From: an uncultured Pseudomonadota bacterium
Lineage (GTDB): Bacteria; Bdellovibrionota_B; Oligoflexia; Oligoflexales; CAIYRB01
Reading direction: 5' to 3'
Length of the DNA: 60,205 nt
Assembly: GCA_903915625.1 (NCBI GenBank)
Contig: CAIWTN010000146.1
Coordinates: 1-60,205 of the forward strand
Shown: in pieces, positions 1-60,205 of the stretch
How the letters are laid out: each line of letters begins with the position of its first letter
Numbering within the stretch: position 1 is the stretch's first letter
Made by a program: the position numbers and the translations under genes
The notes under the pieces: model-generated
Databases searched by the model: none
Told to the model about the DNA's origin: nothing
What the model saw: the letters and a program-made list of their open reading frames with translations, nothing else

Positions 1-690
1 CAGTAGGTGTCCTCTGTAGGATGACCCGACGGCAAGTGAGCCGTAGGGTGCATCATACCGGATGCATGATCCTGCTATTAGCTTGTCTCTTTGTTGCTTG
101 GTGTTGACGCCATCAATGCCTGTGATTTGGAGAATCCGCTCAAGGCCTGGTTCGGGGAACTCCAGACCCAAAAGGTCCTGAGAGTTACCAAAAACGAACA
201 AATTGCAGCCCGAATTCCTGGCGAAAGTGTCCTGACTGAGTAGAAGTCGCACGATTTGGACTTGAATCTGTGGAATCAGTGGCTGGGAAACTGCGCGATT
301 ATATCCCCTCAGAAGTGCGCCAGTCCAACTTCGTCGCCTATGATCACTTGCGATCTCGGAGCCAGCAAACGACTCACTAATAATGGTGTAAACCTTCTCA
401 CCAAGTCTGCTGCTGTCAGTAGACAAAAATTCCGCCTGATTTCGACCATTGTCCGTAACAAGAGCCTCTCCAATATAAGGGCCATTAAAGTCATTCGAAC
501 CTAAGACAACAAACCTTGAACCTCCGGCACCTACCAGCACGAAGCGGTGATATGCGCGTATCATGGGACCGGACTCCACAACCCCCTTATTTACTTCGTA
601 TTTATGGATGTCCTGGTTTATACAGCCGGGTATGCAAAGAGCGGATAGTAGCGAACATGAAGCAGCAGTAAGTTTTTTCCTATTTACCAT
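1..690 (-). CDS. Partial lipoprotein of unknown function (3' end beyond window)
   Basis: An open frame runs leftwards from ATG at 690 (an in-frame ATG also lies at 708) to base 1 without a stop, so at least 230 residues are encoded and the C-terminus lies outside the window. The N-terminus has a basic start (MVNRKK), a hydrophobic stretch and a lipobox-like IPGC with the Cys at residue 23, which indicates a lipoprotein signal peptide. I recognise no domain in the mature part. The gene is divergent from rpsJ. Reality of the gene is supported by the signal peptide and the long uninterrupted frame; function is unknown. Confidence 0.7.
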   Translation of the reverse strand, partial: MVNRKKLTAASCSLLSALCIPGCINQDIHKYEVNKGVVESGPMIRAYHRFVLVGAGGSRFVVLGSNDFNGPYIGEALVTDNGRNQAEFLSTDSSRLGEKVYTIISESFAGSEIASDHRRRSWTGALLRGYNRAVSQPLIPQIQVQIVRLLLSQDTFARNSGCNLFVFGNSQDLLGLEFPEPGLERILQITGIDGVNTKQQRDKLIAGSCIRYDAPYGSLAVGSSYRGHLL

Positions 691-718
691 TGACACCAAC
701 TCGCTCATGTTTTAAAAG
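690..718 (+). promoter_or_regulatory. Candidate sigma-70-type promoter for the S10 operon
   Basis: TTGACA at 690-695 is a perfect -35 match. It is followed by a 17-bp spacer and TAAAAG at 713-718 as a weak -10. It lies about 155 bp before rpsJ, the first gene of the ribosomal cluster, and overlaps the start region of the divergent lipoprotein gene. The -10 is poor, so this is a candidate only. Confidence 0.35.
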
Positions 719-874
719 CACACTCCTCAGGTAAGCCTGCGACGAGCAAGCCTATGCCGAAACGCTTCAAAAAGCGCATTTCAGTATATTAGCTTCACTC
801 CTAGCCTGCCACCTAAGAATCCAGAGTATTAGTAAGAGTGCTTTTTCCGCTAACTAAGTGGGAACCAGGAACCT

Positions 875-1186
875 ATGGAAAGCCAGAAGATTCGTATCCG
901 CCTAAGAGGCTATGATTACCGCCTACTCGACCAGTCGGCAGCCGACATCGTGGAGCGCGCCAAGAGAACCGGTGCCCGTGTTGCTGGCCCGATTCCGCTT
1001 CCTACTGGAATCAATAGATTCACAGTTCTTCGTAGCCCGCACGTTGATAAAAAGTCGCGCGAGCAGTTCGAGGTGAGGACACACAAGCGAGTGATCGACA
1101 TCTTGGAGCCAAAGCAACAGACGATTGATGCCCTTATGAAGCTTGACCTAGCTTCTGGTGTCGATGTCGAGATCAAGCTCTACTAA
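875..1186 (+). CDS. rpsJ: 30S ribosomal protein S10
   Basis: This 103-residue protein has the typical S10 length and sequence, including the opening [10 protein letters not shown] and the conserved GPIPLPT segment. S10 sits in the 30S head and also acts as NusE in transcription antitermination. It is the first gene of the S10 operon here. ATG 875 is preceded by AGGA. The 89-bp gap to rplC holds a strong hairpin. Confidence 0.98.
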
Positions 1187-1224
1187 AAGTCGAAGGTGCG
1201 TAGCTAGAGCTAAGTGATTAACCC

Positions 1225-1249
1225 CGAGAGCGCCGATAGCGGCCTCTCG
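1225..1249 (+). promoter_or_regulatory. Stable RNA hairpin in the rpsJ-rplC gap
   Basis: The arms CGAGAG plus GCCG (left, with a single bulged C at 1231) and CGGC plus CTCTCG (right) form ten base pairs around the tetraloop ATAG. It ends 26 nt before the rplC start. No U-tract follows, so it is not an ordinary intrinsic terminator. It could be a translational control site for a ribosomal protein, an mRNA processing site or an attenuator. The structure is visible; the role is inference. Confidence 0.5.
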
Positions 1250-1275
1250 ATTGAACGAAATGACAGGTTGAAGGA

Positions 1276-1944
1276 ATGACAACAGCCGGACTCATTGCCA
1301 AAAAGATCGGGATGACCCGAATGGTGGACGCCGAAGGGCAAATGACCGCGGTAACACTACTGCAGTTGGAAACCCAGAAGGTGACCAAAATTTTGTCCGA
1401 AGAGCGCGATGGATACGTCGGATACCAGCTGGGCTACTTCGCTAAGCGCGAGAAGCACCTTAACAAAGCCGACACTAGTCGTCTCCGCAAAGCAAGCATT
1501 CAAGAGAACTTCTCTCGCTTTAAAGAATTTCGCGTAGAGAGTACTGGTGACCTTAGTGTTGGCGCGGACGTTGAGCTCGGTAAGTTTTTTGAAGGCGTTA
1601 ATGCGGTGGATATTACCGGGATCAGCAAGGGCTGCGGTTTTTCCGGTGCTCACAAACGCTGGAATTCAGCTGTCGGTCGGATGTCCCACGGTTCGCGGTT
1701 TCATCGCAGCCCGGGCTCTTTAGGCATGCGATCAACGCCTGGCCGGGTATTCAAAAATCGTCACCAGCCGGGTCAGGAAGGTAATACGCAAACTACCATC
1801 CAGAACCTCCAGGTCTTGGACGTCGATCAAACGAATAACGTGGTAGCGGTGAGGGGATCGGTTCCCGGACATCGGGACGGCTTCTTGATTGTGAAGCCCT
1901 CGATCAAAGTGAAGACTGCGAAAAAAGACGCGTCGAAGAAGTAA
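1276..1944 (+). CDS. rplC: 50S ribosomal protein L3
   Basis: The 222-residue protein starts with the L3 signature (GLIAKKIGMTR) and contains the peptidyl-transferase-proximal loop with SHGSRFHRSPGS and the methylation-site region PGQEGN. L3 nucleates 23S rRNA folding near the peptidyl transferase centre. ATG 1276 follows AAGGA. It is 19 nt upstream of rplD in the standard S10 operon order. Confidence 0.98.
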   Translation: MTTAGLIAKKIGMTRMVDAEGQMTAVTLLQLETQKVTKILSEERDGYVGYQLGYFAKREKHLNKADTSRLRKASIQENFSRFKEFRVESTGDLSVGADVELGKFFEGVNAVDITGISKGCGFSGAHKRWNSAVGRMSHGSRFHRSPGSLGMRSTPGRVFKNRHQPGQEGNTQTTIQNLQVLDVDQTNNVVAVRGSVPGHRDGFLIVKPSIKVKTAKKDASKK

Positions 1945-1963
1945 TACGGGGGACGTAACGGTT

Positions 1964-2602
1964 ATGGAATTGCAAGTTTACAATATAGATGGCAAAGCAC
2001 TGAAGAAGATTCAGGTGCCAGACGAAATATACGACGTGGAGATGAACGGCGGAGTTCTTCACTCAGTCGTGAAAGCATACCAAGCAAATCGTCGCCAGGG
2101 CACGCATGCGACGAAGACAAAGGCTATGGTATCCGGCGGTGGTAAGAAGCCTTTTAAACAAAAAGGAACCGGCGGTGCTCGCCAAGGATCGACTCGTAAC
2201 CCCCATATGCCAGGCGGCGGTGAGTCTCACGGTCCTCAGCCTCGTGATTATCGGCAGTACACTACTAAAAAAGCACGCCAATTGGCATTGAGAATTGCTT
2301 TGTCAGACAAAGCCCGTAATGGTCGCTTGTTCGTGGTAGATGATTTTGCCATTGCAAAATATAGCACCAAACACGTGCTGAAGGTCATGGGTAGTCTTAA
2401 GACTGCTAAGGCGCTTTTGGCTGATGAGCGTAAAGATGACGTATTGTATAAATCTGCGCGAAACATCCATGGTGCTACAGCTCTGTTGCCTGCGGAGTTG
2501 AACGCTGAAAATGTGCTTCGGTTTGAGAATCTCATCATCAGTGAGACTGCATTAACTACCTTGCAGCAACGGTTCGAGGAGAAGAAACGTGAATCCTTAT
2601 GA
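1964..2602 (+). CDS. rplD: 50S ribosomal protein L4
   Basis: The 212-residue L4 has the long exit-tunnel loop (QKGTGGARQGSTR, residues about 65-80). L4 lines the peptide exit tunnel and, in enterobacteria, represses its own operon. The 3' end overlaps rplW by 14 nt, so the two are likely translationally coupled. Confidence 0.98.
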   Translation: MELQVYNIDGKALKKIQVPDEIYDVEMNGGVLHSVVKAYQANRRQGTHATKTKAMVSGGGKKPFKQKGTGGARQGSTRNPHMPGGGESHGPQPRDYRQYTTKKARQLALRIALSDKARNGRLFVVDDFAIAKYSTKHVLKVMGSLKTAKALLADERKDDVLYKSARNIHGATALLPAELNAENVLRFENLIISETALTTLQQRFEEKKRESL

Positions 2603-2876
2603 AGTATTGGTGAAGCCTTTGCTCTCCGAGAAGAGCGACAAGGAACGCGAAAAAAGTAATAAGTATTCCTTCAAAGTTGCTCCCAAAGCGACCAAACAGG
2701 ATGTACGTAAAGCAGTCGAAAGTCTGTTTAATGTTAAAGTGACTGCTGTTAAAACCCTTGTGACTCGCGGCAAAGTCAAGCGCCGTGGCAATCAAGAGTC
2801 CAAGCGCGCCAATACCAAGAAGGCCGTGGTCACTGTAGAAGCTGGTTCAAAGATTGGTGTGTTTGAGGCGCTGTAA
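2589..2876 (+). CDS. rplW: 50S ribosomal protein L23
   Basis: This 95-residue protein begins MNPYEVLVKPLLSEKS, matching L23, and keeps the basic loop that contacts 23S rRNA. L23 surrounds the tunnel exit and is the docking site for trigger factor and SRP. It uses a GTG start inside the rplD coding region (14-nt overlap). Confidence 0.98.
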   Translation: MNPYEVLVKPLLSEKSDKEREKSNKYSFKVAPKATKQDVRKAVESLFNVKVTAVKTLVTRGKVKRRGNQESKRANTKKAVVTVEAGSKIGVFEAL

Positions 2877-2918
2877 CGTCTAAGCAGAGTTCAGGTTTTT
2901 TAAGGGGTTTATCCATCA

Positions 2919-3755
2919 ATGGCTATTAAGCAGTACAATCCAACATCGCCCGGTCGTCGCGGTATGTCCGTGGTTGATTACAGCGAGCTCGATAAAGTCA
3001 GTCCGCTCTCTTCTTTGCTTGATAAGAAGAAGAAGCATGCTGGCAGGAATAATCATGGTCGCATAACCACTCGCCATCAAGGTGGCGGTGAGAGGGCCAA
3101 GTACCGGATTATTGACTGGAAGCGGAACAAACTCGACGTAGTCGGCGTTGTTGAGACAGTAGAGTACGATCCTAACCGTACGGCCTTCATTGCTCGCGTC
3201 TTGTACAAAGATGGTGAGCGCCGTTATATCCTCGCTCCAGATAAGTTGAAGAAAGGCATGGAGGTAATCGCCTCTGACAAAGCTGACGTAAAAGTCGGCA
3301 ACGCGATGCCTTTGAAATCCATTCCTTTTGGTACCGATATCCATAATATAGAGCTCAAACCAGGGCGCGGCGCACAGATGGTTCGCTCCGCAGGTGCTAG
3401 CTGCCAGCTAGTAGGTCGGGTAGATGGATGGGCTCAATTAAAGATGCCCAGCGGTGAGATGCGGCGGGTTCAAGAAACCTGTATGGCAACTGTTGGTGCC
3501 GTGAGTAATCTCGATCATGCGAACGTAAGTATCGGTAAAGCTGGTCGCGCTCGCCATATGGGCATACGCCCTACGACTCGTGGTGTGGCCATGAACCCTA
3601 TCGATCACCCACATGGTGGTGGCGAGGGTAAGACATCTGGCGGTCGTCATCCAGTGTCACCTTGGGCTGTTCCGACTAAAGGCTACAAGACACGCAAAAA
3701 TAAACGTACTGATAAAGATATTGTTCGCCGTCGTCAGAAGAAGACTGGCGGTTGA
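2919..3755 (+). CDS. rplB: 50S ribosomal protein L2
   Basis: The 278-residue protein has the L2 hallmarks: the RNA-binding domain with [11 protein letters not shown] and the C-terminal block [14 protein letters not shown] with the conserved His near the peptidyl transferase centre. L2 is needed for subunit association. Start is ATG 2919. Confidence 0.98.
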
Positions 3756-3782
3756 AGATAGCAGTTTCACTGGAGGTCATCC

Positions 3783-4061
3783 TTGGCTCGTTCAATTAAA
3801 AAAGGTCCATTCTTAGACCAGTATCTGCTCAAAAAAGCTGAGCAGGCACGCCAGGACAAGAAGCCAATTAAAACTTGGTCACGTCGCTCGACGATCATTC
3901 CAGATTTTGTCGGCTTGACCTTTGCTGTTCATAATGGCAAGAAGTTCGTCCCCGTCTACGTTACGGAGAACATGGTCGGTCATAAACTCGGTGAGTTTTC
4001 GCCAACGAGGACCTTTATGGGTCATTCGGGCGACCGTAAGGTCAAGAAGGCCGGGGCATAG
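3783..4061 (+). CDS. rpsS: 30S ribosomal protein S19 (TTG start)
   Basis: This 92-residue protein opens [10 protein letters not shown] and ends with the GHSGDRK region typical of S19, which pairs with S13 in the 30S head. Homology places the start at TTG 3783, preceded by GGAGG. Use of TTG is notable for a highly expressed gene. Confidence 0.97.
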
Positions 4062-4093
4062 GCATTAGCTTAAGTTAGAGAGGAATTAGGGCC

Positions 4094-4432
4094 ATGGCAG
4101 AGGCTTCGAGAGTAGTACTACGGAATCTTAGAATCACACCGAGAAAAGTTCGGTTAGTGGTGAACTTAGTTAAAGGCAAGCCTGTGCAATATGCTCTTGA
4201 TTTGCTAAAAGTCACCAACAAGCGGGCGGCTCCGGTTGTTTATAAAATGATTCAGTCTGCCGTTGCCAATGCAACCAACAAATCCACTGTGGATGTCGAT
4301 CGGCTGATCGTGTCTGAAGGGTTTGTTAACGGTGGTGAGTCAATGAAGCGGTGGTTACCGCGGGCGCAAGGTCGCGCTACCGGTATCCAGAAACGTACGT
4401 CGCATGTGACCATCAAGCTGGCAGAGATTTGA
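4094..4432 (+). CDS. rplV: 50S ribosomal protein L22
   Basis: The 112-residue L22 has the conserved RITPRKVRLV start and the long beta-hairpin tip region (MKRWLPRAQGRAT) that lines the exit tunnel and is a known macrolide-resistance site in this family. The operon position is standard. Confidence 0.98.
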   Translation: MAEASRVVLRNLRITPRKVRLVVNLVKGKPVQYALDLLKVTNKRAAPVVYKMIQSAVANATNKSTVDVDRLIVSEGFVNGGESMKRWLPRAQGRATGIQKRTSHVTIKLAEI

Positions 4433-4457
4433 TCTCACGTAATGGAAAGGTGAGGCT

Positions 4458-5105
4458 TTGGGACAGAAAGTAAATCCAATCGGTTTCCGTCTAGGTACGA
4501 CGCGCACGTGGTCGTCTCGTTGGTTTGCGGGCAAGCGTGATTACCCTTCCAATCTCATGGAAGACATCCGCATCCGTAAGTTTATCAACAAGAAGTTTGA
4601 CTCTGCCGGCATCGCCCGGGTTGAGATCGAGCGCGCAGCTAAAAATCTGACGATAAACATACACTCAAGCCGTCCCGGTATTATCATCGGTAAGAAGGGC
4701 GCTGGTGCTGAGTCACTTAAGGCTGAGATAACCAAGATCTGTAAGATCTCGTCTGGTGAGCCGGTTTTAAATGTTTTCGAGGTTAAAAAGCCAGACCTTG
4801 AAGCTCGTTTATTAGCCGACAGTGTACGCCAGCAGTTAGAGCGTAGGGTTTCCTTTCGCCGGGCTATGAAAAAGACGATTGCCTCAGCGACCAAGGCTGG
4901 TGCAAAAGGAATCAAGATTCAGTGTTCGGGTCGCCTTGGCGGCGCCGATATGTCTCGTACCGAGCGTTATATGGAAGGCCGCGTGCCTCTACACACCATT
5001 CGTGCAGACATTGATTATTCGACTGCTGAAGCGATGACCCAATTCGGTCTTATCGGCGTCAAAGTTTGGGTGTTCCGTGGCGAGGTTTTCGATACGGTTC
5101 AGTGA
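4458..5105 (+). CDS. rpsC: 30S ribosomal protein S3 (TTG start)
   Basis: The 215-residue protein begins MGQKVNPIGFRLG and has the KH domain GXXG loop (IIIGKKGAG) followed by the S3 C-terminal domain. S3 lies at the mRNA entry channel and contributes to helicase activity. The start is TTG 4458 after AAAGGTGAGG. It is the second TTG-started ribosomal gene in the cluster. Confidence 0.97.
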   Translation: MGQKVNPIGFRLGTTRTWSSRWFAGKRDYPSNLMEDIRIRKFINKKFDSAGIARVEIERAAKNLTINIHSSRPGIIIGKKGAGAESLKAEITKICKISSGEPVLNVFEVKKPDLEARLLADSVRQQLERRVSFRRAMKKTIASATKAGAKGIKIQCSGRLGGADMSRTERYMEGRVPLHTIRADIDYSTAEAMTQFGLIGVKVWVFRGEVFDTVQ

Positions 5106-5124
5106 TCTAAGGAGATAGTTAGAG

Positions 5125-5547
5125 ATGCTCGCGCCAAAGAAAATGAAATACCGCAAGTCCCAGAAGGGTCGCGTTAAAGGTCACGCTCAAAAAGGTGCCG
5201 AATTAGCGTTCGGCGACTTTGGGATCATGGCCACCGAAAATGGCCGGATGACTGCTCGGCAGATTGAAGCTGGACGTATAGCGATGACTCGCCACATTAA
5301 AAGGGGCGGTCAGGTTTGGATTAAAGTGTTTCCGCATTTCCCTGTGTCCAAGAAGCCTGCAGAGGTACGGATGGGTGGCGGTAAGGGTAGTGTTGAGCGT
5401 TACGAGGCTCGTATTCGCGCAGGTCGGATCATTTATGAGATGAAGGGCGTGGATGTGGCGACCGCGACGGAGGCCTTGTCGTTGGCCGCGTCGAAATTGC
5501 CTCTTAGAACTAAGTTGATTGTCCGTGGACTCGACCCTTGGGCTTGA
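5125..5547 (+). CDS. rplP: 50S ribosomal protein L16
   Basis: The 140-residue protein has the L16 signature [11 protein letters not shown] at the start and the conserved [12 protein letters not shown] segment. L16 organises the A-site tRNA region of the 50S subunit. ATG 5125 is preceded by AAGGAG. Confidence 0.98.
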
Positions 5548-5587
5548 GAGTCTAATAGCGAGCAGATAAACGAGATTTAGGTGAATC

Positions 5588-5854
5588 ATGGAACTACAGA
5601 AACTGAAAATTGAAGAGCTGAAGAGTTTCGACGCAGCTAAGCTACGCGAGACAGAGAAGGATATCCGGCGTCAGCTCCACGAGATTCGCATGGATATTTA
5701 TTCTGGCCCCAGTAAGCACACGGGTAAGATCCGTGGTTTGCGCAGGTCTTTGGCGCGGGTTTTAACTATGCAACATGCAGCCTCACTTGGAGTGGTTGTA
5801 GTTGCAGGTAGTGCCCGAGCTGCCTCAAAAAAATCAGTGACCACAAAAAAGTAA
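5588..5854 (+). CDS. rpmC: 50S ribosomal protein L29 with C-terminal extension
   Basis: The first 65 or so residues are a normal two-helix L29, ending in the conserved IRGLRRSLARVLT block. The last 20 or so residues are an Ala/Ser/Lys-rich tail not found in the usual 60-70-residue family members. L29 sits at the tunnel exit beside L23. Confidence 0.96.
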   Translation: MELQKLKIEELKSFDAAKLRETEKDIRRQLHEIRMDIYSGPSKHTGKIRGLRRSLARVLTMQHAASLGVVVVAGSARAASKKSVTTKK

Positions 5855-5867
5855 CAGGTAGGCGAAC

Positions 5868-6140
5868 GTGAGCGAAAAAGATCACAAAGAGAAAACAAGT
5901 AGGCCGGTTCGCGTTGTCGTTACCAGCGACAAGATGAACAAGTCTCGAGTGGGTACGCTTGAACACTTAGTCAAGCACGCCAGCTACGGTAAGTATCAGC
6001 GCAAGCGGACAAAGTTGATGTTCCATGACGAGCAAAACGAATCAAGGGCTGGCGATATAGTCCTGATCACGCAGACGCGCCCGTTGAGTGCTCGTAAGAA
6101 GTTCGCCTTGTTACAGGTAGTGAAAAAGGGTGAAGAATAA
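5868..6140 (+). CDS. rpsQ: 30S ribosomal protein S17 (GTG start)
   Basis: This 90-residue OB-fold protein has the S17 motifs VVTSDKMNKSRVG and the conserved ETRPLSARK-like end (here QTRPLSARKKF). It starts at GTG 5868, 13 nt after rpmC. It is the last gene of the S10 operon in the classical order. Confidence 0.97.
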   Translation: MSEKDHKEKTSRPVRVVVTSDKMNKSRVGTLEHLVKHASYGKYQRKRTKLMFHDEQNESRAGDIVLITQTRPLSARKKFALLQVVKKGEE

Positions 6141-6180
6141 TCAGCCTGGGTGACCCTCGGCTATTGGGGAATAGACAGTC

Positions 6181-6552
6181 ATGATTCAGATGGAAACAGT
6201 TCTGCAAAGTGCAGATAACTCCGGCGCGAGGCGCGTAAAGTGCTTCAAGGTGATCGGCGGGAGTAAGAAGCGCTACGCCTCAGTAGGCGACATCATTGTT
6301 GTATCGATCAAAGAGGCGTTGCCCAATAGTAAGGTGAAGAAAGGCACAGTCCACAAGGCAGTGGTTGTCCGCACCAAAAAAGAAATTCAACGCGACGATG
6401 GGTCAACGATCCGTTTTGATGAGAACGCGTGTGTTCTTATCAAAGGCAAGGATAACGAACCGGTCGGGACTCGAATTTTCGGGCCGGTGGCTCGCGAGGT
6501 TAGGGTCAAGGGCTATGGTCGTATTGCATCCCTAGCTCCTGAAGTTCTCTAG
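6181..6552 (+). CDS. rplN: 50S ribosomal protein L14
   Basis: This is a standard-length (123 residue) L14 with the start [17 protein letters not shown]. It forms part of the intersubunit bridge and is the binding site of the silencing factor RsfS. In nearly all bacteria the next gene is rplX (L24); here rplE follows directly. Confidence 0.98.
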
Positions 6553-6606
6553 GAATATTAGAAACAAGAGCATCGTCTCCGATAGAGAGTGTACGAGAGG
6601 TTTAAG

Positions 6607-7155
<549 letters not shown>

Positions 7156-7180
7156 ACGGGTTTTGACAGGAGTGTCTTGA

Positions 7181-7450
7181 ATGGCGAGGCTAGCCTCCAT
7201 CGAGAAGTGCAACAAAGTTAACCGCAAGGTGCTTGCGCGTAAAGAAGCGTTGCGCAAAGAAATGAAGGAAAAGAAGCTGAAGTGGCGCGACGTGAAAGTC
7301 GGCTTGCAGTTTTCGACGCGTGCTTATACACGTTGTAACAACTGTGGCCGCCCTAAGGCGGTTTACCGGAAGTTCGGCATTTGTCGAATCTGTTTCCGCC
7401 TGTTTGCCCTCAAAGGCTTGTTGCCGGGTGTTACAAAGGCCTCCTGGTAA
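7181..7450 (+). CDS. rpsN: 30S ribosomal protein S14, zinc-binding hybrid form
   Basis: The protein is 89 residues long and ends KASW like all S14. Its C-terminal half carries an intact zinc knuckle (CNNC and CRIC) typical of the short 61-residue C+ form. Its N-terminal half is a basic helical extension like that of the longer forms, which normally lack the cysteines. It lies between rplE and rpsH as usual. Confidence 0.97.
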
Positions 7451-7492
7451 CTATAACTAGAGAATACTTACGTAATTCGGAGTTTCCGTTCG

Positions 7493-7891
7493 ATGAACAT
7501 CACAGATCCAATCGCCGATCTTTTGACCCGAATCCGCAATGCACAGCGTGCCGGGCTTGAGGTAGTGTCGGTTCCAGCTTCTAAGATGAAAATTGGGATT
7601 ACCCACTTACTCAAAGAAGAGGGGTATGTTCGGGCGTACAAGTGCGTGCGTGATGGCGGCCAAGGTGTGCTGAAGATTGCTCTGAAGTACGCAGATGATG
7701 GTAAAGCTGTCATAACCGGCTTAGACCGTAAGAGTCGTCCCGGCCGTCGTTACTATGTTAACGCGGAGAGCATTCCCTTCGTGAAGAATGGTTTCGGATT
7801 CGGGATTGTGTCAACTTCGAAGGGCCTCTTGACTGACCGCCAGGCGCGTACGGACCGTGTTGGTGGGGAATATATTTGCTCAGTCTACTAA
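7493..7891 (+). CDS. rpsH: 30S ribosomal protein S8
   Basis: The 132-residue protein begins MNITDPIADLLTRIRNAQ and ends with the S8 block GVGGEYICSVY-like (here RVGGEYICSVY). S8 is a primary 16S rRNA binder and, in enterobacteria, the spc-operon repressor. ATG start at 7493. Confidence 0.98.
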   Translation: MNITDPIADLLTRIRNAQRAGLEVVSVPASKMKIGITHLLKEEGYVRAYKCVRDGGQGVLKIALKYADDGKAVITGLDRKSRPGRRYYVNAESIPFVKNGFGFGIVSTSKGLLTDRQARTDRVGGEYICSVY

Positions 7892-7914
7892 GCTAATTGA
7901 CGGCGGGAAGAGAT

Positions 7915-8457
7915 ATGTCAAGGATCGGAAAAAGACCAGTAAACCTCCCGAAAGGGGTGGAAGTTAAGCTCAGCGGGCGGACCTTGAGCGTCAAGGGGCC
8001 AAAAGGCAACCTGAGCCGGGACCTGCATAGCGATATTGAAGTCAAGGTGGACGGGCAGACCATGACTTTCGAGCCCAAGGCTGGAAGCGAGGATGCTGGT
8101 CGGTTTCACGGTCTCACTAGGACCCTTGTGAGTAACATGGTGGTCGGTGTGACCGATGGATTTAGCCGGCGATTGAAGTTGGTTGGAGTCGGTTATAGGG
8201 CGGCTGCTCAGGGCAAAGGCGTGACCCTTAGCTTGGGCTACAGTCATCCGGTAGTCTACGACGCACCAACAGGCATCGAACTAAAGGTTGAAGCGCAAAC
8301 GACAATCGTTGTTAGCGGTGCCGATAAAGAGATGGTTGGCCAGGTGGCCGCTAAGATTCGCGGATTTAGACCGCCAGAGCCCTATCATGGCAAAGGCGTC
8401 CGTTACGAAGACGAGCATATTGCGACCAAAGTAGGTAAGGCTGCCGGTAAAAAATAA
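7915..8457 (+). CDS. rplF: 50S ribosomal protein L6
   Basis: The duplicated L6 fold is recognisable from MSRIGKRPVNLPKGV through the C-terminal GFRPPEPYHGKGVRY signature. ATG 7915 is chosen (180 residues) because it matches family starts and follows GGGAAG. An in-frame TTG at 7897 is less likely. L6 lies near the GTPase-associated region of the 50S subunit. Confidence 0.97.
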   Translation: MSRIGKRPVNLPKGVEVKLSGRTLSVKGPKGNLSRDLHSDIEVKVDGQTMTFEPKAGSEDAGRFHGLTRTLVSNMVVGVTDGFSRRLKLVGVGYRAAAQGKGVTLSLGYSHPVVYDAPTGIELKVEAQTTIVVSGADKEMVGQVAAKIRGFRPPEPYHGKGVRYEDEHIATKVGKAAGKK

Positions 8458-8486
8458 TCGGTGATTCAGAAAGACGAGATATAGCC

Positions 8487-8846
8487 ATGGCTAAGACATC
8501 TGAAAAAGCAGTGCTGCGCGAGCGGCGTAAGAAAAGGATCCGCGGCAAAATTGGCGGCGGTACAGGAGAGCGTCCTAGGTTGTCGGTATTTCGATCCGAC
8601 CGCCACGTGTATGCTCAGGTTATTGATGACTTGCAGGGTGTGACTTTGGCGAGCGTGAGCTCGTTTGAGAAGGGTCAGCATCGCAGAGCGAATATTGAAG
8701 TGTGCCAGGAGCTTGGTAAAAAGTTGGCGGAGCGCTGCAAAGCTAAGAGCATTGGCTCGGTGGTCTTCGATAAGAACGGCTTTTCCTACCACGGGCGCGT
8801 GAAAGCGCTAGCTGATGGTGCGCGTGAAGGCGGACTTCAGTTCTAA
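8487..8846 (+). CDS. rplR: 50S ribosomal protein L18
   Basis: The 119-residue L18 has the RPRLSVFRSDRHVYAQVIDD block and ends with the conserved GRVKALADGAREGGLQF. It binds 5S rRNA with L5. Standard spc position. Confidence 0.98.
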   Translation: MAKTSEKAVLRERRKKRIRGKIGGGTGERPRLSVFRSDRHVYAQVIDDLQGVTLASVSSFEKGQHRRANIEVCQELGKKLAERCKAKSIGSVVFDKNGFSYHGRVKALADGAREGGLQF

Positions 8847-8880
8847 ATTTTACAGCGATTCACTTTAGTGAGGATATCAG

Positions 8881-9447
8881 GTGGCAAGGGAACAAAAAAC
8901 AGAAGGCGAACCGTTACAGGATCGAGTCGTCCATATAGCTCGCGTAGCAAAAGTTGTAAAAGGCGGTCGACGCTTTAGCTTCAGCGCTCTTGTGGTTGTT
9001 GGAGACGGCAAGGATCGGGTGGGCTTCGGCCTAGGTAAAGCTGGCGAGGTTCCTGATGCCATTCGCAAGGCGTCTGATCAAGCCAAGAAGAATATGGTCA
9101 GGATTCCAACATTTGATGGCACCATTCCATATGAAGTGGAAGGTTGCTATGGATCCTGCAAGGTATTGATGCACCCTGCTCAAAAAGGTAAGGGAATCAT
9201 TGCTGGGGGTGCCGTTCGGGTCATCACTGAGATGGCTGGGATCAGGGATATCGTTTGTAAAGTTCACGGCACAAAGAATGCCGGCAGCGTGGTTAGAGCC
9301 ACTATCGATGGTCTGAAGCAGTTGATGACCATTGAGGAGTATGCGAGCCGTAAGGGTGTCGACCCAGCGCACGCGCAGCAGAAGCGTTCTGAATTTGATG
9401 GTAAGAAAAAGGCCAAGTCCCTTCGGGACTCTAAGGCGAAAGCGTAA
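8881..9447 (+). CDS. rpsE: 30S ribosomal protein S5 (GTG start)
   Basis: The double-stranded-RNA-binding-like N-domain is followed by the S5 C-domain ([22 protein letters not shown]). At 188 residues it is longer than the typical 165, with a Lys-rich C-terminal tail. S5 contributes to decoding fidelity and the mRNA entry helicase. The start is GTG 8881 after GAGGATATCAG. Confidence 0.97.
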
Positions 9448-9458
9448 GGAGAGTGTCC

Positions 9459-9641
9459 GTGGGACAGATCGTCGTGCGCCAAGAGCGCAGCTTGATCAGT
9501 GAGCCGGAGAAAATCCGCAAGATTGTTAAGGCGTTAGGTCTTGGCCGTATTGGCAAGTCGGTAACGCACAAGGATAACAATTGTATTCGCGGGATGGTTA
9601 ACAAGGTAAAGCATTTGGTCAGCTATGAGCTGAAGGTCTGA
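9459..9641 (+). CDS. rpmD: 50S ribosomal protein L30
   Basis: This small ferredoxin-like-fold protein has the L30 sequence IRKIVKALGLGRIGKSV and MVNKVKHLV. GTG 9459 gives 60 residues, the family length, with AAGGAG seven nt upstream. The in-frame GTG at 9453 sits too close to that site. Standard position between rpsE and rplO. Confidence 0.95.
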   Translation: MGQIVVRQERSLISEPEKIRKIVKALGLGRIGKSVTHKDNNCIRGMVNKVKHLVSYELKV

Positions 9642-9651
9642 GGATATAGAT

Positions 9652-10131
9652 ATGTCGACGACAGAAAAAGGCGAATTGAAATCGCTAGGCAATTTGAGTC
9701 CGGCTCCAGGCTCGCACAGGACGCGGAAGCGTCTGGGGCGTGGTATAGGATCTGGCCTTGGTAAGACTGCTGGTAAAGGCCACAAGGGTCAGCGCGCTCG
9801 CAAGAGCGGCAATGTTCGCCCAGGCTTCGAAGGCGGCCAGATGAAGCTGTATATGCGGCTTCCGAAGCGCGGGTTCACCAATTCTCTAAGAGTTGAGTAC
9901 AACGTAGTCAACCTAGAGGCGCTCAATGTGTTCGCAGACGGTAGCCAAGTCGATGTAAAAGCCTTGGATGACGCCGGCCTGCTCCGTCGTGTGCAGTGGC
10001 CAGTTAAACTATTGGGCCGCGGTCAGTTGAGTAAAAAACTGGTTGTCCTAGTTGATAGGGCCAGTGCCTCAGCGCAAGCAGCTGTTGAAAAAGCCGGCGG
10101 AACCCTTAAGCTAACGGGACAAGTTCTGTAA
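9652..10131 (+). CDS. rplO: 50S ribosomal protein L15
   Basis: The 159-residue protein has the Gly/Arg/Lys-rich N-terminal arm (GRGIGSGLGKTAGKGHKGQ) and the GFEGGQMKLYMRLPKRGF block of L15, a 50S assembly protein. ATG 9652, 10 nt after rpmD. It precedes secY as in most bacteria. Confidence 0.98.
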   Translation: MSTTEKGELKSLGNLSPAPGSHRTRKRLGRGIGSGLGKTAGKGHKGQRARKSGNVRPGFEGGQMKLYMRLPKRGFTNSLRVEYNVVNLEALNVFADGSQVDVKALDDAGLLRRVQWPVKLLGRGQLSKKLVVLVDRASASAQAAVEKAGGTLKLTGQVL

Positions 10132-10161
10132 CAAGAGGGTCAAGGCGCAAGGGAGAGTGGC

Positions 10162-11487
10162 GTGGGTCAACGGATTGCGAAACTGCCAGAAGGTACGTTA
10201 AACCACTTACAGAAAAAGATTCTGTTCACGCTTGGTTTCCTTGCGCTGTATAGAATTGGGGTCCACATCCCAATTCCCGGCGTGGATACTGCTGCGCTTG
10301 CGGATTTCTTTAAGGGTCAAGGTGCCAATCTTTTTGGCATGTTCAACATGTTTTCTGGCGGAGCTCTTCAGCGCTTCAGCGTGTGCGCTCTAGGCGTGAT
10401 GCCCTACATCTCGGCTTCTATTATTGCTCAGTTGCTGACGGTCGTTGTGCCCCACTTGGAGCAATTGTCCAAGGAAGGTGATGCTGGGCGGAAGAAGATT
10501 ACCCAGTACACCCGATACGGCGCTGTAATATTGGCGATTGTTCAAGGTTTCATGATCGCCAATACACTTGAGGGCTCTGCCTTCGGCGGTCGCAGTATGG
10601 TGTTGAGCCCGGGTTTGAGTTGGAAGCTGATTACAGTGTTGTCGTTGGCTGCCGGTACCGCATTCATAATGTGGCTTGGTGAGCAAATTACCGAGCGTGG
10701 TGTGGGTAACGGAATGTCGCTCATAATCTTTGCTGGTATTGTGGCGACGATTCCAAGCGTCATAACAAATACTTACAAGCAATATTCTACTGCAGAATTG
10801 GACGCTGCTCGAGTACTTCTGATTTTGGGCGTCTGCCTGGCCGTTACGGCGGGAGTTGTATTTATAGAGCAGGGTGCGAGGCAGATTCCGATTCAATATG
10901 CTAAGCGGCAGGTTGGTAGGAAGGTTTATGGCGGTCAGAGCTCCCACTTGCCGGTGAGAGTTAACAGCGCCGGCGTTATCCCTCCAATCTTTGCTAGTTC
11001 ACTCCTACAGTTTCCAGTGACTGTTCAGGGTCTCTGGCCGGACACGCCTATCGGTAGTGCGTTCGGTCTACTGTTTCATCCAGGCGGCTGGTTCTACAAT
11101 TTAGTCTATGTGCTTATGATTGTGTTTTTCGCTTTTTTCTACACATCGATCACGTTTAAGGCGGACGATATTGCGGAAAACCTGAAGAAGCATGGTGGGT
11201 TTATTCCGGGCATACGTCCTGGCGCCAGGACTTCAGAGTTTCTCGATAGGGTTGTTAGCAGACTAACACTCACAGGCGGTATATATCTGGCTGGTCTGTG
11301 CGTTTTGCCGGCCATCCTTACCAGTCAGTTCAATGTGCAGTTTTACTTCGGCGGTACCAGTTTACTGATCGTGGTAGGTGTTGCTCTCGAGACTTTCCGG
11401 CAGATCGACGCGCATCGTCAATCGCTCCGCTATGATGCGTTCTTGAAGGGCACAGCGGTACGCTCGCGCAGCGGGGGGACTCGCTGA
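10162..11487 (+). CDS. secY: Preprotein translocase subunit SecY
   Basis: The 441-residue protein has ten predicted transmembrane helices and SecY signatures (GVHIPIPGVD near the N-terminus, GALQRFSVCALGVMPYI, and the cytosolic KRQVGRKVYGG and PGIRPGARTSEFL loops). It forms the channel of the Sec translocon. It starts at GTG 10162 and its stop overlaps the adk start by one base (TGATG), suggesting coupling. Confidence 0.98.
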   Translation: MGQRIAKLPEGTLNHLQKKILFTLGFLALYRIGVHIPIPGVDTAALADFFKGQGANLFGMFNMFSGGALQRFSVCALGVMPYISASIIAQLLTVVVPHLEQLSKEGDAGRKKITQYTRYGAVILAIVQGFMIANTLEGSAFGGRSMVLSPGLSWKLITVLSLAAGTAFIMWLGEQITERGVGNGMSLIIFAGIVATIPSVITNTYKQYSTAELDAARVLLILGVCLAVTAGVVFIEQGARQIPIQYAKRQVGRKVYGGQSSHLPVRVNSAGVIPPIFASSLLQFPVTVQGLWPDTPIGSAFGLLFHPGGWFYNLVYVLMIVFFAFFYTSITFKADDIAENLKKHGGFIPGIRPGARTSEFLDRVVSRLTLTGGIYLAGLCVLPAILTSQFNVQFYFGGTSLLIVVGVALETFRQIDAHRQSLRYDAFLKGTAVRSRSGGTR

Positions 11488-12128
11488 TGATCGTGGTGTT
11501 GACAGGTGCACCGGGTGCAGGCAAAGGGACCCAGGCTGAGCTGTTAGCCAAACGAGGCGGCTTTAAGAAGCTGTCGACTGGTGACGCTCTAAGGAAGCAC
11601 GTCAAGGCTGGAACTAGCATTGGTAAGCTTGCCGGGGCCGTGATGGAGCGCGGTGAGTTGGTTTCTGACGAATTACTCTTTAGTATACTGCGGGAAGAGT
11701 TGGCCCTATTGTCTGAGGGTGAGCTGATTCTACTCGATGGTTACCCGAGAAATATTGCTCAGGCAGAGGCATTGGATTCGCTTAAGTCGACTCATCCAGT
11801 CAAGGCCGCTATTTTGTTGGACGTACCGAGGCAAGAGCTGGTTGCCCGACTCAGTGGGCGGCGAGTGTGTGGCGGGTGTGGTGCGACATATCATGTTAAG
11901 GAGCAACCATCGAAGGTTGCTGGAATTTGCGATAAATGCGGCGGGGAGTTGAGTCAGAGGCCTGACGATAGCCCGTCGAGTGTTAACGTGAGATTGGATA
12001 TTTACGAAAAGGCTACTCGGCCGGTTCTCGAGTATTACCGTAAACACGGTGTTTTTCGTGAAGTTGTCGGTGTTGGAGACCCCGAGTCAATCTATGGTGT
12101 GCTTAGGGATACCATAAGTGGGTTTTAA
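11487..12128 (+). CDS. adk: Adenylate kinase, zinc-LID type
   Basis: The protein (213 residues) interconverts ATP+AMP and 2 ADP. It has the P-loop GAPGAGKGT (residues 7-15), the DGYPRN motif and a LID with four cysteines (CGGC and CDKC, residues about 128-152), which predicts a bound zinc, known from Gram-positive and some proteobacterial enzymes. The gene follows secY with a one-base overlap, the common secY-adk arrangement. Confidence 0.97.
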   Translation: MIVVLTGAPGAGKGTQAELLAKRGGFKKLSTGDALRKHVKAGTSIGKLAGAVMERGELVSDELLFSILREELALLSEGELILLDGYPRNIAQAEALDSLKSTHPVKAAILLDVPRQELVARLSGRRVCGGCGATYHVKEQPSKVAGICDKCGGELSQRPDDSPSSVNVRLDIYEKATRPVLEYYRKHGVFREVVGVGDPESIYGVLRDTISGF

Positions 12129-12154
12129 AATAGTGCTGGCGGCGAAGGCAGTGC

Positions 12155-12183
12155 TTGCTCCTAAGAGATTGTTAAGGTATTAT
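12155..12183 (+). promoter_or_regulatory. Candidate promoter for infA and the alpha operon
   Basis: TTGCTC at 12155-12160, a 17-bp spacer and TATTAT at 12178-12183 lie in the 145-bp gap between adk and infA, the largest gap inside the ribosomal cluster. The -10 matches five of six consensus bases. A separate promoter here fits the classical division before infA/rpmJ/rpsM. Confidence 0.45.
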
Positions 12184-12273
12184 TCCGCGGAAATTTGCAT
12201 GTGCTGGTGAAGGCGTTTGTCTCTTTCAGTGCAATTTAGCAGATTCTATAACGAAAAAAGATGACAGGGTAGC

Positions 12274-12492
12274 ATGGCAAAAGAAGATGTTATTGAAGTA
12301 GAAGGTACGGTGAAAGAGCCGTTGCCTAATGCCATGTTCAAGGTTCAGTTAGAGAATGGGCACGAGGTTCTGGCCCATATTAGTGGGAAGATGAGGATGC
12401 ATTTCATCAGGATACTTCCTGGTGACAAGGTTAAATTAGAGATTTCGCCATACGATCTGACCCGTGGTCGGATTGTTTACCGGACTAAATAG
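12274..12492 (+). CDS. infA: Translation initiation factor IF-1
   Basis: The 72-residue OB-fold protein is typical IF-1: [13 protein letters not shown] start, [15 protein letters not shown] core and GRIVYR end. It binds the A site of the 30S subunit during initiation. ATG 12274. It heads the infA-rpmJ-rpsM group. Confidence 0.98.
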
Positions 12493-12510
12493 TAGGTTAA
12501 GAGGTTAGGC

Positions 12511-12624
12511 ATGAAAGTTCGCGCAAGCGTCAAACCGATTTGTGATAAATGCAAGGTGATCCGTCGCTCTGGCGTCGTCCGTATCATCTGCGAAGTAAAA
12601 AAGCACAAGCAACGTCAGGGCTGA
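12511..12624 (+). CDS. rpmJ: 50S ribosomal protein L36, zinc form
   Basis: This 37-residue frame reads [16 protein letters not shown] and ends KHKQRQG, which is L36 with the CxxC and C-x4-H zinc ligands intact (C+ type). It lies 18 nt after infA and 31 nt before rpsM. It is the smallest ribosomal protein of the window. Confidence 0.97.
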
Positions 12625-12655
12625 GCTGCGCCTGACTGACTGAGGAGTGTTGAGA

Positions 12656-13036
12656 ATGGCACGTATTGCAGGGGTCGACCTACCCAATCATAAGCGCATT
12701 GATGTAGCGCTGCAGAGTATTTATGGGGTCGGCCGTCACGTGAGCAAGCAGATTGTTGATGCCGCGGGTCTAGATCCAAATATGAAGGCTGGTGACTTGG
12801 ATCCGAATCAGGTCAACGAGATTCGGAAAGCCTTGGATGTTTATACGGTTGAGGGTGATCTTCGTCGTGAGATCGCACTAAACATTAAGCGGCTGGTAGA
12901 TTTGGGCTGCTACCGTGGAATCAGGCATCGTCGCGGATTGCCCGTGCGTGGTCAGCGTTCCAAAACCAACGCTCGTACGCGTAAGGGTCCTAGAAAAACG
13001 GTCGCCGGTAAGAAGAAGGCGCCAACCTCTAAGTAA
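12656..13036 (+). CDS. rpsM: 30S ribosomal protein S13
   Basis: [14 protein letters not shown] is the canonical S13 start, followed by the helix-two-turn-helix region ([13 protein letters not shown]) and the basic tail [16 protein letters not shown] 12656 (126 residues) is chosen over an in-frame GTG at 12647 because GAGGA sits 9 nt upstream. S13 contacts P-site tRNA and S19. Confidence 0.97.
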
Positions 13037-13083
13037 CCGCAGTAAATCGATAGATGTACTGTATTCGATAAGGATAGTGGCCG

Positions 13084-13467
13084 ATGAAGCCAGCCGTAAA
13101 AAAGAAAAAAGTTAAGCGCAACGTCCCAATGGGTGTGGCTCATGTGAAGGCGACGTTCAATAACACTATCATTACCTTTACTGACGTGAACGGCGATGTG
13201 GTGTCTTGGTCAACTTCGGGCGCTAAGGGCTTTAAGGGCTCTAGGAAAAGTACGCCCTTTGCTGCACAGGTTGCTGCTGAGGAGGCCGCTAGGCGCGCTA
13301 TGGATAGTGGCATGAGATCGGTGGCAGTTCTGGTCAACGGTCCTGGTGCCGGGCGCGAGAGCGCTGTTAGAGCGATTTCGGCAGTTGGTATGAAAGTGAC
13401 TCTTTTGAAGGATGTGACACCGATACCACACAACGGGTGTCGTCCTCCGAAGCGTCGTCGTGTTTGA
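13084..13467 (+). CDS. rpsK: 30S ribosomal protein S11
   Basis: The 127-residue protein has the S11 motifs [29 protein letters not shown] and the C-terminal [14 protein letters not shown]11 forms the 30S platform near the Shine-Dalgarno helix. ATG 13084. Confidence 0.98.
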
Positions 13468-13514
13468 TAGTTTTTCTCGATAATTAGAATTAGTCCGCTT
13501 GTGGAGGATTGGCT

Positions 13515-14141
13515 TTGGCCAGGTATACAGGTCCAGTTTGCAGGTTTTGCCGTCGTGAAGGCACCAAATTGTTTCTTAAAGGCGAGCGGTGCATGACCGA
13601 CAAGTGCGCTTTCGAGCGTAAGGGTTACGCCCCTGGTCAGCACGGGCAGAGACGCGCGAAGGTGTCTGAGTACGGATCTCAGCTGCGGGAAAAGCAGAAG
13701 GTTAAGCGCGTCTACGGCGTGCTTGAACGGCAGTTCCGTCTGACATTCAAGAGGTCGGTAGCGGAGCGTGGCGTGACAAGCGACATTTTCTTCCGCAATC
13801 TGGAGTTGCGGTTAGATAACGTTGTCTATCGCATGGGCTTTGCTCGTAGCCGTAATGAAGGGCGTCAGGTTGTTCGGCATAACCATGTTTTGATCAATGG
13901 TAAGCGCTGCAACATTCCTAGTGCGCGTCTCAAGATTGGTGACGTGGTGGCGCTTGCCGAGAAAAGCGGTAAGAAGACTCAGTTCCAATTGGCGGGGGAG
14001 CTTTTCGCTCGTCGGGTCGGCTTGCAGTGGTTCCAGGTTGATCATGCGAAGGGTACTGGTAAGATCGTGTCGAATCCGACGCGTGATGATATCCAGCTGC
14101 CCGTCAAGGAACGGCTGATCGTCGAGCTTTACTCCAAGTAA
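13515..14141 (+). CDS. rpsD: 30S ribosomal protein S4, zinc form (TTG start)
   Basis: The N-terminus MARYTGPVCRFCRREG is canonical S4. Cysteines in CRFC, GERC and DKC make the zinc-binding (C+) form. The S4 RNA-binding domain follows (NVVYRMGFARSRNEGRQVVRH). TTG 13515 matches the family start and lies six nt after GGAGGA; the in-frame TTG 13509 is too close. It is the third TTG-started ribosomal gene here. Confidence 0.96.
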   Translation: MARYTGPVCRFCRREGTKLFLKGERCMTDKCAFERKGYAPGQHGQRRAKVSEYGSQLREKQKVKRVYGVLERQFRLTFKRSVAERGVTSDIFFRNLELRLDNVVYRMGFARSRNEGRQVVRHNHVLINGKRCNIPSARLKIGDVVALAEKSGKKTQFQLAGELFARRVGLQWFQVDHAKGTGKIVSNPTRDDIQLPVKERLIVELYSK

Positions 14142-14201
14142 GGTAGATGGTCGAGCGAGGTCTGGAATTCGTACTTGCGTCTTAACGGGGATGGTTTTTC
14201 T

Positions 14202-15212
14202 ATGCATCGTAACTGGCAAGATCTGATTCGTCCGAAAAATCTCGAAGCTGACGTGCTTCACGAAACCTATGGTAAATTCGTAGCCAAACCTCTTGAGCGA
14301 GGCTACGGTCTTACCCTTGGCAACAGTCTGCGCCGGGTATTGCTCTCGAGTATAAACGGCGCTGCAATCGTCGCAGTCCGTATTCAAGGCGTGGACCATG
14401 AGTTTTCCACGGTACCTGGCGTGAAAGAGGACGTGACTGATATGATTTTGAACCTCAAGCAGGTTAGCTTGAGGTATCTCGGCGATTCAGACGCAACGTT
14501 GAAGGTTAGTGCGGTAGGGCCCGGAGTCGTCAAGGCTGGTGACATCCAGACAGACGGTGAGGTAGAGGTCCTTAATCCAGATCAAGTGATCGCTACGATC
14601 GACAACGAAGGTCGCTTAGAGATGGAGATGATTGTTCGGCACGGACGCGGTTACGTGTCTGCCGATACAAATCGCACTGAGGATCTTGCCACTGGCTTCA
14701 TAGCTATTGATTCGATCTTTGCCCCGGTTCGCCGCGTTGCTTACAATGTGTCTAACGCTCGCGTGGGTCAGATGACCGACTACGATAAGTTGACTTTGGA
14801 GGTCTGGACTAACGGTGCAGTTAGGCCGGACGATGCAGTAGCCTACGCCGCCAAGATTTTGAAAGAGCAGCTCACGATTTTCGTGAACTTCGATGAGGCT
14901 GAGGAAGAAGAAGTCAAAGCTTTTGATGATGGGTCTGGTAAGGCTAGCCTCAACGAGAATCTATTCAAGACAGTGGATTCTCTGGAGCTTAGCGTAAGGG
15001 CGGCAAACTGCCTGGAAAACGCAAATATTAAGTATATCGGTGAGTTGGTGACTAAGTCTGAGTCTGAGATGCTTAAGACAAAGAATTTTGGCCGTAAATC
15101 GCTTAACGAAATCAAAGATATTTTGAGCGAAATGGGTTTGTCTTTGGGTATGAAGATCGATGGTTTTGACCCAAGCACTCTACGTAAACAAGAAGATGAG
15201 CCGAAGCAATAA
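14202..15212 (+). CDS. rpoA: RNA polymerase alpha subunit
   Basis: The 336-residue protein has the assembly domain ([17 protein letters not shown], residues about 35-55), an acidic linker with EEEEV and the promoter-UP-element-binding C-terminal domain ([12 protein letters not shown] and [13 protein letters not shown]). ATG 14202 is chosen over the in-frame upstream start at 14175 because it fits the family length. It lies between rpsD and rplQ as usual. Confidence 0.98.
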
Positions 15213-15224
15213 GAGGCAGATGAA

Positions 15225-15659
15225 ATGCGTCACCTTAATGGATATCGTAAATTAGGTCGGGATTCGTCCCATCGTAGGGCTATGCTCCGAAATATGGCTA
15301 CGTCGCTGGTGTTGCATGAGCGCATCGAGACGACTGTGCCGAAGGCGAAGGAGCTACGCGGGATAGTCGACAGGATGATCACCCTCGGTAAAAAAGGTGA
15401 TCTTCACGCTCGTAGGATGGCAGCAAGCTACCTATTTGACGACGAAGCCGTTACCAAAGTATTTGGCGATCTGGCAGAGCGCTTTCGCACTCGCCCAGGT
15501 GGATATACGCGGATCTTGAAGAAGGGTTTCCGCTTCGGCGACGGTGCAGATATAGCCCTCTTAGAGCTAGTCGATTTCCAGTCGAAGGGAGCCAGTGGAG
15601 CGGAGTTAGCTAAAAGTGACAAGCCTAAGGCTAAGAAGGGCGCAAAGTCAGCCGTTTGA
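15225..15659 (+). CDS. rplQ: 50S ribosomal protein L17
   Basis: [20 protein letters not shown] is the L17 signature. The 144-residue protein carries a Lys/Ala-rich C-terminal extension beyond the usual core. It is the last gene of the alpha operon, 12 nt after rpoA, and is followed by an intrinsic terminator. Confidence 0.98.
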
Positions 15660-15688
15660 ACGGTAGGTCCTATTTGATTAAGCAATTG

Positions 15689-15714
15689 ACCCAGCGTAGG
15701 CGCTGGGTTTTTTT
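15689..15714 (+). terminator. Intrinsic terminator of the ribosomal cluster
   Basis: A perfect 8-bp stem (ACCCAGCG / CGCTGGGT) with a TAGG loop is followed by seven T residues. It lies 30 nt after the rplQ stop and closes the 15-kb ribosomal transcription unit. Confidence 0.93.
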
Positions 15715-15784
15715 GTTTCTCGATTTATAAGCGTGGCTAGGATTGTGATATGCTTATGGTATTGCCAGACGGGGAGCGATAGCC

Positions 15785-16228
15785 ATGGTTAGATTCCTTT
15801 CCTGCATAGGACTTTTATTCTGTCTTTTGGGCTGTTCTGGCAGTGGGAATCTTTGGCGAGATTTTGATAGTTGGATATTCGCAAAGTACGGAAAGACTAT
15901 TTTTGTTAAGCCAGAGGAGCTGACGGTTCGGGGCGTGCACCTAGGTACTGGTGAAGTTACATCTAGCGACGTGGTCATCGAAGGGCGGATAACTGACGTA
16001 AGTGAGCATGGCACATATTTTGTGCTGTTCGATGATGTGGGGCGTTTACTTGTAGTGCTTTCTGAGATGGGCACGGATGTTCCTATTGGCGCGTTTGAGC
16101 AGTCAGGTTCGATTCGAGTGCTTGGTTCCATAGAGAGCGGGAAAAAGGGCCTTCCCTTCTTGCGTGCGCGCGCAATTAGATTTCTTCGCGATGGGACAGA
16201 AAGGGCTAGAAGCGGCAAAGAGGCATGA
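15785..16228 (+). CDS. Small lipoprotein, possible OB-fold
   Basis: The 147-residue protein has a lipoprotein signal peptide with lipobox LLGC (Cys17). The mature part has an alternating beta pattern (VVIEGRITDVSEHGTYFVLFDD, in part) that resembles OB-fold nucleic-acid or ligand-binding domains; this is a pattern impression, not a family match. The stop overlaps the start of the LptF/G-family permease by four bases (ATGA). They are probably translated together, which suggests a shared envelope role. Confidence 0.75.
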   Translation: MVRFLSCIGLLFCLLGCSGSGNLWRDFDSWIFAKYGKTIFVKPEELTVRGVHLGTGEVTSSDVVIEGRITDVSEHGTYFVLFDDVGRLLVVLSEMGTDVPIGAFEQSGSIRVLGSIESGKKGLPFLRARAIRFLRDGTERARSGKEA

Positions 16229-17313
16229 CACTTTTTTTTTATATCATTCGAGATTATTTGAAGTACGTGTTCGGCACCATTTTGCTGACGGTTTTTCTGT
16301 TCGTCCTGTTTGATTTGATTCATAAATCTTCGAAGGATTTTGCCGAGTATAGTCCTTCTGCGATCATGATATTTAGGTTCTATCTATATCAAGTTCCTGC
16401 TCAAGTAGTTCAGGCTCTTCCAATAGCGGCTTTATTGTCATCCGTGATTACGATGATCTTTTTGAGTCGGACCAACGAGATCACTGCCATGAGGGCAGCT
16501 GGTATGAGTGCCTGGCAGATTGGTAGGGGGTTGGCCTACGGCGGATTCGGATTGAGTGTGCTCGCTCTGGTAGTGGGTGAGCTTTGGTTGCCTCGACTGG
16601 CGCAGCGGGTCCACTACATCCAGGAAGTGGAAATGCGCGGCATTCGGGATGATCAGATTGCCTCAGCTGTTAAGTGGTTTAGGCATGGCCAGAGTTTGTT
16701 GAACTTTCAGGAATTTGAGCCCATCAGTCAGGTTTTAACTAATGTAGAAATTGTTGAATTACGGGCAAATTTTCGACCAATTCGTACCATCCGAGCTAGT
16801 ACTGCTGCTTACCTTCCGGAGCAGAAGATATGGCGTTTAAAAGGGATAAATACTGTTCACTTTAAACGAGATGGAACACTAGATCATGTCGGTTATACGG
16901 AGGGGCTGAAGTTGGCGCTGCCGATTGAGCCCGCTAAGTTGAAGAAGGAAAGACGTAAACCTAATGAATTAAGTATTTTCGAATTGAGCGAGTTAGTGGA
17001 AAGGGGCGAGGAGTCGGGTGCTGACACTGTGCCCTATCGGGTGGATCTGCAGGGCAAGATTGCCTACCCCTTCGCAGCGTTTGTTGTGAGCCTTATCGGA
17101 CTCAAGTTTGGTTACAAATCGGAGCGTAGTACTGAAACAGCGAGAGGCGTATTGGTCGCCTTTTTCATTGGAATCAGTTACTGGTTTGTGATGAGCGCTT
17201 CACGCGCTCTGGGACTGCAAGGAGCGCTCCACCCATTTCTTGCGGCATGGATGCCTAATTTTATTGTGTCGGCAATTATTGGGATCGATGCTTGGATGGG
17301 TCAAAAGCTCTGA
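16225..17313 (+). CDS. LptF/LptG-family permease (YjgP/YjgQ)
   Basis: The 362-residue protein has the family layout: N-terminal helices after the IIRDYLKYV start, the conserved EITAMRAAGMSAWQI region, a central periplasmic beta-jellyroll domain (residues about 130-255), then helices 4-6. LptF and LptG form the inner-membrane part of the LPS extraction machine with LptB. Only one such gene is present here; the partner and LptB are not in the window. I cannot decide between F and G. It overlaps the upstream lipoprotein gene by four bases. Confidence 0.88.
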   Translation: MTLFFYIIRDYLKYVFGTILLTVFLFVLFDLIHKSSKDFAEYSPSAIMIFRFYLYQVPAQVVQALPIAALLSSVITMIFLSRTNEITAMRAAGMSAWQIGRGLAYGGFGLSVLALVVGELWLPRLAQRVHYIQEVEMRGIRDDQIASAVKWFRHGQSLLNFQEFEPISQVLTNVEIVELRANFRPIRTIRASTAAYLPEQKIWRLKGINTVHFKRDGTLDHVGYTEGLKLALPIEPAKLKKERRKPNELSIFELSELVERGEESGADTVPYRVDLQGKIAYPFAAFVVSLIGLKFGYKSERSTETARGVLVAFFIGISYWFVMSASRALGLQGALHPFLAAWMPNFIVSAIIGIDAWMGQKL

Positions 17314-17396
17314 GTTGACCTCTTGGATTAGTCGCAATATGCTTTGGTGCTAGTTTGACTATCTGTGGCGCTCAAACATCTATGGAGGTTTAGGCA

Positions 17397-17810
17397 ATGG
17401 TTTTGAGATTAGGATTACTGCTGTCGTTGATGCTGACGTGGTCTTGCTCCGAAGATGAGCAAACAGCGAAGGAACCAGTGGCAGTTGAGCAGAAAGCTCC
17501 TGATGCTCCCGGTGCTGATGCTGGTGAAGGTGTCTCCAAGCCTGCAGGCGTGGGCGCTGCTGATGCTGTCACTGCGGAAAAAAGCGAACCAGCGGTGAAC
17601 GCCGCGAAGGAAGCTGTGCCCGCAACGGTAGCTGCTTTTGTTGTAAAATCGAAACAACTTAATGTCCGCAAGGGCCCAAGCACAGAAGAGCCAGTCGTGC
17701 GCAAGTTGAGCGCTGGTGACAAGGTGGAGGCACTAAGCTGCGAGAAGAGCTGGTGCAAAATCGCTGAGAGTGAGTTCGTTTCAGAGAAGTTCCTGAAGAA
17801 AGTTAAGTAA
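17397..17810 (+). CDS. SH3-domain lipoprotein
   Basis: The 137-residue protein starts with a hydrophobic signal and a possible lipobox (WSC, Cys17). An Ala/Pro/Glu-rich linker follows (residues 20-80), then a bacterial SH3 domain (KQLNVRKGPSTEEPVVRKL onwards, residues about 85-135). Bacterial SH3 domains often bind peptidoglycan or sit in cell-wall-associated proteins. The linker could span the periplasm. Two cysteines in the SH3 domain (SCEKSWC) may pair. Confidence 0.8.
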   Translation: MVLRLGLLLSLMLTWSCSEDEQTAKEPVAVEQKAPDAPGADAGEGVSKPAGVGAADAVTAEKSEPAVNAAKEAVPATVAAFVVKSKQLNVRKGPSTEEPVVRKLSAGDKVEALSCEKSWCKIAESEFVSEKFLKKVK

Positions 17811-17826
17811 GCCCTGAGTTTTGGGT

Positions 17827-17861
17827 AACCCCTTTGAATTAAAGATAAAGTCAAAGGGGTT
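17827..17861 (+). terminator. Hairpin after the SH3 lipoprotein gene
   Basis: A perfect 11-bp inverted repeat (AACCCCTTTGA / TCAAAGGGGTT) with a 13-nt A-rich loop lies 16 nt after the stop at 17810. There is no clear T-run after it, so it may be a weak or Rho-assisted terminator or an mRNA 3' stabiliser. Confidence 0.55.
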
Positions 17862-17914
17862 CTCAAGGCTTTGTTCGTTCTGCCGATGTCGTTCATGTGC
17901 GTGGAGGAAACGCC

Positions 17915-18877
17915 GTGAATGAATCTAATTCTGCCAACATTTCGTCAAACTTCGACTTTTTCTCCGTTGATAGATTAATCGATAATTCGGTCACTGATTT
18001 CGACCTTTTTATTAACCTTCGCGACCATTTTATACTTTATAGCGGTAGCGGCTACAGATGGAGTCGGGAAGAGCTCACTCATCTGTTTCATGCTGGTCAT
18101 ACCTCTTTGTATGTTCGCAAACAGGACGTGTCCAAGACCATGATGTACGAGGCAATTGCTAAGTTGCCTACGGTGCGTCAGGATTTGTCACCCTCCGAAC
18201 GCATCCGTGCAATCGAAGATCTTGGTGCAAAATTTACTCAATGCCTCTTCGAGGGGGAAATTACCGAAGCTTGCACAGATAAAGCAAAGTTAATCGCCCA
18301 AGAGCTTACTGATTGTATCCTCGAAGACCGGAGCTGCGTATTAAATCTAGGAGATCTGGCCGGGCATGACTTTTACACTTTTTATCATAGTATCAGGGTT
18401 TCGGCTTACTCAGTAGCAGTGGCTGTATCTCTGGGACTGAGCGATGTTCAGCTGTTGCGAGAGATAGCGCTTGGCGGGGTATTACACGACGTTGGTAAGC
18501 GTGATGTTCCGGTCGCGCTACTCAATAAATCTGGACCACTTAGTGAGCCTGAATGGAGTATAGTTCGGTCTCATCCAAAAGTCGGTCACGCTAATATTGC
18601 CCAAAGTATCTTATCCCACGTTCCCCGTGAAATAGTTCTACATCATCATGAGCGCCGCAGCGGGTTGGGGTATCCAGATGGACTGGATCATAGAAGTCTT
18701 TTGACTGAAGTCCAGATTGTGACTTTAGCCGATATCTTCGACGCATTGACATCAGCCCGCTCGTACCAAAAGCGGAGAACCCGTTTCGAGGCGCTGGATT
18801 TTATAAAACACAAACTTCTTAAAGACGATATCTGCCCAAATGCTTTCCGGGCGTTAGTTTCGTGCCTGACGGCCTAG
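17915..18877 (+). CDS. HD-GYP domain protein
   Basis: The 320-residue protein has a poorly conserved N-terminal half and a C-terminal HD-GYP domain. Visible motifs are HDVGK (metal-binding HD), the later HHHER and GLGYPDGL, and DIFDALTSARSY. HD-GYP enzymes hydrolyse cyclic di-GMP; the GYP triplet is intact, so activity is plausible. No transmembrane segment or receiver domain is seen. GTG 17915 is chosen because GGAGGA lies six nt upstream; an earlier in-frame GTG at 17897 precedes that site. Confidence 0.92.
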   Translation: MNESNSANISSNFDFFSVDRLIDNSVTDFDLFINLRDHFILYSGSGYRWSREELTHLFHAGHTSLYVRKQDVSKTMMYEAIAKLPTVRQDLSPSERIRAIEDLGAKFTQCLFEGEITEACTDKAKLIAQELTDCILEDRSCVLNLGDLAGHDFYTFYHSIRVSAYSVAVAVSLGLSDVQLLREIALGGVLHDVGKRDVPVALLNKSGPLSEPEWSIVRSHPKVGHANIAQSILSHVPREIVLHHHERRSGLGYPDGLDHRSLLTEVQIVTLADIFDALTSARSYQKRRTRFEALDFIKHKLLKDDICPNAFRALVSCLTA

Positions 18878-18979
18878 AATGATCTCGACCTGGCTGCATA
18901 TCGTCATTGCATACCTTGCCTTGGTTGAGGATGATGGGAAAAAGTGCAGACCAATAGGTTTTGGAGAATCTGAAAAGGC

Positions 18980-20035
18980 GTGCCTAGAGTGGGACGATCC
19001 CGACTACAGATGATGTGGCAGTGTTGCATATTGGCGCTGGTTCAAATGCTCTTCTCAGTTAGTCTTGAGGCTGGGCCCTTGATGCTGGGAAGTTGCGAGC
19101 CTACTGAAGACCCTCTCTCCGCCAAGGGCCAGCAAGAGCTTGGTGCGGCGGCATGTTTGCGGGGGGCAGTGGGCGCTGAATCGACAGCTTTTGTTGAAGC
19201 CCCTGGTGATGCGAATTGGATTTCTTACGGCAGTGCTTATGGTGGAGCCTTTGTTCGCTCCTGGCTTTCGATGCATGTATTGGGACGTTGGCGTGATATC
19301 CGTTCGCTAAGTCGAAAGCTAGAATATTCAAGGTCCCATTTTACCGACTTTGCAGTTCTGCAGATTGGAAATCCGGCTATTGATAGATATCGTGTAACTG
19401 CTGGAAGAATGCGCCTTCCATTTGGGATCGATACTTCTCAGGCCCCGCAATTTTACCAAGATAAAGAAAACAGAGGATTTTGGCGTTCGCCCACAGACGG
19501 TGGCTATTTGACCTTTGATGACCTAAGGCGTCTGCGGTTTGATGCTGGCTTAGCTGTTTCTAAAATTAGCCGCCTTGATCCCAAATCCCGACAGCCACAT
19601 ACGGATGCTGCTGAAAAGGCCATTAGCGTAAGGGCTGCACTGGATGTGTCCGCACTAGAAGGCACTCGGATTGTGGCTTCCGTATATGGGGCTGAAATGG
19701 GAGAACGACGCTACGGATTAGGACTGATCAATACCAATCAAAAGGGCGACTATACCGCATTTGAGTTTGCGCGTAGGCAGATTTTCTCAAGCGGGCGATT
19801 ACGACCTTTTGAGCAATTATTACGACTTGCCTACACTAGTGCTTGGCAGAGAAATGCTCGTTGGGTGATGCAATTCGACGATGAGCGTTTACGCTTCCGC
19901 CGAATCGTCTTTGATTACGAGAGAGTAATATTACCGCATTTAAATTCAAAGCTAGCGATTAGTTATCTGCGGGCGACCGATGGTAGCCGAGTTTCGCGTT
20001 GGGCCTTCACCTGTGGAGTGGAGACTACTCTGTGA
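18980..20035 (+). CDS. Secreted, possibly outer membrane protein of unknown function
   Basis: The 351-residue product has a basic, hydrophobic signal-like N-terminus. The mature part has many alternating amphipathic strands rich in Arg, Tyr and Phe, ending in a hydrophobic strand (WAFTCGVETTL), which suits a small outer-membrane barrel or porin-like protein. I recognise no family. The exact start is uncertain; GTG 18980 gives a basic n-region and ATGs at 19010/19013 are alternatives. The stop overlaps the next gene start by four bases (GTGA). Confidence 0.65.
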   Translation: MPRVGRSRLQMMWQCCILALVQMLFSVSLEAGPLMLGSCEPTEDPLSAKGQQELGAAACLRGAVGAESTAFVEAPGDANWISYGSAYGGAFVRSWLSMHVLGRWRDIRSLSRKLEYSRSHFTDFAVLQIGNPAIDRYRVTAGRMRLPFGIDTSQAPQFYQDKENRGFWRSPTDGGYLTFDDLRRLRFDAGLAVSKISRLDPKSRQPHTDAAEKAISVRAALDVSALEGTRIVASVYGAEMGERRYGLGLINTNQKGDYTAFEFARRQIFSSGRLRPFEQLLRLAYTSAWQRNARWVMQFDDERLRFRRIVFDYERVILPHLNSKLAISYLRATDGSRVSRWAFTCGVETTL

Positions 20036-22845
20036 GTCAATCCTTGTATCATTTTCATATAATTTATTTCGCATTTGTTTTTATTTTCTCAAAAATTGGC
20101 CGCATAGATACTGCGTTGGCTTCATCAAGTGAAAAAAGCTTAGCAGCTGAATCGGTAGTCAGGATTGATTTCTCTAACCCCGAGGAAGAGGGGTTGGCTA
20201 AAGAAAAGGATGGAGAGGGTGAAGGCTTTTATGCGCCTCCGATAGAATTTCTGTTCCGTAATCCAGCGATACAGGCCAATTTAAGCGCGGGCGTCGATGC
20301 AATAAATAGCTCTGTCGACACGCTGATGGACTCAATTTTTTATAGCATCATGAACAATGATACTAATTTTCATTATAATGATTTTATTTGGTATAACCTA
20401 AATTTTAGGCGCCGTTTGTTTAGCACGCCATCGGGCTATTATGTGGTGGTCGATAGATTCCAGACAGGACCTGTTTATAATCGCGTCATCTGGGACTACC
20501 AAAATATACCTCTTACATTTGGCGTTAATTCTGCTGTCGAAGCGATGCAGATTTATATCCGTACGGATGGAATGAGAATTGCACAAGATCAAGAATTAAG
20601 TACGCCTCGGCGATTGCTGAATAACTGGCTCGGGTTAGTCCCGGCTCTTGCGGGGATTCTGCCTCCCTCATTCAATCAAAATCAACTATATGATCCACTT
20701 ACTGAGATTGAAACACCGTTCGTAATACCTTTAAGTGTCGATAAATTTTATTCAATGCCCATCGGCTCGATCAGGAGTTACGCATTAAACGGAGGTATCC
20801 GGTTATCCCCAGATTTAGGTGGTTTAGTTGATCCCGTGACACTTGATCTGCTAGCCAGAATAGGCGGGATACAAGAACGCATACCGTACGCGATTTTTAA
20901 ACGGGGGGAACACAGAATAAATGTGCTGCGGCACGGCGATCATACTGCGTGGGTCGGAGTAAGTGACCTAAACAGAATGGGTCAAGCTATTCAGCCTTTC
21001 ATAGGTCAAAGATATTTCATATTGCATGGTGCATTGGCGGCAGAAGCTTGGAATCATATGTGGATGTGGTCCGGTGTGCCGCTAAATGTTTTGCCTTTGA
21101 ATATTGATTTGGAGCAGAGCTTAGTTAAGACTTTCGATCAAGTTTATGAATATGACTTGCGAAATCCAGCGGCACAAGCGGCCTATGAAGCGGCTGTCAC
21201 GGGTGACTTTTTGCCGTCTCGACAGCGGTTTCTCGATGCTAAAGAAAAGGGCCTGGATACCGGGGTTATCTTTCATTTTTCCAGAACACAAGATCGATAT
21301 GAAACAGTTGGAACAAATGGACCGAACGTTGCTGTATTTAAGACGCAGCGGGAACGGGTGCTTAATAGTAGTGAAATAGAGATCACCGACTCTGACGGAA
21401 AATTTCACATGCTGGAGTCTGCGCTAAATGTAAACGATAAAAAATGGAATATTCTCGTTGGTGACGATGAAACTAGGTCTCAGCAAGTTGTCACGATGAA
21501 AGTGCGGCGAGTGATAAATAAAGATGCGAAAAACCAAACTGATGACTTTACTTATGCCTTTGAGCCTGGCCCGGATCCGTATCGACTGACTATGACTCTT
21601 AGTATCCAAGATAAATATGTAGATACAGACAACTATAATGATTACTTGGAAGTGCTGCGTTATGTCACAGCTCTGCCGTTAGCGGGTCTACCGCATTTTT
21701 CGCGCTTAGATGCTGGTCGAGAGGCGGCCTGGCGTCGACGGAGTTATTTTGTTGCACCAGCTAATCAAATAAACATTGGCCATGTTCCCCCAACTTACCT
21801 TGGTCGATTTGGCGCAGAGATTGCTATTAGTTTGCCAGCCTCTCAGATCGATAGGATTACTTCGGCATCTGATGATGCTAAGTGGGAGAGCTTTGCCAGC
21901 GCCTTTGAGATTAATGCCAGCGAGTGGAGTAGTGCTGCGGCGCGAAGAACCTTTAAATTTCAGTCGCAGTGGTATAAAGCTTTTTTCGCTTATCCACTCA
22001 GATTGATAAATCTAAGGTTTGCTGAGCTTGATGCTGTAGTTGAAGCTACAAATGCTATTGCGGCATTGAACCACCTTAGGGCCGTGAAAGAACCTTTGGC
22101 GAAACTGGAGCAGTTCCGCTCTCTTTTTGATACGGACCATCCTTTGCAAATCGGTCGGGCGATACTTAACCTAGCTGAGCTTACGAAGGTTCCTCGTAAG
22201 GTGACGCTGTCGGCGCAACCGCAGGGAAACGCGAGCGCGGCGATCAAGGCGACCTACGGCATGATTAACGGCAAGACTTACAGAGGTGGGCCTGCATTTC
22301 CCGGTTTAGATCGTTATGCGAAAGCTAGAGCCGCTCTGGCAAAATTTTATTTAAATCAACCTCGTGAGTCGGTCGATAGACCGCGTATTCAGAAAATCCA
22401 AGTTACATCGCGTAAAATTCCAGATTCCTTGCGAACCATTGACCATCTGTCTGACGCCGGAAGTCCAACGAAGTCTTTCGACCGAAAATCTAAGCAAGCA
22501 TTCATTACGTTTAGGGTCGACCGATTGAGTATAGATTCTCCGATTAAGGTATTTGTGCGCATAGATGAAGCAGGTAAGCTTCAATTAGGTAAACTGACAC
22601 TGGTCGAAAAAGTAATTGAGGTGTCGCCGATCGAAAGCCTGAGCATCAATAGAGACTTTAATAGTTTCGAATTTTATCTCACGGGGCCACTTAGTCCTTT
22701 GTCGAATGACAAATTCGACGAGGCCGTAAATGACGGTGACGATCTTTCAGTCACTATGGCTGTTTCTAAAGATGGTGCCATTTGGAGCGATGAGCGCACC
22801 TTTAGCTTTGCCCTAAAGGGTGGGCGGTTGTATCCAGTGCAGTAG
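20032..22845 (+). CDS. Large secreted protein of unknown function
   Basis: Starting from GTG 20032 the product is 937 residues with a clear signal peptide ending near DTALA. I see no recognised domain, repeats or catalytic motif. The body mixes acidic and aromatic stretches, with a helical part about residues 630-740. The C-terminal 170 residues look beta-rich and may form a separate domain. The start overlaps the previous stop (GTGA), so the two genes are probably translationally coupled and work together in the envelope. Base composition is somewhat more A/T-rich than the ribosomal block. Confidence 0.75.
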   Translation: MSQSLYHFHIIYFAFVFIFSKIGRIDTALASSSEKSLAAESVVRIDFSNPEEEGLAKEKDGEGEGFYAPPIEFLFRNPAIQANLSAGVDAINSSVDTLMDSIFYSIMNNDTNFHYNDFIWYNLNFRRRLFSTPSGYYVVVDRFQTGPVYNRVIWDYQNIPLTFGVNSAVEAMQIYIRTDGMRIAQDQELSTPRRLLNNWLGLVPALAGILPPSFNQNQLYDPLTEIETPFVIPLSVDKFYSMPIGSIRSYALNGGIRLSPDLGGLVDPVTLDLLARIGGIQERIPYAIFKRGEHRINVLRHGDHTAWVGVSDLNRMGQAIQPFIGQRYFILHGALAAEAWNHMWMWSGVPLNVLPLNIDLEQSLVKTFDQVYEYDLRNPAAQAAYEAAVTGDFLPSRQRFLDAKEKGLDTGVIFHFSRTQDRYETVGTNGPNVAVFKTQRERVLNSSEIEITDSDGKFHMLESALNVNDKKWNILVGDDETRSQQVVTMKVRRVINKDAKNQTDDFTYAFEPGPDPYRLTMTLSIQDKYVDTDNYNDYLEVLRYVTALPLAGLPHFSRLDAGREAAWRRRSYFVAPANQINIGHVPPTYLGRFGAEIAISLPASQIDRITSASDDAKWESFASAFEINASEWSSAAARRTFKFQSQWYKAFFAYPLRLINLRFAELDAVVEATNAIAALNHLRAVKEPLAKLEQFRSLFDTDHPLQIGRAILNLAELTKVPRKVTLSAQPQGNASAAIKATYGMINGKTYRGGPAFPGLDRYAKARAALAKFYLNQPRESVDRPRIQKIQVTSRKIPDSLRTIDHLSDAGSPTKSFDRKSKQAFITFRVDRLSIDSPIKVFVRIDEAGKLQLGKLTLVEKVIEVSPIESLSINRDFNSFEFYLTGPLSPLSNDKFDEAVNDGDDLSVTMAVSKDGAIWSDERTFSFALKGGRLYPVQ

Positions 22846-22897
22846 CGACCTCCGCCCGGTGCCCGCATCCATCGAATATTAATGCAAAAAAATCAAG

Positions 22898-22927
22898 TTG
22901 ACATCGGGCTTATGTTTAAAGCAAGAT
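22898..22927 (+). promoter_or_regulatory. Candidate tRNA-His promoter
   Basis: TTGACA at 22898-22903 is a perfect -35 box, 45 bp before the tRNA. The -10 is poorly defined (CAAGAT at 22922-22927, 18-bp spacing). It is the best promoter-like site in the gap between the secreted protein gene and the tRNA. Confidence 0.35.
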
Positions 22928-22947
22928 CACGCCATCGGTCGCACAAT

Positions 22948-23024
22948 GGTGGGTGTGGCGAAGTGGTTAACGCATCGGATTGTGATTCCGACATTCGTGG
23001 GTTCAATCCCCATCACTCACCCCA
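22948..23024 (+). tRNA. tRNA-His (GTG anticodon)
   Basis: All arms fold: the acceptor stem GTGGGTG/CACTCAC has one G-T pair, the D-arm has GCG/CGC, the anticodon stem is TCGGA/TCCGA with loop TTGTGAT, and the T-arm is GTGGG/CCCAT. An encoded extra 5' G at 22948 pairs with the C before CCA, as required for histidine tRNAs. The 3' CCA is encoded at 23022-23024. Confidence 0.96.
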
Positions 23025-23066
23025 TTCTCTGCCCTCTAGCTCTTTCAGAGCAGACTAATTAAAAAA

Positions 23067-25931
23067 TTAAATAGTTCTACAATATGTGTTTATAACGGTT
23101 ACTAGATGCGCCCAGTTTACGGGCTTGGTGACATGCGCGTTACAGCCTGAATTTAAGCTGCGCTCGTGTTCTTCGGTTAGTGCGTGGGCAGTTAGGGCGA
23201 TAATTGGACCTTTGTAACCCGATGTGCGCAATGCGCTAGTTGCTTGGTGACCATCAGTGCCTGGCATTTGCATGTCCATCAGGATTACGTCCCACTGCTT
23301 AGACTGACCCATTCGGATCCCCTCATCGCCTGATGTGGCACACTCCACAATTGCACCATAGCGCATTAGCATCCGGCTGATTAGGGCTCTATTGTCCTGA
23401 GAATCTTCGACTAAGAGAATTTGGCGGCCAGCTAGTTCTAGGGGTTTAGGGCGTTTTGTCTCGGGTGCCGTTGCAATTCGCCTTGCAGCACTCAAAGATT
23501 CGTACCACTCGCAATCTCGGTCTAGTCCTACTGTGACTATGACTTCAAACACACTGCCTTTATCTTTGGAGCTGGAAAGTAAACGAACCTGTCCACCAAG
23601 GGCTTGGGTTAGAATTCGTGAAAGTGTCAAGCCCAGGCCAGTTCCGCCATGACGGCGGGAATATGAGGAGTCGGCCTGAACGAAAGGCTCAAAGATAGCT
23701 GGTTGTTCCATAGGCTCGATGCCGCCGCCAGTGTCAGTGACTGTGAAGGAAAGAGTGCCCTTGCTCGAGTCCTGGTCATTAGGGCTTATAGTTAAAGCTA
23801 CGTGGACTTGGCCGTTCTCGGTGAATTTGATGGCGTTACCCACGATATTGAAAAGAATCTGGCGGATGCGCACGGGGTCGACAAAAATTTTCATGGGAAA
23901 TTTGCCCGTGCCCGTGATGATTAGTTCAAGGCCTTTATGGCGCGCTCGCTGACTTAGGACTTCAATACCCCCGACAATTAGTTCATCGATCGTCAGCCAC
24001 TCAGGTAAAATCTTGAGATGGCCGGCTTCGATTTTTGAAAGGTCGAGGATATCGTCGACGAGTTGCGACAGTTGCTTACCATTGCGTAAAATGGCGTCAA
24101 TACTCTTGCTATGTTCGTCTCCTGCTGACTGATCGGCTTCCATCAGCTCGCCATAGCCAATAATAGCAGCAAGAGGTGTGCGAATTTCGTGGCTCATATT
24201 TGCTAGAAATGCTGATTTAGCGAGGTTTGCGGCATGTGCGTGTTCCATGGCAATTTGAAGTCTGCTTTCGGCATCTTTGCGTTCCTGCACTTCCCGATTT
24301 AAATCAAGAAAACGTTGTCTCAGACTGTCCGCCATAGATTTGAAGTTGTCGACTAAATCAGAGATTTCTGCGAATCGTGTGCGAGGCCATTTCAGATTTA
24401 AAGATGAAAGTGGTTGTCGCGTAATATCCCGCGTTGATGATGCCAAATGTTCGATGGGACTACTGACCCAGACGACCGCGAGGAAGCTTAAAGTCATGCC
24501 CGCAAGAGTTAGCGCCAGCATTTGGGCGAAGCCTTCAATATAGAAGGATTCGGCATCTGACATGTAGCGTCCGAGAGGTGCCTCCACGCGGACTGTCCAA
24601 CCAAGCGCCGGGATCGGTATCATGCTGCCAAAAACCATGTTCTGCCATGCTTCGTATGCGGCGCTATGATTGGCCTGCGTCGATTTTCGGTAAGTGTTGG
24701 CGGAAAGCATTTCAACGTGGTTACCATAATAACTGTCGATATGAGTTAGCGGGGATATGCCCTTCACATTTGAGGTAACTACGTTGCCCTTCGTATCACT
24801 TACAGTGAATTCAAAGGAGGGGTCTGAAATAAGTATTCTCAAAGTATTTGTGAGTTCTCTGGCGTCGACTGATGCAAGGGCAAAGCCGTTGAACTCATCG
24901 TCTGCAGAGAGAATAGGAACGACAAAACATACGATGGGGAAATTGATTCCGCCGCGTCCTTGAAAAATGTCTGATACTAAAGGGGTTCGACTCAGTTTTA
25001 TATCTCTAAAATAATCTCGGTCTGAAAAATTTAAGCCGATTAAGGAATCGCCATTTGTGCTTTGCTTTGGGTCAAAAGCGACGGTATTTGCATTTGCATC
25101 CGCTACAAACATGTCTGCAAATCGTCTGTTCGTAGAGTGAATAACATGAATATCCCGCTGCAATTCTGCTGAGGGTGTTAGCTTTAATTCCTTTGCTATA
25201 TTTGCCAGAGAAATTACGGCATTAATATTTTGATCGCGCCATATATTTAGATAGTGACCAATGTTTTCGGCTTGGCTTTCTGTGGCGGTAATTAAATTAG
25301 CTTGGCTAGTTTTGATTTTGGTGTTGCTCACGGCCATCACGATTGCCAAGGCAGGGATGAACACGAAAGCAACCAGTGTATTGAAGCATGCCTGCTGTAA
25401 AGGTATTCGCGTGTCAGGCCGCTTTAAAAGTGCAATCGCCAATAGAATTCCACTGGCGATCATGGCGTTGAAAATTGAGTTTATGCATTGTTTTAGCCAC
25501 AGCATGAGCATGGCACTGGGTTGAATATGGAGGATTAACCCGTAACAAATGGAAAATATTAAAACCCCAGGGATCAGCCAAAAAATCGTGCAAGCTACCA
25601 GCACATTGTCCCAAAAGCGCCGATAAGTAACGGCAATGAAAATCGCCTCTGCTACTGAAATCAGAACATAATACGGATGATGCCATAGCTGAATTGTGCC
25701 CGCTGATGCGCATAAAGCCACTATAGCGGCGACTGGCCAACCAAACCAGGCGGCGGCAATTAATGAAGCCACACTGCCGAAGATGAAGTCGACGCCGAAA
25801 AGTATCGGGACGTGAATGGCATTGCTAAAACAACCCGCAACCATCAGCGCCACTACTAAAGTCCGGCGGACTTTAGCCTGGTGAGAGGGGCAAGCAACCG
25901 ATGAATGAAGCAGGCGCTGAACGCTTTGCAT
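23067..25931 (-). CDS. Hybrid sensor histidine kinase with membrane sensor, Cache-like and receiver domains
   Basis: The 954-residue protein has an N-terminal block of about seven hydrophobic segments (residues about 20-200, MASE1-like) and a large extracytoplasmic region with Cache-like motifs (FSDRDYFRDI, GWTVRVEAPLGRYM, about 220-470). A transmembrane helix and HAMP follow, then a HisKA domain with phospho-acceptor His581 (SHEIRTPL), a HATPase domain (N-box NIVGNAIKF, G-box GGTGLGLTLS) and a C-terminal receiver with Asp886. No separate output regulator lies beside it. ATG 25931 follows AGAGGA; an upstream in-frame GTG at 25952 is less likely. The ligand is unknown. Confidence 0.92.
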   Translation of the reverse strand: MQSVQRLLHSSVACPSHQAKVRRTLVVALMVAGCFSNAIHVPILFGVDFIFGSVASLIAAAWFGWPVAAIVALCASAGTIQLWHHPYYVLISVAEAIFIAVTYRRFWDNVLVACTIFWLIPGVLIFSICYGLILHIQPSAMLMLWLKQCINSIFNAMIASGILLAIALLKRPDTRIPLQQACFNTLVAFVFIPALAIVMAVSNTKIKTSQANLITATESQAENIGHYLNIWRDQNINAVISLANIAKELKLTPSAELQRDIHVIHSTNRRFADMFVADANANTVAFDPKQSTNGDSLIGLNFSDRDYFRDIKLSRTPLVSDIFQGRGGINFPIVCFVVPILSADDEFNGFALASVDARELTNTLRILISDPSFEFTVSDTKGNVVTSNVKGISPLTHIDSYYGNHVEMLSANTYRKSTQANHSAAYEAWQNMVFGSMIPIPALGWTVRVEAPLGRYMSDAESFYIEGFAQMLALTLAGMTLSFLAVVWVSSPIEHLASSTRDITRQPLSSLNLKWPRTRFAEISDLVDNFKSMADSLRQRFLDLNREVQERKDAESRLQIAMEHAHAANLAKSAFLANMSHEIRTPLAAIIGYGELMEADQSAGDEHSKSIDAILRNGKQLSQLVDDILDLSKIEAGHLKILPEWLTIDELIVGGIEVLSQRARHKGLELIITGTGKFPMKIFVDPVRIRQILFNIVGNAIKFTENGQVHVALTISPNDQDSSKGTLSFTVTDTGGGIEPMEQPAIFEPFVQADSSYSRRHGGTGLGLTLSRILTQALGGQVRLLSSSKDKGSVFEVIVTVGLDRDCEWYESLSAARRIATAPETKRPKPLELAGRQILLVEDSQDNRALISRMLMRYGAIVECATSGDEGIRMGQSKQWDVILMDMQMPGTDGHQATSALRTSGYKGPIIALTAHALTEEHERSLNSGCNAHVTKPVNWAHLVTVINTYCRTI

Positions 25932-26200
25932 AAAATCCTCTGTTCTTCTCACGACGTGTCATTACTACTACGATTCTCTGCAGTAGCAACGCTGAATTTA
26001 ATGAACTTCTTGTCTAGTTTTTTAATGATTATTGGAACGAGACTGTCTGATCATTAATTTTGCGCCTTAGTCCGCCGCTGAATCGTCTCGGGTAAGATCG
26101 AGCAAGCCGTGAAGTCTACTGTCATAAATCGGTGTTTCTTGCTAAGTTAGGAGTAAGGATTTTTCATTTTTAATAACTTTTTTTGTGGGTTTGTGAACTT

Positions 26201-28237
26201 ATGGTCTTTTGCATGCCTATTCGCGGATTATCGCGATTATTTTGGGTTATTTCGGCCAGCCTCATCGCGGTCACTCGAGCCAGTGCTGCGTCTGTGCCTA
26301 TTGACATGGCTGATTTGGATAATCATGGGTCCGCTTGTGAAGATTTTTACCAATATGCCTGCGGTGGCTGGATCGCCCGGGCTGAGATTCCCCAGGACAG
26401 GCCCGAATGGTCCCGGGGGTTTGCGACAATTAATCGAGAAAACGAGGAGTTACTGAGGGGCGCCCTTGAACAGTATGCTACTGCGGGTGATAGTTTGACC
26501 GGTGAGAAGCGCCAGTTGGGCGCTTTCTATGCTTCTTGTATGGATGAAAGTACTATTGAGAAGGGCTCGCTGGCTGCTTTGCAGCGCCGCTTGGCTGTTG
26601 TCGAGGTGATAAAAGACGCTCGCGCATTGGCGGTCCAGGTTGCTCGCTATCATCTAGAGGGCGCTACGGCCCTCTTCAGCTTTGGAAGTGGCCAGGACTC
26701 AAAAAACTCCTCGGAGCAAATAGGTGACGCTGACCAAGGTGGTCTGAGTTTACCTGATCGTGACTACTACTTGGATGGCTCCAAAAGGTTTGCCGAAATA
26801 CGAACCGCATTTAGTAAACATGTGGAATCGATGTTCACTTTGTTCGGTGAATCAAAAGACCAAGCCAGAGCAGATGCGGCCGTAGTGTTAGCAATCGAGA
26901 CTGATTTGGCCAAGGTGTCGGCTGACAAAGTCTCCCGGCGCGATCCCAATGCTATGTATAACCGATTGAATCGTACAGGTTTAGTGGGTCTTGCCCCGAC
27001 ATTCGATTGGGATACTTACTTTGCTACCTTAGGTTATCCAAAACTTTCTGCGATCAACGTCGACGTGCCGCTATTTTTTACTGGCATGGACAAGATGCTG
27101 CGCAAACTAAGTTTCAATGATTTGCGTACTTATCTAAGGTGGCATCTTATCCATTCATCGGCGTCTGCTTTGGGTCGTTCCTTTGTCCAGGAAGATTTTA
27201 ACTTTACTGGCAAGGCCCTCACGGGGCAGCCAGAGTTACAGCCCCGCTGGAAGAGGTGCGTAAATAGCACATTACATGCAATGGCTGAGCCGGTCGGAAA
27301 GGTATTCGTTGAGAAGAAATTCAGCCCGCAGGCAAAAATTGAAGCACAAGCCATGATCAATGCTGTTGAATTAGCGATGGCTGATAGGCTCACGGCGCTT
27401 GATTGGATGGATAGTGCTACGAGGGAGCAAGCAGCGACTAAATTGAACCGTGTCGTCAATTCCATTGGCTATCCCGATAAATGGCGAAATTTTTCAGGAC
27501 TGAAAGTTGATCGCGGCTCGTACTTTTCGAATCGTCAGGTAGCTTCGGTGTTCAATAGTCGGTTCTACTTAGATAAAATCGGTAAGCCAGTAGATCGCAC
27601 TGATTGGTTTATGCCTCCTTCGATGGTGAATGCCTATTATAGTGCGGACAATAATAAAATGGTGTTCCCAGCCGGGATACTGCAAGCACCCTTTTATCAA
27701 GAGGGAAGGCCGGCGTCGATTAACTATGGCGGCATCGGAATGGTAATGGGACACGAGCTCACGCACGGCTTTGATGATCAGGGGAGGAAGTTTGACGCCT
27801 CTGGCAATCTTCGTGACTGGTGGAGCCCCGTTGTCGGCAAAGAATTTGATCAGCGAGCAGAATGTGTTGTTAATCAGTATTCGAAGTATGTTGCCGTCGA
27901 TGACGTTCACGTGAATGGCAAATTGACACTCGGTGAAAATCTGGCCGATCTGGGCGGCATTAGATTGGCGTACAAAGCGTGGGAAAAAAACCACGCGGAC
28001 ACGGCCAACGAAGTCGCTGGATTCACTCCTTCGCAGCAATTTTTTATTGGGTATGCACAGACATGGTGTAATAAGCAAAGGCCTGAGATGGCACGCCTAA
28101 GAGCGACTACAGATCCTCATTCCCCGGCACGGTTTCGTGTCAATGGACCGCTTAGTAATTTCGATGAATTTGCCAAAGCGTTCTCTTGTAAGGACGGTAC
28201 CCCCATGGCGCCAGCAAATCGCTGTCGCGTTTGGTGA
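26201..28237 (+). CDS. M13-family zinc metallopeptidase (neprilysin/PepO-like), secreted
   Basis: The protein (about 678 residues) has a signal peptide and the full M13 layout. The N-terminal domain begins with ACEDFYQYACGGW. The catalytic domain has HELTHGFDDQG (zinc ligands and catalytic Glu in HExxH) and ENLADLGG (third ligand Glu). It ends CRVW, the conserved M13 C-terminus. These enzymes cut oligopeptides outside the cytoplasm. The start is uncertain: TTG 26183, ATG 26201 or ATG 26213. The last gives the cleanest signal peptide. Confidence 0.93.
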   Translation: MVFCMPIRGLSRLFWVISASLIAVTRASAASVPIDMADLDNHGSACEDFYQYACGGWIARAEIPQDRPEWSRGFATINRENEELLRGALEQYATAGDSLTGEKRQLGAFYASCMDESTIEKGSLAALQRRLAVVEVIKDARALAVQVARYHLEGATALFSFGSGQDSKNSSEQIGDADQGGLSLPDRDYYLDGSKRFAEIRTAFSKHVESMFTLFGESKDQARADAAVVLAIETDLAKVSADKVSRRDPNAMYNRLNRTGLVGLAPTFDWDTYFATLGYPKLSAINVDVPLFFTGMDKMLRKLSFNDLRTYLRWHLIHSSASALGRSFVQEDFNFTGKALTGQPELQPRWKRCVNSTLHAMAEPVGKVFVEKKFSPQAKIEAQAMINAVELAMADRLTALDWMDSATREQAATKLNRVVNSIGYPDKWRNFSGLKVDRGSYFSNRQVASVFNSRFYLDKIGKPVDRTDWFMPPSMVNAYYSADNNKMVFPAGILQAPFYQEGRPASINYGGIGMVMGHELTHGFDDQGRKFDASGNLRDWWSPVVGKEFDQRAECVVNQYSKYVAVDDVHVNGKLTLGENLADLGGIRLAYKAWEKNHADTANEVAGFTPSQQFFIGYAQTWCNKQRPEMARLRATTDPHSPARFRVNGPLSNFDEFAKAFSCKDGTPMAPANRCRVW

Positions 28238-28257
28238 TCGTTATCTTTTGATTTAAT

Positions 28258-28351
28258 GGTGAAACGGTTTCACCGGGGCACCCGTCTGTAACTATTTAGT
28301 GAAACGGTTTCACCTATTCTTCGTCCGGGAGATGTGGTGAAACCGTTTCAC
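28258..28351 (+). repeat. Three GTGAAAC-N-GTTTCAC palindromes: putative centromere/operator of parAB
   Basis: The 15-bp palindrome GTGAAACGGTTTCAC occurs at 28259-28273 (extended to 17 bp by flanking G and C) and 28299-28313. GTGAAACCGTTTCAC occurs at 28337-28351. Centres are 40 and 38 bp apart. They lie between pepO-like and parA. The arms GTGAAAC and GTTTCAC are the two halves of the bacterial chromosomal parS (TGTTTCACGTGAAACA) in swapped order with one central base. The likely role is ParB binding for partition and/or autoregulation. A LacI-family operator is the main alternative. Confidence 0.75.
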
Positions 28352-28360
28352 ATTGCTAGT

Positions 28361-28389
28361 TTGCAAATTTAGCCATCCCCAGATACGAT
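28361..28389 (+). promoter_or_regulatory. Candidate parAB promoter
   Basis: TTGCAA at 28361-28366, a 17-bp spacer and TACGAT at 28384-28389 lie just downstream of the third palindrome and 52 bp before the parA ATG. The arrangement would let a protein bound to the palindromes act on transcription of parAB. Confidence 0.4.
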
Positions 28390-28441
28390 CACCAAAACAA
28401 ATACCTTTTGTTCAACAACTAAGTCGGGGAGGCTTTGCGCA

Positions 28442-29332
28442 ATGAAACGCAAGTGCACCATGATTACTGTAGCCAATCTCAAGGGTGGAGTTGGCAAGAC
28501 AACTGCAGTGATCAATTTGGCGGCGGCTTTGGGTCAATTGGGAAAAAAGGTTCTCGTCGTGGACCTCGATTTTCAGGGCAATGCTACTACTGGGCTGGGC
28601 CAGGCTCGCGGAGAACATGGCAGCAATATCTTCTCTGTCCTTAACGGCAAGAACACAGTTGCAGAAGCCATTAATGAGACAGAGGTGAAGAACGTAGACT
28701 TGGTCGGTGGTCATAGGGGGCTGCTTGACTATGCAAAATCACGTAATAGCGCTCTGGGTCGGGAGTATTTATTTGAAAATTGGCGAGATGATAAGGCATT
28801 GCTCGGATATGACGTCGTTATTTTCGACACTCACCCAGATATGGACTGCCTAACTTTAAGTGCGTTAGTCGCAAGTGATTTTTACCTTGTGCCGCTTTTC
28901 GCAGAGTTAGATCCGATAGTTGGGCTAACAGATATGTTTCTACAAATCGAAACTATCAAAAAGCGCTACAACAAAAACCTTTCGCTACTCGGTGTTTTGG
29001 TAACTAAATTTGATAAGGCAGAGGCGACTCACAGGAAATTGGAGGCCAAGATTCGGTCTGGCGCCAAGCGAGGTAACTACACTGTCTTTAAAAATGTGAT
29101 TCCGGCTTCAAAACGACTGTCGTCATCGAAACTCATGGCTCGTCCCGTGGTCACTTTCGAGCCTACTTCGCAGGTGGCGAAGGATTTTGTCGCTTTAGCT
29201 AAAGAGATGATCCCTAAGCTTAAGCCCAAAACGGCAACCACTAAGGCGGAAAAAGCGATTAGTTTTGCGGCAGTTGAGGAGCAAGTTCTAGCCGAAGCGA
29301 GCGCCGAGGCTGCAGCACAGGAACTCATTTAA
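28442..29332 (+). CDS. parA: ParA-family partition ATPase
   Basis: The 296-residue protein has the deviant Walker A motif KGGVGKTT (residues 14-21), Walker A' DLDFQGNAT and a Walker B-like strand VVIFDTHPD. ParA proteins bind DNA non-specifically when ATP-bound and move ParB-coated cargo. It has no long N-terminal DNA-binding domain, so it is of the small type, but a 40-residue Ala/Lys/Glu-rich C-terminal tail is added. It is preceded by three palindromes and followed after 10 nt by parB. Confidence 0.92.
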   Translation: MKRKCTMITVANLKGGVGKTTAVINLAAALGQLGKKVLVVDLDFQGNATTGLGQARGEHGSNIFSVLNGKNTVAEAINETEVKNVDLVGGHRGLLDYAKSRNSALGREYLFENWRDDKALLGYDVVIFDTHPDMDCLTLSALVASDFYLVPLFAELDPIVGLTDMFLQIETIKKRYNKNLSLLGVLVTKFDKAEATHRKLEAKIRSGAKRGNYTVFKNVIPASKRLSSSKLMARPVVTFEPTSQVAKDFVALAKEMIPKLKPKTATTKAEKAISFAAVEEQVLAEASAEAAAQELI

Positions 29333-29342
29333 GGGGGTGACC

Positions 29343-30689
29343 ATGAGAGCGACAGAACGGACTAAGAAGCCAGTGAAAGCGGTTGCAAAGCGCCCGAATA
29401 AAACTAAGGAACCGGCCAAAAAAGTTGTCCCGCAGAAGGCGGGTAAATCCTTGGCTAAGTCGAAAGCGCTGGCGGCTGTTGACGCGCTTTTACGGCAACC
29501 AGAGCCTAAGCGCGCGGGAGCAAGTGCGGCTGGCGCGGCGCGTCCAGCTGTGCCGCAAAAATTGGCAGGCTCTGATTTGACAGGCAGCAACTCGCGCTTC
29601 GAACGCAGTATTTCTAGAGCGCAAAAGGGTGAAGCGGGGCCTATTCTATTAAAAGATCTAATCTTAGATCCACAGGCTGAGGCCACTGCGCGCGAAAGTG
29701 GTCGAGTAGCTTTGTATCGCAAGATACTGAGCGATAATCCGCAGGCTCAGCCCGGTCGCCCGTTAGTAAACATCGTTGGTAACAGCGACCGAGACCTAAA
29801 GTTTCAGTTGCTGTCGCTACACGAGTTGGTGATAGCGGCACTGGAAATGGGGCGAGATCAGGTACAGGTTTTACTGGTTCGGTTAACAGAGGTAGAAGCA
29901 GTAAAACTTCTAGCGCAACCAGAGGTGGCAGTTCCTTTATCGGAAGAGCTTTCACCGCTAGAAATTGCGCGAATGAATGGTTTCTTGGAGCTGCCGATAG
30001 CGGAAATCATTCGGAGCGAGAATTTAAGGCAAGAGATCCTGATTGATGGCCCCGATTTCCGAAATTTAGTCTCATCTATTGAGACAATTGGATTGCAAAA
30101 TCCACCTGTGGTTGAAGTCCGTGTAGCGGAGGATGAGAAGGAAACCCATTTCGTCTGTGTCTCCGGTCACCGTCGCCTCTTAGCTTTAGAAACTCTGGGT
30201 GAGGTTCGCATAACTTGTGCGCTCAAGACTTTTAAATCTGAGCGTCACCGAGCCCTGGCTGGACTTGCAGAAAACATCAACCGCGAAGACTTGCACTTCT
30301 TAGACAAGGCCGATGGTTATGGCCTCCTGGAGCGGCAGGGAATGAGTGTTCACGAGATTGCAGCCTTACTGGATGCCGATCAGCGAACCGTTAGCAAATA
30401 CCTCCGAGCATCTGCATGGGATGTCGGGGTGAAACGGCGCCTACGGGAGTTAGGACCAAAGGTGACCACTCGCTTTTTGCTTAATATGCTTGCTGCGGGT
30501 GAGCGGACGACGACGGAGCTGCATGCTCTAATAGATCGGTTCGTGGCTGCAGCAGAGAAGACTGGGAAAATGAAGCGTGGTGCTCAGGTTAGGCAAAAGC
30601 TCGAGGAGTTCTATACTTTGAGTGATGTCTCACTGGATACCAGGTTAGTTGTTGAGAAGGCGCTGCGCTTTCTGGGTTATCTCAGGTAA
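29343..30689 (+). CDS. parB: ParB-family partition protein with long N-terminal extension
   Basis: From ATG 29343 (AAGGGGG five nt upstream) the product is 448 residues. The first 90 or so are a basic Lys/Ala/Pro-rich tail. Residues about 90-200 are unassigned. The ParB/Srx-type CTPase domain follows (ELPIAEIIRSE, GHRRLLALE, AENINREDLH), then a helix-turn-helix (VHEIAALLDADQRTVSKYL). GHRR stands where chromosomal ParB often has GERR. It is much longer than typical chromosomal ParB (about 280-330). Its target may be the palindromes upstream of parA. Confidence 0.9.
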   Translation: MRATERTKKPVKAVAKRPNKTKEPAKKVVPQKAGKSLAKSKALAAVDALLRQPEPKRAGASAAGAARPAVPQKLAGSDLTGSNSRFERSISRAQKGEAGPILLKDLILDPQAEATARESGRVALYRKILSDNPQAQPGRPLVNIVGNSDRDLKFQLLSLHELVIAALEMGRDQVQVLLVRLTEVEAVKLLAQPEVAVPLSEELSPLEIARMNGFLELPIAEIIRSENLRQEILIDGPDFRNLVSSIETIGLQNPPVVEVRVAEDEKETHFVCVSGHRRLLALETLGEVRITCALKTFKSERHRALAGLAENINREDLHFLDKADGYGLLERQGMSVHEIAALLDADQRTVSKYLRASAWDVGVKRRLRELGPKVTTRFLLNMLAAGERTTTELHALIDRFVAAAEKTGKMKRGAQVRQKLEEFYTLSDVSLDTRLVVEKALRFLGYLR

Positions 30690-30698
30690 TAGCAGGGT

Positions 30699-30725
30699 GG
30701 GGGCCTGCGCCCCCCCGCGCTTTTT
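30699..30725 (+). terminator. Likely terminator after parB
   Basis: A GC-only stem GGGGGC / GCCCCC with a CTGC loop is followed six bases later by five T residues. It lies 10 nt after the parB stop. A second small inverted repeat (GCGC around the T-run) follows. It probably ends the parAB transcript. Confidence 0.6.
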
Positions 30726-30849
30726 GCGCTATTATGTAAATACCTGTAATCAATGAATAATTTTATTCTTTTGGGGTTTCGCTAAAGAAAATCCCGGAAA
30801 TTCCGATAAGGGGGGAAGAACAAAAAAATCAAGGTCCGTCGAGGAACCC

Positions 30850-31773
30850 ATGATCTTGCTTCGTTATGGTTGTCACATCTTAGCTTTGGCAGGGTTTGTC
30901 TGCCTGGGATGCAGTGGACCAGCCACGAAAGGTCCTGTATTGCCCACCGTTGGTCCGTCCGAGACTACTGCAAGTTTTACTTCTGATCAAAATGCCGCAC
31001 AAACGAAGTTCTTAGACATGAGTAATCTGCGCTCAGAGCAAGTTTACTCTGCATTGAGCGTCGGGGATAAAAACTCTGACCCTGCTGTGAACTTGGAACA
31101 GCGAATTTATAATGTAGGGCAATTGGATTTCCAGCAGCTTCTCGAAGCAGTTAAGAAGGTCATTTCTAACGATGAACTGCGTATAGATGGGACAATTCAG
31201 ATCAGTGGTGCGAAGACCCGTTTACTTGCCGCAGAGCAAAAGATTCTAGCTATGGGTTTTAAATACGGCAAGATCGTCGATTTCTGGCGGGCTCAGGGGA
31301 TCGACCCAATGGCGATTAATTCTATCGATGTTTATAACGTAGTCGGTAAGGCTGCGAGTTACTTCAATGGGCAGAATCGGCAAATAGATCCTCTTGTTCA
31401 GCAGGCTGAGGCCCAAGCGCAGATTGATCAGCTTAATGCGGATAATGCTGTTGGAACGGTTGATAAGAGTGTGAATTATAAGTGCGGTACTGCGGGGCAA
31501 CCGAAGTGCACACCTGATTTAATTAAAATGGAATCAGTTGGTCCTAGAGTTGGAAGCTTTGAGGAATGTATTAAGCCATCGGGTTTGGATCTGAAGCACA
31601 AATGCTCTATAGCCGCCGCAATTGGTGCTGGAGTTCTATTTGGAAAGCCAGCTTCATCTAGGATAGGAGCTATCATTGCAGCTGCTGCTTTGATCTGCGC
31701 GGCAGAATCAACAGCTCCAACAGCACAATTTTGTTCGCCAGCAAATACGTTTGGTGCCATCAATACACCCTAA
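30850..31773 (+). CDS. Lipoprotein of unknown function beside parAB
   Basis: The 307-residue product has a lipoprotein signal with lipobox CLGC (Cys21). The mature region is helical and Gln/Ala-rich (about 80-200). It is followed by a segment with five cysteines and a hydrophobic Ala/Ile stretch near residues 262-290 that could be a second membrane segment or a packed helix. I recognise no domain. GAGGA lies before ATG 30850. It follows parAB after 160 bp and precedes the xylulokinase gene after 54 bp. Confidence 0.72.
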   Translation: MILLRYGCHILALAGFVCLGCSGPATKGPVLPTVGPSETTASFTSDQNAAQTKFLDMSNLRSEQVYSALSVGDKNSDPAVNLEQRIYNVGQLDFQQLLEAVKKVISNDELRIDGTIQISGAKTRLLAAEQKILAMGFKYGKIVDFWRAQGIDPMAINSIDVYNVVGKAASYFNGQNRQIDPLVQQAEAQAQIDQLNADNAVGTVDKSVNYKCGTAGQPKCTPDLIKMESVGPRVGSFEECIKPSGLDLKHKCSIAAAIGAGVLFGKPASSRIGAIIAAAALICAAESTAPTAQFCSPANTFGAINTP

Positions 31774-31827
31774 GTGCTATGCTTGGCTCTATCTGAGCCA
31801 CGAGAGACATTTTGGGGAAGTATATCG

Positions 31828-33357
31828 ATGAGGGCTAAGGACAAGGCAGGCGATTTCGTAATCGGAATCGATCTTGGCACACAAAGCTTAAAAGTCTTGG
31901 TGTATGACTTCGTAAGGAAATCTGTAGTTACGACTGCGCGAGCGCCACTTGATCTTATCAGTCGAAGCGATGGAACGCGTGAGCAAGAGGCATACTGGTG
32001 GCTAGCTGCTATGGTTAGTTGCTTCGCTGAGATCCCTGACGATATTAAGCAAGGGGTTGTGGCATTAGCAGTTTCTGGCCAGCAACATGGCTTTGTAGCT
32101 GTTGGTGACGGTGGCCAAGTTCTAGCTCCAGTTAAGCTCTGGAACGATACTTCGACTGTTGAGGAATGCGATGCGATTCATGATGCGCTGGGAGGCGTAG
32201 CGCAAGCGATCAGGCTGGCTGGCAATCCGATTCTGCCAGGATATACGGCATCAAAAGTGCTCTGGCTTAAGCGCCATCGCTACTCTGATTATGTAGCACT
32301 ACGCCAGATTTTACTGCCGCATGACTATATCAATTTTTACCTTACAGGACGTTTCGCTGCTGAGGCTGGAGATGCATCTGGCACGGGTTTTTTTGATATT
32401 AAGCGGCGCGATTGGAGCAGAGAAGTACTTAGAGCCATCGATCCTGATCGAGATTTGCTCGGCGTGCTACCGCCTATTCTTCGCCCAACGGAGGCGGTTG
32501 GTGAGATATTGCCGCAAGTCGCCAAGGAGCTGGGTTTAAATCCAGGGGTTATCGTTGGTGTTGGAGGTGGAGATAACATGATGGGTGCAATTGGCACAGG
32601 GACTGTTATGCCAGGCACTCTCACCATAAGTCTGGGTACCTCGGGGACTCTTTATGGCTATGCAGAAACTGTCGCGATTTCAGAGTCGCAGGAATTCGCT
32701 GCCTTTTGCTCATCAACTGGTGGTTACTTGCCATTAGTTTGTTCCCTGAATTGTACTGCGGCTACAGAAGTCATGCGAGATTTGTTGTCTGTGCCTATCG
32801 ATGAATTCGATTCTCTATTAGGTACAAGTCAGCCAGGTTCTGGCGGCATCATTTCTTTGCCGTTTTTTAACGGAGAGAGAACGCCGGATTGTCCGCATGC
32901 GAAGGGCGCTGTCTTTGGCTTAACGCCGGAAAATGTAACCCGGGCAAATCTTATGCGCTCAGTGGTGGAGGCAACGATTCTTGGTTTGAGGACCGGCTTA
33001 TCTGCCATGCAACATCGCGGCTTAGTGGCAGAGGTGGCGCGAGTCACGGGTGGCGGAGCACATAGCCGTCAATGGCTGCAGATTGTGGCCGACGTCTTGA
33101 ACGTTAGTGTGACCTTGCCGCCGCATGATGAAGCTGCAGCGTTTGGAGCAGCTTTGCAGGCTTTGTGGTGTTTTAAGTCGGATCGCGGCGAGAAACTCGG
33201 CATAGGAGATCTGATTGCCACACACTTCGGTGAGGTACAAGGTCAGGCCGTCAGGCCGAGACATGCCGCTGTGGAATGCTATAATGAAGTCTATCGGCGA
33301 TATCTGGATTTTGTTGTGATGATGCGTAATCAAGACTTTAACAGCGTCCATGTGTGA
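31828..33357 (+). CDS. xylB: Xylulokinase (FGGY family)
   Basis: The 509-residue protein has the FGGY carbohydrate-kinase layout: the ATP-binding strand [11 protein letters not shown] near the N-terminus, SGQQHGFV and [10 protein letters not shown] in the sugar-binding domain, and the [11 protein letters not shown] adenosine motif in the second domain. It phosphorylates D-xylulose to xylulose-5-phosphate. ATG 31828 has GGGGAAG seven nt upstream. It is 10 nt before xylA. No xylose transporter or XylR is visible nearby. Confidence 0.93.
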
Positions 33358-33367
33358 GGAATTGAAT

Positions 33368-34702
33368 ATGTCGAAGAATGCATATTTTCCAAATGTGAGC
33401 GGTATTTCCTACGAAGGTCCGCAGTCTGATAATCCATTGGCTTTCAAATACTATGATGCGAATCGCCGTATCGCAGGCAAAACAGTGAAGGAGCATTTGC
33501 GCTTCGCGGTCTGTTATTGGCATAGCTTTTGCGCCAATGGATCCGACCCTTTTGGCTCGGGCACTCTGAATCATCCCTGGGAAGCCGCGAGTAATCCACT
33601 AGATCGCGCTAAGCGGCGATTAGATGCTGCGTTTGAATTCTTCGGTAAACTTGGCGCGCCTTACTACTGCTTTCACGATCGTGATCTGGCTCCAGAGGGT
33701 GAGACAGTCAAAGAAAGTGAGGCGAATCTGAGGACGCTTGTCTCTTTGGCTAAAGAACAGCAAAAGGCCACTGGGGTGAAGCTGCTCTGGGGTACGGCGA
33801 ATTTGTTTAGCCATCCGCGCTACATGAACGGAGCAGCTACTAATCCAGATTTTCGCGTAGTGGCGCATGCTGCGGCGCAGGTCCACGCGGCGTTAGAAGC
33901 TACTGTTGAGCTCGGTGGATCATGTTTCGTATTTTGGGGCGGGCGCGAAGGCTACTCGACGCTGCTGAATACAGACATGAAACGAGAGCTTGATAATTTT
34001 GGAAAATTTCTCGGACTTGCACGTGATTATGGCCGTAAGATCGGATTTCAAGGTGATTTCTTAATCGAGCCCAAACCCATGGAGCCGTCAAAGCATCAGT
34101 ATGACTTTGATGCGGCCACTACTATTGGGTTCTTGCGTCATTATGGTTTGGATCAGGACTTCAAACTTAATATCGAGGCGAATCACGCAACCCTTGCTAA
34201 CCATACCTTTGCCCATGAGTTGCAAACGGCGGCGGATGCTGGTCTTTTAGGCAGCATCGACGCTAATCGTGGCGATAGTCAAAACGGCTGGGACACTGAT
34301 CAATTCCCAACCAATATTTACGACGCTGTTGAGTCTCTGCTTGTGATTCTGGGTAATGGTGGATTCAAGCATGGAGGGATCAATTTCGACGCAAAGGTAA
34401 GACGTAATTCGATTGATTTAGACGATTTATTTATTGGCCATATTGGCGCAATGGACACCTTTGCCTACGGACTCGAGGTGGCTGTCGCTCTCATAGAGAG
34501 TTCGGCAATTGCTAAGGTCCGTAGCGAACGCTATCGGTCCTTTGCGCAAGGGGCAGGGCTAGACTTCACGCGCGGCTCCCTGAATCTGACGCAGTTGCGT
34601 GACTATGCCGCAGATTTACCTGCTATTAAAGCAGAAAGCGGTAAGCAGGAATTGCTGGAGAATATTGTTAATCAGTATCTATTTCGGGGTGGCAAGGGTT
34701 GA
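33368..34702 (+). CDS. xylA: Xylose isomerase
   Basis: The 444-residue TIM-barrel enzyme converts D-xylose to D-xylulose. Visible active-site blocks are YYCFHDRD (catalytic His), the FLIEPKP metal-binding strand, [23 protein letters not shown] and INFDAKVRR. This is the longer class II form. ATG 33368 follows GAGGA that overlaps the xylB stop. With xylB it forms a two-gene xylose catabolic unit ending five bases before a convergent gene. Confidence 0.95.
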
Positions 34703-34706
34703 TTCG

Positions 34707-36260
34707 CTATCGCACGGAGAAGCGCTCCTTTGGGATTTCATAACGGCTGATAATCGGTTGGTTTTCAGTTGTTCTACGAAGGAAGATGAGTGCAAATTGG
34801 TCGACGTATACCGGGGCCCATTCGGGGTCCCGGATGCGGGTAATCAAGAAGGTTTGCCCCGCTGGGGTATAGTCGTGCCAATTGAAGAAGATGACGTTGA
34901 AATGCTGGTTGGCATCTATTTCGCGCCATTTAGCATCGCTTTCCTGCATCGGGACATACAAGTCTGTGAGGAAGCTGGCGGGATATGCCTCCGGCCTGTT
35001 ATCTACGAACACTTTAGTGTCAGGGTACAGGTGATAAATCAGGTAGCCGCCAATGTCGTAGTTGTTGAACATCGGACCTTTTAGATTTTTGCTACGAAAA
35101 AAATCTGCGGCTTCGTTGCTGCCGTCGCGTAGTCCGATACCTAGATTGCCGAAGGTAGCTGGAGATGATGCGGCGAAGTAAGCCACCGTAGAGAAGAGGA
35201 CCACCAAACAAAGCAGCAGAGATTTCATGATTCTTTTGGGGGTTTCTGACCACAGTTGGGCCATGACTGGAAGTGCGAAGACACCGAACATGCTGATGTT
35301 TCGGATTGCCTTGATCGCCAGCGCAGACAGCAAAAGTGCAATAAATGTTGAAGCTAGCGGTATATTTTCGAGGCGGCGCCTCACCCCTACCCACACTGCC
35401 AGGCCCCAAACTCCTGCTAACGTCACATATAGCGGAGTGAATACGGGAAAGTGCATGTTTCGACCGAGGAAGAAGGGTACGGACTGGTTCTCCACGATCA
35501 TGTAGCCATAGTTATCAAAAATTTTGAGGGGATACGTTGCCAGTTTCCAGCCTTCGGGGTTTATCAGGCTGGCTAGGATAGATACTGTCAGAATCGCAAA
35601 TAGGCTGTAACAGCGCTTAGCGAGCTTTTTCCTTTCGGTGCCGTGAGGGAGCATCCATGCTTTTAGGGCTGCTTCCGACAAAAAAATGCCGATAATTAAC
35701 AGTCCAAAGAAAAAATAGATGTGACTGTTCACCCACAGAATCATGATGACGGGCACTGTGAGCAGCCATTTCCAACTCAGCTTTTGCTCGGCAAAGGCAC
35801 TAATCAGAGCGTAAACAATCACTGCTAGAAACAAGCTAACGCCTTCTGGCCTCACCTCTGTTCTGTAGCTAACTAGAGGGGCCACGAGCAGGCCAAGAGC
35901 TGGGGCTGCCATTGGGCCTGAGCGCTGCCAAGCTGCCACCAACATAATCGCAAAGGCACTGACCACAAGGGTTACGTAAAAGACCGAGAGGCCTGTAAAT
36001 CCCATTGTAGTTTCAATGGCATGGAAGATTAATCCTGTTAGCCAGTGGTGGTTTATAAAAGGTGCTTCGGGGTGCGTGTAGGAGTAAAAGTTTGTAAAAA
36101 GTACCTCTGGGTGACTGAGAACCCAGCGACCGTTGGCGATATGTCGACCGAGGTCGGCTGTCGTTAAATCTACGGTTTTGGCGGTCAGACTCGCAACTAA
36201 TAGGCAAAGCGTTAGACCGAGTAGAAGCCAGGGGGTTTTTTTTAATAGATCTTTATGCAT
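34707..36260 (-). CDS. Polytopic membrane protein, GT-C glycosyltransferase-like
   Basis: The 517-residue protein has about ten hydrophobic segments. An early extracytoplasmic loop holds DLGRHIANGRWV and a conserved-looking SYTHPEAPFINHHWL region, as in GT-C/ArnT-like proteins where an acidic pair in loop 1 is catalytic. The C-terminal part is soluble (FNNYDIGGYLIYHLYPDTKVFVDNRPEAY), often seen in this group. Substrate unknown. It is convergent with xylA (five-base gap) and divergent from the ABC permease gene. Confidence 0.7.
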   Translation of the reverse strand: MHKDLLKKTPWLLLGLTLCLLVASLTAKTVDLTTADLGRHIANGRWVLSHPEVLFTNFYSYTHPEAPFINHHWLTGLIFHAIETTMGFTGLSVFYVTLVVSAFAIMLVAAWQRSGPMAAPALGLLVAPLVSYRTEVRPEGVSLFLAVIVYALISAFAEQKLSWKWLLTVPVIMILWVNSHIYFFFGLLIIGIFLSEAALKAWMLPHGTERKKLAKRCYSLFAILTVSILASLINPEGWKLATYPLKIFDNYGYMIVENQSVPFFLGRNMHFPVFTPLYVTLAGVWGLAVWVGVRRRLENIPLASTFIALLLSALAIKAIRNISMFGVFALPVMAQLWSETPKRIMKSLLLCLVVLFSTVAYFAASSPATFGNLGIGLRDGSNEAADFFRSKNLKGPMFNNYDIGGYLIYHLYPDTKVFVDNRPEAYPASFLTDLYVPMQESDAKWREIDANQHFNVIFFNWHDYTPAGQTFLITRIRDPEWAPVYVDQFALIFLRRTTENQPIISRYEIPKERFSVR

Positions 36261-36354
36261 AGATATATTGTAACCCGAATCTGTTTTTGATTTCGCGTCG
36301 ATTTTCTATGAATATGGTGCTACCGTTGGACGCCAATCATAGTGTAGCGGGCCA

Positions 36355-38142
36355 ATGTTTAGACTGAGAACCCCAGCTTCAAATTCCACCCAGTTTCCTG
36401 CCAATAGTGGTGAGCAGGCGTCTTGGCTAGTTGACCTGCTGCTTTTCCTTTTTTTGGCCGCATTACTCTTTGGGGTCGTCGAATTTGGCATGCAATGGTT
36501 AAGTCCGGCAGAACCAATGCGTCAGAAACCCTTAGTGATCGATCTGTCGCCATGGGCTTTGCCAGTTTATTCGCTTAAATCATTGGCGCGTGGGTTTCTA
36601 GCCTACTTATTTTCGCTCTTGTTTACCTTGGTTTATGGCTCAATCGCAGCCAAACGGCCGCGGGCCGAGCGGGTGATGATTCCGATTTTAGATATCCTCC
36701 AGGGCATACCGGTGTTGGGCTTTTTGCCTGGATTGGTGCTGGGCTTGGTGGCGCTGTTTCCGCGCAGTAATTTTGGCCTGGAACTGGCTTGCATCATTAT
36801 GATTTTTACCGGGCAGGCCTGGAATATGACGTATTCCTTTTATGGCTCTGTGCGGTCGGTACCAGTGGAGCTGCGAGAAGTGGCTCGGCTGCATAACTTC
36901 GGTGTGTTTAAGACCTTTCGTACAGTCGAGGCTCCATTCAGCATGATCGGATTGGTCATGAATAGTATGATGAGCATGGCGGGTGGCTGGTTCTTTCTGA
37001 CGACCACAGAAGCATTCCGTTTAGGTGACAAGGATTTCCGGCTGCCTGGGATTGGCTCCTACATGAGCATGGCGATCGACACTGGAGATCGGGCGGCTCA
37101 GCTTTATGCGGTCATCGCCATGGGCTTAATGATTGTTGCCACAGATTGGCTGCTTTGGCGGCCGCTCTCGGTTTGGTCGGAGCGCTTTAAGTCGGAGGAA
37201 ATTGCCGGTGAACGGGAGGAGTCATTTATCCTTTCGTTACTCCATAGGTCTCGGTTACTGGCGAAATTGAGGGGGCTATTACGCAGCTGGCAATCTAACT
37301 CGGCACCTAGTGGGCTAGCCGAAGTGCAAAGTGGCGGAGTTCCGATTGATGCGTCGGCCAATTCTGTAAAACCGCGGTGGGAACGGTGGCTACCAACTGC
37401 GGGTTGGATAGCAACTGTCGTCTTCAGTGGGTTGGCATTATTGGGCGGCATCAAGCTCATAGGCCTTATTTCACAGTTAACTCTGAGCGACTGGTCGAGT
37501 GTTCTAGTGGCCTTGTTTGGAACGTTCGCGAGGACCACGACAGCAGTATTGCTTGGGGCATTGTGGACTGTGCCTGCTGGCATTGTCATTGGGCGATCAC
37601 GTAAACTATCGCGCAAATTATCAGCGGCTGTACAGGTCATTGCATCCTTCCCAGCCCCAATGCTGTTTCCGTTGGTGACTATGGGGGTCCTTTGGTTGGG
37701 CATTGATTTCACGTACGGTTGCACCGTGCTGATGCTGATTGGTTCGCAGTGGTACATTCTCTTTAACGTAATCGCAGGCGCTCAGGGTATGCCTGGTGAC
37801 CTGCGTGAGATCGCTAAAATGTACGGCATTAAAGGGTGGGCTTTATGGCGGACCCTGTATCTACCAGCAATTTTCCCGTCATTAGTTACGGGCCTAATTA
37901 CTGCTGCAGGTGGCGCCTGGAATGCGAGTATTGTAGCTGAATTTGTTCATTTCAAAGATCAAACCTTAGTGGCGCCTGGGCTTGGATCCCTGATTACCAG
38001 GGCGACCGAAGAGGCAAACTTCCCTCTTCTATGTGCTGGGGTCATGACGATGTCTTTCGCGCTGGTCCTAATCAATAGAGTGTTTTGGAAGCGACTTTAT
38101 GCCAAGGCCGCATCGCGTTACATGTTAACCGGCAAGAGTTGA
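36355..38142 (+). CDS. ABC transporter permease with two fused membrane domains (NitT/TauT-like)
   Basis: The 595-residue protein contains two BPD-type permease domains in one chain. Each has an EAA-like coupling motif: ELREVARLHNFG near residue 175 and DLREIAKMYGIKGW near residue 482. A charged cytoplasmic linker (about residues 275-340) separates them. Fusion of two half-channels gives a complete membrane unit. The ATPase follows five nt downstream. No solute-binding protein lies in the window, so the substrate cannot be named. Confidence 0.88.
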   Translation: MFRLRTPASNSTQFPANSGEQASWLVDLLLFLFLAALLFGVVEFGMQWLSPAEPMRQKPLVIDLSPWALPVYSLKSLARGFLAYLFSLLFTLVYGSIAAKRPRAERVMIPILDILQGIPVLGFLPGLVLGLVALFPRSNFGLELACIIMIFTGQAWNMTYSFYGSVRSVPVELREVARLHNFGVFKTFRTVEAPFSMIGLVMNSMMSMAGGWFFLTTTEAFRLGDKDFRLPGIGSYMSMAIDTGDRAAQLYAVIAMGLMIVATDWLLWRPLSVWSERFKSEEIAGEREESFILSLLHRSRLLAKLRGLLRSWQSNSAPSGLAEVQSGGVPIDASANSVKPRWERWLPTAGWIATVVFSGLALLGGIKLIGLISQLTLSDWSSVLVALFGTFARTTTAVLLGALWTVPAGIVIGRSRKLSRKLSAAVQVIASFPAPMLFPLVTMGVLWLGIDFTYGCTVLMLIGSQWYILFNVIAGAQGMPGDLREIAKMYGIKGWALWRTLYLPAIFPSLVTGLITAAGGAWNASIVAEFVHFKDQTLVAPGLGSLITRATEEANFPLLCAGVMTMSFALVLINRVFWKRLYAKAASRYMLTGKS

Positions 38143-38147
38143 AAACT

Positions 38148-39485
38148 ATGACGATCAAGATCATCGAGCCCTACAAGGATAGCGGCAGCCGAACAGAACT
38201 AATCGCTGAAGCGCGTAATGTTAGTAAAACTTTTGCGGAAGAGTCTGGCGGTGCCAGGATGGCGTTGCAAGACGTGTCTTTAGCGATTTCGCCTAATGAA
38301 GTGGTCTGCATCCTTGGGCCATCTGGATGTGGTAAGAGCACCTTACTGCGAATTTTAGTTGGTTTAATTGAACCAAGTGCTGGGGTCGTCTTTAGTCACG
38401 GGCAACAATTGCGCGGGATTCATCCAGGTGCATCGCTAGTCTTTCAGAATTTTGCCTTATTTCCCTGGTTAACAGTCGAGGATAACGTTCGTGTCGGACT
38501 GCATGGGCGTCGCCTTTCTCGAGTTGCAGAGTCAGAGTTGATAGCGGCGCAGCTGGAAAAGGTTGGTCTCGGTGGTTTCGACCGGGCCTTTCCCAAGGAG
38601 CTATCTGGTGGAATGAAGCAGCGGGTTGGCTTGGCAAGAGCCTTGGTTGGCAAGCCCGAGTTGCTTTGCTTAGACGAGCCATTTTCGGCGCTTGACGTCA
38701 TGACGGCAGAGGCTCTGCGCTCTGAGGTGTATCGCCTTTGGAGTGAGGGCAAGTCTGGCCTTAGTAGTGTGCTCTTGATCACTCATTTGATCGAGGAAGC
38801 GGTATTTCTCAGTGACCGCATTGTGATCATGGATGCCAACCCAGGACGGGTGCGAGCTGTGGTCTCAAATGATTTAGGTCACCCCCGCGAGTATCGGTCG
38901 CGAGAGTTTCAGGATTTTGTAGATCACATTCACGATATTTTAACGGCCGTGCATTTGCCGGACGTGCCTGTTGAGCCGCGTATGCCGCCCAGTGCAAACT
39001 TGGAGCGAATCACTCCAATACCTGCTGTAAACCTCGGGCAGATCACCGGTATGTTGGAAATCCTTCACGATCACGGCGATGAGATGGACCTATTCGATTT
39101 GAATGAATTCGTCTCGCATGAGCTAGGGCAGACTTTGACCGTGGTTAAGGGTGGTGAGCTGCTCGACCTGGTGGAAACCCCCGGTGACTTGGTCAAACTA
39201 ACAGGGGGAGGTAAACACTTTCTGCAGGCCAGTGTGGCTGAGCGTAACGAGTTGTTGGCATCGCGCATGACTGGGCTAGGTATTTTCCGTATGATTCTTC
39301 ATATGTTAGATTCAGCCTCCGAGGATGGCATTGCCGGTGATGACGTCGTGGCGGCAATTGCGGCCCATTTACCGCGCGAGCCAGCCAAGCAACTAGCAGA
39401 TACAGTATGCGACTGGGGTCGAACAGTGGAGCTGCTCGATTACGATGCTGTTCGTGACGTTTGGTCCAAGAAGCCGCCAGAGTAA
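38148..39485 (+). CDS. ABC transporter ATPase with C-terminal AAA-associated domain
   Basis: The N-terminal 260 or so residues are an ABC ATPase of the nitrate/sulfonate/taurine type with Walker A GPSGCGKST, signature LSGGMKQR and Walker B LLCLDEPFSALD. An extra domain of about 140 residues follows (from about residue 300), resembling the 'AAA-associated' C-terminal domain found with fused double permeases. Start ATG 38148 is five nt after the permease stop. The extra domain may regulate transport; this is inference. Confidence 0.9.
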   Translation: MTIKIIEPYKDSGSRTELIAEARNVSKTFAEESGGARMALQDVSLAISPNEVVCILGPSGCGKSTLLRILVGLIEPSAGVVFSHGQQLRGIHPGASLVFQNFALFPWLTVEDNVRVGLHGRRLSRVAESELIAAQLEKVGLGGFDRAFPKELSGGMKQRVGLARALVGKPELLCLDEPFSALDVMTAEALRSEVYRLWSEGKSGLSSVLLITHLIEEAVFLSDRIVIMDANPGRVRAVVSNDLGHPREYRSREFQDFVDHIHDILTAVHLPDVPVEPRMPPSANLERITPIPAVNLGQITGMLEILHDHGDEMDLFDLNEFVSHELGQTLTVVKGGELLDLVETPGDLVKLTGGGKHFLQASVAERNELLASRMTGLGIFRMILHMLDSASEDGIAGDDVVAAIAAHLPREPAKQLADTVCDWGRTVELLDYDAVRDVWSKKPPE

Positions 39486-39505
39486 GGCGCGATCGGGGCA
39501 AAAGC

Positions 39506-40864
39506 ATGCAATCTGAATTTCACGACAATCGAGCCGAAGCCTTGTCATCGTCGTTATGGCGCCGAATAAGCTGCAACCATGGCTTTGGGTTGGCATTGAT
39601 GTTGATCGCGTTGTTCTTGTTTCGCCTGTTTTACGGATTAAGCATGAACTTCTGGAAGGACGATGAACGCCAAATCTACTTGCTCGGTCTAGAATGGTTT
39701 TCGACAGGGCTTTGGCCTTATTTTGGGCCAGATGTCGTGCATACGAATCAGCAAATTGCCGGAGCCTTGCAGCCATTGTTGGTTGGATTGCCATGGCACA
39801 TTTGGAGGCAACCAGAAGCTCCATTTCTTCTGGTCAATCTGCTATCATTCTCGGGGTTGCTGCTACTTGCCGTTTATTTAGGGCGGCTGTTTCCGCAGTT
39901 GCCTAGATCGCTTTTATGCCTCTGGTTATTCACGTTGCCCTGGACCCTGAATATCTCCACCCACGTGTATAACCCTTCCTATCTGCTCTTCGCGAGTTGC
40001 CTATTTTTTGTGGCATTTTGTGAGGTAATGCCCTACCTAAGGGTTGGTCTGTTGGCGCCTTCATGGGCTTTTTGTATGATGGGCTTTGCTATTGGATGGA
40101 GCATCCAGCTGCATTTATCCTGGCCGCTTTTGCTGCCACTTCTCGCCGTAGCTTTGCTTTTCAGTTGGCGAGATAGAAGTTGGCGCTGGCAACACGGTCT
40201 GATGCTAGCTATCGGCTTTATGGTGCCGACCCTGGCTCTGCTGCCGACTATCGTGAAATATGGGATTTCTGTGCCATTTGCGCCGATGTTGGCGAATTCT
40301 GGGATCAATGATGCCAATGCGCGTGAACCGCTCACTATAGTGGCGCGTTTACTCTCCTTTGGCGCTTATGAGTTGCCGCGATTCTTGACCGAGCGTTCGC
40401 AGGATAGGTGGCCTTTTCTGTTAGCGCATCCGTACCTTCTGCCCTTTTTTCTTGTTTTAGGCGCAGTGGGCGTGGTTCAGCCCCTGCTGGCGCTGTGGAG
40501 TTTAGCTAAAAAAACTACTCCGGTTTCAATTCGTATTCTGATTGTGTTTTGTCTTTTGGAGGTATGCGGGGCATTTTTGGCATCGTCACGGCCTCCCACT
40601 GCTCGCAATTACTATATTTTGTTCCCGTTTGCGGCTCTTGCCGCCCTTAGCGGGATGAGTTTTATGTTTAATTCGGAGCGGCGGCGGACTTGGTTTGGTT
40701 GCTTGGTTGGGCTTTGCATAGCCTATCAGGGGCTTTTGGCTTTAATTCACTTGCAACAATACAGCCTATATACGGACCGCGATCGTGTGGTTGAGGCTTT
40801 GCGAGCCCATAACCATCATTTGCTCGGCGATAGGCGTTCGCCCGATCTGCCTGCGACTCTATAG
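39506..40864 (+). CDS. Polytopic membrane protein, possible GT-C glycosyltransferase
   Basis: The 452-residue protein has about ten to eleven hydrophobic helices. A short acidic loop after the first helix (NFWKDDERQIYLLGLEWF) is the usual place of the catalytic acids in GT-C enzymes such as PMT/ArnT-like mannosyl- or aminoarabinose-transferases. It starts 20 nt after the ABC ATPase stop, so it may be co-transcribed with it. Substrate and exact family unknown. Confidence 0.7.
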   Translation: MQSEFHDNRAEALSSSLWRRISCNHGFGLALMLIALFLFRLFYGLSMNFWKDDERQIYLLGLEWFSTGLWPYFGPDVVHTNQQIAGALQPLLVGLPWHIWRQPEAPFLLVNLLSFSGLLLLAVYLGRLFPQLPRSLLCLWLFTLPWTLNISTHVYNPSYLLFASCLFFVAFCEVMPYLRVGLLAPSWAFCMMGFAIGWSIQLHLSWPLLLPLLAVALLFSWRDRSWRWQHGLMLAIGFMVPTLALLPTIVKYGISVPFAPMLANSGINDANAREPLTIVARLLSFGAYELPRFLTERSQDRWPFLLAHPYLLPFFLVLGAVGVVQPLLALWSLAKKTTPVSIRILIVFCLLEVCGAFLASSRPPTARNYYILFPFAALAALSGMSFMFNSERRRTWFGCLVGLCIAYQGLLALIHLQQYSLYTDRDRVVEALRAHNHHLLGDRRSPDLPATL

Positions 40865-40969
40865 TCCGGGACAGAAAGTAAACATAAATCTTATATTGCA
40901 TTGCTATGCGGATCTCGACCATACTCGAGTTTTAAGTAATCTCTTAAGGCACTTAGGATCACTCGCGTA

Positions 40970-41809
40970 ATGTTTAGGTTGTTGCGAAAGACCGTCGTTC
41001 TTTTCGTTTTTTTTGCTACGCCAATAATGGCCGGCGGAGAAATCGTGGAGCCGACTTTAACCTTAGAAAATGGTGACAAGAGACTGAGCTTTTCCCGCTC
41101 AGACCTTCTCAAACGGAGCGATCTTAAAAAAATTGAGATCAAAGAGGATCCGAGTTATCCAGGGCGAGTTATGATTTATCAGGCGGTTCCTGTTGCTGCT
41201 TTGTTCGCACAAACCTCAATCGCTCCAGATGCAGTCATCGAGTTCAAATGCTCGGACGGATTTGCAGCCACGATAAGCCAGTCTCGCATTCTTAACTCAG
41301 ACCCCAAGCGGTCTGTGGCTTATTTAGCAATAGAGTCAGTGGGTGAGTCATGGCCATCAGTAAAGCCAAATGGACCTTCGGCCGGACCTTTCTACTTGAT
41401 TTGGTCACATCCAGAGTTGTCCTCCATCGCGCAGGAGGAATGGCCGTTCCAGTTAGCAGGCTTTGCAGTCAAAGGAAGTCTGCAGGCAATGTATCCGGCG
41501 ATATTCCCGGCACAGGGTGCACCTTCTAATATACAGCGTGGTTTTAAATCTTTCTCGAGGAACTGTTTCCCCTGTCATACTATGAATAAATCCGGTCCTT
41601 CTGACGTTGGCCCAGATTTGAATGTTCCTAGTAGTGTGACGGAATACTTCACTCCTGGGGCGCTCCGCACACTGATTCGGAATCCGCAGGATCTCCGCTA
41701 TTTTCCACGTTCACGTATGAGCGCATTTCCGCCCAGCATTTTACCTGACGCTGAGTTGGAAGATTTGATAGCATACCTTGGCTACATGTCTAAACTCAAA
41801 CGGCCATGA
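40970..41809 (+). CDS. Secreted monohaem cytochrome with sulfite-oxidase-like N-terminal domain
   Basis: The 279-residue protein has a signal peptide (cleavage near MAGG). Residues about 30-175 resemble the oxidoreductase molybdopterin-binding (sulfite-oxidase-type) fold, with the SFSRSDLLKR, VPVAALF and GPFYLIW elements. A C-terminal cytochrome c domain has a CFPCH haem site, followed by Met-containing segments that may supply the sixth ligand. The Mo-ligand cysteine of true enzymes is not obvious. It heads a group of envelope export genes, an unusual association. Confidence 0.75.
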   Translation: MFRLLRKTVVLFVFFATPIMAGGEIVEPTLTLENGDKRLSFSRSDLLKRSDLKKIEIKEDPSYPGRVMIYQAVPVAALFAQTSIAPDAVIEFKCSDGFAATISQSRILNSDPKRSVAYLAIESVGESWPSVKPNGPSAGPFYLIWSHPELSSIAQEEWPFQLAGFAVKGSLQAMYPAIFPAQGAPSNIQRGFKSFSRNCFPCHTMNKSGPSDVGPDLNVPSSVTEYFTPGALRTLIRNPQDLRYFPRSRMSAFPPSILPDAELEDLIAYLGYMSKLKRP

Positions 41810-41831
41810 GGCTCTGAGGCCATGTCAACGG

Positions 41832-43154
41832 ATGAGAAATAGGTTAAAAATCTGCGCTACGCTCATTTGGTTTCTGCCATCTTATACTGCGCTAGCAGAA
41901 ACTGACCCGCTGACTTTTCGGGGGTGGTTGCAGTGGCTGAACGTTGTTGAGCTGACGACGGTAAATACCGAAGCCTCGATCAATCCAGAGAATCAAATTC
42001 TCCAGATCCCGAATCGATCGATGGTGTCTTTATTTCGCCCTAATCTCAAGGTTACCGCGAGTAATGTTCAATTTGTCGCTAGACCACGGGTGATTTACCG
42101 TAGTGATACGATCAAAGTGAACGACCATGAGGGTGTAGCTAAGAGTACGACCCTGTCGTACTTCAACGACGCCTTTATGCAATGGACAGTCTCGGATTCC
42201 GTGTCCATGGCCTATGGTCTTCAGTGTTATCAGTGGGGAGCGGCCGAGACGCTCAGTCCTAGCAATCGTCTTTTTCATGATGTCGCGTCGAACCGGAACG
42301 TCCGGTACGAAGTGCGTGGTAAAAACATAGCCCGTGTTAATTTTAGCTTAGGCAAAGAATTTAGTGCGGTTGTTATGGCTGACATGAAAGAGGATAAAGA
42401 TGCCCCGCTGTTCAGTGCGGATACACCTTGGACACCAACGGTAGTGGCCAAGGGCGAGTACAGTTGGAGTGGGGGCTCAGATTACTTTGGTCTGGTTGTC
42501 GGTGGTCAGGCAAATGGTTTTCCCTGGGTCGGCGAGTATTTTAGTGTCGGCATGCCTTTCTTTGACGGCGTCTCGCTATTCGGCGATGCTAGTCAGCAGC
42601 GAGGTGCTGATGTGTGGTATCCCGTGGCTAAATTGCAGCAAACCCCAGTGGGTCCAAGGCAGCAAGTTACATTTGAAAAGACCGAGAAGGCGAGCAAACG
42701 CGTCTACAATTTGGCAGTAGTTGGCTTGAGGTATGACTTCGTTAGCGGTGCTATTTTGCGCGGAGAATATGTTTACAATGAGGCTGGTTATACTCAAAGC
42801 CAGAGGGATCTAGCGCTTGCCGGATTATCTCCTACTAGCCCACTTCAGCAGTCGGTTCTCGGGGAGAATCTACGCCGCTTTTTTTCTCCCAATTTAGATG
42901 TCCCGGGTCAGCGTTATGCCTACACATCTATTCATGTGCCTGATTTCCTTTCTTTAACCGATTTTATTTTAGGCGCCAGGACGGTCTACTCACTCACTGA
43001 CCATAGCTCTTCGTCCTATTTTAGCCTCGACTATAAAGTAAATGATGGCGGCACACTTACATTCGCAGTTGGTGGCGGTGCCGGTAAAAAAGATGGAGAG
43101 TTGAAGGGCTATTCCGCCCCCACTGAATACTTAGCTTACCGCCATGATTGGTGA
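41832..43154 (+). CDS. Outer membrane beta-barrel protein
   Basis: The product of about 440 residues has a clean signal peptide ending TALA. The mature chain is dominated by alternating strands with aromatic ends (for example YGLQCYQWGAAETLSPSNRLF) and terminates in an aromatic residue, W, as outer membrane barrels often do. The opening resembles DUF1302-type proteins but I cannot confirm this. It lies between the haem protein and the ABC ATPase and is likely the outer-membrane station of the export module. Confidence 0.78.
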   Translation: MRNRLKICATLIWFLPSYTALAETDPLTFRGWLQWLNVVELTTVNTEASINPENQILQIPNRSMVSLFRPNLKVTASNVQFVARPRVIYRSDTIKVNDHEGVAKSTTLSYFNDAFMQWTVSDSVSMAYGLQCYQWGAAETLSPSNRLFHDVASNRNVRYEVRGKNIARVNFSLGKEFSAVVMADMKEDKDAPLFSADTPWTPTVVAKGEYSWSGGSDYFGLVVGGQANGFPWVGEYFSVGMPFFDGVSLFGDASQQRGADVWYPVAKLQQTPVGPRQQVTFEKTEKASKRVYNLAVVGLRYDFVSGAILRGEYVYNEAGYTQSQRDLALAGLSPTSPLQQSVLGENLRRFFSPNLDVPGQRYAYTSIHVPDFLSLTDFILGARTVYSLTDHSSSSYFSLDYKVNDGGTLTFAVGGGAGKKDGELKGYSAPTEYLAYRHDW

Positions 43155-43165
43155 CGGAGAGTTCT

Positions 43166-43864
43166 ATGAATAGTAATGAGAAAACTGGTGAGACATTCGT
43201 CGAACTAAAAGGCTTGGTGAAGAACTACCGCCTGGGCCAGACTGTAGTTTCAGCTCTGCGTGGAGTTGATCTTGAGCTGCATCGGGGAGAGTTTACGGCT
43301 GTTATTGGCGCCTCAGGCTCAGGAAAGAGCACTCTGCTGAATATGATCGGATGTATAGACAATCCAGACAGCGGCAGTATTAAATTTGATGGAGTAGAGA
43401 TTACGCAACTCAGTGACGATGCCAAAAGTCATTTGCGAAATCAGAAGATAGGTTTTATTTTTCAGTCGTTTAATCTCATACCGGTATTAAACGTCGAAGA
43501 AAATGTCGAACTGCCTCTGCTGATTAACCACTCTATTTCACCTATTGAGCGCAGTGAACGGGTGGCTGCAGCGATTGCGGATGTTGGTCTTAGTTCATTT
43601 ATGAAGAACCGTCCTGATCAGCTGTCCGGTGGACAGCGCCAGCGAGTTGCAATTGCCCGAGCATTAGCTGGTAATCCGGATTTAGTTTTGGCGGATGAGC
43701 CGACGGCTAACTTGGATTCTACCAATTCAGGTAAGATAATTGATCTGATGTTGGAGTTGAACACTCGCCGCAAGGTGACGTTTCTTTTCTCCACTCACGA
43801 TGCCAACCTCATGAATCGTGTGTCCAGGATAGTGAACATCCAAGACGGGGTGATTCGCGTATGA
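43166..43864 (+). CDS. ABC transporter ATPase, LolD/MacB type
   Basis: The 232-residue protein has Walker A GASGSGKST, signature LSGGQRQR and Walker B LVLADEPTANLD, with the family-typical start LVKNYRLGQTVVSALRGVDLEL. This family powers FtsX/MacB-fold permeases that work mechanically on periplasmic substrates (LolCDE, MacB, FtsEX). It overlaps the following permease gene by four bases (ATGA), which supports one complex. Confidence 0.92.
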   Translation: MNSNEKTGETFVELKGLVKNYRLGQTVVSALRGVDLELHRGEFTAVIGASGSGKSTLLNMIGCIDNPDSGSIKFDGVEITQLSDDAKSHLRNQKIGFIFQSFNLIPVLNVEENVELPLLINHSISPIERSERVAAAIADVGLSSFMKNRPDQLSGGQRQRVAIARALAGNPDLVLADEPTANLDSTNSGKIIDLMLELNTRRKVTFLFSTHDANLMNRVSRIVNIQDGVIRV

Positions 43865-45225
43865 GGGCAGGCCAGCTGACCATGGCTTTGCGAAATCTCA
43901 GTCGCAATAAGCGACGAAATTTCGCTACTGGTGCCGCGATAGCAGCGGGCTTTGCTGCACTAATTGCGCTCGGTGGATTTGTGAACCGCATGGAAAATTA
44001 TCTGCGCGTGTACACGATCTATGCAACCCGAGTCGGGCACATAAATATTTATAAAGAGCACGGATTTGAGCGTTTTTCGACAAAGCCGAAGCTCTATAGT
44101 TTGGACGAACATGAGCTCAGGACGATCCAAGATATTGTTGCATCAATGGATAACGTTGAGATGCACGGTGCCCAAATTGTAGGAATGGGGATTATCGGCA
44201 ATGGCTGTCGTACCGTTCCATTTATAGCTAATGGTATCGATCCTTCGATCGATTTGCTGCTTCGTAATCACTCTCAGATGCGTAAGTGGATGCCTAAGTT
44301 GCGTGATTTCGACAAGGGCCGCGGTCTATGGAACTATGACGAGAGCCAAGGTGCCATTGCGCTAAGCAATGGACTCGCCCGACTGTTGGGTAAGTCCAGA
44401 GTGTTTGATGAACTGCCAAAAGATCAAAAATCTGTTGTCGTAGTCGATTGCTCCGCGCCTGATGCCAAGGAAAAGATTTCGGCCGATACCAATGTTCAAT
44501 TGGTGGCTGGCGGTTGGTCTGGAATGATGTCGGCGTTGGACGGGGAAGTCGTAGCTAATTTTGCTTCAGCTGTTACTGAGACTAATAATTCGGCAATTTT
44601 GACTTCACTCAAGTTATTGCAAAAGCTCTACGATACGCAAAACGCGACATTTTATTCTCTATGGTTGAAGAATCCAAAAGAATTATCAGTCGACATGGCT
44701 AAGTTGAAGGATAACTTAGCTGCTGCTGGGCTCAAGACCGAGCTTTATCCGTGGATGGACGAATCAGTAGCGCCGTTCTATACGGGCACGATGCAGTTTA
44801 TTTATGTGATGGTTGGGTTTATTTCTTTTGTTTTAGCTGCTGTGGTTATACTTTCCATTTTTAATTCTGCCACAATGACCATTATCGAGAGGTCGCAAGA
44901 GATCGGGATGATGCGGTCGTTGGGATTTACACGCCGCCAAATCCGCCAGTTGTTTGTTGCGGAAATGGTATTCCTGTCTGGTATTTCGGTGGTTTGTGGA
45001 GGCATCGTGGCGGCCTTAGGGGTCTTTGTTGTGAATAGTCTTGGGGTGCCCTATAAAGCGCCTGGAATCGCAGGGCATATGACACTTCAACTCACCCCTA
45101 ATTTCTTGATCGTGTCGACTTCTGCTGCGCTCACGTTGAGCTTGGCAATTTTAACGACGTTGATAGCTGTATGGTCTGTTGCAAAAACGAACATCGCGAC
45201 ACTGTTATTAGGTTCACAGCGGTAG
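43861..45225 (+). CDS. FtsX/MacB-family permease 1
   Basis: The 454-residue protein has one N-terminal transmembrane helix after LRNLSRNKRRNFATG. A periplasmic domain of about 250 residues follows, then three C-terminal helices with the conserved EIGMMRSLGFTRRQI coupling loop. This is the four-helix LolC/LolE/MacB layout. It is translationally coupled to the ATPase gene. A second permease gene of the same type lies downstream beyond the LolA-like gene, so a heterodimer is likely. Confidence 0.9.
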   Translation: MRAGQLTMALRNLSRNKRRNFATGAAIAAGFAALIALGGFVNRMENYLRVYTIYATRVGHINIYKEHGFERFSTKPKLYSLDEHELRTIQDIVASMDNVEMHGAQIVGMGIIGNGCRTVPFIANGIDPSIDLLLRNHSQMRKWMPKLRDFDKGRGLWNYDESQGAIALSNGLARLLGKSRVFDELPKDQKSVVVVDCSAPDAKEKISADTNVQLVAGGWSGMMSALDGEVVANFASAVTETNNSAILTSLKLLQKLYDTQNATFYSLWLKNPKELSVDMAKLKDNLAAAGLKTELYPWMDESVAPFYTGTMQFIYVMVGFISFVLAAVVILSIFNSATMTIIERSQEIGMMRSLGFTRRQIRQLFVAEMVFLSGISVVCGGIVAALGVFVVNSLGVPYKAPGIAGHMTLQLTPNFLIVSTSAALTLSLAILTTLIAVWSVAKTNIATLLLGSQR

Positions 45226-45252
45226 CGAATCTAAATTCTCTAGAGGTGTATC

Positions 45253-46068
45253 ATGAGCAAAATCGGCAAGTATTCTTCTATGATTTTAGTTGTGGCGACA
45301 GTTTTGCCATCCAGTTTTGCACTGGCTAAAGGAAAATCGAAGGGCGGCAAGGCTGCTAAAGAATCTGAAGCCGCTGATGTATCGGCGGTAGCTCCGACAG
45401 CCGAGCAACTACTGAAGGATGCCGATCGCGCGCGCGGTGCACTTGAAGACGGTATAAGCTGGGAGATCGATGTAGAGACATTTGACGAGGGAAATCAGAA
45501 TAAGGTTCATTACATTGTTAAAGTAAAGGGAGTAGACGCCCTTGCAGAAGCGTTGGCGCCAGCGCGCAACAAGGGTGAGATGATGCTCTTTAATGATAGG
45601 AACCTCTGGTTTTTTAAGCCCGGGCTTAAGAAGCCAGTGGCTATTTCTGCTCGCCAAAAGCTGATGGGCCAGGCTGCCAATGGGGATATTGCTTCCACCA
45701 ATTATTATCGTGACTACGAGGGTAAAGTTGTTGGTGAGGAAAATGTCGATGGTGTTCCTTGCTATAAACTTGAACTCAAGGCCAAAGCGAAAAACGTGAC
45801 TTACGATGGCATTCGCTATTGGATCTCGAAATCCAATCATTTGGGTCTAAAGGCAGAGTTTTTGACCGTCAGTGGGGAAATGTTTAAAAGTGCATTGTTC
45901 AAATATGACAACAAGATCAACTTAGAAGGCAAGCAGGCCGCCTTCGTCAGTCAGATGGATATCAATGACACGCTGAAGGCTGGTAGCCATACGGTCATTA
46001 GTTACACGAGCCCCCGGGCTGATAAACATCCTGATAGCTTGTTCAATATCAATAATCTGGTGAGATAA
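45253..46068 (+). CDS. LolA-like periplasmic lipoprotein/lipid carrier
   Basis: The 271-residue protein has a signal peptide (cleavage near ALA) and a Lys/Gly/Ala-rich linker. A beta-rich domain follows with the pattern of the 'outer membrane lipoprotein-sorting protein' group (YRDYEGKVVGEENVDGVPCYKLELKAK, in part; IRYWISKSNHLGLKAEF). Such half-barrels carry acyl chains across the periplasm. It lies between two MacB-type permease genes, strong contextual support for a Lol-like role distinct from the housekeeping LolA. Confidence 0.88.
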   Translation: MSKIGKYSSMILVVATVLPSSFALAKGKSKGGKAAKESEAADVSAVAPTAEQLLKDADRARGALEDGISWEIDVETFDEGNQNKVHYIVKVKGVDALAEALAPARNKGEMMLFNDRNLWFFKPGLKKPVAISARQKLMGQAANGDIASTNYYRDYEGKVVGEENVDGVPCYKLELKAKAKNVTYDGIRYWISKSNHLGLKAEFLTVSGEMFKSALFKYDNKINLEGKQAAFVSQMDINDTLKAGSHTVISYTSPRADKHPDSLFNINNLVR

Positions 46069-46072
46069 GCGC

Positions 46073-47413
46073 ATGATGGCACAGTACATGATCGTCTATG
46101 TGCAAATGACCCGACTTGCTTGGCGTAATGTCGTCAGAAATTGGCGACATAGTCTCGCGACGATTCTGGCAATTGCTTCGGGTTTCATGGCTGTGTCGCT
46201 GTTCGATGGTTTTCTCAAAGAACTGCACGAACGTAACATTGATAGCTACACGACGCGCGGAATGTTGGGCCAAGTTTTGGTCCAAAAGACTGGAGCAAAC
46301 CAAGCTGCGTCAGAGGATCAGTGGCTGTATTCGATCGGCCGACCGGAGCAGGACTTTCTAGAGGAGTACTTCAGGTCTGATCCTGATTTTGTCCGTCGTG
46401 TTCGGTTCCTGGTTCTCACTGGAATGGTGAATGCTGGTCCCAACAATACTGTTTTTAGTGGCTATGCCTATGATGTCAAGGAAGGCGGTCAAGTCCGGGG
46501 CAACAGATGGTACTGGATGACTCTTGCGGGTGAGCCATTAGATCAGGTCAAAGATCCCTCTCTTCTCCTGGGCGTTGGGCTTGGTCACTTAGTAGATTGT
46601 GCCTCAACTTACGAAGGACGCAATTTTATACTCGAGGACGGAAATTATATTGCTGAGAAACGTCCATTCTCTTGTAAGTATCCGCGCGTGACTCTATCGG
46701 CGACCACGGAAGCGTCACAGGTCAATGCAATTGACCTGCCAGTAGCCGGGCTGTTTGATGCTGGTTTTAGGGAGTTGGATAAACGAGCGATCCGCATGGA
46801 GTTGGCCCAAGGCCAGCGTCTTTTAGATACGGACAAGATCTCTATGATAGGGATTCAGCTCAAGGATGCTGACAATCGGCAGGCCTTTATCCAACGTTTG
46901 CGCGATGCAATTAAGTCTAGGGGGTTTCAACTCGACGTAGACCCCTGGGAAGATCATCCGATGGCTGCTTATGTGAGCAGCGGACTGCAAATTTTGCATG
47001 TATTTCGCAATCTTTTTATGAGCATCGTAGTGCTGATTGGCGTGATGTCAGTTGCTAATACCATGATGAAGGCTGTTAACGAGCGTATCCGCGAGATTGG
47101 GACTTTGCGCAGTTTGGGGTTTCTGCGGCGTCATCTGGTTTATATGTTTGCGTTAGAAGGAGCATTCCTTAGCCTAATAGCGTGTGTAGTTGGACTTGCG
47201 ATGACTTTGGTCCTCACATTTACGATTGATCACCTAGGGCTGACCTATCGTGCTGGGATTTTGTCTGTGCCGATCAATCTTAAGGTCCGTTATTCTGTCG
47301 GAGCTTGGATCATTAGTGCTGCAGTTCTGTCTGTTTTAGCTACTGGCACAGCTTGGTTTTCATCACGTCGTGCTAGTCGCATGGTGGTCGCTGATGCTAT
47401 GCGTCATGTCTAG
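46073..47413 (+). CDS. FtsX/MacB-family permease 2
   Basis: The 446-residue protein has the same four-helix layout as permease 1: a first helix after AWRNVVRNWRHSLA, a large periplasmic region (residues about 45-290), then three helices with the REIGTLRSLGFLRRHL loop. It starts four nt after the LolA-like gene. With permease 1 and the ATPase it could form a heterodimeric LolCDE-like complex. Confidence 0.9.
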   Translation: MMAQYMIVYVQMTRLAWRNVVRNWRHSLATILAIASGFMAVSLFDGFLKELHERNIDSYTTRGMLGQVLVQKTGANQAASEDQWLYSIGRPEQDFLEEYFRSDPDFVRRVRFLVLTGMVNAGPNNTVFSGYAYDVKEGGQVRGNRWYWMTLAGEPLDQVKDPSLLLGVGLGHLVDCASTYEGRNFILEDGNYIAEKRPFSCKYPRVTLSATTEASQVNAIDLPVAGLFDAGFRELDKRAIRMELAQGQRLLDTDKISMIGIQLKDADNRQAFIQRLRDAIKSRGFQLDVDPWEDHPMAAYVSSGLQILHVFRNLFMSIVVLIGVMSVANTMMKAVNERIREIGTLRSLGFLRRHLVYMFALEGAFLSLIACVVGLAMTLVLTFTIDHLGLTYRAGILSVPINLKVRYSVGAWIISAAVLSVLATGTAWFSSRRASRMVVADAMRHV

Positions 47414-47468
47414 GAATGCAGGGATATAGCGCTGACGCTTAGGCGATGAAGCATTGGAAGCACCGGGA

Positions 47469-48251
47469 ATGTCGGAAGAACTTTCTCCTATACAGACATT
47501 ATTGCAACATCTGCAAGGCAGCAGAGCTCAAAGTCTTTTGCAGCGAGTCGATGAGTTGCGAGCGATGCTGCTACGTTGGGCGATAGTTTTATTCGTTTTG
47601 GTCGGAGTCGGATTCTGTTTTGCTCGAGATATTATCAGCTTTTTGAAAATCCCATTGTCCGAGGCTCTGCCTCACCAGAAAAACGTACTGCATTTTACCG
47701 GACCTTTAGAAGTCATGATGGCTTACATGAAGGTCTCATTTTTAATGGCTTTTCTCTTGGCGTTACCGCTTGCTTTTTATCAGGCATGGCGTTTTGTGGC
47801 GTCGGCTTTTCCTGAACATCAGAAAAAGTATGTTATGCCCTTTTTCATCAGTTCACTGGTCTTGTTTGGGATCGGTGTGACCTTTTGTTACTATGTTATG
47901 TTGCCCGTTGGCCTTAAGTGGTTGGTTGGGTTTGGTGGCGATCAGGCCTCCGCTATTATCAGTGTCGGTGAGTATGTAGATATGCTCATGTTTATGATTC
48001 TAGCCTTCGGCACTGCATTTCAATTGCCGCTCTTAGTGATAGCTTTAGAGCGTTTGGGACTAGTACAGCAGGCGACGCTCAAGAAACATCGCGGCGGCAT
48101 TCTGGTTGCTATTCTCATAATCGCGGCTGTCATCGCTCCATCGCCGGACCCTGTGTCACAGTTATCATTAGCGGCGCCCATGTATCTTATGTTTGAGGCT
48201 GCGCTCCTCGTGATCGGGCGACTACAGAGTAAAGATAACCTGCCCGTTTAA
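47469..48251 (+). CDS. tatC: Sec-independent protein translocase TatC
   Basis: The 260-residue protein has six transmembrane helices and TatC features: an N-terminal cytosolic segment with RVDELRAMLLRW, FTGPLEVMMAYMKVSF and ALPLAFYQAWRFVASAF. It recognises twin-arginine signal peptides. ATG 47469. No tatA or tatB is present nearby. It follows the Lol-like module by 55 nt and may belong to the same transcript. Confidence 0.95.
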   Translation: MSEELSPIQTLLQHLQGSRAQSLLQRVDELRAMLLRWAIVLFVLVGVGFCFARDIISFLKIPLSEALPHQKNVLHFTGPLEVMMAYMKVSFLMAFLLALPLAFYQAWRFVASAFPEHQKKYVMPFFISSLVLFGIGVTFCYYVMLPVGLKWLVGFGGDQASAIISVGEYVDMLMFMILAFGTAFQLPLLVIALERLGLVQQATLKKHRGGILVAILIIAAVIAPSPDPVSQLSLAAPMYLMFEAALLVIGRLQSKDNLPV

Positions 48252-48342
48252 GATTATTGCAATGGCATGAACTTTGAAGAGCTGTACTTGGGATTATGTG
48301 CGTCCTCTTGGATTTGGACGCGCTAAAACAAGGAGGCAAATG

Positions 48343-48711
48343 ATGCTAAGCAAAAGTTCTCTCGGTAAGAATGTAGATAGTTTGCGTCAAGATGCGAATA
48401 AAATGATCGAGGATCTCGGACGCCTTCAAGCTGAGTTAGTTAAGGAAGGTAAGTTTAAGACGGCTACGTCAGCTGGTCGGATTGCAGACTTGGTGGAAAC
48501 CCGCGTGGATCAGGGGGTTACAGTTGTCACTCAGCAGTTAGAGGCTGTTGCCGATCAAGTGGCAAGAATCAGCGCAGAAACTAAGCGGCAACTTATTGCT
48601 GCCGATGCCACCCTGCATAAAAGGCCATACAGCTATTATGCTCTTGGTGGAGTCTTTGCCGCAGGCGTGATTGGCGGGCTGATGTTGCCTTTTCGCAAGA
48701 AAATGCATTGA
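48343..48711 (+). CDS. Small coiled-coil protein with C-terminal membrane anchor
   Basis: The 122-residue product has a long helical, charged region (residues about 10-85) and one C-terminal hydrophobic helix followed by a basic end (PFRKKMH). The layout resembles the ElaB/YqjD/DUF883 family of ribosome-associated inner membrane proteins, but this is a resemblance only. The start is set by AAGGAGG at 48330-48336; ATG 48340 is too close to it. Confidence 0.75.
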   Translation: MLSKSSLGKNVDSLRQDANKMIEDLGRLQAELVKEGKFKTATSAGRIADLVETRVDQGVTVVTQQLEAVADQVARISAETKRQLIAADATLHKRPYSYYALGGVFAAGVIGGLMLPFRKKMH

Positions 48712-48734
48712 GCCCTAGTTGGTCTAAGCCAGGA

Positions 48735-48760
48735 GGGGCTGACGCTAAAACGCCAGCCTC
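48735..48760. terminator. Possible bidirectional terminator between convergent genes
   Basis: An inverted repeat with ten pairs and one mismatch (GGGGCTGACG / CGCCAGCCTC) around a CTAAAA loop lies between the small coiled-coil gene and the convergent 24-haem cytochrome gene. T-runs on either side are weak, so strength is uncertain. Confidence 0.45.
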
Positions 48761-50841
48761 TAGCGGCCTTTTCCTCGAAAGGAGAACTGATTGTGGCATT
48801 CGCTACAATCTTCAAATCCGGGTAGCGAGTGATTCGGGAACGTCACAGCGCGAGCATCTTTGACGTGGCAACTGGCGCAATCCGTCGGTGTGCCTTGATA
48901 TTGACCATTACGGTGACAGGCATTGCACTCGACCGTGCGGTGAGCGCCAAGCAATGGAAATTGCGACATCGAATGATGGAACGTCGTTGCTTGCCAGGTT
49001 TGCTGCGAGTGACATTGTTGGCACTCGGGTAGTCCGCCGTTGTGATTGTCATCCTTTTTGTGGCAGAAAACACAACGCTCGCTCGCCCCTGTGAGCCGAC
49101 GGTGATTGTCTTGCCCATGGCACTGTTCGCAACTCAAAAGGTTATGAGCGCCAACGAGTAAGAAGTTTTTGTGGAAATCTTCGATCGATGACCAATTGTG
49201 AGACTCCGAATGGCAGTTCATGCAACGAGTGCCTAGTTTGCCTTTGTGTGGATCGTTGTGGCACGCGGCACAACTGCGACTGGAGAGGTCGGGGAATATA
49301 TATTTGCCTTTCGGCTTTTTAGACGGTGGCGGAAATATAATTTTCGTAGGTGTATGGCACTTGATGCAGCCCACGTCACTATGCTTACCGGTAATCGAGT
49401 AGCTGGTTGTGCTGTGGTTAAATGGAAGTCGTTTGAAAAAATCTACTGTCGTGTGACAGTCAGAGCAGGGCTTTTCGGCGAATTTTGAGTGGAACTGGTC
49501 CTTGTGTACGTTGGTGTGGCAGTCGATGCAGTAGTTCTTCTCAGGATGGTCAAATACGAATCGCCCAGCATATTTCACCGGTTTATCGGTCAAAATTTTA
49601 TTTGTTGGTGTGTGACATTTGATGCACTGATCTTTTATTCGCCAGTGATCACCGGTCAATTTGAAGTTGGATTGCTTGTCGTGATTAAACGGCTTGAGCT
49701 CAGAAAATGTTGTGGTGCTGTGGCAGGTTGCGCAGGACTCGGAGGAGTAATCGCGACGGAATTGGTCTTTGTGTATGTTGCTATGGCAGCTGACGCAAAA
49801 CCCAGCATAGTCGTTGGGGAATTTGTAAATCGGCTTACCGTCACGAAGGTGACAAGACTTGCACTCAATGTCTTTATGGCTTCCTGTTAGAGCAAATCTA
49901 GTTAAATGGTTGTGGTCAAAATTCTTCTCTAGTGCAGGGAAGTTTGTCCAGCCACTAGTAACATGACAGTCGGTACATGATTTGGCCTGGAGAGCTGGTG
50001 GGAATTTTCCAATGTGCGGGTTTTTGTGACAGCTTTCACATGTTTTCGTCTTTAAGTCAGGCCAGAGATACTGCCTTTCAGCGTCAGATTTTGCTTTTTG
50101 ATTCGGTATTAACTTGTGACAGTCATTACAACCGACATTGCTATGTTTACCGTCTATTGTGTAGCGAGTTTGAGTGTTGTGATTAAAGCCTTGTTGAGGT
50201 CTTAGGCCACTAAGTTTTTTTGTTTCAAACCAGCTCGCAACTTTCCAAGTATCTTCTCGATGGCATTCATTACAGTCCATTGCTGCCCATTTGCCCTTAA
50301 AGTTATGGACATCGTTTTTAATGTGACAGCTTTTACATGAAGCAACTGGTCCGAAGAATCTGGTGTCATTAGGGCGTATCGCTTTTTCTTTTCGTGTATC
50401 TGTGTGGCATTCAGAGCACTCTAATTTTGCGTGTTCCTTTGTTAGAGGCGATCCGGTCTTCGAATGGTCAAATACTTCGGTTTCAAACTGAACGGCGTCG
50501 TAGTCACGGCCCTGATGATCACTATGACAACCGATGCACGGCTGTGCAGTTAACTTATGAAACGATTTTGGCTTAGCCATGGATTGCCTGATGTCTTTGT
50601 GGCAATCCAGACATTTGCGATCTGGTACGCCTTTGCCAGCGGCATGGCAGCTTAGGCAGTCTGCATGCTCAAGGTCTTTGTGACCCTTCATCAATGGGCC
50701 AGGCGCCAGAAGTTTGTTCAAGATTCCCTGGGAGGAGGGTGCCGGAGCCTTCGCTCTTAATTGAGCTTGTCCATGCGCAGGTGTGAACGCAGAGCAAAGA
50801 GCTATGTAAATCGAAAAGATCAAACTAAGCATCCGCGACAT
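48760..50841 (-). CDS. Secreted 24-haem cytochrome c
   Basis: The 693-residue protein has a signal peptide (cleavage after AHG, residue 24) and 24 CxxCH haem-attachment motifs between residues 62 and 683, about one per 26 residues. A repeated unit with F-[DN]-H, then a Thr-Gly-x-His-like turn, then C-x2-CH recurs at residues about 124, 219, 308, 385, 474 and 621. The extra histidines suit bis-His haems. Such proteins act as periplasmic or trans-envelope electron wires. The start directly abuts the stop of the outer membrane barrel gene. Confidence 0.95.
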   Translation of the reverse strand: MSRMLSLIFSIYIALCSAFTPAHGQAQLRAKAPAPSSQGILNKLLAPGPLMKGHKDLEHADCLSCHAAGKGVPDRKCLDCHKDIRQSMAKPKSFHKLTAQPCIGCHSDHQGRDYDAVQFETEVFDHSKTGSPLTKEHAKLECSECHTDTRKEKAIRPNDTRFFGPVASCKSCHIKNDVHNFKGKWAAMDCNECHREDTWKVASWFETKKLSGLRPQQGFNHNTQTRYTIDGKHSNVGCNDCHKLIPNQKAKSDAERQYLWPDLKTKTCESCHKNPHIGKFPPALQAKSCTDCHVTSGWTNFPALEKNFDHNHLTRFALTGSHKDIECKSCHLRDGKPIYKFPNDYAGFCVSCHSNIHKDQFRRDYSSESCATCHSTTTFSELKPFNHDKQSNFKLTGDHWRIKDQCIKCHTPTNKILTDKPVKYAGRFVFDHPEKNYCIDCHTNVHKDQFHSKFAEKPCSDCHTTVDFFKRLPFNHSTTSYSITGKHSDVGCIKCHTPTKIIFPPPSKKPKGKYIFPDLSSRSCAACHNDPHKGKLGTRCMNCHSESHNWSSIEDFHKNFLLVGAHNLLSCEQCHGQDNHRRLTGASERCVFCHKKDDNHNGGLPECQQCHSQQTWQATTFHHSMSQFPLLGAHRTVECNACHRNGQYQGTPTDCASCHVKDARAVTFPNHSLPGFEDCSECHNQFSFRGKGR

Positions 50842-52242
50842 TTAGAACCTCGTATTTGGCGGAGCTACGTCGCGCAGCGGTGTTAATTCACGACTACCAA
50901 ATCGGTATCCGATCGTCAGCAAGCCGCTGACGATTGTTGTATTTTCGTCTTTTGCTAATTCAGCGCCAGCAGTGGCGAGCAGGGAACGTGTCGCATACAG
51001 TCCGAGATTTGATCCGAGGACGTATTGATTGCGGATTACCCCCGAGTCGCGCTGCTGTTTAGTTACTCGGAGATCGGCATCGATTAGCCATTTATCTGTG
51101 AACCAGTTGATCGTACTGGCTGCAAATAAATCTCGACTAATAAAGCTGCGGCGCGCTCCAAATAAAATGCTTGTGGCTACATGACCAGCGGCAAGTTTGG
51201 TGAAGTTTGCTCCGCCAGATACCTCATATTTACGCAATTTGTCACTCTCTCGCTCGCCAGCTAATAGATTTCCGTCCAGTCGTATAGTCTCATTCAAGCG
51301 ATATTGGCAGGCAATTTTTGCTTGGGAGTAGGCGGTCGGGGGAAGGCGTTCTAAAATGTCCCGTTGATTGCGATATTCGATGAGATCAATGCGTGAAGAG
51401 ATGAATCTCGTCGATAATTTCTCGTTAAAGCGTTTGTCAAACTCGAGCTTTGCATCTTCGATTCGAGCGGCTGGGGTGCCCTGGATGTTGAGGTAGGTCA
51501 CCAACCTATTGTTGGCGCCAAGGTGCAAGAATCCTTGATTTATGAATGCGATGGTGGAGGTGGGCTGGTCGTCGAAATATTGCGGAGCGTAGACCAGCAT
51601 ATTGCTGAGGTATTTCCCTTCGTCCCAGGAGGATGCGTCATTCTGATATACATGGTAAATGCCAGTTTGATAGGCATTGGATCCTATATTTGCGGCGCGT
51701 TCCTCATTGATTTTTGGCCTATAGCCCGCAAATATCCCGACTTTATGATTAGTGGATAGATGAATGCCGCCTTCGAGTCCGTCGTTGTAGATGACGTTGT
51801 TTTCGGCGGGAAGAAAGCGGCCAACAGACCAATAAAGAGATTGCGATGTTCCGGGATCCCTAAGCACTAGTTGTCTTAAACGAGGAGTGTTCTTGCCGGT
51901 TAATTGCAGACGCTGCGTGTCGATTTTGTCAAAAAAATCCTGCCTGTCACGTAGATCAGCCGTGAATTGATACTGTTGGGAGCCGATCCGATTGACATCT
52001 AGAAAGGCTCGACCAGAAAATACGGCACGGTCATTGTCGGTTTTTAATTCACTCTCTCCCGTAATATCTTCACGGGCCAGATATCCACCGCTTAAAAGTG
52101 AGCCATGATATTCATACGAGAGACCCTCCCTAGCCACAAAAAGCGCCAAGATAAGAAATGGCCACGCTAATGTGGCGCGCCTTCGCGGCCGTCGCATCGA
52201 CTCCGTGATAGGCAGGGATGAAATCCAATGCGGTCGCATCAT
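50842..52242 (-). CDS. Outer membrane beta-barrel partner of the multihaem cytochrome
   Basis: The 466-residue protein has a basic, hydrophobic signal sequence. The chain then shows repeated amphipathic strands in the MtrB-like style (YQFTADLRDRQDFF, IGYRFGSRELTPL) and ends in RF, a typical barrel terminus. Its start overlaps the oxidoreductase stop by four bases (ATGA), and its stop abuts the 24-haem gene. By analogy with MtrA-MtrB it may sheath the cytochrome in the outer membrane. Alternative start at ATG 52197. Confidence 0.78.
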   Translation of the reverse strand: MMRPHWISSLPITESMRRPRRRATLAWPFLILALFVAREGLSYEYHGSLLSGGYLAREDITGESELKTDNDRAVFSGRAFLDVNRIGSQQYQFTADLRDRQDFFDKIDTQRLQLTGKNTPRLRQLVLRDPGTSQSLYWSVGRFLPAENNVIYNDGLEGGIHLSTNHKVGIFAGYRPKINEERAANIGSNAYQTGIYHVYQNDASSWDEGKYLSNMLVYAPQYFDDQPTSTIAFINQGFLHLGANNRLVTYLNIQGTPAARIEDAKLEFDKRFNEKLSTRFISSRIDLIEYRNQRDILERLPPTAYSQAKIACQYRLNETIRLDGNLLAGERESDKLRKYEVSGGANFTKLAAGHVATSILFGARRSFISRDLFAASTINWFTDKWLIDADLRVTKQQRDSGVIRNQYVLGSNLGLYATRSLLATAGAELAKDENTTIVSGLLTIGYRFGSRELTPLRDVAPPNTRF

Positions 52243-53615
52243 TCCTTTCCGTGATCCTTCCGCAGCGGTTCACCAAACTTGCGATCGATGTTAATCCCGA
52301 TATCTGTGAAGAACTTAGTTTGCATCTCGGCCCCAATAAAAATGAAAAGATAATCATTTTTTATCGATTGCCGCTGACCTTTGATATTAATCTCTAGTCG
52401 ATCTGCATGGATTTCTTCGACCTTAGTTTCGAACATGATTTTGACAGAGCCATCTTTTTCGGCTTTACGTACCTTTTCTTCGTTCTCAAAATTACACCGA
52501 TCAAAACCTGGTGTTGCGGCGAGTAAAGTGACCGTGTTACCCAGGTGCTTTTTGCACAACATATCCACAGCCTCGGCTGCCGAATTGCCACTGCCAACAA
52601 CCGAAATATGCTGGTTTTTATATTGATCGGGTTCAATCAGATTATAAGTTACTTTAGATAGGCCCTCACCGACCAGGCCAAGCCTTCGCGGTGTTCCTCG
52701 CACGCCAAGGGCAAGTATGACTCGCCTCGCGCTGAGGGGGCCAGCACTAGTCTTGAGGTGAAAGATGCCATCAATACGTTCCAAGGTTTCAAATTTTGTC
52801 TGTTCTTGAACCTTAAGTCCAGTCGACCTGCGAATCTCATCCCAGCGTTGCATTAACTCTTCTTTGCTAACTCGATGGCGTGGAAAACGCATGACGCCCA
52901 CGATAGGGAGCTCTGCAGGTTGAGTCATGATGATTTTCTGGCGAGGAAAGTTAGCAATAGTACCACCAAAGCGCCCCTGTTCTATGCAGAGGTAATTTAG
53001 CCCGGCATGTTGTGCTGCCAGTCCGGCCGCAATACCGGCCGGTCCCGCTCCGATGACTATTAGGTCGAAGTCCGCAGGTGTTTGTGTCTTCCTTTTGAGT
53101 TGCTCTGCAGCATGCTCTACCGCCTTGCGCCCCTGCCTAACGGCATTGCGAATAAGCCCCATTCCGCCCAGTTCACCGGCGATGTAAAGGCCAGAAATAT
53201 TGGTTTCATAATGGCTGGTAATCCGCGGTATGTCTTTGCCCCGCGTTTTAGTTCCGAAAACTAGGGAGATCGCGTCAAATGGGCAGGCTGCCTCACACTC
53301 GCCGTGGCCGACGCATTTTGTTGGTGCCACTAGTGCCGCACGGTGATTAATCAGCTGAAGAATTTCGCCCTCTGGGCACGCACGCACACAAGCACCGCAG
53401 CCAGCGCATAAATTGGGGTCGATGCTGGGATGCAGCGAGTACGGCTCTGCTTGGTTTTTTTCAATCGCGTCTTTTAAAACAATTGAGGCCCGAAGATTGG
53501 ATTTCTTTCGCTTGGATAGAACGGCAAAAGTTAGGCCCAAGATGGCCGTGGCCATCAGGTAGGGTAGATTGTCCGCTGTCCAGTATGAAAGGGCAGGCCA
53601 ATCCAATGCTCTCAT
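52239..53615 (-). CDS. Membrane-anchored FAD-dependent oxidoreductase with ferredoxin domain
   Basis: The 458-residue protein has one N-terminal membrane helix. A two-cluster ferredoxin domain follows (CAGCGACVRACP, then CVGHGECEAACP, in which His stands at the second Cys position). The rest is a TrxR-like FAD/NAD(P)-binding module (GAGPAGIAAG and GSGNSAAEA) without the CxxC redox disulfide. It probably passes electrons between NAD(P)H, Fe-S and a membrane partner. It lies between the b-type-like membrane protein and the barrel. Confidence 0.88.
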   Translation of the reverse strand: MRALDWPALSYWTADNLPYLMATAILGLTFAVLSKRKKSNLRASIVLKDAIEKNQAEPYSLHPSIDPNLCAGCGACVRACPEGEILQLINHRAALVAPTKCVGHGECEAACPFDAISLVFGTKTRGKDIPRITSHYETNISGLYIAGELGGMGLIRNAVRQGRKAVEHAAEQLKRKTQTPADFDLIVIGAGPAGIAAGLAAQHAGLNYLCIEQGRFGGTIANFPRQKIIMTQPAELPIVGVMRFPRHRVSKEELMQRWDEIRRSTGLKVQEQTKFETLERIDGIFHLKTSAGPLSARRVILALGVRGTPRRLGLVGEGLSKVTYNLIEPDQYKNQHISVVGSGNSAAEAVDMLCKKHLGNTVTLLAATPGFDRCNFENEEKVRKAEKDGSVKIMFETKVEEIHADRLEINIKGQRQSIKNDYLFIFIGAEMQTKFFTDIGINIDRKFGEPLRKDHGKE

Positions 53616-53632
53616 CCTCCAAGGTCCGCGAA

Positions 53633-54418
53633 CTATTTAACGCGGAAAAGAAGCTCTGCTACGATATGAATGATCGCCACCACGTACATAAATATCGCAA
53701 ATGGCACGTGAAATGCATGCCAGTATCCCATTAAGCGTTTATATGCATCCAGTAATGCAAGTTTGCGCTGCATGACGCCGTATTCTTTTAACTTGCGACG
53801 AACCGCTCGAGATGTGTGATTGGGGACTGGTAATGGTTTCAAATAAAATTGAATATCACCGAGTATAGAATAAAGGAGGACAGCCGTTAGGCTTCGCGGA
53901 ATCTCCTTCAGCGTATGGCCACCAAAAGCCATTCTTAGGGCCTCGCTTTTTGCTTGGGAAAGCATCGCTGCTGAGTAGGTCTGGGGTGCCACTTGTTGTA
54001 GCTTAACAAAGCCTTGATCGTAGGTGCGAAGTTGACCTTTCAAAGATCCTCGTTGCTGGAGAATTTGAGTATAGAAATAGCGACCGACGACACCGCTGAT
54101 GGCGCTGATCATCATACTCCAGAAGCTGATTGCGACTAGGCCGTTGACGCGAAAATTCGAATGAAAAACGATTAAAGTAGGGCCAATTAAGCCACAAAAT
54201 ATGTGGAAATTTAACCATCCTGAAACGTTGCCTAGGTCTTTGATGGCCGGTATTTTCTTGCGCAGGATGTAGAGGTTGGTGAGGCAAATGACGCTAAAGC
54301 CGCCCCATCCTAACCAATAACGGAAATATTCGCCGCTGCGTGCATTATACCAAGGCCAGGCTGCCGTCAGCACAACCAGCAGAGTGAACCAAAATAAAAC
54401 GTAAAGACGCGTGCCCAA
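53633..54418 (-). CDS. Cytochrome b-like integral membrane protein
   Basis: The 261-residue protein has about five hydrophobic helices. Histidines lie in pairs at helix positions (NFHIFCG and VFHSNF; WHAFHVPF and IIHIVAE), as in di-haem cytochrome b561/NapC-like quinol proteins. A charged cytoplasmic loop occupies about residues 130-220. Haem content is inferred from the His pattern. It is the first gene of the four-gene electron-transfer operon and the likely quinone-side partner. Confidence 0.72.
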   Translation of the reverse strand: MGTRLYVLFWFTLLVVLTAAWPWYNARSGEYFRYWLGWGGFSVICLTNLYILRKKIPAIKDLGNVSGWLNFHIFCGLIGPTLIVFHSNFRVNGLVAISFWSMMISAISGVVGRYFYTQILQQRGSLKGQLRTYDQGFVKLQQVAPQTYSAAMLSQAKSEALRMAFGGHTLKEIPRSLTAVLLYSILGDIQFYLKPLPVPNHTSRAVRRKLKEYGVMQRKLALLDAYKRLMGYWHAFHVPFAIFMYVVAIIHIVAELLFRVK

Positions 54419-54716
54419 TCGATCACCTTGTTCTCAGCCAATGCTTGTCCCGGAGTATAACATGGTAAGAAGTGAAAAAACTTCTGTAAAATCGGATTGA
54501 TCGGTAAAGCCCTCGTGGCATGCCTAAGCATGCGTTGGGAATGTAAAACTGGCTGGATGCCTAGCTTAATTGAGATTTTTTGGGGTCCGTATGACTATGT
54601 CGAGATTCTTTGGTTAAACATTTTCTGTCTTGGTGCCGATATGCCCATTGTATGTGGGCTAAGACTGGGCCAACCGTGTCAACCGCTCAGTAAACCACCT
54701 TAAAGGAGTAGATTCG
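54419..54716. other. Divergent intergenic region
   Basis: This 298-bp gap must hold the promoters of the electron-transfer operon (leftwards) and of the lipoprotein cytochrome (rightwards). I see no convincing -35/-10 pair. Two GCATGC hexamers separated by CTAA occur at 54518-54533. An open frame at 54497-54703 has no family resemblance and is probably not a gene. AAGGAG precedes the ATG at 54717. Confidence 0.5.
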
Positions 54717-55082
54717 ATGAATGCCTTGCTGATCCGTTCGTTAGTTCTTAGCGGTGCCGTGGTTGGTGTACTCACAGCCGGAGGCTGCAGTTCATCTAGC
54801 GGTTCCTCACCGGCGCCGGCGTCTCCAACCACTCCAACCACGACGACAGCCGCCTTGTCGGCTGCTTTTGGCACCAATTGCAAATCTTGCCACGGCAAGG
54901 ATGGCGCCACGAACTTTGGCTCAAAAGGTGCTCTCAAGGGCAGCACGGCCTTCACCACGGCGAGTTGGAAGGCGGCGGTCCGTAACGGTCAGGGCACGAT
55001 GCCGGCCTTTGAAACCGCGGATTATTCCGATGTCGATATGAAAGCTGACTACAAAGTGTTAACCGGCAAGATCTGGCCGTAA
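54717..55082 (+). CDS. Monohaem cytochrome c lipoprotein
   Basis: The 121-residue protein has a lipoprotein signal (AGGC, Cys24) and a Ser/Pro/Thr-rich linker (residues 25-44). The class I cytochrome c domain has CKSCH (residues 55-59) and a TMPAF segment supplying the probable Met ligand. It is divergent from the 24-haem operon and could be its periplasmic redox partner. Confidence 0.9.
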   Translation: MNALLIRSLVLSGAVVGVLTAGGCSSSSGSSPAPASPTTPTTTTAALSAAFGTNCKSCHGKDGATNFGSKGALKGSTAFTTASWKAAVRNGQGTMPAFETADYSDVDMKADYKVLTGKIWP

Positions 55083-55142
55083 CGTCCACTCGTTATTTTT
55101 CGGCAATTAGGCCATGGCCAAAAGAAGGCGTGGCCTGATCGT

Positions 55143-56411
55143 CTAGAAGCTAAGCTCGCACGATTTTGCCCGTGCGAACGGCAGGTGCGAGGTTTTATTT
55201 TCGTGCCATTTAAAAGTTGGATCGGTGACCGACCAGCTAAGGCCGCCTGCATAGGCGTTGCCAAGCCAACTTGTGAGCATCTCGTGTACGCTTGCTCCGG
55301 TTAGGCCATTCAGAGGAAATTCACCCATCACCACTGGTTTATCGCCGATTCCTAAATCAGAGGGTGATCTGTGATACGGCCAATACTGATTCACCCAGTC
55401 GTAGATATGGAATTGATGGAAGTCCAAGTCTAAATTGCGCCAAGCATGTTTCCACTTAACTGCTGCAGCACCAACGGATACTAGCGCCTTGCTTTTGGCT
55501 CTCAAAGTAGAGCCGACTTCGGCGAGAAATGTTTGCATCTGCTCGTGACTCACGGTCTCAAGTCCGGCTATGGGATCGAAATCCGGATCCCCGTATAAAC
55601 TTTTGCCCCTGATTGCCCACTCAGGCTCATTGATGAGGTCCCAGGCGATCAAGCGCTTCTTATTGGGGCTTGCTTCTGCTGCGGCAGCCATAGGTGCAAT
55701 TACGTTATCCAAGAGAGCCTGCCGTTTCGCTGCATCGACGACTATGGGGCGAAGGCTCGGGATAACGCGAGCAGCAGCGCCTGAGGACGGTCTGAACGCA
55801 TCAAACGAGAAAATTGTTAACATTAGGTACAAATCATTGCGCTCGGCCAACTCTAAGGCTGCGTTAAGGTCCGCAATAAAACTGCCCCCCAGACCCCTGG
55901 GAGTGCCGTTCGAATCTAAAATAACACCATCGCCTCGAAGATCGGGGAAGATCCACCAGCGTACTACGTTGGTGCCGTGTGCCTTCATATCAGCAAGCTC
56001 GTTGGCGATGGCTGGGGTGCCAGCCACGCCAGCACTACCCCATTGACTGCCGCCGCCAAAGTCGCTGCCGAAGTTGTGCCAAGCATAGTTTACGCCGTGC
56101 ATAAAACGTCGTTTGCATTGCCAGGTGATGCCAGCCGGCACGGGACAAGTGTCGACATAGTTTGCGCACTCAGGGTGATCGGCAAGATATCGTTGATACC
56201 TCATTTGATGTTTGTAGCTAGCCGAATCGTGAGTTAACTGTGTTGAGTCTGATTCGTCGGAATTCTCTGCTTTTTTATTTTCGGAAACGCTTTCTTGAGG
56301 GCGCGTTTCTCCCCGATTGGCGGCGTTCTTTGGCCGTTGTCCAGAGCAGTTGATGACCATCATTCCTGCCACCCAAAGAGCAATCGTACCTAGTCTTGGA
56401 CGAGTCATCAT
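55143..56411 (-). CDS. Glycoside hydrolase family 5-like lipoprotein
   Basis: The 422-residue protein has a lipobox VINC (Cys22) and a polar linker to about residue 70. A TIM-barrel-like domain follows with the GH5/clan A signatures: HGVNYAW near the start, WDLINEPEW (acid/base Glu) and VVMGEFPLNG (nucleophile Glu). These support a beta-glycanase, cellulase- or mannanase-like. Substrate unknown. AAGGAA precedes the ATG. Confidence 0.82.
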   Translation of the reverse strand: MMTRPRLGTIALWVAGMMVINCSGQRPKNAANRGETRPQESVSENKKAENSDESDSTQLTHDSASYKHQMRYQRYLADHPECANYVDTCPVPAGITWQCKRRFMHGVNYAWHNFGSDFGGGSQWGSAGVAGTPAIANELADMKAHGTNVVRWWIFPDLRGDGVILDSNGTPRGLGGSFIADLNAALELAERNDLYLMLTIFSFDAFRPSSGAAARVIPSLRPIVVDAAKRQALLDNVIAPMAAAAEASPNKKRLIAWDLINEPEWAIRGKSLYGDPDFDPIAGLETVSHEQMQTFLAEVGSTLRAKSKALVSVGAAAVKWKHAWRNLDLDFHQFHIYDWVNQYWPYHRSPSDLGIGDKPVVMGEFPLNGLTGASVHEMLTSWLGNAYAGGLSWSVTDPTFKWHENKTSHLPFARAKSCELSF

Positions 56412-56688
56412 GGGTTCCTTTGGCTTGGGGCTTACCGTCTCTTAATCTTACGAGTCGCAATCTGTGCCTGCGGTTTCGGCACGGCAGCTGTCGCTATACG
56501 GAAAGCCAGTAACCTCTCTCACGGAGCTCGCCTGCATAGTGATCAATGCGGGCCCATTGGCGACCTCACTTGGTAACTTAGCGAGTGAGTGATATTGATA
56601 AAGTTTAAGCTGAATCTTCTAAAGATAGCATATTGCAAGTATGTAAATAAAGCTGCTGAATCCAGACAGCGATCGAGGGGATTTAAAA
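56412..56688. other. Divergent intergenic region between GH5-like and protease genes
   Basis: This 277-bp stretch separates two divergent lipoprotein genes and should hold both promoters. A TTGATA at 56595-56600 is a possible rightward -35, but no good -10 follows at 16-18 bp. I see no RNA gene or repeat. Confidence 0.4.
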
Positions 56689-57474
56689 TTGAGACAAATA
56701 ATAATAGCAGTTCCCATTATTTTAGGGGTCTTAGGCTGCCGCTCGTTAGGATCTGAAGCCAGTGAGGTCAAGGTGGTGGGCGGCACCTTAGTTGATGCAG
56801 GCGATGAGGTTGCTCATTCGACAGTCGGACTCGTTTGGGACAACGAGAATAATAAGACAAATGGCTGTAGCGGAGTCTTAATCAGCAAGCGGTTGGTGTT
56901 AACCGCTGCACATTGTTTTACCGCTGCGGGTAATGTAGAGCATTTGGCTATTACCTTCGGTCTGCAACGAGACAAGGATCATAGTGTCCAAATTGCTGCG
57001 AGTAATTTTCTTCTGTATGGCCAGGATCATGGCAAGAGCTTAGATGATCGCTCGATTGATCAGGATGATATTGCCATCGTTACTCTTAGTGCAGACGCGC
57101 CTCAGGATTATGCAGCGGTAGATCTGATTACTCCAAATACCGAGATTAATGCCGGCGATCTATTGACTATCGCTGGATTTGGTTCAACTGGTGCTGATGT
57201 CAAAGATGCCGGTGTTTTGCGAATGGCAAAGTTGACTGTGAGCGCGATCATGGATGAAGAGCACTTCATTCGCTTCGTAGAACATGCGTTCTCAACTGAA
57301 TTCAAAGGCTCATGTTTCGGTGATTCCGGCGGGCCTGCCTTCCTCAAAGTCGATGGTCGTTCGGTAGTGGCTGGAATTGCCCATGGCGGCGATTATCGCT
57401 GCCGTGAACGTAGCTTGTACATGGATGTCAGGCCTTACAGTGCTTGGATTAAAACAAAAATTACAGGTACTTAG
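56689..57474 (+). CDS. Trypsin-like (S1) serine protease, lipoprotein
   Basis: The 261-residue protein has lipobox VLGC (Cys17). The chymotrypsin-fold catalytic triad is complete: His in TAAHC, Asp in DDIAIV and Ser in GDSGGP. VVGGTLVDAG matches the start of mature trypsins and suggests proteolytic activation. The start is TTG 56689 with GAGGGG eight nt upstream. It probably acts at the cell surface or in the periplasm. Confidence 0.92.
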   Translation: MRQIIIAVPIILGVLGCRSLGSEASEVKVVGGTLVDAGDEVAHSTVGLVWDNENNKTNGCSGVLISKRLVLTAAHCFTAAGNVEHLAITFGLQRDKDHSVQIAASNFLLYGQDHGKSLDDRSIDQDDIAIVTLSADAPQDYAAVDLITPNTEINAGDLLTIAGFGSTGADVKDAGVLRMAKLTVSAIMDEEHFIRFVEHAFSTEFKGSCFGDSGGPAFLKVDGRSVVAGIAHGGDYRCRERSLYMDVRPYSAWIKTKITGT

Positions 57475-57601
57475 ATTGATTTTCGGCGACCTTGAACCCG
57501 CTTCAGGGCTGTAATCTGGTAAAAAGCTCAACTCCGACATCAATCTGCCCGATAACTCTAAAGATGGCCGTTCGACGGACTGAGACTGAAAGGGGCGATG
57601 C

Positions 57602-58627
57602 TTGAGCTTTAAGCACTTTACGGAGCTGCACAAAGAGACCGTACGCAATGTGATAAATCCCGCTCGCCGGCAGATTTCTTTGGGTGAGATGATTCACGAT
57701 GCTGATATTCGCGAGTCTTTGTCTACTCGTAAAAAAGTTCTGGTTCTGAGCAAAGCTACTCGTGCCAGCCAAGGCGAGCTTGAGTACATTGGCTCCGGAT
57801 ATTTGTTGCATTGTCGTGCAAGCAAACTGTCGATTAGTAACAATCAATCAATCGTAATAGTTTTTGGTGTCGGCAAGCGCGAGTACTTTGTTCAAGTGCG
57901 CACTAAGGAAGTATTCGCGGACAGGATCTCGCTAGCCCCGATAAACCCTCGATTTTATAATCGAATCGGTTTGAACAGTATGGCTAATCTCTGGTTTCTC
58001 GAGCCTAACCAAATTGATCAACTGGCTGCGGGCAATTACATGGTTAAGCGATACGAATTGCTTTACGATGAAAAGCGTAAAATAAATTACTTTGCACGTG
58101 ACTCCGTAAGAGGCTTATCTCCAGGCCAAGATATGTTGAATTTCTCACAGGAATCTGTGATGTCAGCATCGATTGTAGATCTATCGCGTGGTGGTTGTGC
58201 TTTTTCTGTAACAAAAGTCGCTGACCCTGCGGCAGCTATCGGCTCTGTGGGATTCATGGAGACATCAGTCAGATGGGGTAAGAAACAAGGGAACTACTCT
58301 TGTTTTGTAGTCATTAAGTCAGCGGAGTTTGATGCTGAGGGTGTGCGCCTTCGCTGTTCGTTTTTAGAACCGTTGACCATGCTACCCACCGCCCTTGCTG
58401 ATGCATCAAAGGAATACGATTTAGAAGCCAGTGGCGCGAAGGAACTGATTATCAACGGCCGCACTCATCCAGCGGATGGTTCTGTGCGTCGAAAAATGCC
58501 TTTAGGCGAAAATCTTATCACTGTGGTTTGGCCTGATGGTCGGACGCAGGTGCAGCGCCTGAGCTTAACTGAAAAAACCGAGCGGACTGTCAATTTGCTG
58601 GCAACCGACCTAGTTAAAACCGCCTAG
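57602..58627 (+). CDS. PilZ-like domain protein
   Basis: The 341-residue protein has no signal peptide. A region near residues 190-270 resembles a PilZ c-di-GMP-binding domain, with ASIVDLSRGGCAFSV as the D/NxSxxG motif; the upstream Arg motif is unclear. The N-terminal half (residues about 40-160) has a YcgR-N-like beta pattern, which often precedes PilZ. It starts at TTG 57602 after GGGGCGATGC. Possible c-di-GMP effector; moderately sure. Confidence 0.65.
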   Translation: MSFKHFTELHKETVRNVINPARRQISLGEMIHDADIRESLSTRKKVLVLSKATRASQGELEYIGSGYLLHCRASKLSISNNQSIVIVFGVGKREYFVQVRTKEVFADRISLAPINPRFYNRIGLNSMANLWFLEPNQIDQLAAGNYMVKRYELLYDEKRKINYFARDSVRGLSPGQDMLNFSQESVMSASIVDLSRGGCAFSVTKVADPAAAIGSVGFMETSVRWGKKQGNYSCFVVIKSAEFDAEGVRLRCSFLEPLTMLPTALADASKEYDLEASGAKELIINGRTHPADGSVRRKMPLGENLITVVWPDGRTQVQRLSLTEKTERTVNLLATDLVKTA

Positions 58628-58632
58628 GGTAC

Positions 58633-59349
58633 TCAGTTTTTCCGATTCTTACGTCCTTCTGATGCGACCTGCGGTGCGCCATGTCCCCTTCGACCAAGAA
58701 ATAAAGTGTGCCAGCTTCCTTTCATACCATTGGATTTTGTGCGACTAACCGTGACCTCAAAGCCAACCTTGCCCATGAGTTTGGCAAAGGCAGGAGACGC
58801 TGCGGCGGACCAAAATACAACGCATCCACCCGGCCGCAGTGCTCCATACACTTGATGTAGACCAACGTCATCGTATAGGTCGCTATTGCCTTCGGTGCTC
58901 AGAGCCCTCGGTCCGTTGTCGACGTCGAGCAGGATTGTGTCATAACCAATACGTTCGGCGCTGATCAAAGACATGACATCTTTATTCACGAGGCGAACTC
59001 GGCGGTCTGCTAGTGCATCTGATGCTAGCGGAAGGTCGGGATTTCGATTCCAATCTATGACTGCTTGCATTAGCTCTGCGACTGCAATGCTGGCCGTGTC
59101 GGGTGCAAACTTAAGCGCTGCTTTTAAGGTATAGCCAAAACCGAGTCCACCTATGAGTATGCGCGGCTTCGCCTGCGGCTTGAGATGCCCGCAGCCTATC
59201 TCTGCCATGCGTTCTTCGCTCGAGTGCTGCCGTGTCGACATGAGCTCGATACCACCTACACGGATTGAGTAATCACCATCGTGCTCGTATAGAGACATGA
59301 CACTGCCATCAGGTGTCTGCGATTCACTTATCAGATTCCATTTTTTCAT
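58633..59349 (-). CDS. Spermidine-synthase-like methyltransferase-fold protein
   Basis: The 238-residue protein has a Rossmann SAM-binding motif (ILIGGLGFGYTLKAAL), an acidic residue after the next strand (AVAELMQAVIDWN) and LLDVDNGPRALS, as in spermidine-synthase-like and spermine/methyltransferase proteins. True aminopropyltransferase residues were not confirmed. ATG 59349 follows GGAG. It overlaps the upstream small Cys-rich gene by 26 nt. Confidence 0.8.
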   Translation of the reverse strand: MKKWNLISESQTPDGSVMSLYEHDGDYSIRVGGIELMSTRQHSSEERMAEIGCGHLKPQAKPRILIGGLGFGYTLKAALKFAPDTASIAVAELMQAVIDWNRNPDLPLASDALADRRVRLVNKDVMSLISAERIGYDTILLDVDNGPRALSTEGNSDLYDDVGLHQVYGALRPGGCVVFWSAAASPAFAKLMGKVGFEVTVSRTKSNGMKGSWHTLFLGRRGHGAPQVASEGRKNRKN

Positions 59350-59515
59350 TATCAGTCTCCGTACTGCATTCGAAGTTATTTTGTTTGGATTCAAAGTCGT
59401 AAGGACAATGCTTGCAGCCGTTCTTGCAGCAGTGGCCCCGCGCGAGGTGGTATTCTCTCGTCAGCACCATGAGGCCGTTCTCGTTCCAGTAAAAATCGAT
59501 TCCTTCATTTAGCAT
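59324..59515 (-). CDS. Small Cys-rich protein (DUF5522-like)
   Basis: The 63-residue protein contains HCCKNGCKHCPYDF, a compact cysteine motif suggestive of metal binding and typical of small DUF5522-type proteins. Its 3' end overlaps the start of the methyltransferase-like gene by 26 nt, so the two are likely coupled. Function unknown. Confidence 0.78.
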   Translation of the reverse strand: MLNEGIDFYWNENGLMVLTREYHLARGHCCKNGCKHCPYDFESKQNNFECSTETDNEKMESDK

Positions 59516-59545
59516 AGTCGTCGGAACTTTTTTTAAGGAGTTATT

Positions 59546-60205
59546 TTACCAGGCGTAACGATTGACGAGTTTTGTATCAACAGGAAATGGTATACTCGCA
59601 GGATGAGGATCTTGCAGTTGCCTTTGTAAACTAAATGGCGTGTCCTTGATGTTGGAGTTGTAAGCCATCACCATCAATTGCTCCAAATTAATGACATCGG
59701 CACAGTTGTATGCCAGCAATGTCTCTAAAGCTGCCTCGTTCTTTTTATTTTTGAATTCATGCCATAATTTAACCGCGAAAAAACCATTCACCGAACGTAG
59801 ATCGCCGCGATCAATGCCGAGTCGTCGTTCGACTTCTTTTAACCCACCTGAGTATCCAAGGCGTTTCATCACGTATCGCAAATCGATGTGTGCTTGCGGT
59901 AACTCGATGTTAAAATAGCGTCTGATAAATGGGGCATCAAATGTTTTGCCGTTGAAAGTCACCAGTAGTTTATAATTCTCGATGTCGGATTTAAATGCCT
60001 GAAGATTGCGTCCGTTGACGTAGGTTTTAACCTCGGCGCCGTCGTACAGCGCAATCGTCGTAATTTCGTCATTACTCTTATCAAGGCCAGTGGTTTCGAT
60101 GTCGACATAGGCTACCGAGTCCTGAAAGTCGCCGAACAAGCGCCAATGCTGGTCAGGCTTTAGGTGCTTGGCAAAAAACGCTGGATCTCGGTGTTCCAGA
60201 TGATG
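59546..60205 (-). CDS. DnaQ/RNase H-fold exonuclease-like protein, partial (5' end beyond window)
   Basis: The frame stays open to the right edge, so the gene starts outside the window; at least 219 residues are visible. Motifs are YVDIETTGLD (exonuclease motif I, DxE), VTFNGKTFDAPFI (motif II) and the later YNCADVINL (motif III). This fits the YprB-like ribonuclease H-type exonuclease group. The visible N-terminal part (HLEHRDPAFFAKH) matches the upstream region seen in that group. Confidence 0.82.
   Translation of the reverse strand, partial: HHLEHRDPAFFAKHLKPDQHWRLFGDFQDSVAYVDIETTGLDKSNDEITTIALYDGAEVKTYVNGRNLQAFKSDIENYKLLVTFNGKTFDAPFIRRYFNIELPQAHIDLRYVMKRLGYSGGLKEVERRLGIDRGDLRSVNGFFAVKLWHEFKNKKNEAALETLLAYNCADVINLEQLMVMAYNSNIKDTPFSLQRQLQDPHPASIPFPVDTKLVNRYAW

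Follow-up and report, generated by a model that had tools for sequence, protein, structure and literature searches.

The four-gene operon and its flanks

Four consecutive open reading frames lie on the minus strand of the window, the whole 60,205-nucleotide stretch of DNA that was analysed, at the positions given in a first-pass annotation. The first (MEM, 53633..54418) has a TTG start and codes for a 261-residue putative inner-membrane protein with two HX13H pairs, of the type of the PCC3 inner-membrane protein (IMP). It is followed by a protein of 458 residues (FAD, 52239..53615), presumably membrane-anchored and carrying two Fe-S clusters besides FAD- and NAD(P)-binding parts, then by a predicted 22-strand outer-membrane β-barrel of 466 residues (BAR, 50842..52242) and by a 693-residue cytochrome whose 24 CXXCH motifs form eight triheme modules (CYT, 48760..50841). 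The same annotation let all these genes overlap by four bases or abut, which is nearly right: the FAD and BAR frames share four bases and BAR abuts CYT, but MEM and FAD are 17 bases apart. An internal ATG at about 52197, with a ribosome site that looks better by eye, may be the true start of BAR, in which case the FAD/BAR overlap would vanish.

Upstream, a small monohaem c-type cytochrome gene is divergently oriented (54717..55082, plus strand; Cytochrome_CBB3 at 3.7e-11). Its product is lipoprotein-like by eye, the gene takes the same divergent place in loci L014-L017, and the protein is a possible partner of the operon. By its coordinates the intergenic region 54419..54716 is the presumed promoter region. 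Two minus-strand promoter-like matches lie inside it, while in the scan as a whole, which covered 6.3 kb, promoter-like matches were as frequent as in shuffled sequence (7 versus a mean of 7.2). Terminator-like sites exceeded the shuffles in the same scan (13 versus a mean of 6.5), but with none of them in the gap 48712-48759 they were left aside. Neither the window operon nor its sister locus L013 contains a surface multihaem cytochrome.

Features of the four proteins

In MEM the motifs W68-x3-H72-x13-H86 and W233-x3-H237-x13-H251 flank S108GVVG112. All four histidines are invariant in 23 aligned proteins, and a motif count finds two HX13H flanking SGXXG in each of 38 MEM proteins; 34 have the full WX3HX13H pair and the remaining four lack the first tryptophan only. 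The pattern points to two b-haem-type sites, presumably occupied by haem, and favours the earlier description of a b-type-like membrane protein. Family searches say little: the window protein matched no family at E<=0.1, 18 of the 23 aligned relatives gave a weak DUF4405 match (best E 0.00057), and the only three PDB profile matches (E 0.65-2.6) were taken as chance. MEM is shorter than its relatives, mostly of 269-297 residues, and hydropathy at the threshold used marks TM1, TM3, TM4 and TM5 in it, with TM2 (about 37-55) flagged in the relatives only. The PCC3 IMP has about 300 residues and five TM helices, and SGXXG between two WX3HX13H motifs is common to MEM and the PCC3 and PCC4 IMPs (He et al. 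2017, PMC5566968).

The FAD protein was earlier called a FAD/ferredoxin enzyme, and this holds well. It begins with a hydrophobic segment (residues 16-34) followed by positive charges, and contains two ferredoxin-type cluster motifs, CxxCxxCxxxC and CxxHxxCxxxC, together with a TrxR/Bdr-type FAD and NAD(P) domain. Pyr_redox_3 is its best family (8.2e-41), and no FNR-type family appears among the 25 listed of 29 matched families. The FAD domain looks circularly permuted, on uneven evidence: TrxR/Bdr proteins have the order FAD - NAD(P) - FAD, whereas here the C-terminal FAD motif is placed ahead of the Rossmann fold. When the query was rearranged, two of three PDB alignments became longer and the best one hardly changed. 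The moved segment alone gave weak matches (best E 0.01), and by name each of the 20 rows at E<=1 is a pyridine-nucleotide flavoprotein, including P64K and 'surface protein' rows that we take to be such. A match to the FAD protein in Pseudoalteromonas was set aside, as it sits among glycosyltransferase genes.

Membership of the thioredoxin-reductase superfamily, and a gene close to that of a cytochrome with many CXXCH motifs needing reduction, might suggest that FAD and MEM reduce thiols for cytochrome c maturation in a CcdA/DsbD-like way, without electron export; ccsA is a neighbour in Emticicia (see below). However, none of 26 FAD proteins has a CXXC outside its first cluster motif, the redox-active CXXC of TrxR being absent, and on this ground we reject a thiol-reducing role of the FAD protein. 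MEM has no invariant cysteine among the 23 aligned proteins and has the invariant histidine pairs instead, so that the reading as a whole seems to us very improbable.

BAR matches no Pfam or NCBIfam family. Its AlphaFold2 model (pLDDT 79) shows a barrel of outer-membrane type, for which DSSP gives 22 strands, the last of them followed by a C-terminal tail; the fold matches are to porin (Z up to 19.1) and TonB-receptor barrels. The model thus agrees with the earlier naming of an outer membrane barrel, and we treat BAR as a predicted one. No MtrB chain was seen among the 50 fold-match entries listed, which excludes nothing.

CYT has exactly the 24 CXXCH motifs previously counted, with no CX3CH or CX4CH, and by motif count CXXCH is absent from MEM, FAD and BAR. 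It starts with a signal-peptide-like stretch (by eye), followed by the signature QGILNKLLAPGPL common to the wire family. Cytochrome_C7 matches it in 8 stretches, its free histidines follow a period-three pattern, and there are 28.9 residues per haem. In 32 of 32 complete relatives, a count that leaves aside 7 wire ORFs missing an end or running off their contig, the haem number is a multiple of three (range 21-36, with 26.4-30.1 residues per haem), so the length of the wire varies by whole triheme modules. The AlphaFold2 model of CYT (pLDDT 45, pTM 0.20) was discarded, and nothing on wire shape or barrel contact was drawn from it.

Recurrence in other genomes and on plasmids

After duplicate loci (L001-L012, L024, L025, L032) had been dropped, MEM, FAD, BAR and CYT were all present in 26 of the 45 distinct primary loci left, and the wire gene lay next to BAR in all 36 loci holding both. 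Joint occurrence and adjacency at this level mean that the grouping is not due to chance. Genome searches, in which only the top 2 to 6 candidates of each genome were scored, found the FAD protein in 27 of 28 genomes with BAR. Since 19 of these 28 had supplied loci chosen by FAD, only the other nine test co-occurrence independently; these nine, with a strong MEM match and none a source of starting loci, hold BAR and CYT in 9/9 and FAD in 8/9. At E<=1e-100 the CYT search missed four of the 28 genomes; G065 and G075 do hold a complete wire (L034 and L044).

MEM and FAD are not linked to the BAR-CYT pair everywhere. One genome (G134) has MEM alone in 19.9 kb (L125) and FAD, BAR and CYT on another contig, in a second (G071; L040/L130) FAD and MEM stand alone, and in a third (G073; L042) some 12 kb separate FAD-MEM from BAR and CYT. 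The genus also has a second locus, made up of FAD, BAR and CYT with no MEM beside it.

Of 37 loci with BAR, 27 contain a further multihaem gene (at least 4 CXXCH). Most of these products are lipoprotein-like, and the presumed surface, lipoprotein-like multihaem cytochromes of related loci have 4 to at least 39 haems. Such genes, and the constant adjacency of barrel and wire, argue against an electron store or intra-envelope redox system in which the wire would buffer electrons and the barrel would be a passive porin. This idea draws on GSU1996, the triheme-module wire of Geobacter, which has been discussed as a capacitor (PMC10138318), and fits a window operon without a surface multihaem cytochrome; we regard it as improbable.

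Carriers of the system are Bdellovibrionota-type MAGs and a Bacteroidota plasmid, pEMTOL02 of the cultured Emticicia oligotrophica DSM 17448. Here MEM, FAD, CYT and MHC genes stand side by side, in that order, and next comes a possible barrel with a weak match; the CYT has 23 CXXCH, which is not a multiple of three. Ten further genomes gave weaker MEM-like matches (E 7e-18 to 3e-4); three of them were opened, and a 7-haem cytochrome lay beside the MEM-like gene in two and no multihaem gene in one. Among the 20 plasmid CYT matches listed of 51 records matched, those in the four metal-resistance regions opened (Salinimonas, Methylophaga, Qipengyuania and Sphingobium) were rejected as a different small module: all four have a protein with two HX13H pairs and a 7-haem cytochrome, with no annotated porin. 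An FNR-type FAD/2Fe-2S protein, unlike our FAD protein, is also found in 4/4 (by Pfam in 2/2 tested), so flavoproteins have come to be paired with such membrane proteins more than once.

Relation to known conduits and the proposed electron path

The figure of roughly 10 haems for known conduits no longer holds. In PCC3, known from the genomes of iron oxidisers since 2017, a porin goes together with an IMP, for which two b haems were inferred, and with a periplasmic cytochrome that has a median of 21 haems (He et al. 2017, PMC5566968). With this core already described, the window system appears to be a variant of PCC3, likened to it by published descriptions rather than by the PCC3 sequences of Sideroxydans and Leptothrix, and the notion of a categorically new conduit is rejected. 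Part of the novelty claim stands: in the available parts of the descriptions (PMC5566968; PMC10734462; PMC12442390) PCC3 has no counterpart of the membrane-anchored Fe-S/FAD/NAD(P) protein. Both systems have a porin and a cytochrome with few residues per haem (22-39 in PCC3, PMC5566968), with 21, 24 or 27 haems in Gallionellaceae, as given in the same parts, versus 21-36 here, and most related loci add a further multihaem cytochrome, presumed surface-exposed. The barrel has about 22 strands in the model, whereas PCC3 porins have many TM regions, up to 42, as a tendency and not a fixed number (PMC5566968). The PCC3 cluster includes an extracellular multihaem cytochrome; its absence from the window operon makes this a PCC3-like variant and not a plain member. 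The hosts differ as well, those in the main text of He et al. being Alpha-, Beta- and Gammaproteobacteria (PMC5566968). Against the PCC3 descriptions, as far as they are available, three things are new: the dedicated flavoprotein, with its CxxHxxCxxxC cluster and seemingly permuted FAD domain, which accompanies the other parts in genomes of Bdellovibrionota type and lies between MEM and CYT on pEMTOL02; the variation of wire length by whole triheme modules; and, in the window operon, the smaller barrel together with the missing surface multihaem cytochrome.

Other systems share less. PCC4 has the same IMP motif layout and other redox proteins, one subgroup with an Fe-S gene beside the IMP gene, but its three periplasmic cytochromes of 4, 5 and 10 haems contrast with one long triheme-module wire here, and its IMP has no significant overall homology to that of PCC3 (He et al. 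2017, PMC5566968). MtrAB, MtoAB and PioAB likewise join a barrel to a periplasmic cytochrome crossing the outer membrane. Membership of MtrAB/MtoAB is rejected, as CYT has 24 haems and not ten and scores 54.8 bits against TIGR03508, below the cut-off of 192.2. Geobacter GSU1996 is also a chain of triheme domains, each comparable to triheme c-type cytochromes (PMC10138318), and one His-Met haem per domain is a feature of its type; it has 12 haems in four domains, whereas CYT has twice that number and an adjoining barrel gene, with MEM and FAD. He et al. likened the WX3HX13H/SGXXG signature of the PCC3 and PCC4 IMPs to ferric reductases (FRD) and NOX, where two HX13H pairs for b haems are fed by a flavoprotein (an FRD feature according to PMC5566968). 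Here, by comparison, the flavoprotein is a separate gene product of TrxR/Bdr and not FNR type, two Fe-S clusters are added, and the acceptor would be the haem wire.

The observed gene content and its recurrence, the motifs, the triheme periodicity and the predicted barrel fold together suggest an extracellular electron conduit of PCC3-like make that has an NAD(P)H-side enzyme of its own and would resemble a split NADPH oxidase; we give this reading a probability of about 0.6. The FAD protein, anchored in the inner membrane and facing the cytoplasm, would pass electrons from NAD(P)H over its flavin to the two Fe-S clusters. MEM would then move them over the inner membrane through two b haems, with H72/H237 on the cytoplasmic and H86/H251 on the periplasmic side. 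CYT, as a row of eight triheme modules, would conduct them over the periplasm, and BAR would let them cross the outer membrane. At the outer face, the path would end in most related loci in a lipoprotein-like multihaem cytochrome on the cell surface; the window operon has none, so here electrons would leave at the CYT/BAR end, through the lipoprotein-like monohaem protein or through a product encoded at the second locus. Outward disposal of electrons to a putative external substrate is likely, because electrons going from NAD(P)H to the outside move downhill in redox and follow the membrane potential, as they do in NADPH oxidases.

Whether quinones take part can be viewed in two ways. It is possible, though we hold it tentatively, that the operon forms a quinone-free split NADPH oxidase, in which the permuted ferredoxin-flavoprotein would feed the diheme MEM, a single-chain wire whose module number acts as a ruler of the periplasm, and the 22-strand barrel. 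Cytoplasmic NAD(P)H would then be joined to the cell exterior with no diffusible carrier, and triheme-module wires raise the question of how module number relates to periplasm width. Alternatively, MEM would be a quinol-oxidising or quinone-reducing cytochrome b, as He et al. (2017, PMC5566968) model the IMP, although inner-membrane electron exchange of PCC3 is itself a proposal (PMC5566968) and the available part of PMC12442390 still described the function of PCC3 as untested in 2025. Electrons would pass between the quinone pool and the outside, by Fe(II)-type uptake or by export, and the FAD protein, as one input only, would feed in from the side. The two b-haem sites required for this are present in MEM, and PCC3 is described, in that part of PMC12442390, as four genes without a flavoprotein. 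Yet FAD accompanies the other parts in nearly all BAR genomes, including those not selected by FAD, and in Emticicia, which makes a quinone-linked route doubtful. Electron uptake that ran directly from Fe(II) to NAD(P)+ is likewise disfavoured, as it would be thermodynamically uphill.

Returning to the NAD(P)H-driven conduit, a flavoprotein nearly always found with PCC3-like parts offers a testable entry point to the side of the electron source and the need for quinones. The Bdellovibrionota-type group is known mainly for aerobic predators. The host has a haem-copper oxidase and so need not respire through the conduit.

Operon layout, the wire and the barrel

The four ORFs of the conduit are all on the minus strand, at the positions given in the first-pass annotation: the 24-haem c-type cytochrome, or wire (CYT, 48760-50841), the predicted outer-membrane barrel (BAR, 50842-52242, with a true start possibly near 52197), the Fe-S/FAD/NAD(P) flavoprotein (FAD, 52239-53615) and the inner-membrane protein (MEM, 53633-54418). 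The genes were said to overlap or abut throughout; this holds for the 4-base overlap of the FAD and BAR ORFs and for the abutting CYT and BAR, but MEM and FAD are separated by 17 bases. The FAD/BAR overlap may itself be an artefact of start choice, since the alternative BAR ATG near 52197 has a better ribosome site, as judged by eye. A convergent ORF ending at 48711 on the left and a divergent ORF for a lipoprotein-like monohaem c-type cytochrome (54717-55082) on the right delimit the four genes as a unit, as had been proposed. A monohaem c-type gene occupies the same divergent place in all five genus loci with a visible flank. The 422-aa ORF at 55143-56411 looks secreted and glycosidase-like by eye and has no Pfam match at E ≤ 0.01.

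Motif counting confirms exactly 24 CXXCH in CYT, with no CX3CH or CX4CH, and finds no CXXCH in BAR, FAD or MEM. A family search gave Cytochrome_C7 matches in eight stretches (5.7e-23); membership of the decahaem DmsE/MtrA family was rejected (54.8 bits, far below the cut-off of 192.2). Counting a CYT protein as complete when its ORF is closed and shows both spacing fingerprints gives 32, and in all 32 the haem number is a multiple of three: 21 (one protein), 24 (six), 27 (four), 30 (nine), 33 (seven) or 36 (five). Haem spacing is near-constant at both ends, and the middle lengthens by whole modules. In the window protein the 32 histidines outside CXXCH repeat every third haem: a module has 2-3 ahead of its first haem, 0-1 ahead of the second and 1-2 ahead of the third, consistent with eight triheme modules in which most haems are bis-His. 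A signature like QGILNKLLAPGPL follows soon after a signal-peptide-like start in 35 ORFs. The AlphaFold2 model of CYT is unusable (pLDDT 45). GSU1996, the Geobacter periplasmic nanowire, has four triheme domains and is 12 nm long according to the title of the structure paper cited in an excerpt of PMC10138318; by extrapolation, an eight-module CYT would be roughly 24 nm long.

BAR matches none of the Pfam or NCBIfam families at E ≤ 0.1, and its predicted model has 22 strands. The best Z of the model (19.1) is to the 18-stranded Occ porins, and the alignments that extend furthest, over about 330-356 residues, are with TonB-dependent receptors and barrels like them, which are 22-stranded. By general geometry, roughly one triheme domain could fit as a plug inside a barrel of this size. 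Many BAR proteins carry a PxRDxAPP-like tail after the last predicted strand (50842-50910 in the window, the BAR C-terminus), a possible docking point for the wire.

The inner half and the proposed electron route

Nothing in Pfam or NCBIfam matches window MEM at E ≤ 0.1, and 18 of 23 MEM relatives make weak contact with DUF4405 (best E 0.00057). In an alignment of 23 MEM proteins H72, H86, H237 and H251 are invariant. Both pairs in the window protein are HX13H with W four residues ahead of the first His, and SGVVG stands between them. These W-preceded pairs around SGXXG are shared with the inner-membrane proteins of the porin-cytochrome complexes PCC3 and PCC4, for which He et al. 2017 (PMC5566968) give five TM helices, with SGXXG on TM4 and WX3HX13H on both TM3 and TM5, and propose two b haems. 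The full PCC3 motif set is present in 34 of 38 MEM proteins, and HX13H on either side of SGXXG in all 38, a relative from Emticicia included in both counts. A simple hydropathy scan flagged four of the five helices in window MEM; TM2 was flagged in most relatives only. Because positive charges follow TM2 and TM4, the long loop would be in the cytoplasm, with one haem on each side of the membrane.

FAD matches Pyr_redox_3 (8.2e-41) as well as two-cluster ferredoxin models, and its best PDB sequences are the thioredoxin-reductase/Bdr flavoproteins 7a76 and 7a7b. A hydrophobic segment at residues 16-34 is followed by RKK, so the domains should face the cytoplasm; such a segment near the N-terminus was flagged in 23 of 26 FAD proteins. 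Cluster 1 reads CxxCxxCxxxC (one Cys is Ser in Emticicia), and cluster 2 reads CxxHxxCxxxC in 38/38 proteins (residues 101-111, window 53283-53315), possibly a His-ligated or 3Fe cluster. The FAD and NAD(P) glycine motifs are conserved, and none of 26 FAD proteins has a CXXC outside cluster 1. The FAD domain is likely circularly permuted: the TrxR and YpdA family models end 49 and 45 positions early; the C-terminal FAD motif, missing from its usual place, stands after the ferredoxin part and before the Rossmann fold as ETNxxGLYIAGELGG; a profile built on this segment gave rows named as pyridine-nucleotide flavoproteins in 20/20 cases at E ≤ 1 (best E 0.01); and alignment of a rearranged query extends further in two of three structures.

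Taken together, the sequences most likely describe a route in which NAD(P)H would reduce FAD, and electrons would pass to the Fe-S clusters, the inner and then the outer b haem, the triheme wire and, via the barrel, a surface acceptor. The more probable direction is outward: NAD(P)H donates electrons strongly and, as with NADPH oxidase, their exit from the cytoplasm follows the membrane potential. He et al. 2017 offer the main rival to a start from NAD(P)H, a model based on quinones.

By motifs and published descriptions, PCC3 appears to be the closest known system. Its parts, as listed in passages of PMC10734462 and PMC12442390, are an extracellular cytochrome, a porin, a periplasmic cytochrome and an inner-membrane protein, four parts with no flavoprotein, whereas the window operon has FAD. 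Periplasmic subunits of 21, 24 and 27 haems are listed for Gallionellaceae PCC3 in a portion of PMC10734462. The words 'FAD' and 'ferredoxin' are absent from the main texts of He et al. 2017 and PMC12442390; PMC10734462 has 'ferredoxin' 15 times, never with PCC3 in the 12 of 17 places covered. Magnetotactic Bdellovibrionota are reported in PMC13200544 to have MtrAB homologues, a different system as described there. No paper on such a unit in Bdellovibrionota is among the open-access journal papers listed.

Linkage and second copies among relatives

MEM occurs in 12/56 related genomes, including 6/6 of its own genus. A FAD scan returned 26 loci, four of them archaeal ferredoxin-only matches and 22 (L024-L045) from MAGs labelled, for example, Bdellovibrionales, Oligoflexia, Bdellovibrio, Bacteriovorax, Deltaproteobacteria or Proteobacteria; L024, from a Lake Pavin sediment MAG, is a sister of the window genome with a 95% identical MEM. 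Carriers are mostly MAGs. The neighbourhood search suggested at first pass (barrel, long cytochrome and FAD protein) bore the combination out: with the window counted and duplicates and second copies left out, 26 primary loci out of 45 distinct ones have all four genes in the fetched stretch, and contig ends cut many of the remaining 19. The 36 loci with both BAR and the wire gene, second copies included, all have the two overlapping or abutting. Of the 33 primary loci with both MEM and FAD, 23 have them at most 250 bases apart and 10 have 0.9-6.8 kb between them. Against strict linkage count genome G134, with MEM alone in 19.9 kb (L125) and FAD, BAR and CYT together on another contig; G071, with FAD alone in one locus (L040) and MEM alone in another (L130); and G073, with BAR and CYT about 12 kb from FAD-MEM. 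Across L026-L045 and L118-L131 the lineages keep the gene content but differ in where MEM and FAD lie, and on which strand, with respect to the barrel-wire pair.

In 368 genomes of the phylum of G062, which share ancestry, FAD was found in 27 (E ≤ 1e-60), BAR in 28 (E ≤ 1e-20) and MEM in 27 (E ≤ 1e-40; a further one is truncated by a contig end, and 10 match more weakly). CYT was found in 24 (E ≤ 1e-100), each of them one of the 28 BAR genomes. Nineteen of these 28 had supplied FAD-chosen loci; the nine independent ones have MEM, BAR and CYT in 9/9 and FAD in 8/9.

A second full-length FAD is present in each of the six genomes of the genus, which have a single MEM match apiece. Each of the six second-copy regions holds FAD, BAR and CYT, four of them also a 4-haem ORF, and none shows MEM (contig ends truncate L081 and L084); the five complete second-copy wires have 36 haems. 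The second unit of the window genome (L080, G000:C150:31000-50216) comprises FAD, a 4-haem lipoprotein-like cytochrome, a barrel and a 36-haem wire, without MEM, and no third CYT-type locus was found in that genome at E ≤ 1e-4.

Relatives beyond the phylum and putative surface cytochromes

On plasmid pEMTOL02 of the cultured Bacteroidota strain Emticicia oligotrophica DSM 17448 (L132), the annotated cytochrome-maturation gene ccsA (11683-14769) directly precedes genes for MEM, with the same motifs as in the window, FAD (39.9% identity over 94%), CYT (23 CXXCH; 28.9% over 89%, E 1e-59), a 1001-aa cytochrome with 40 CXXCH (18840-21845) and a 538-aa protein. The flavoprotein therefore accompanies MEM and the wire across phyla. 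The Emticicia barrel is only probable, as the 538-aa protein matches the BAR profile weakly (23 bits, bias 20, with eight proteins searched).

An unlike module stands beside the metal-resistance genes of four plasmids from Alpha- and Gammaproteobacteria, in Salinimonas (L133:3992-7478), Methylophaga (L134:4049-7403), Qipengyuania (L141:4291-7720) and Sphingobium (L142:4351-7708). Its 241-252-aa protein has two HX13H pairs in 4/4 and SGXXG in 3/4; a 7-haem cytochrome is present in all four and DUF1622 in three, and the '2Fe-2S' protein combines FNR-type FAD/NAD with Fer2 in the two of four tested. The module looks like a porin-free relative of the inner half of the conduit, and two unlike flavoprotein types beside HX13H membrane proteins support the proposed flavin-to-haem b step.

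The window operon and its sister L013 have no gene for a surface multihaem cytochrome. A further gene with at least four CXXCH is present in 27 of 37 BAR loci. The start is readable in 30 of these ORFs, which have from 4 to at least 39 CXXCH. By our reading, 28 begin with a hydrophobic stretch and then Cys, the other two being the 7-haem proteins of L128 and L129; ahead of the first haem, 20 of the 30 share one pattern, Cys followed by PxV and His in that order. We read these proteins as putative surface lipoprotein cytochromes, such as PCC3 also has. One ORF adjoining the unit in L123 (3074-5971, 965 aa) has 37 CXXCH with a run of exact 23-residue spacings.
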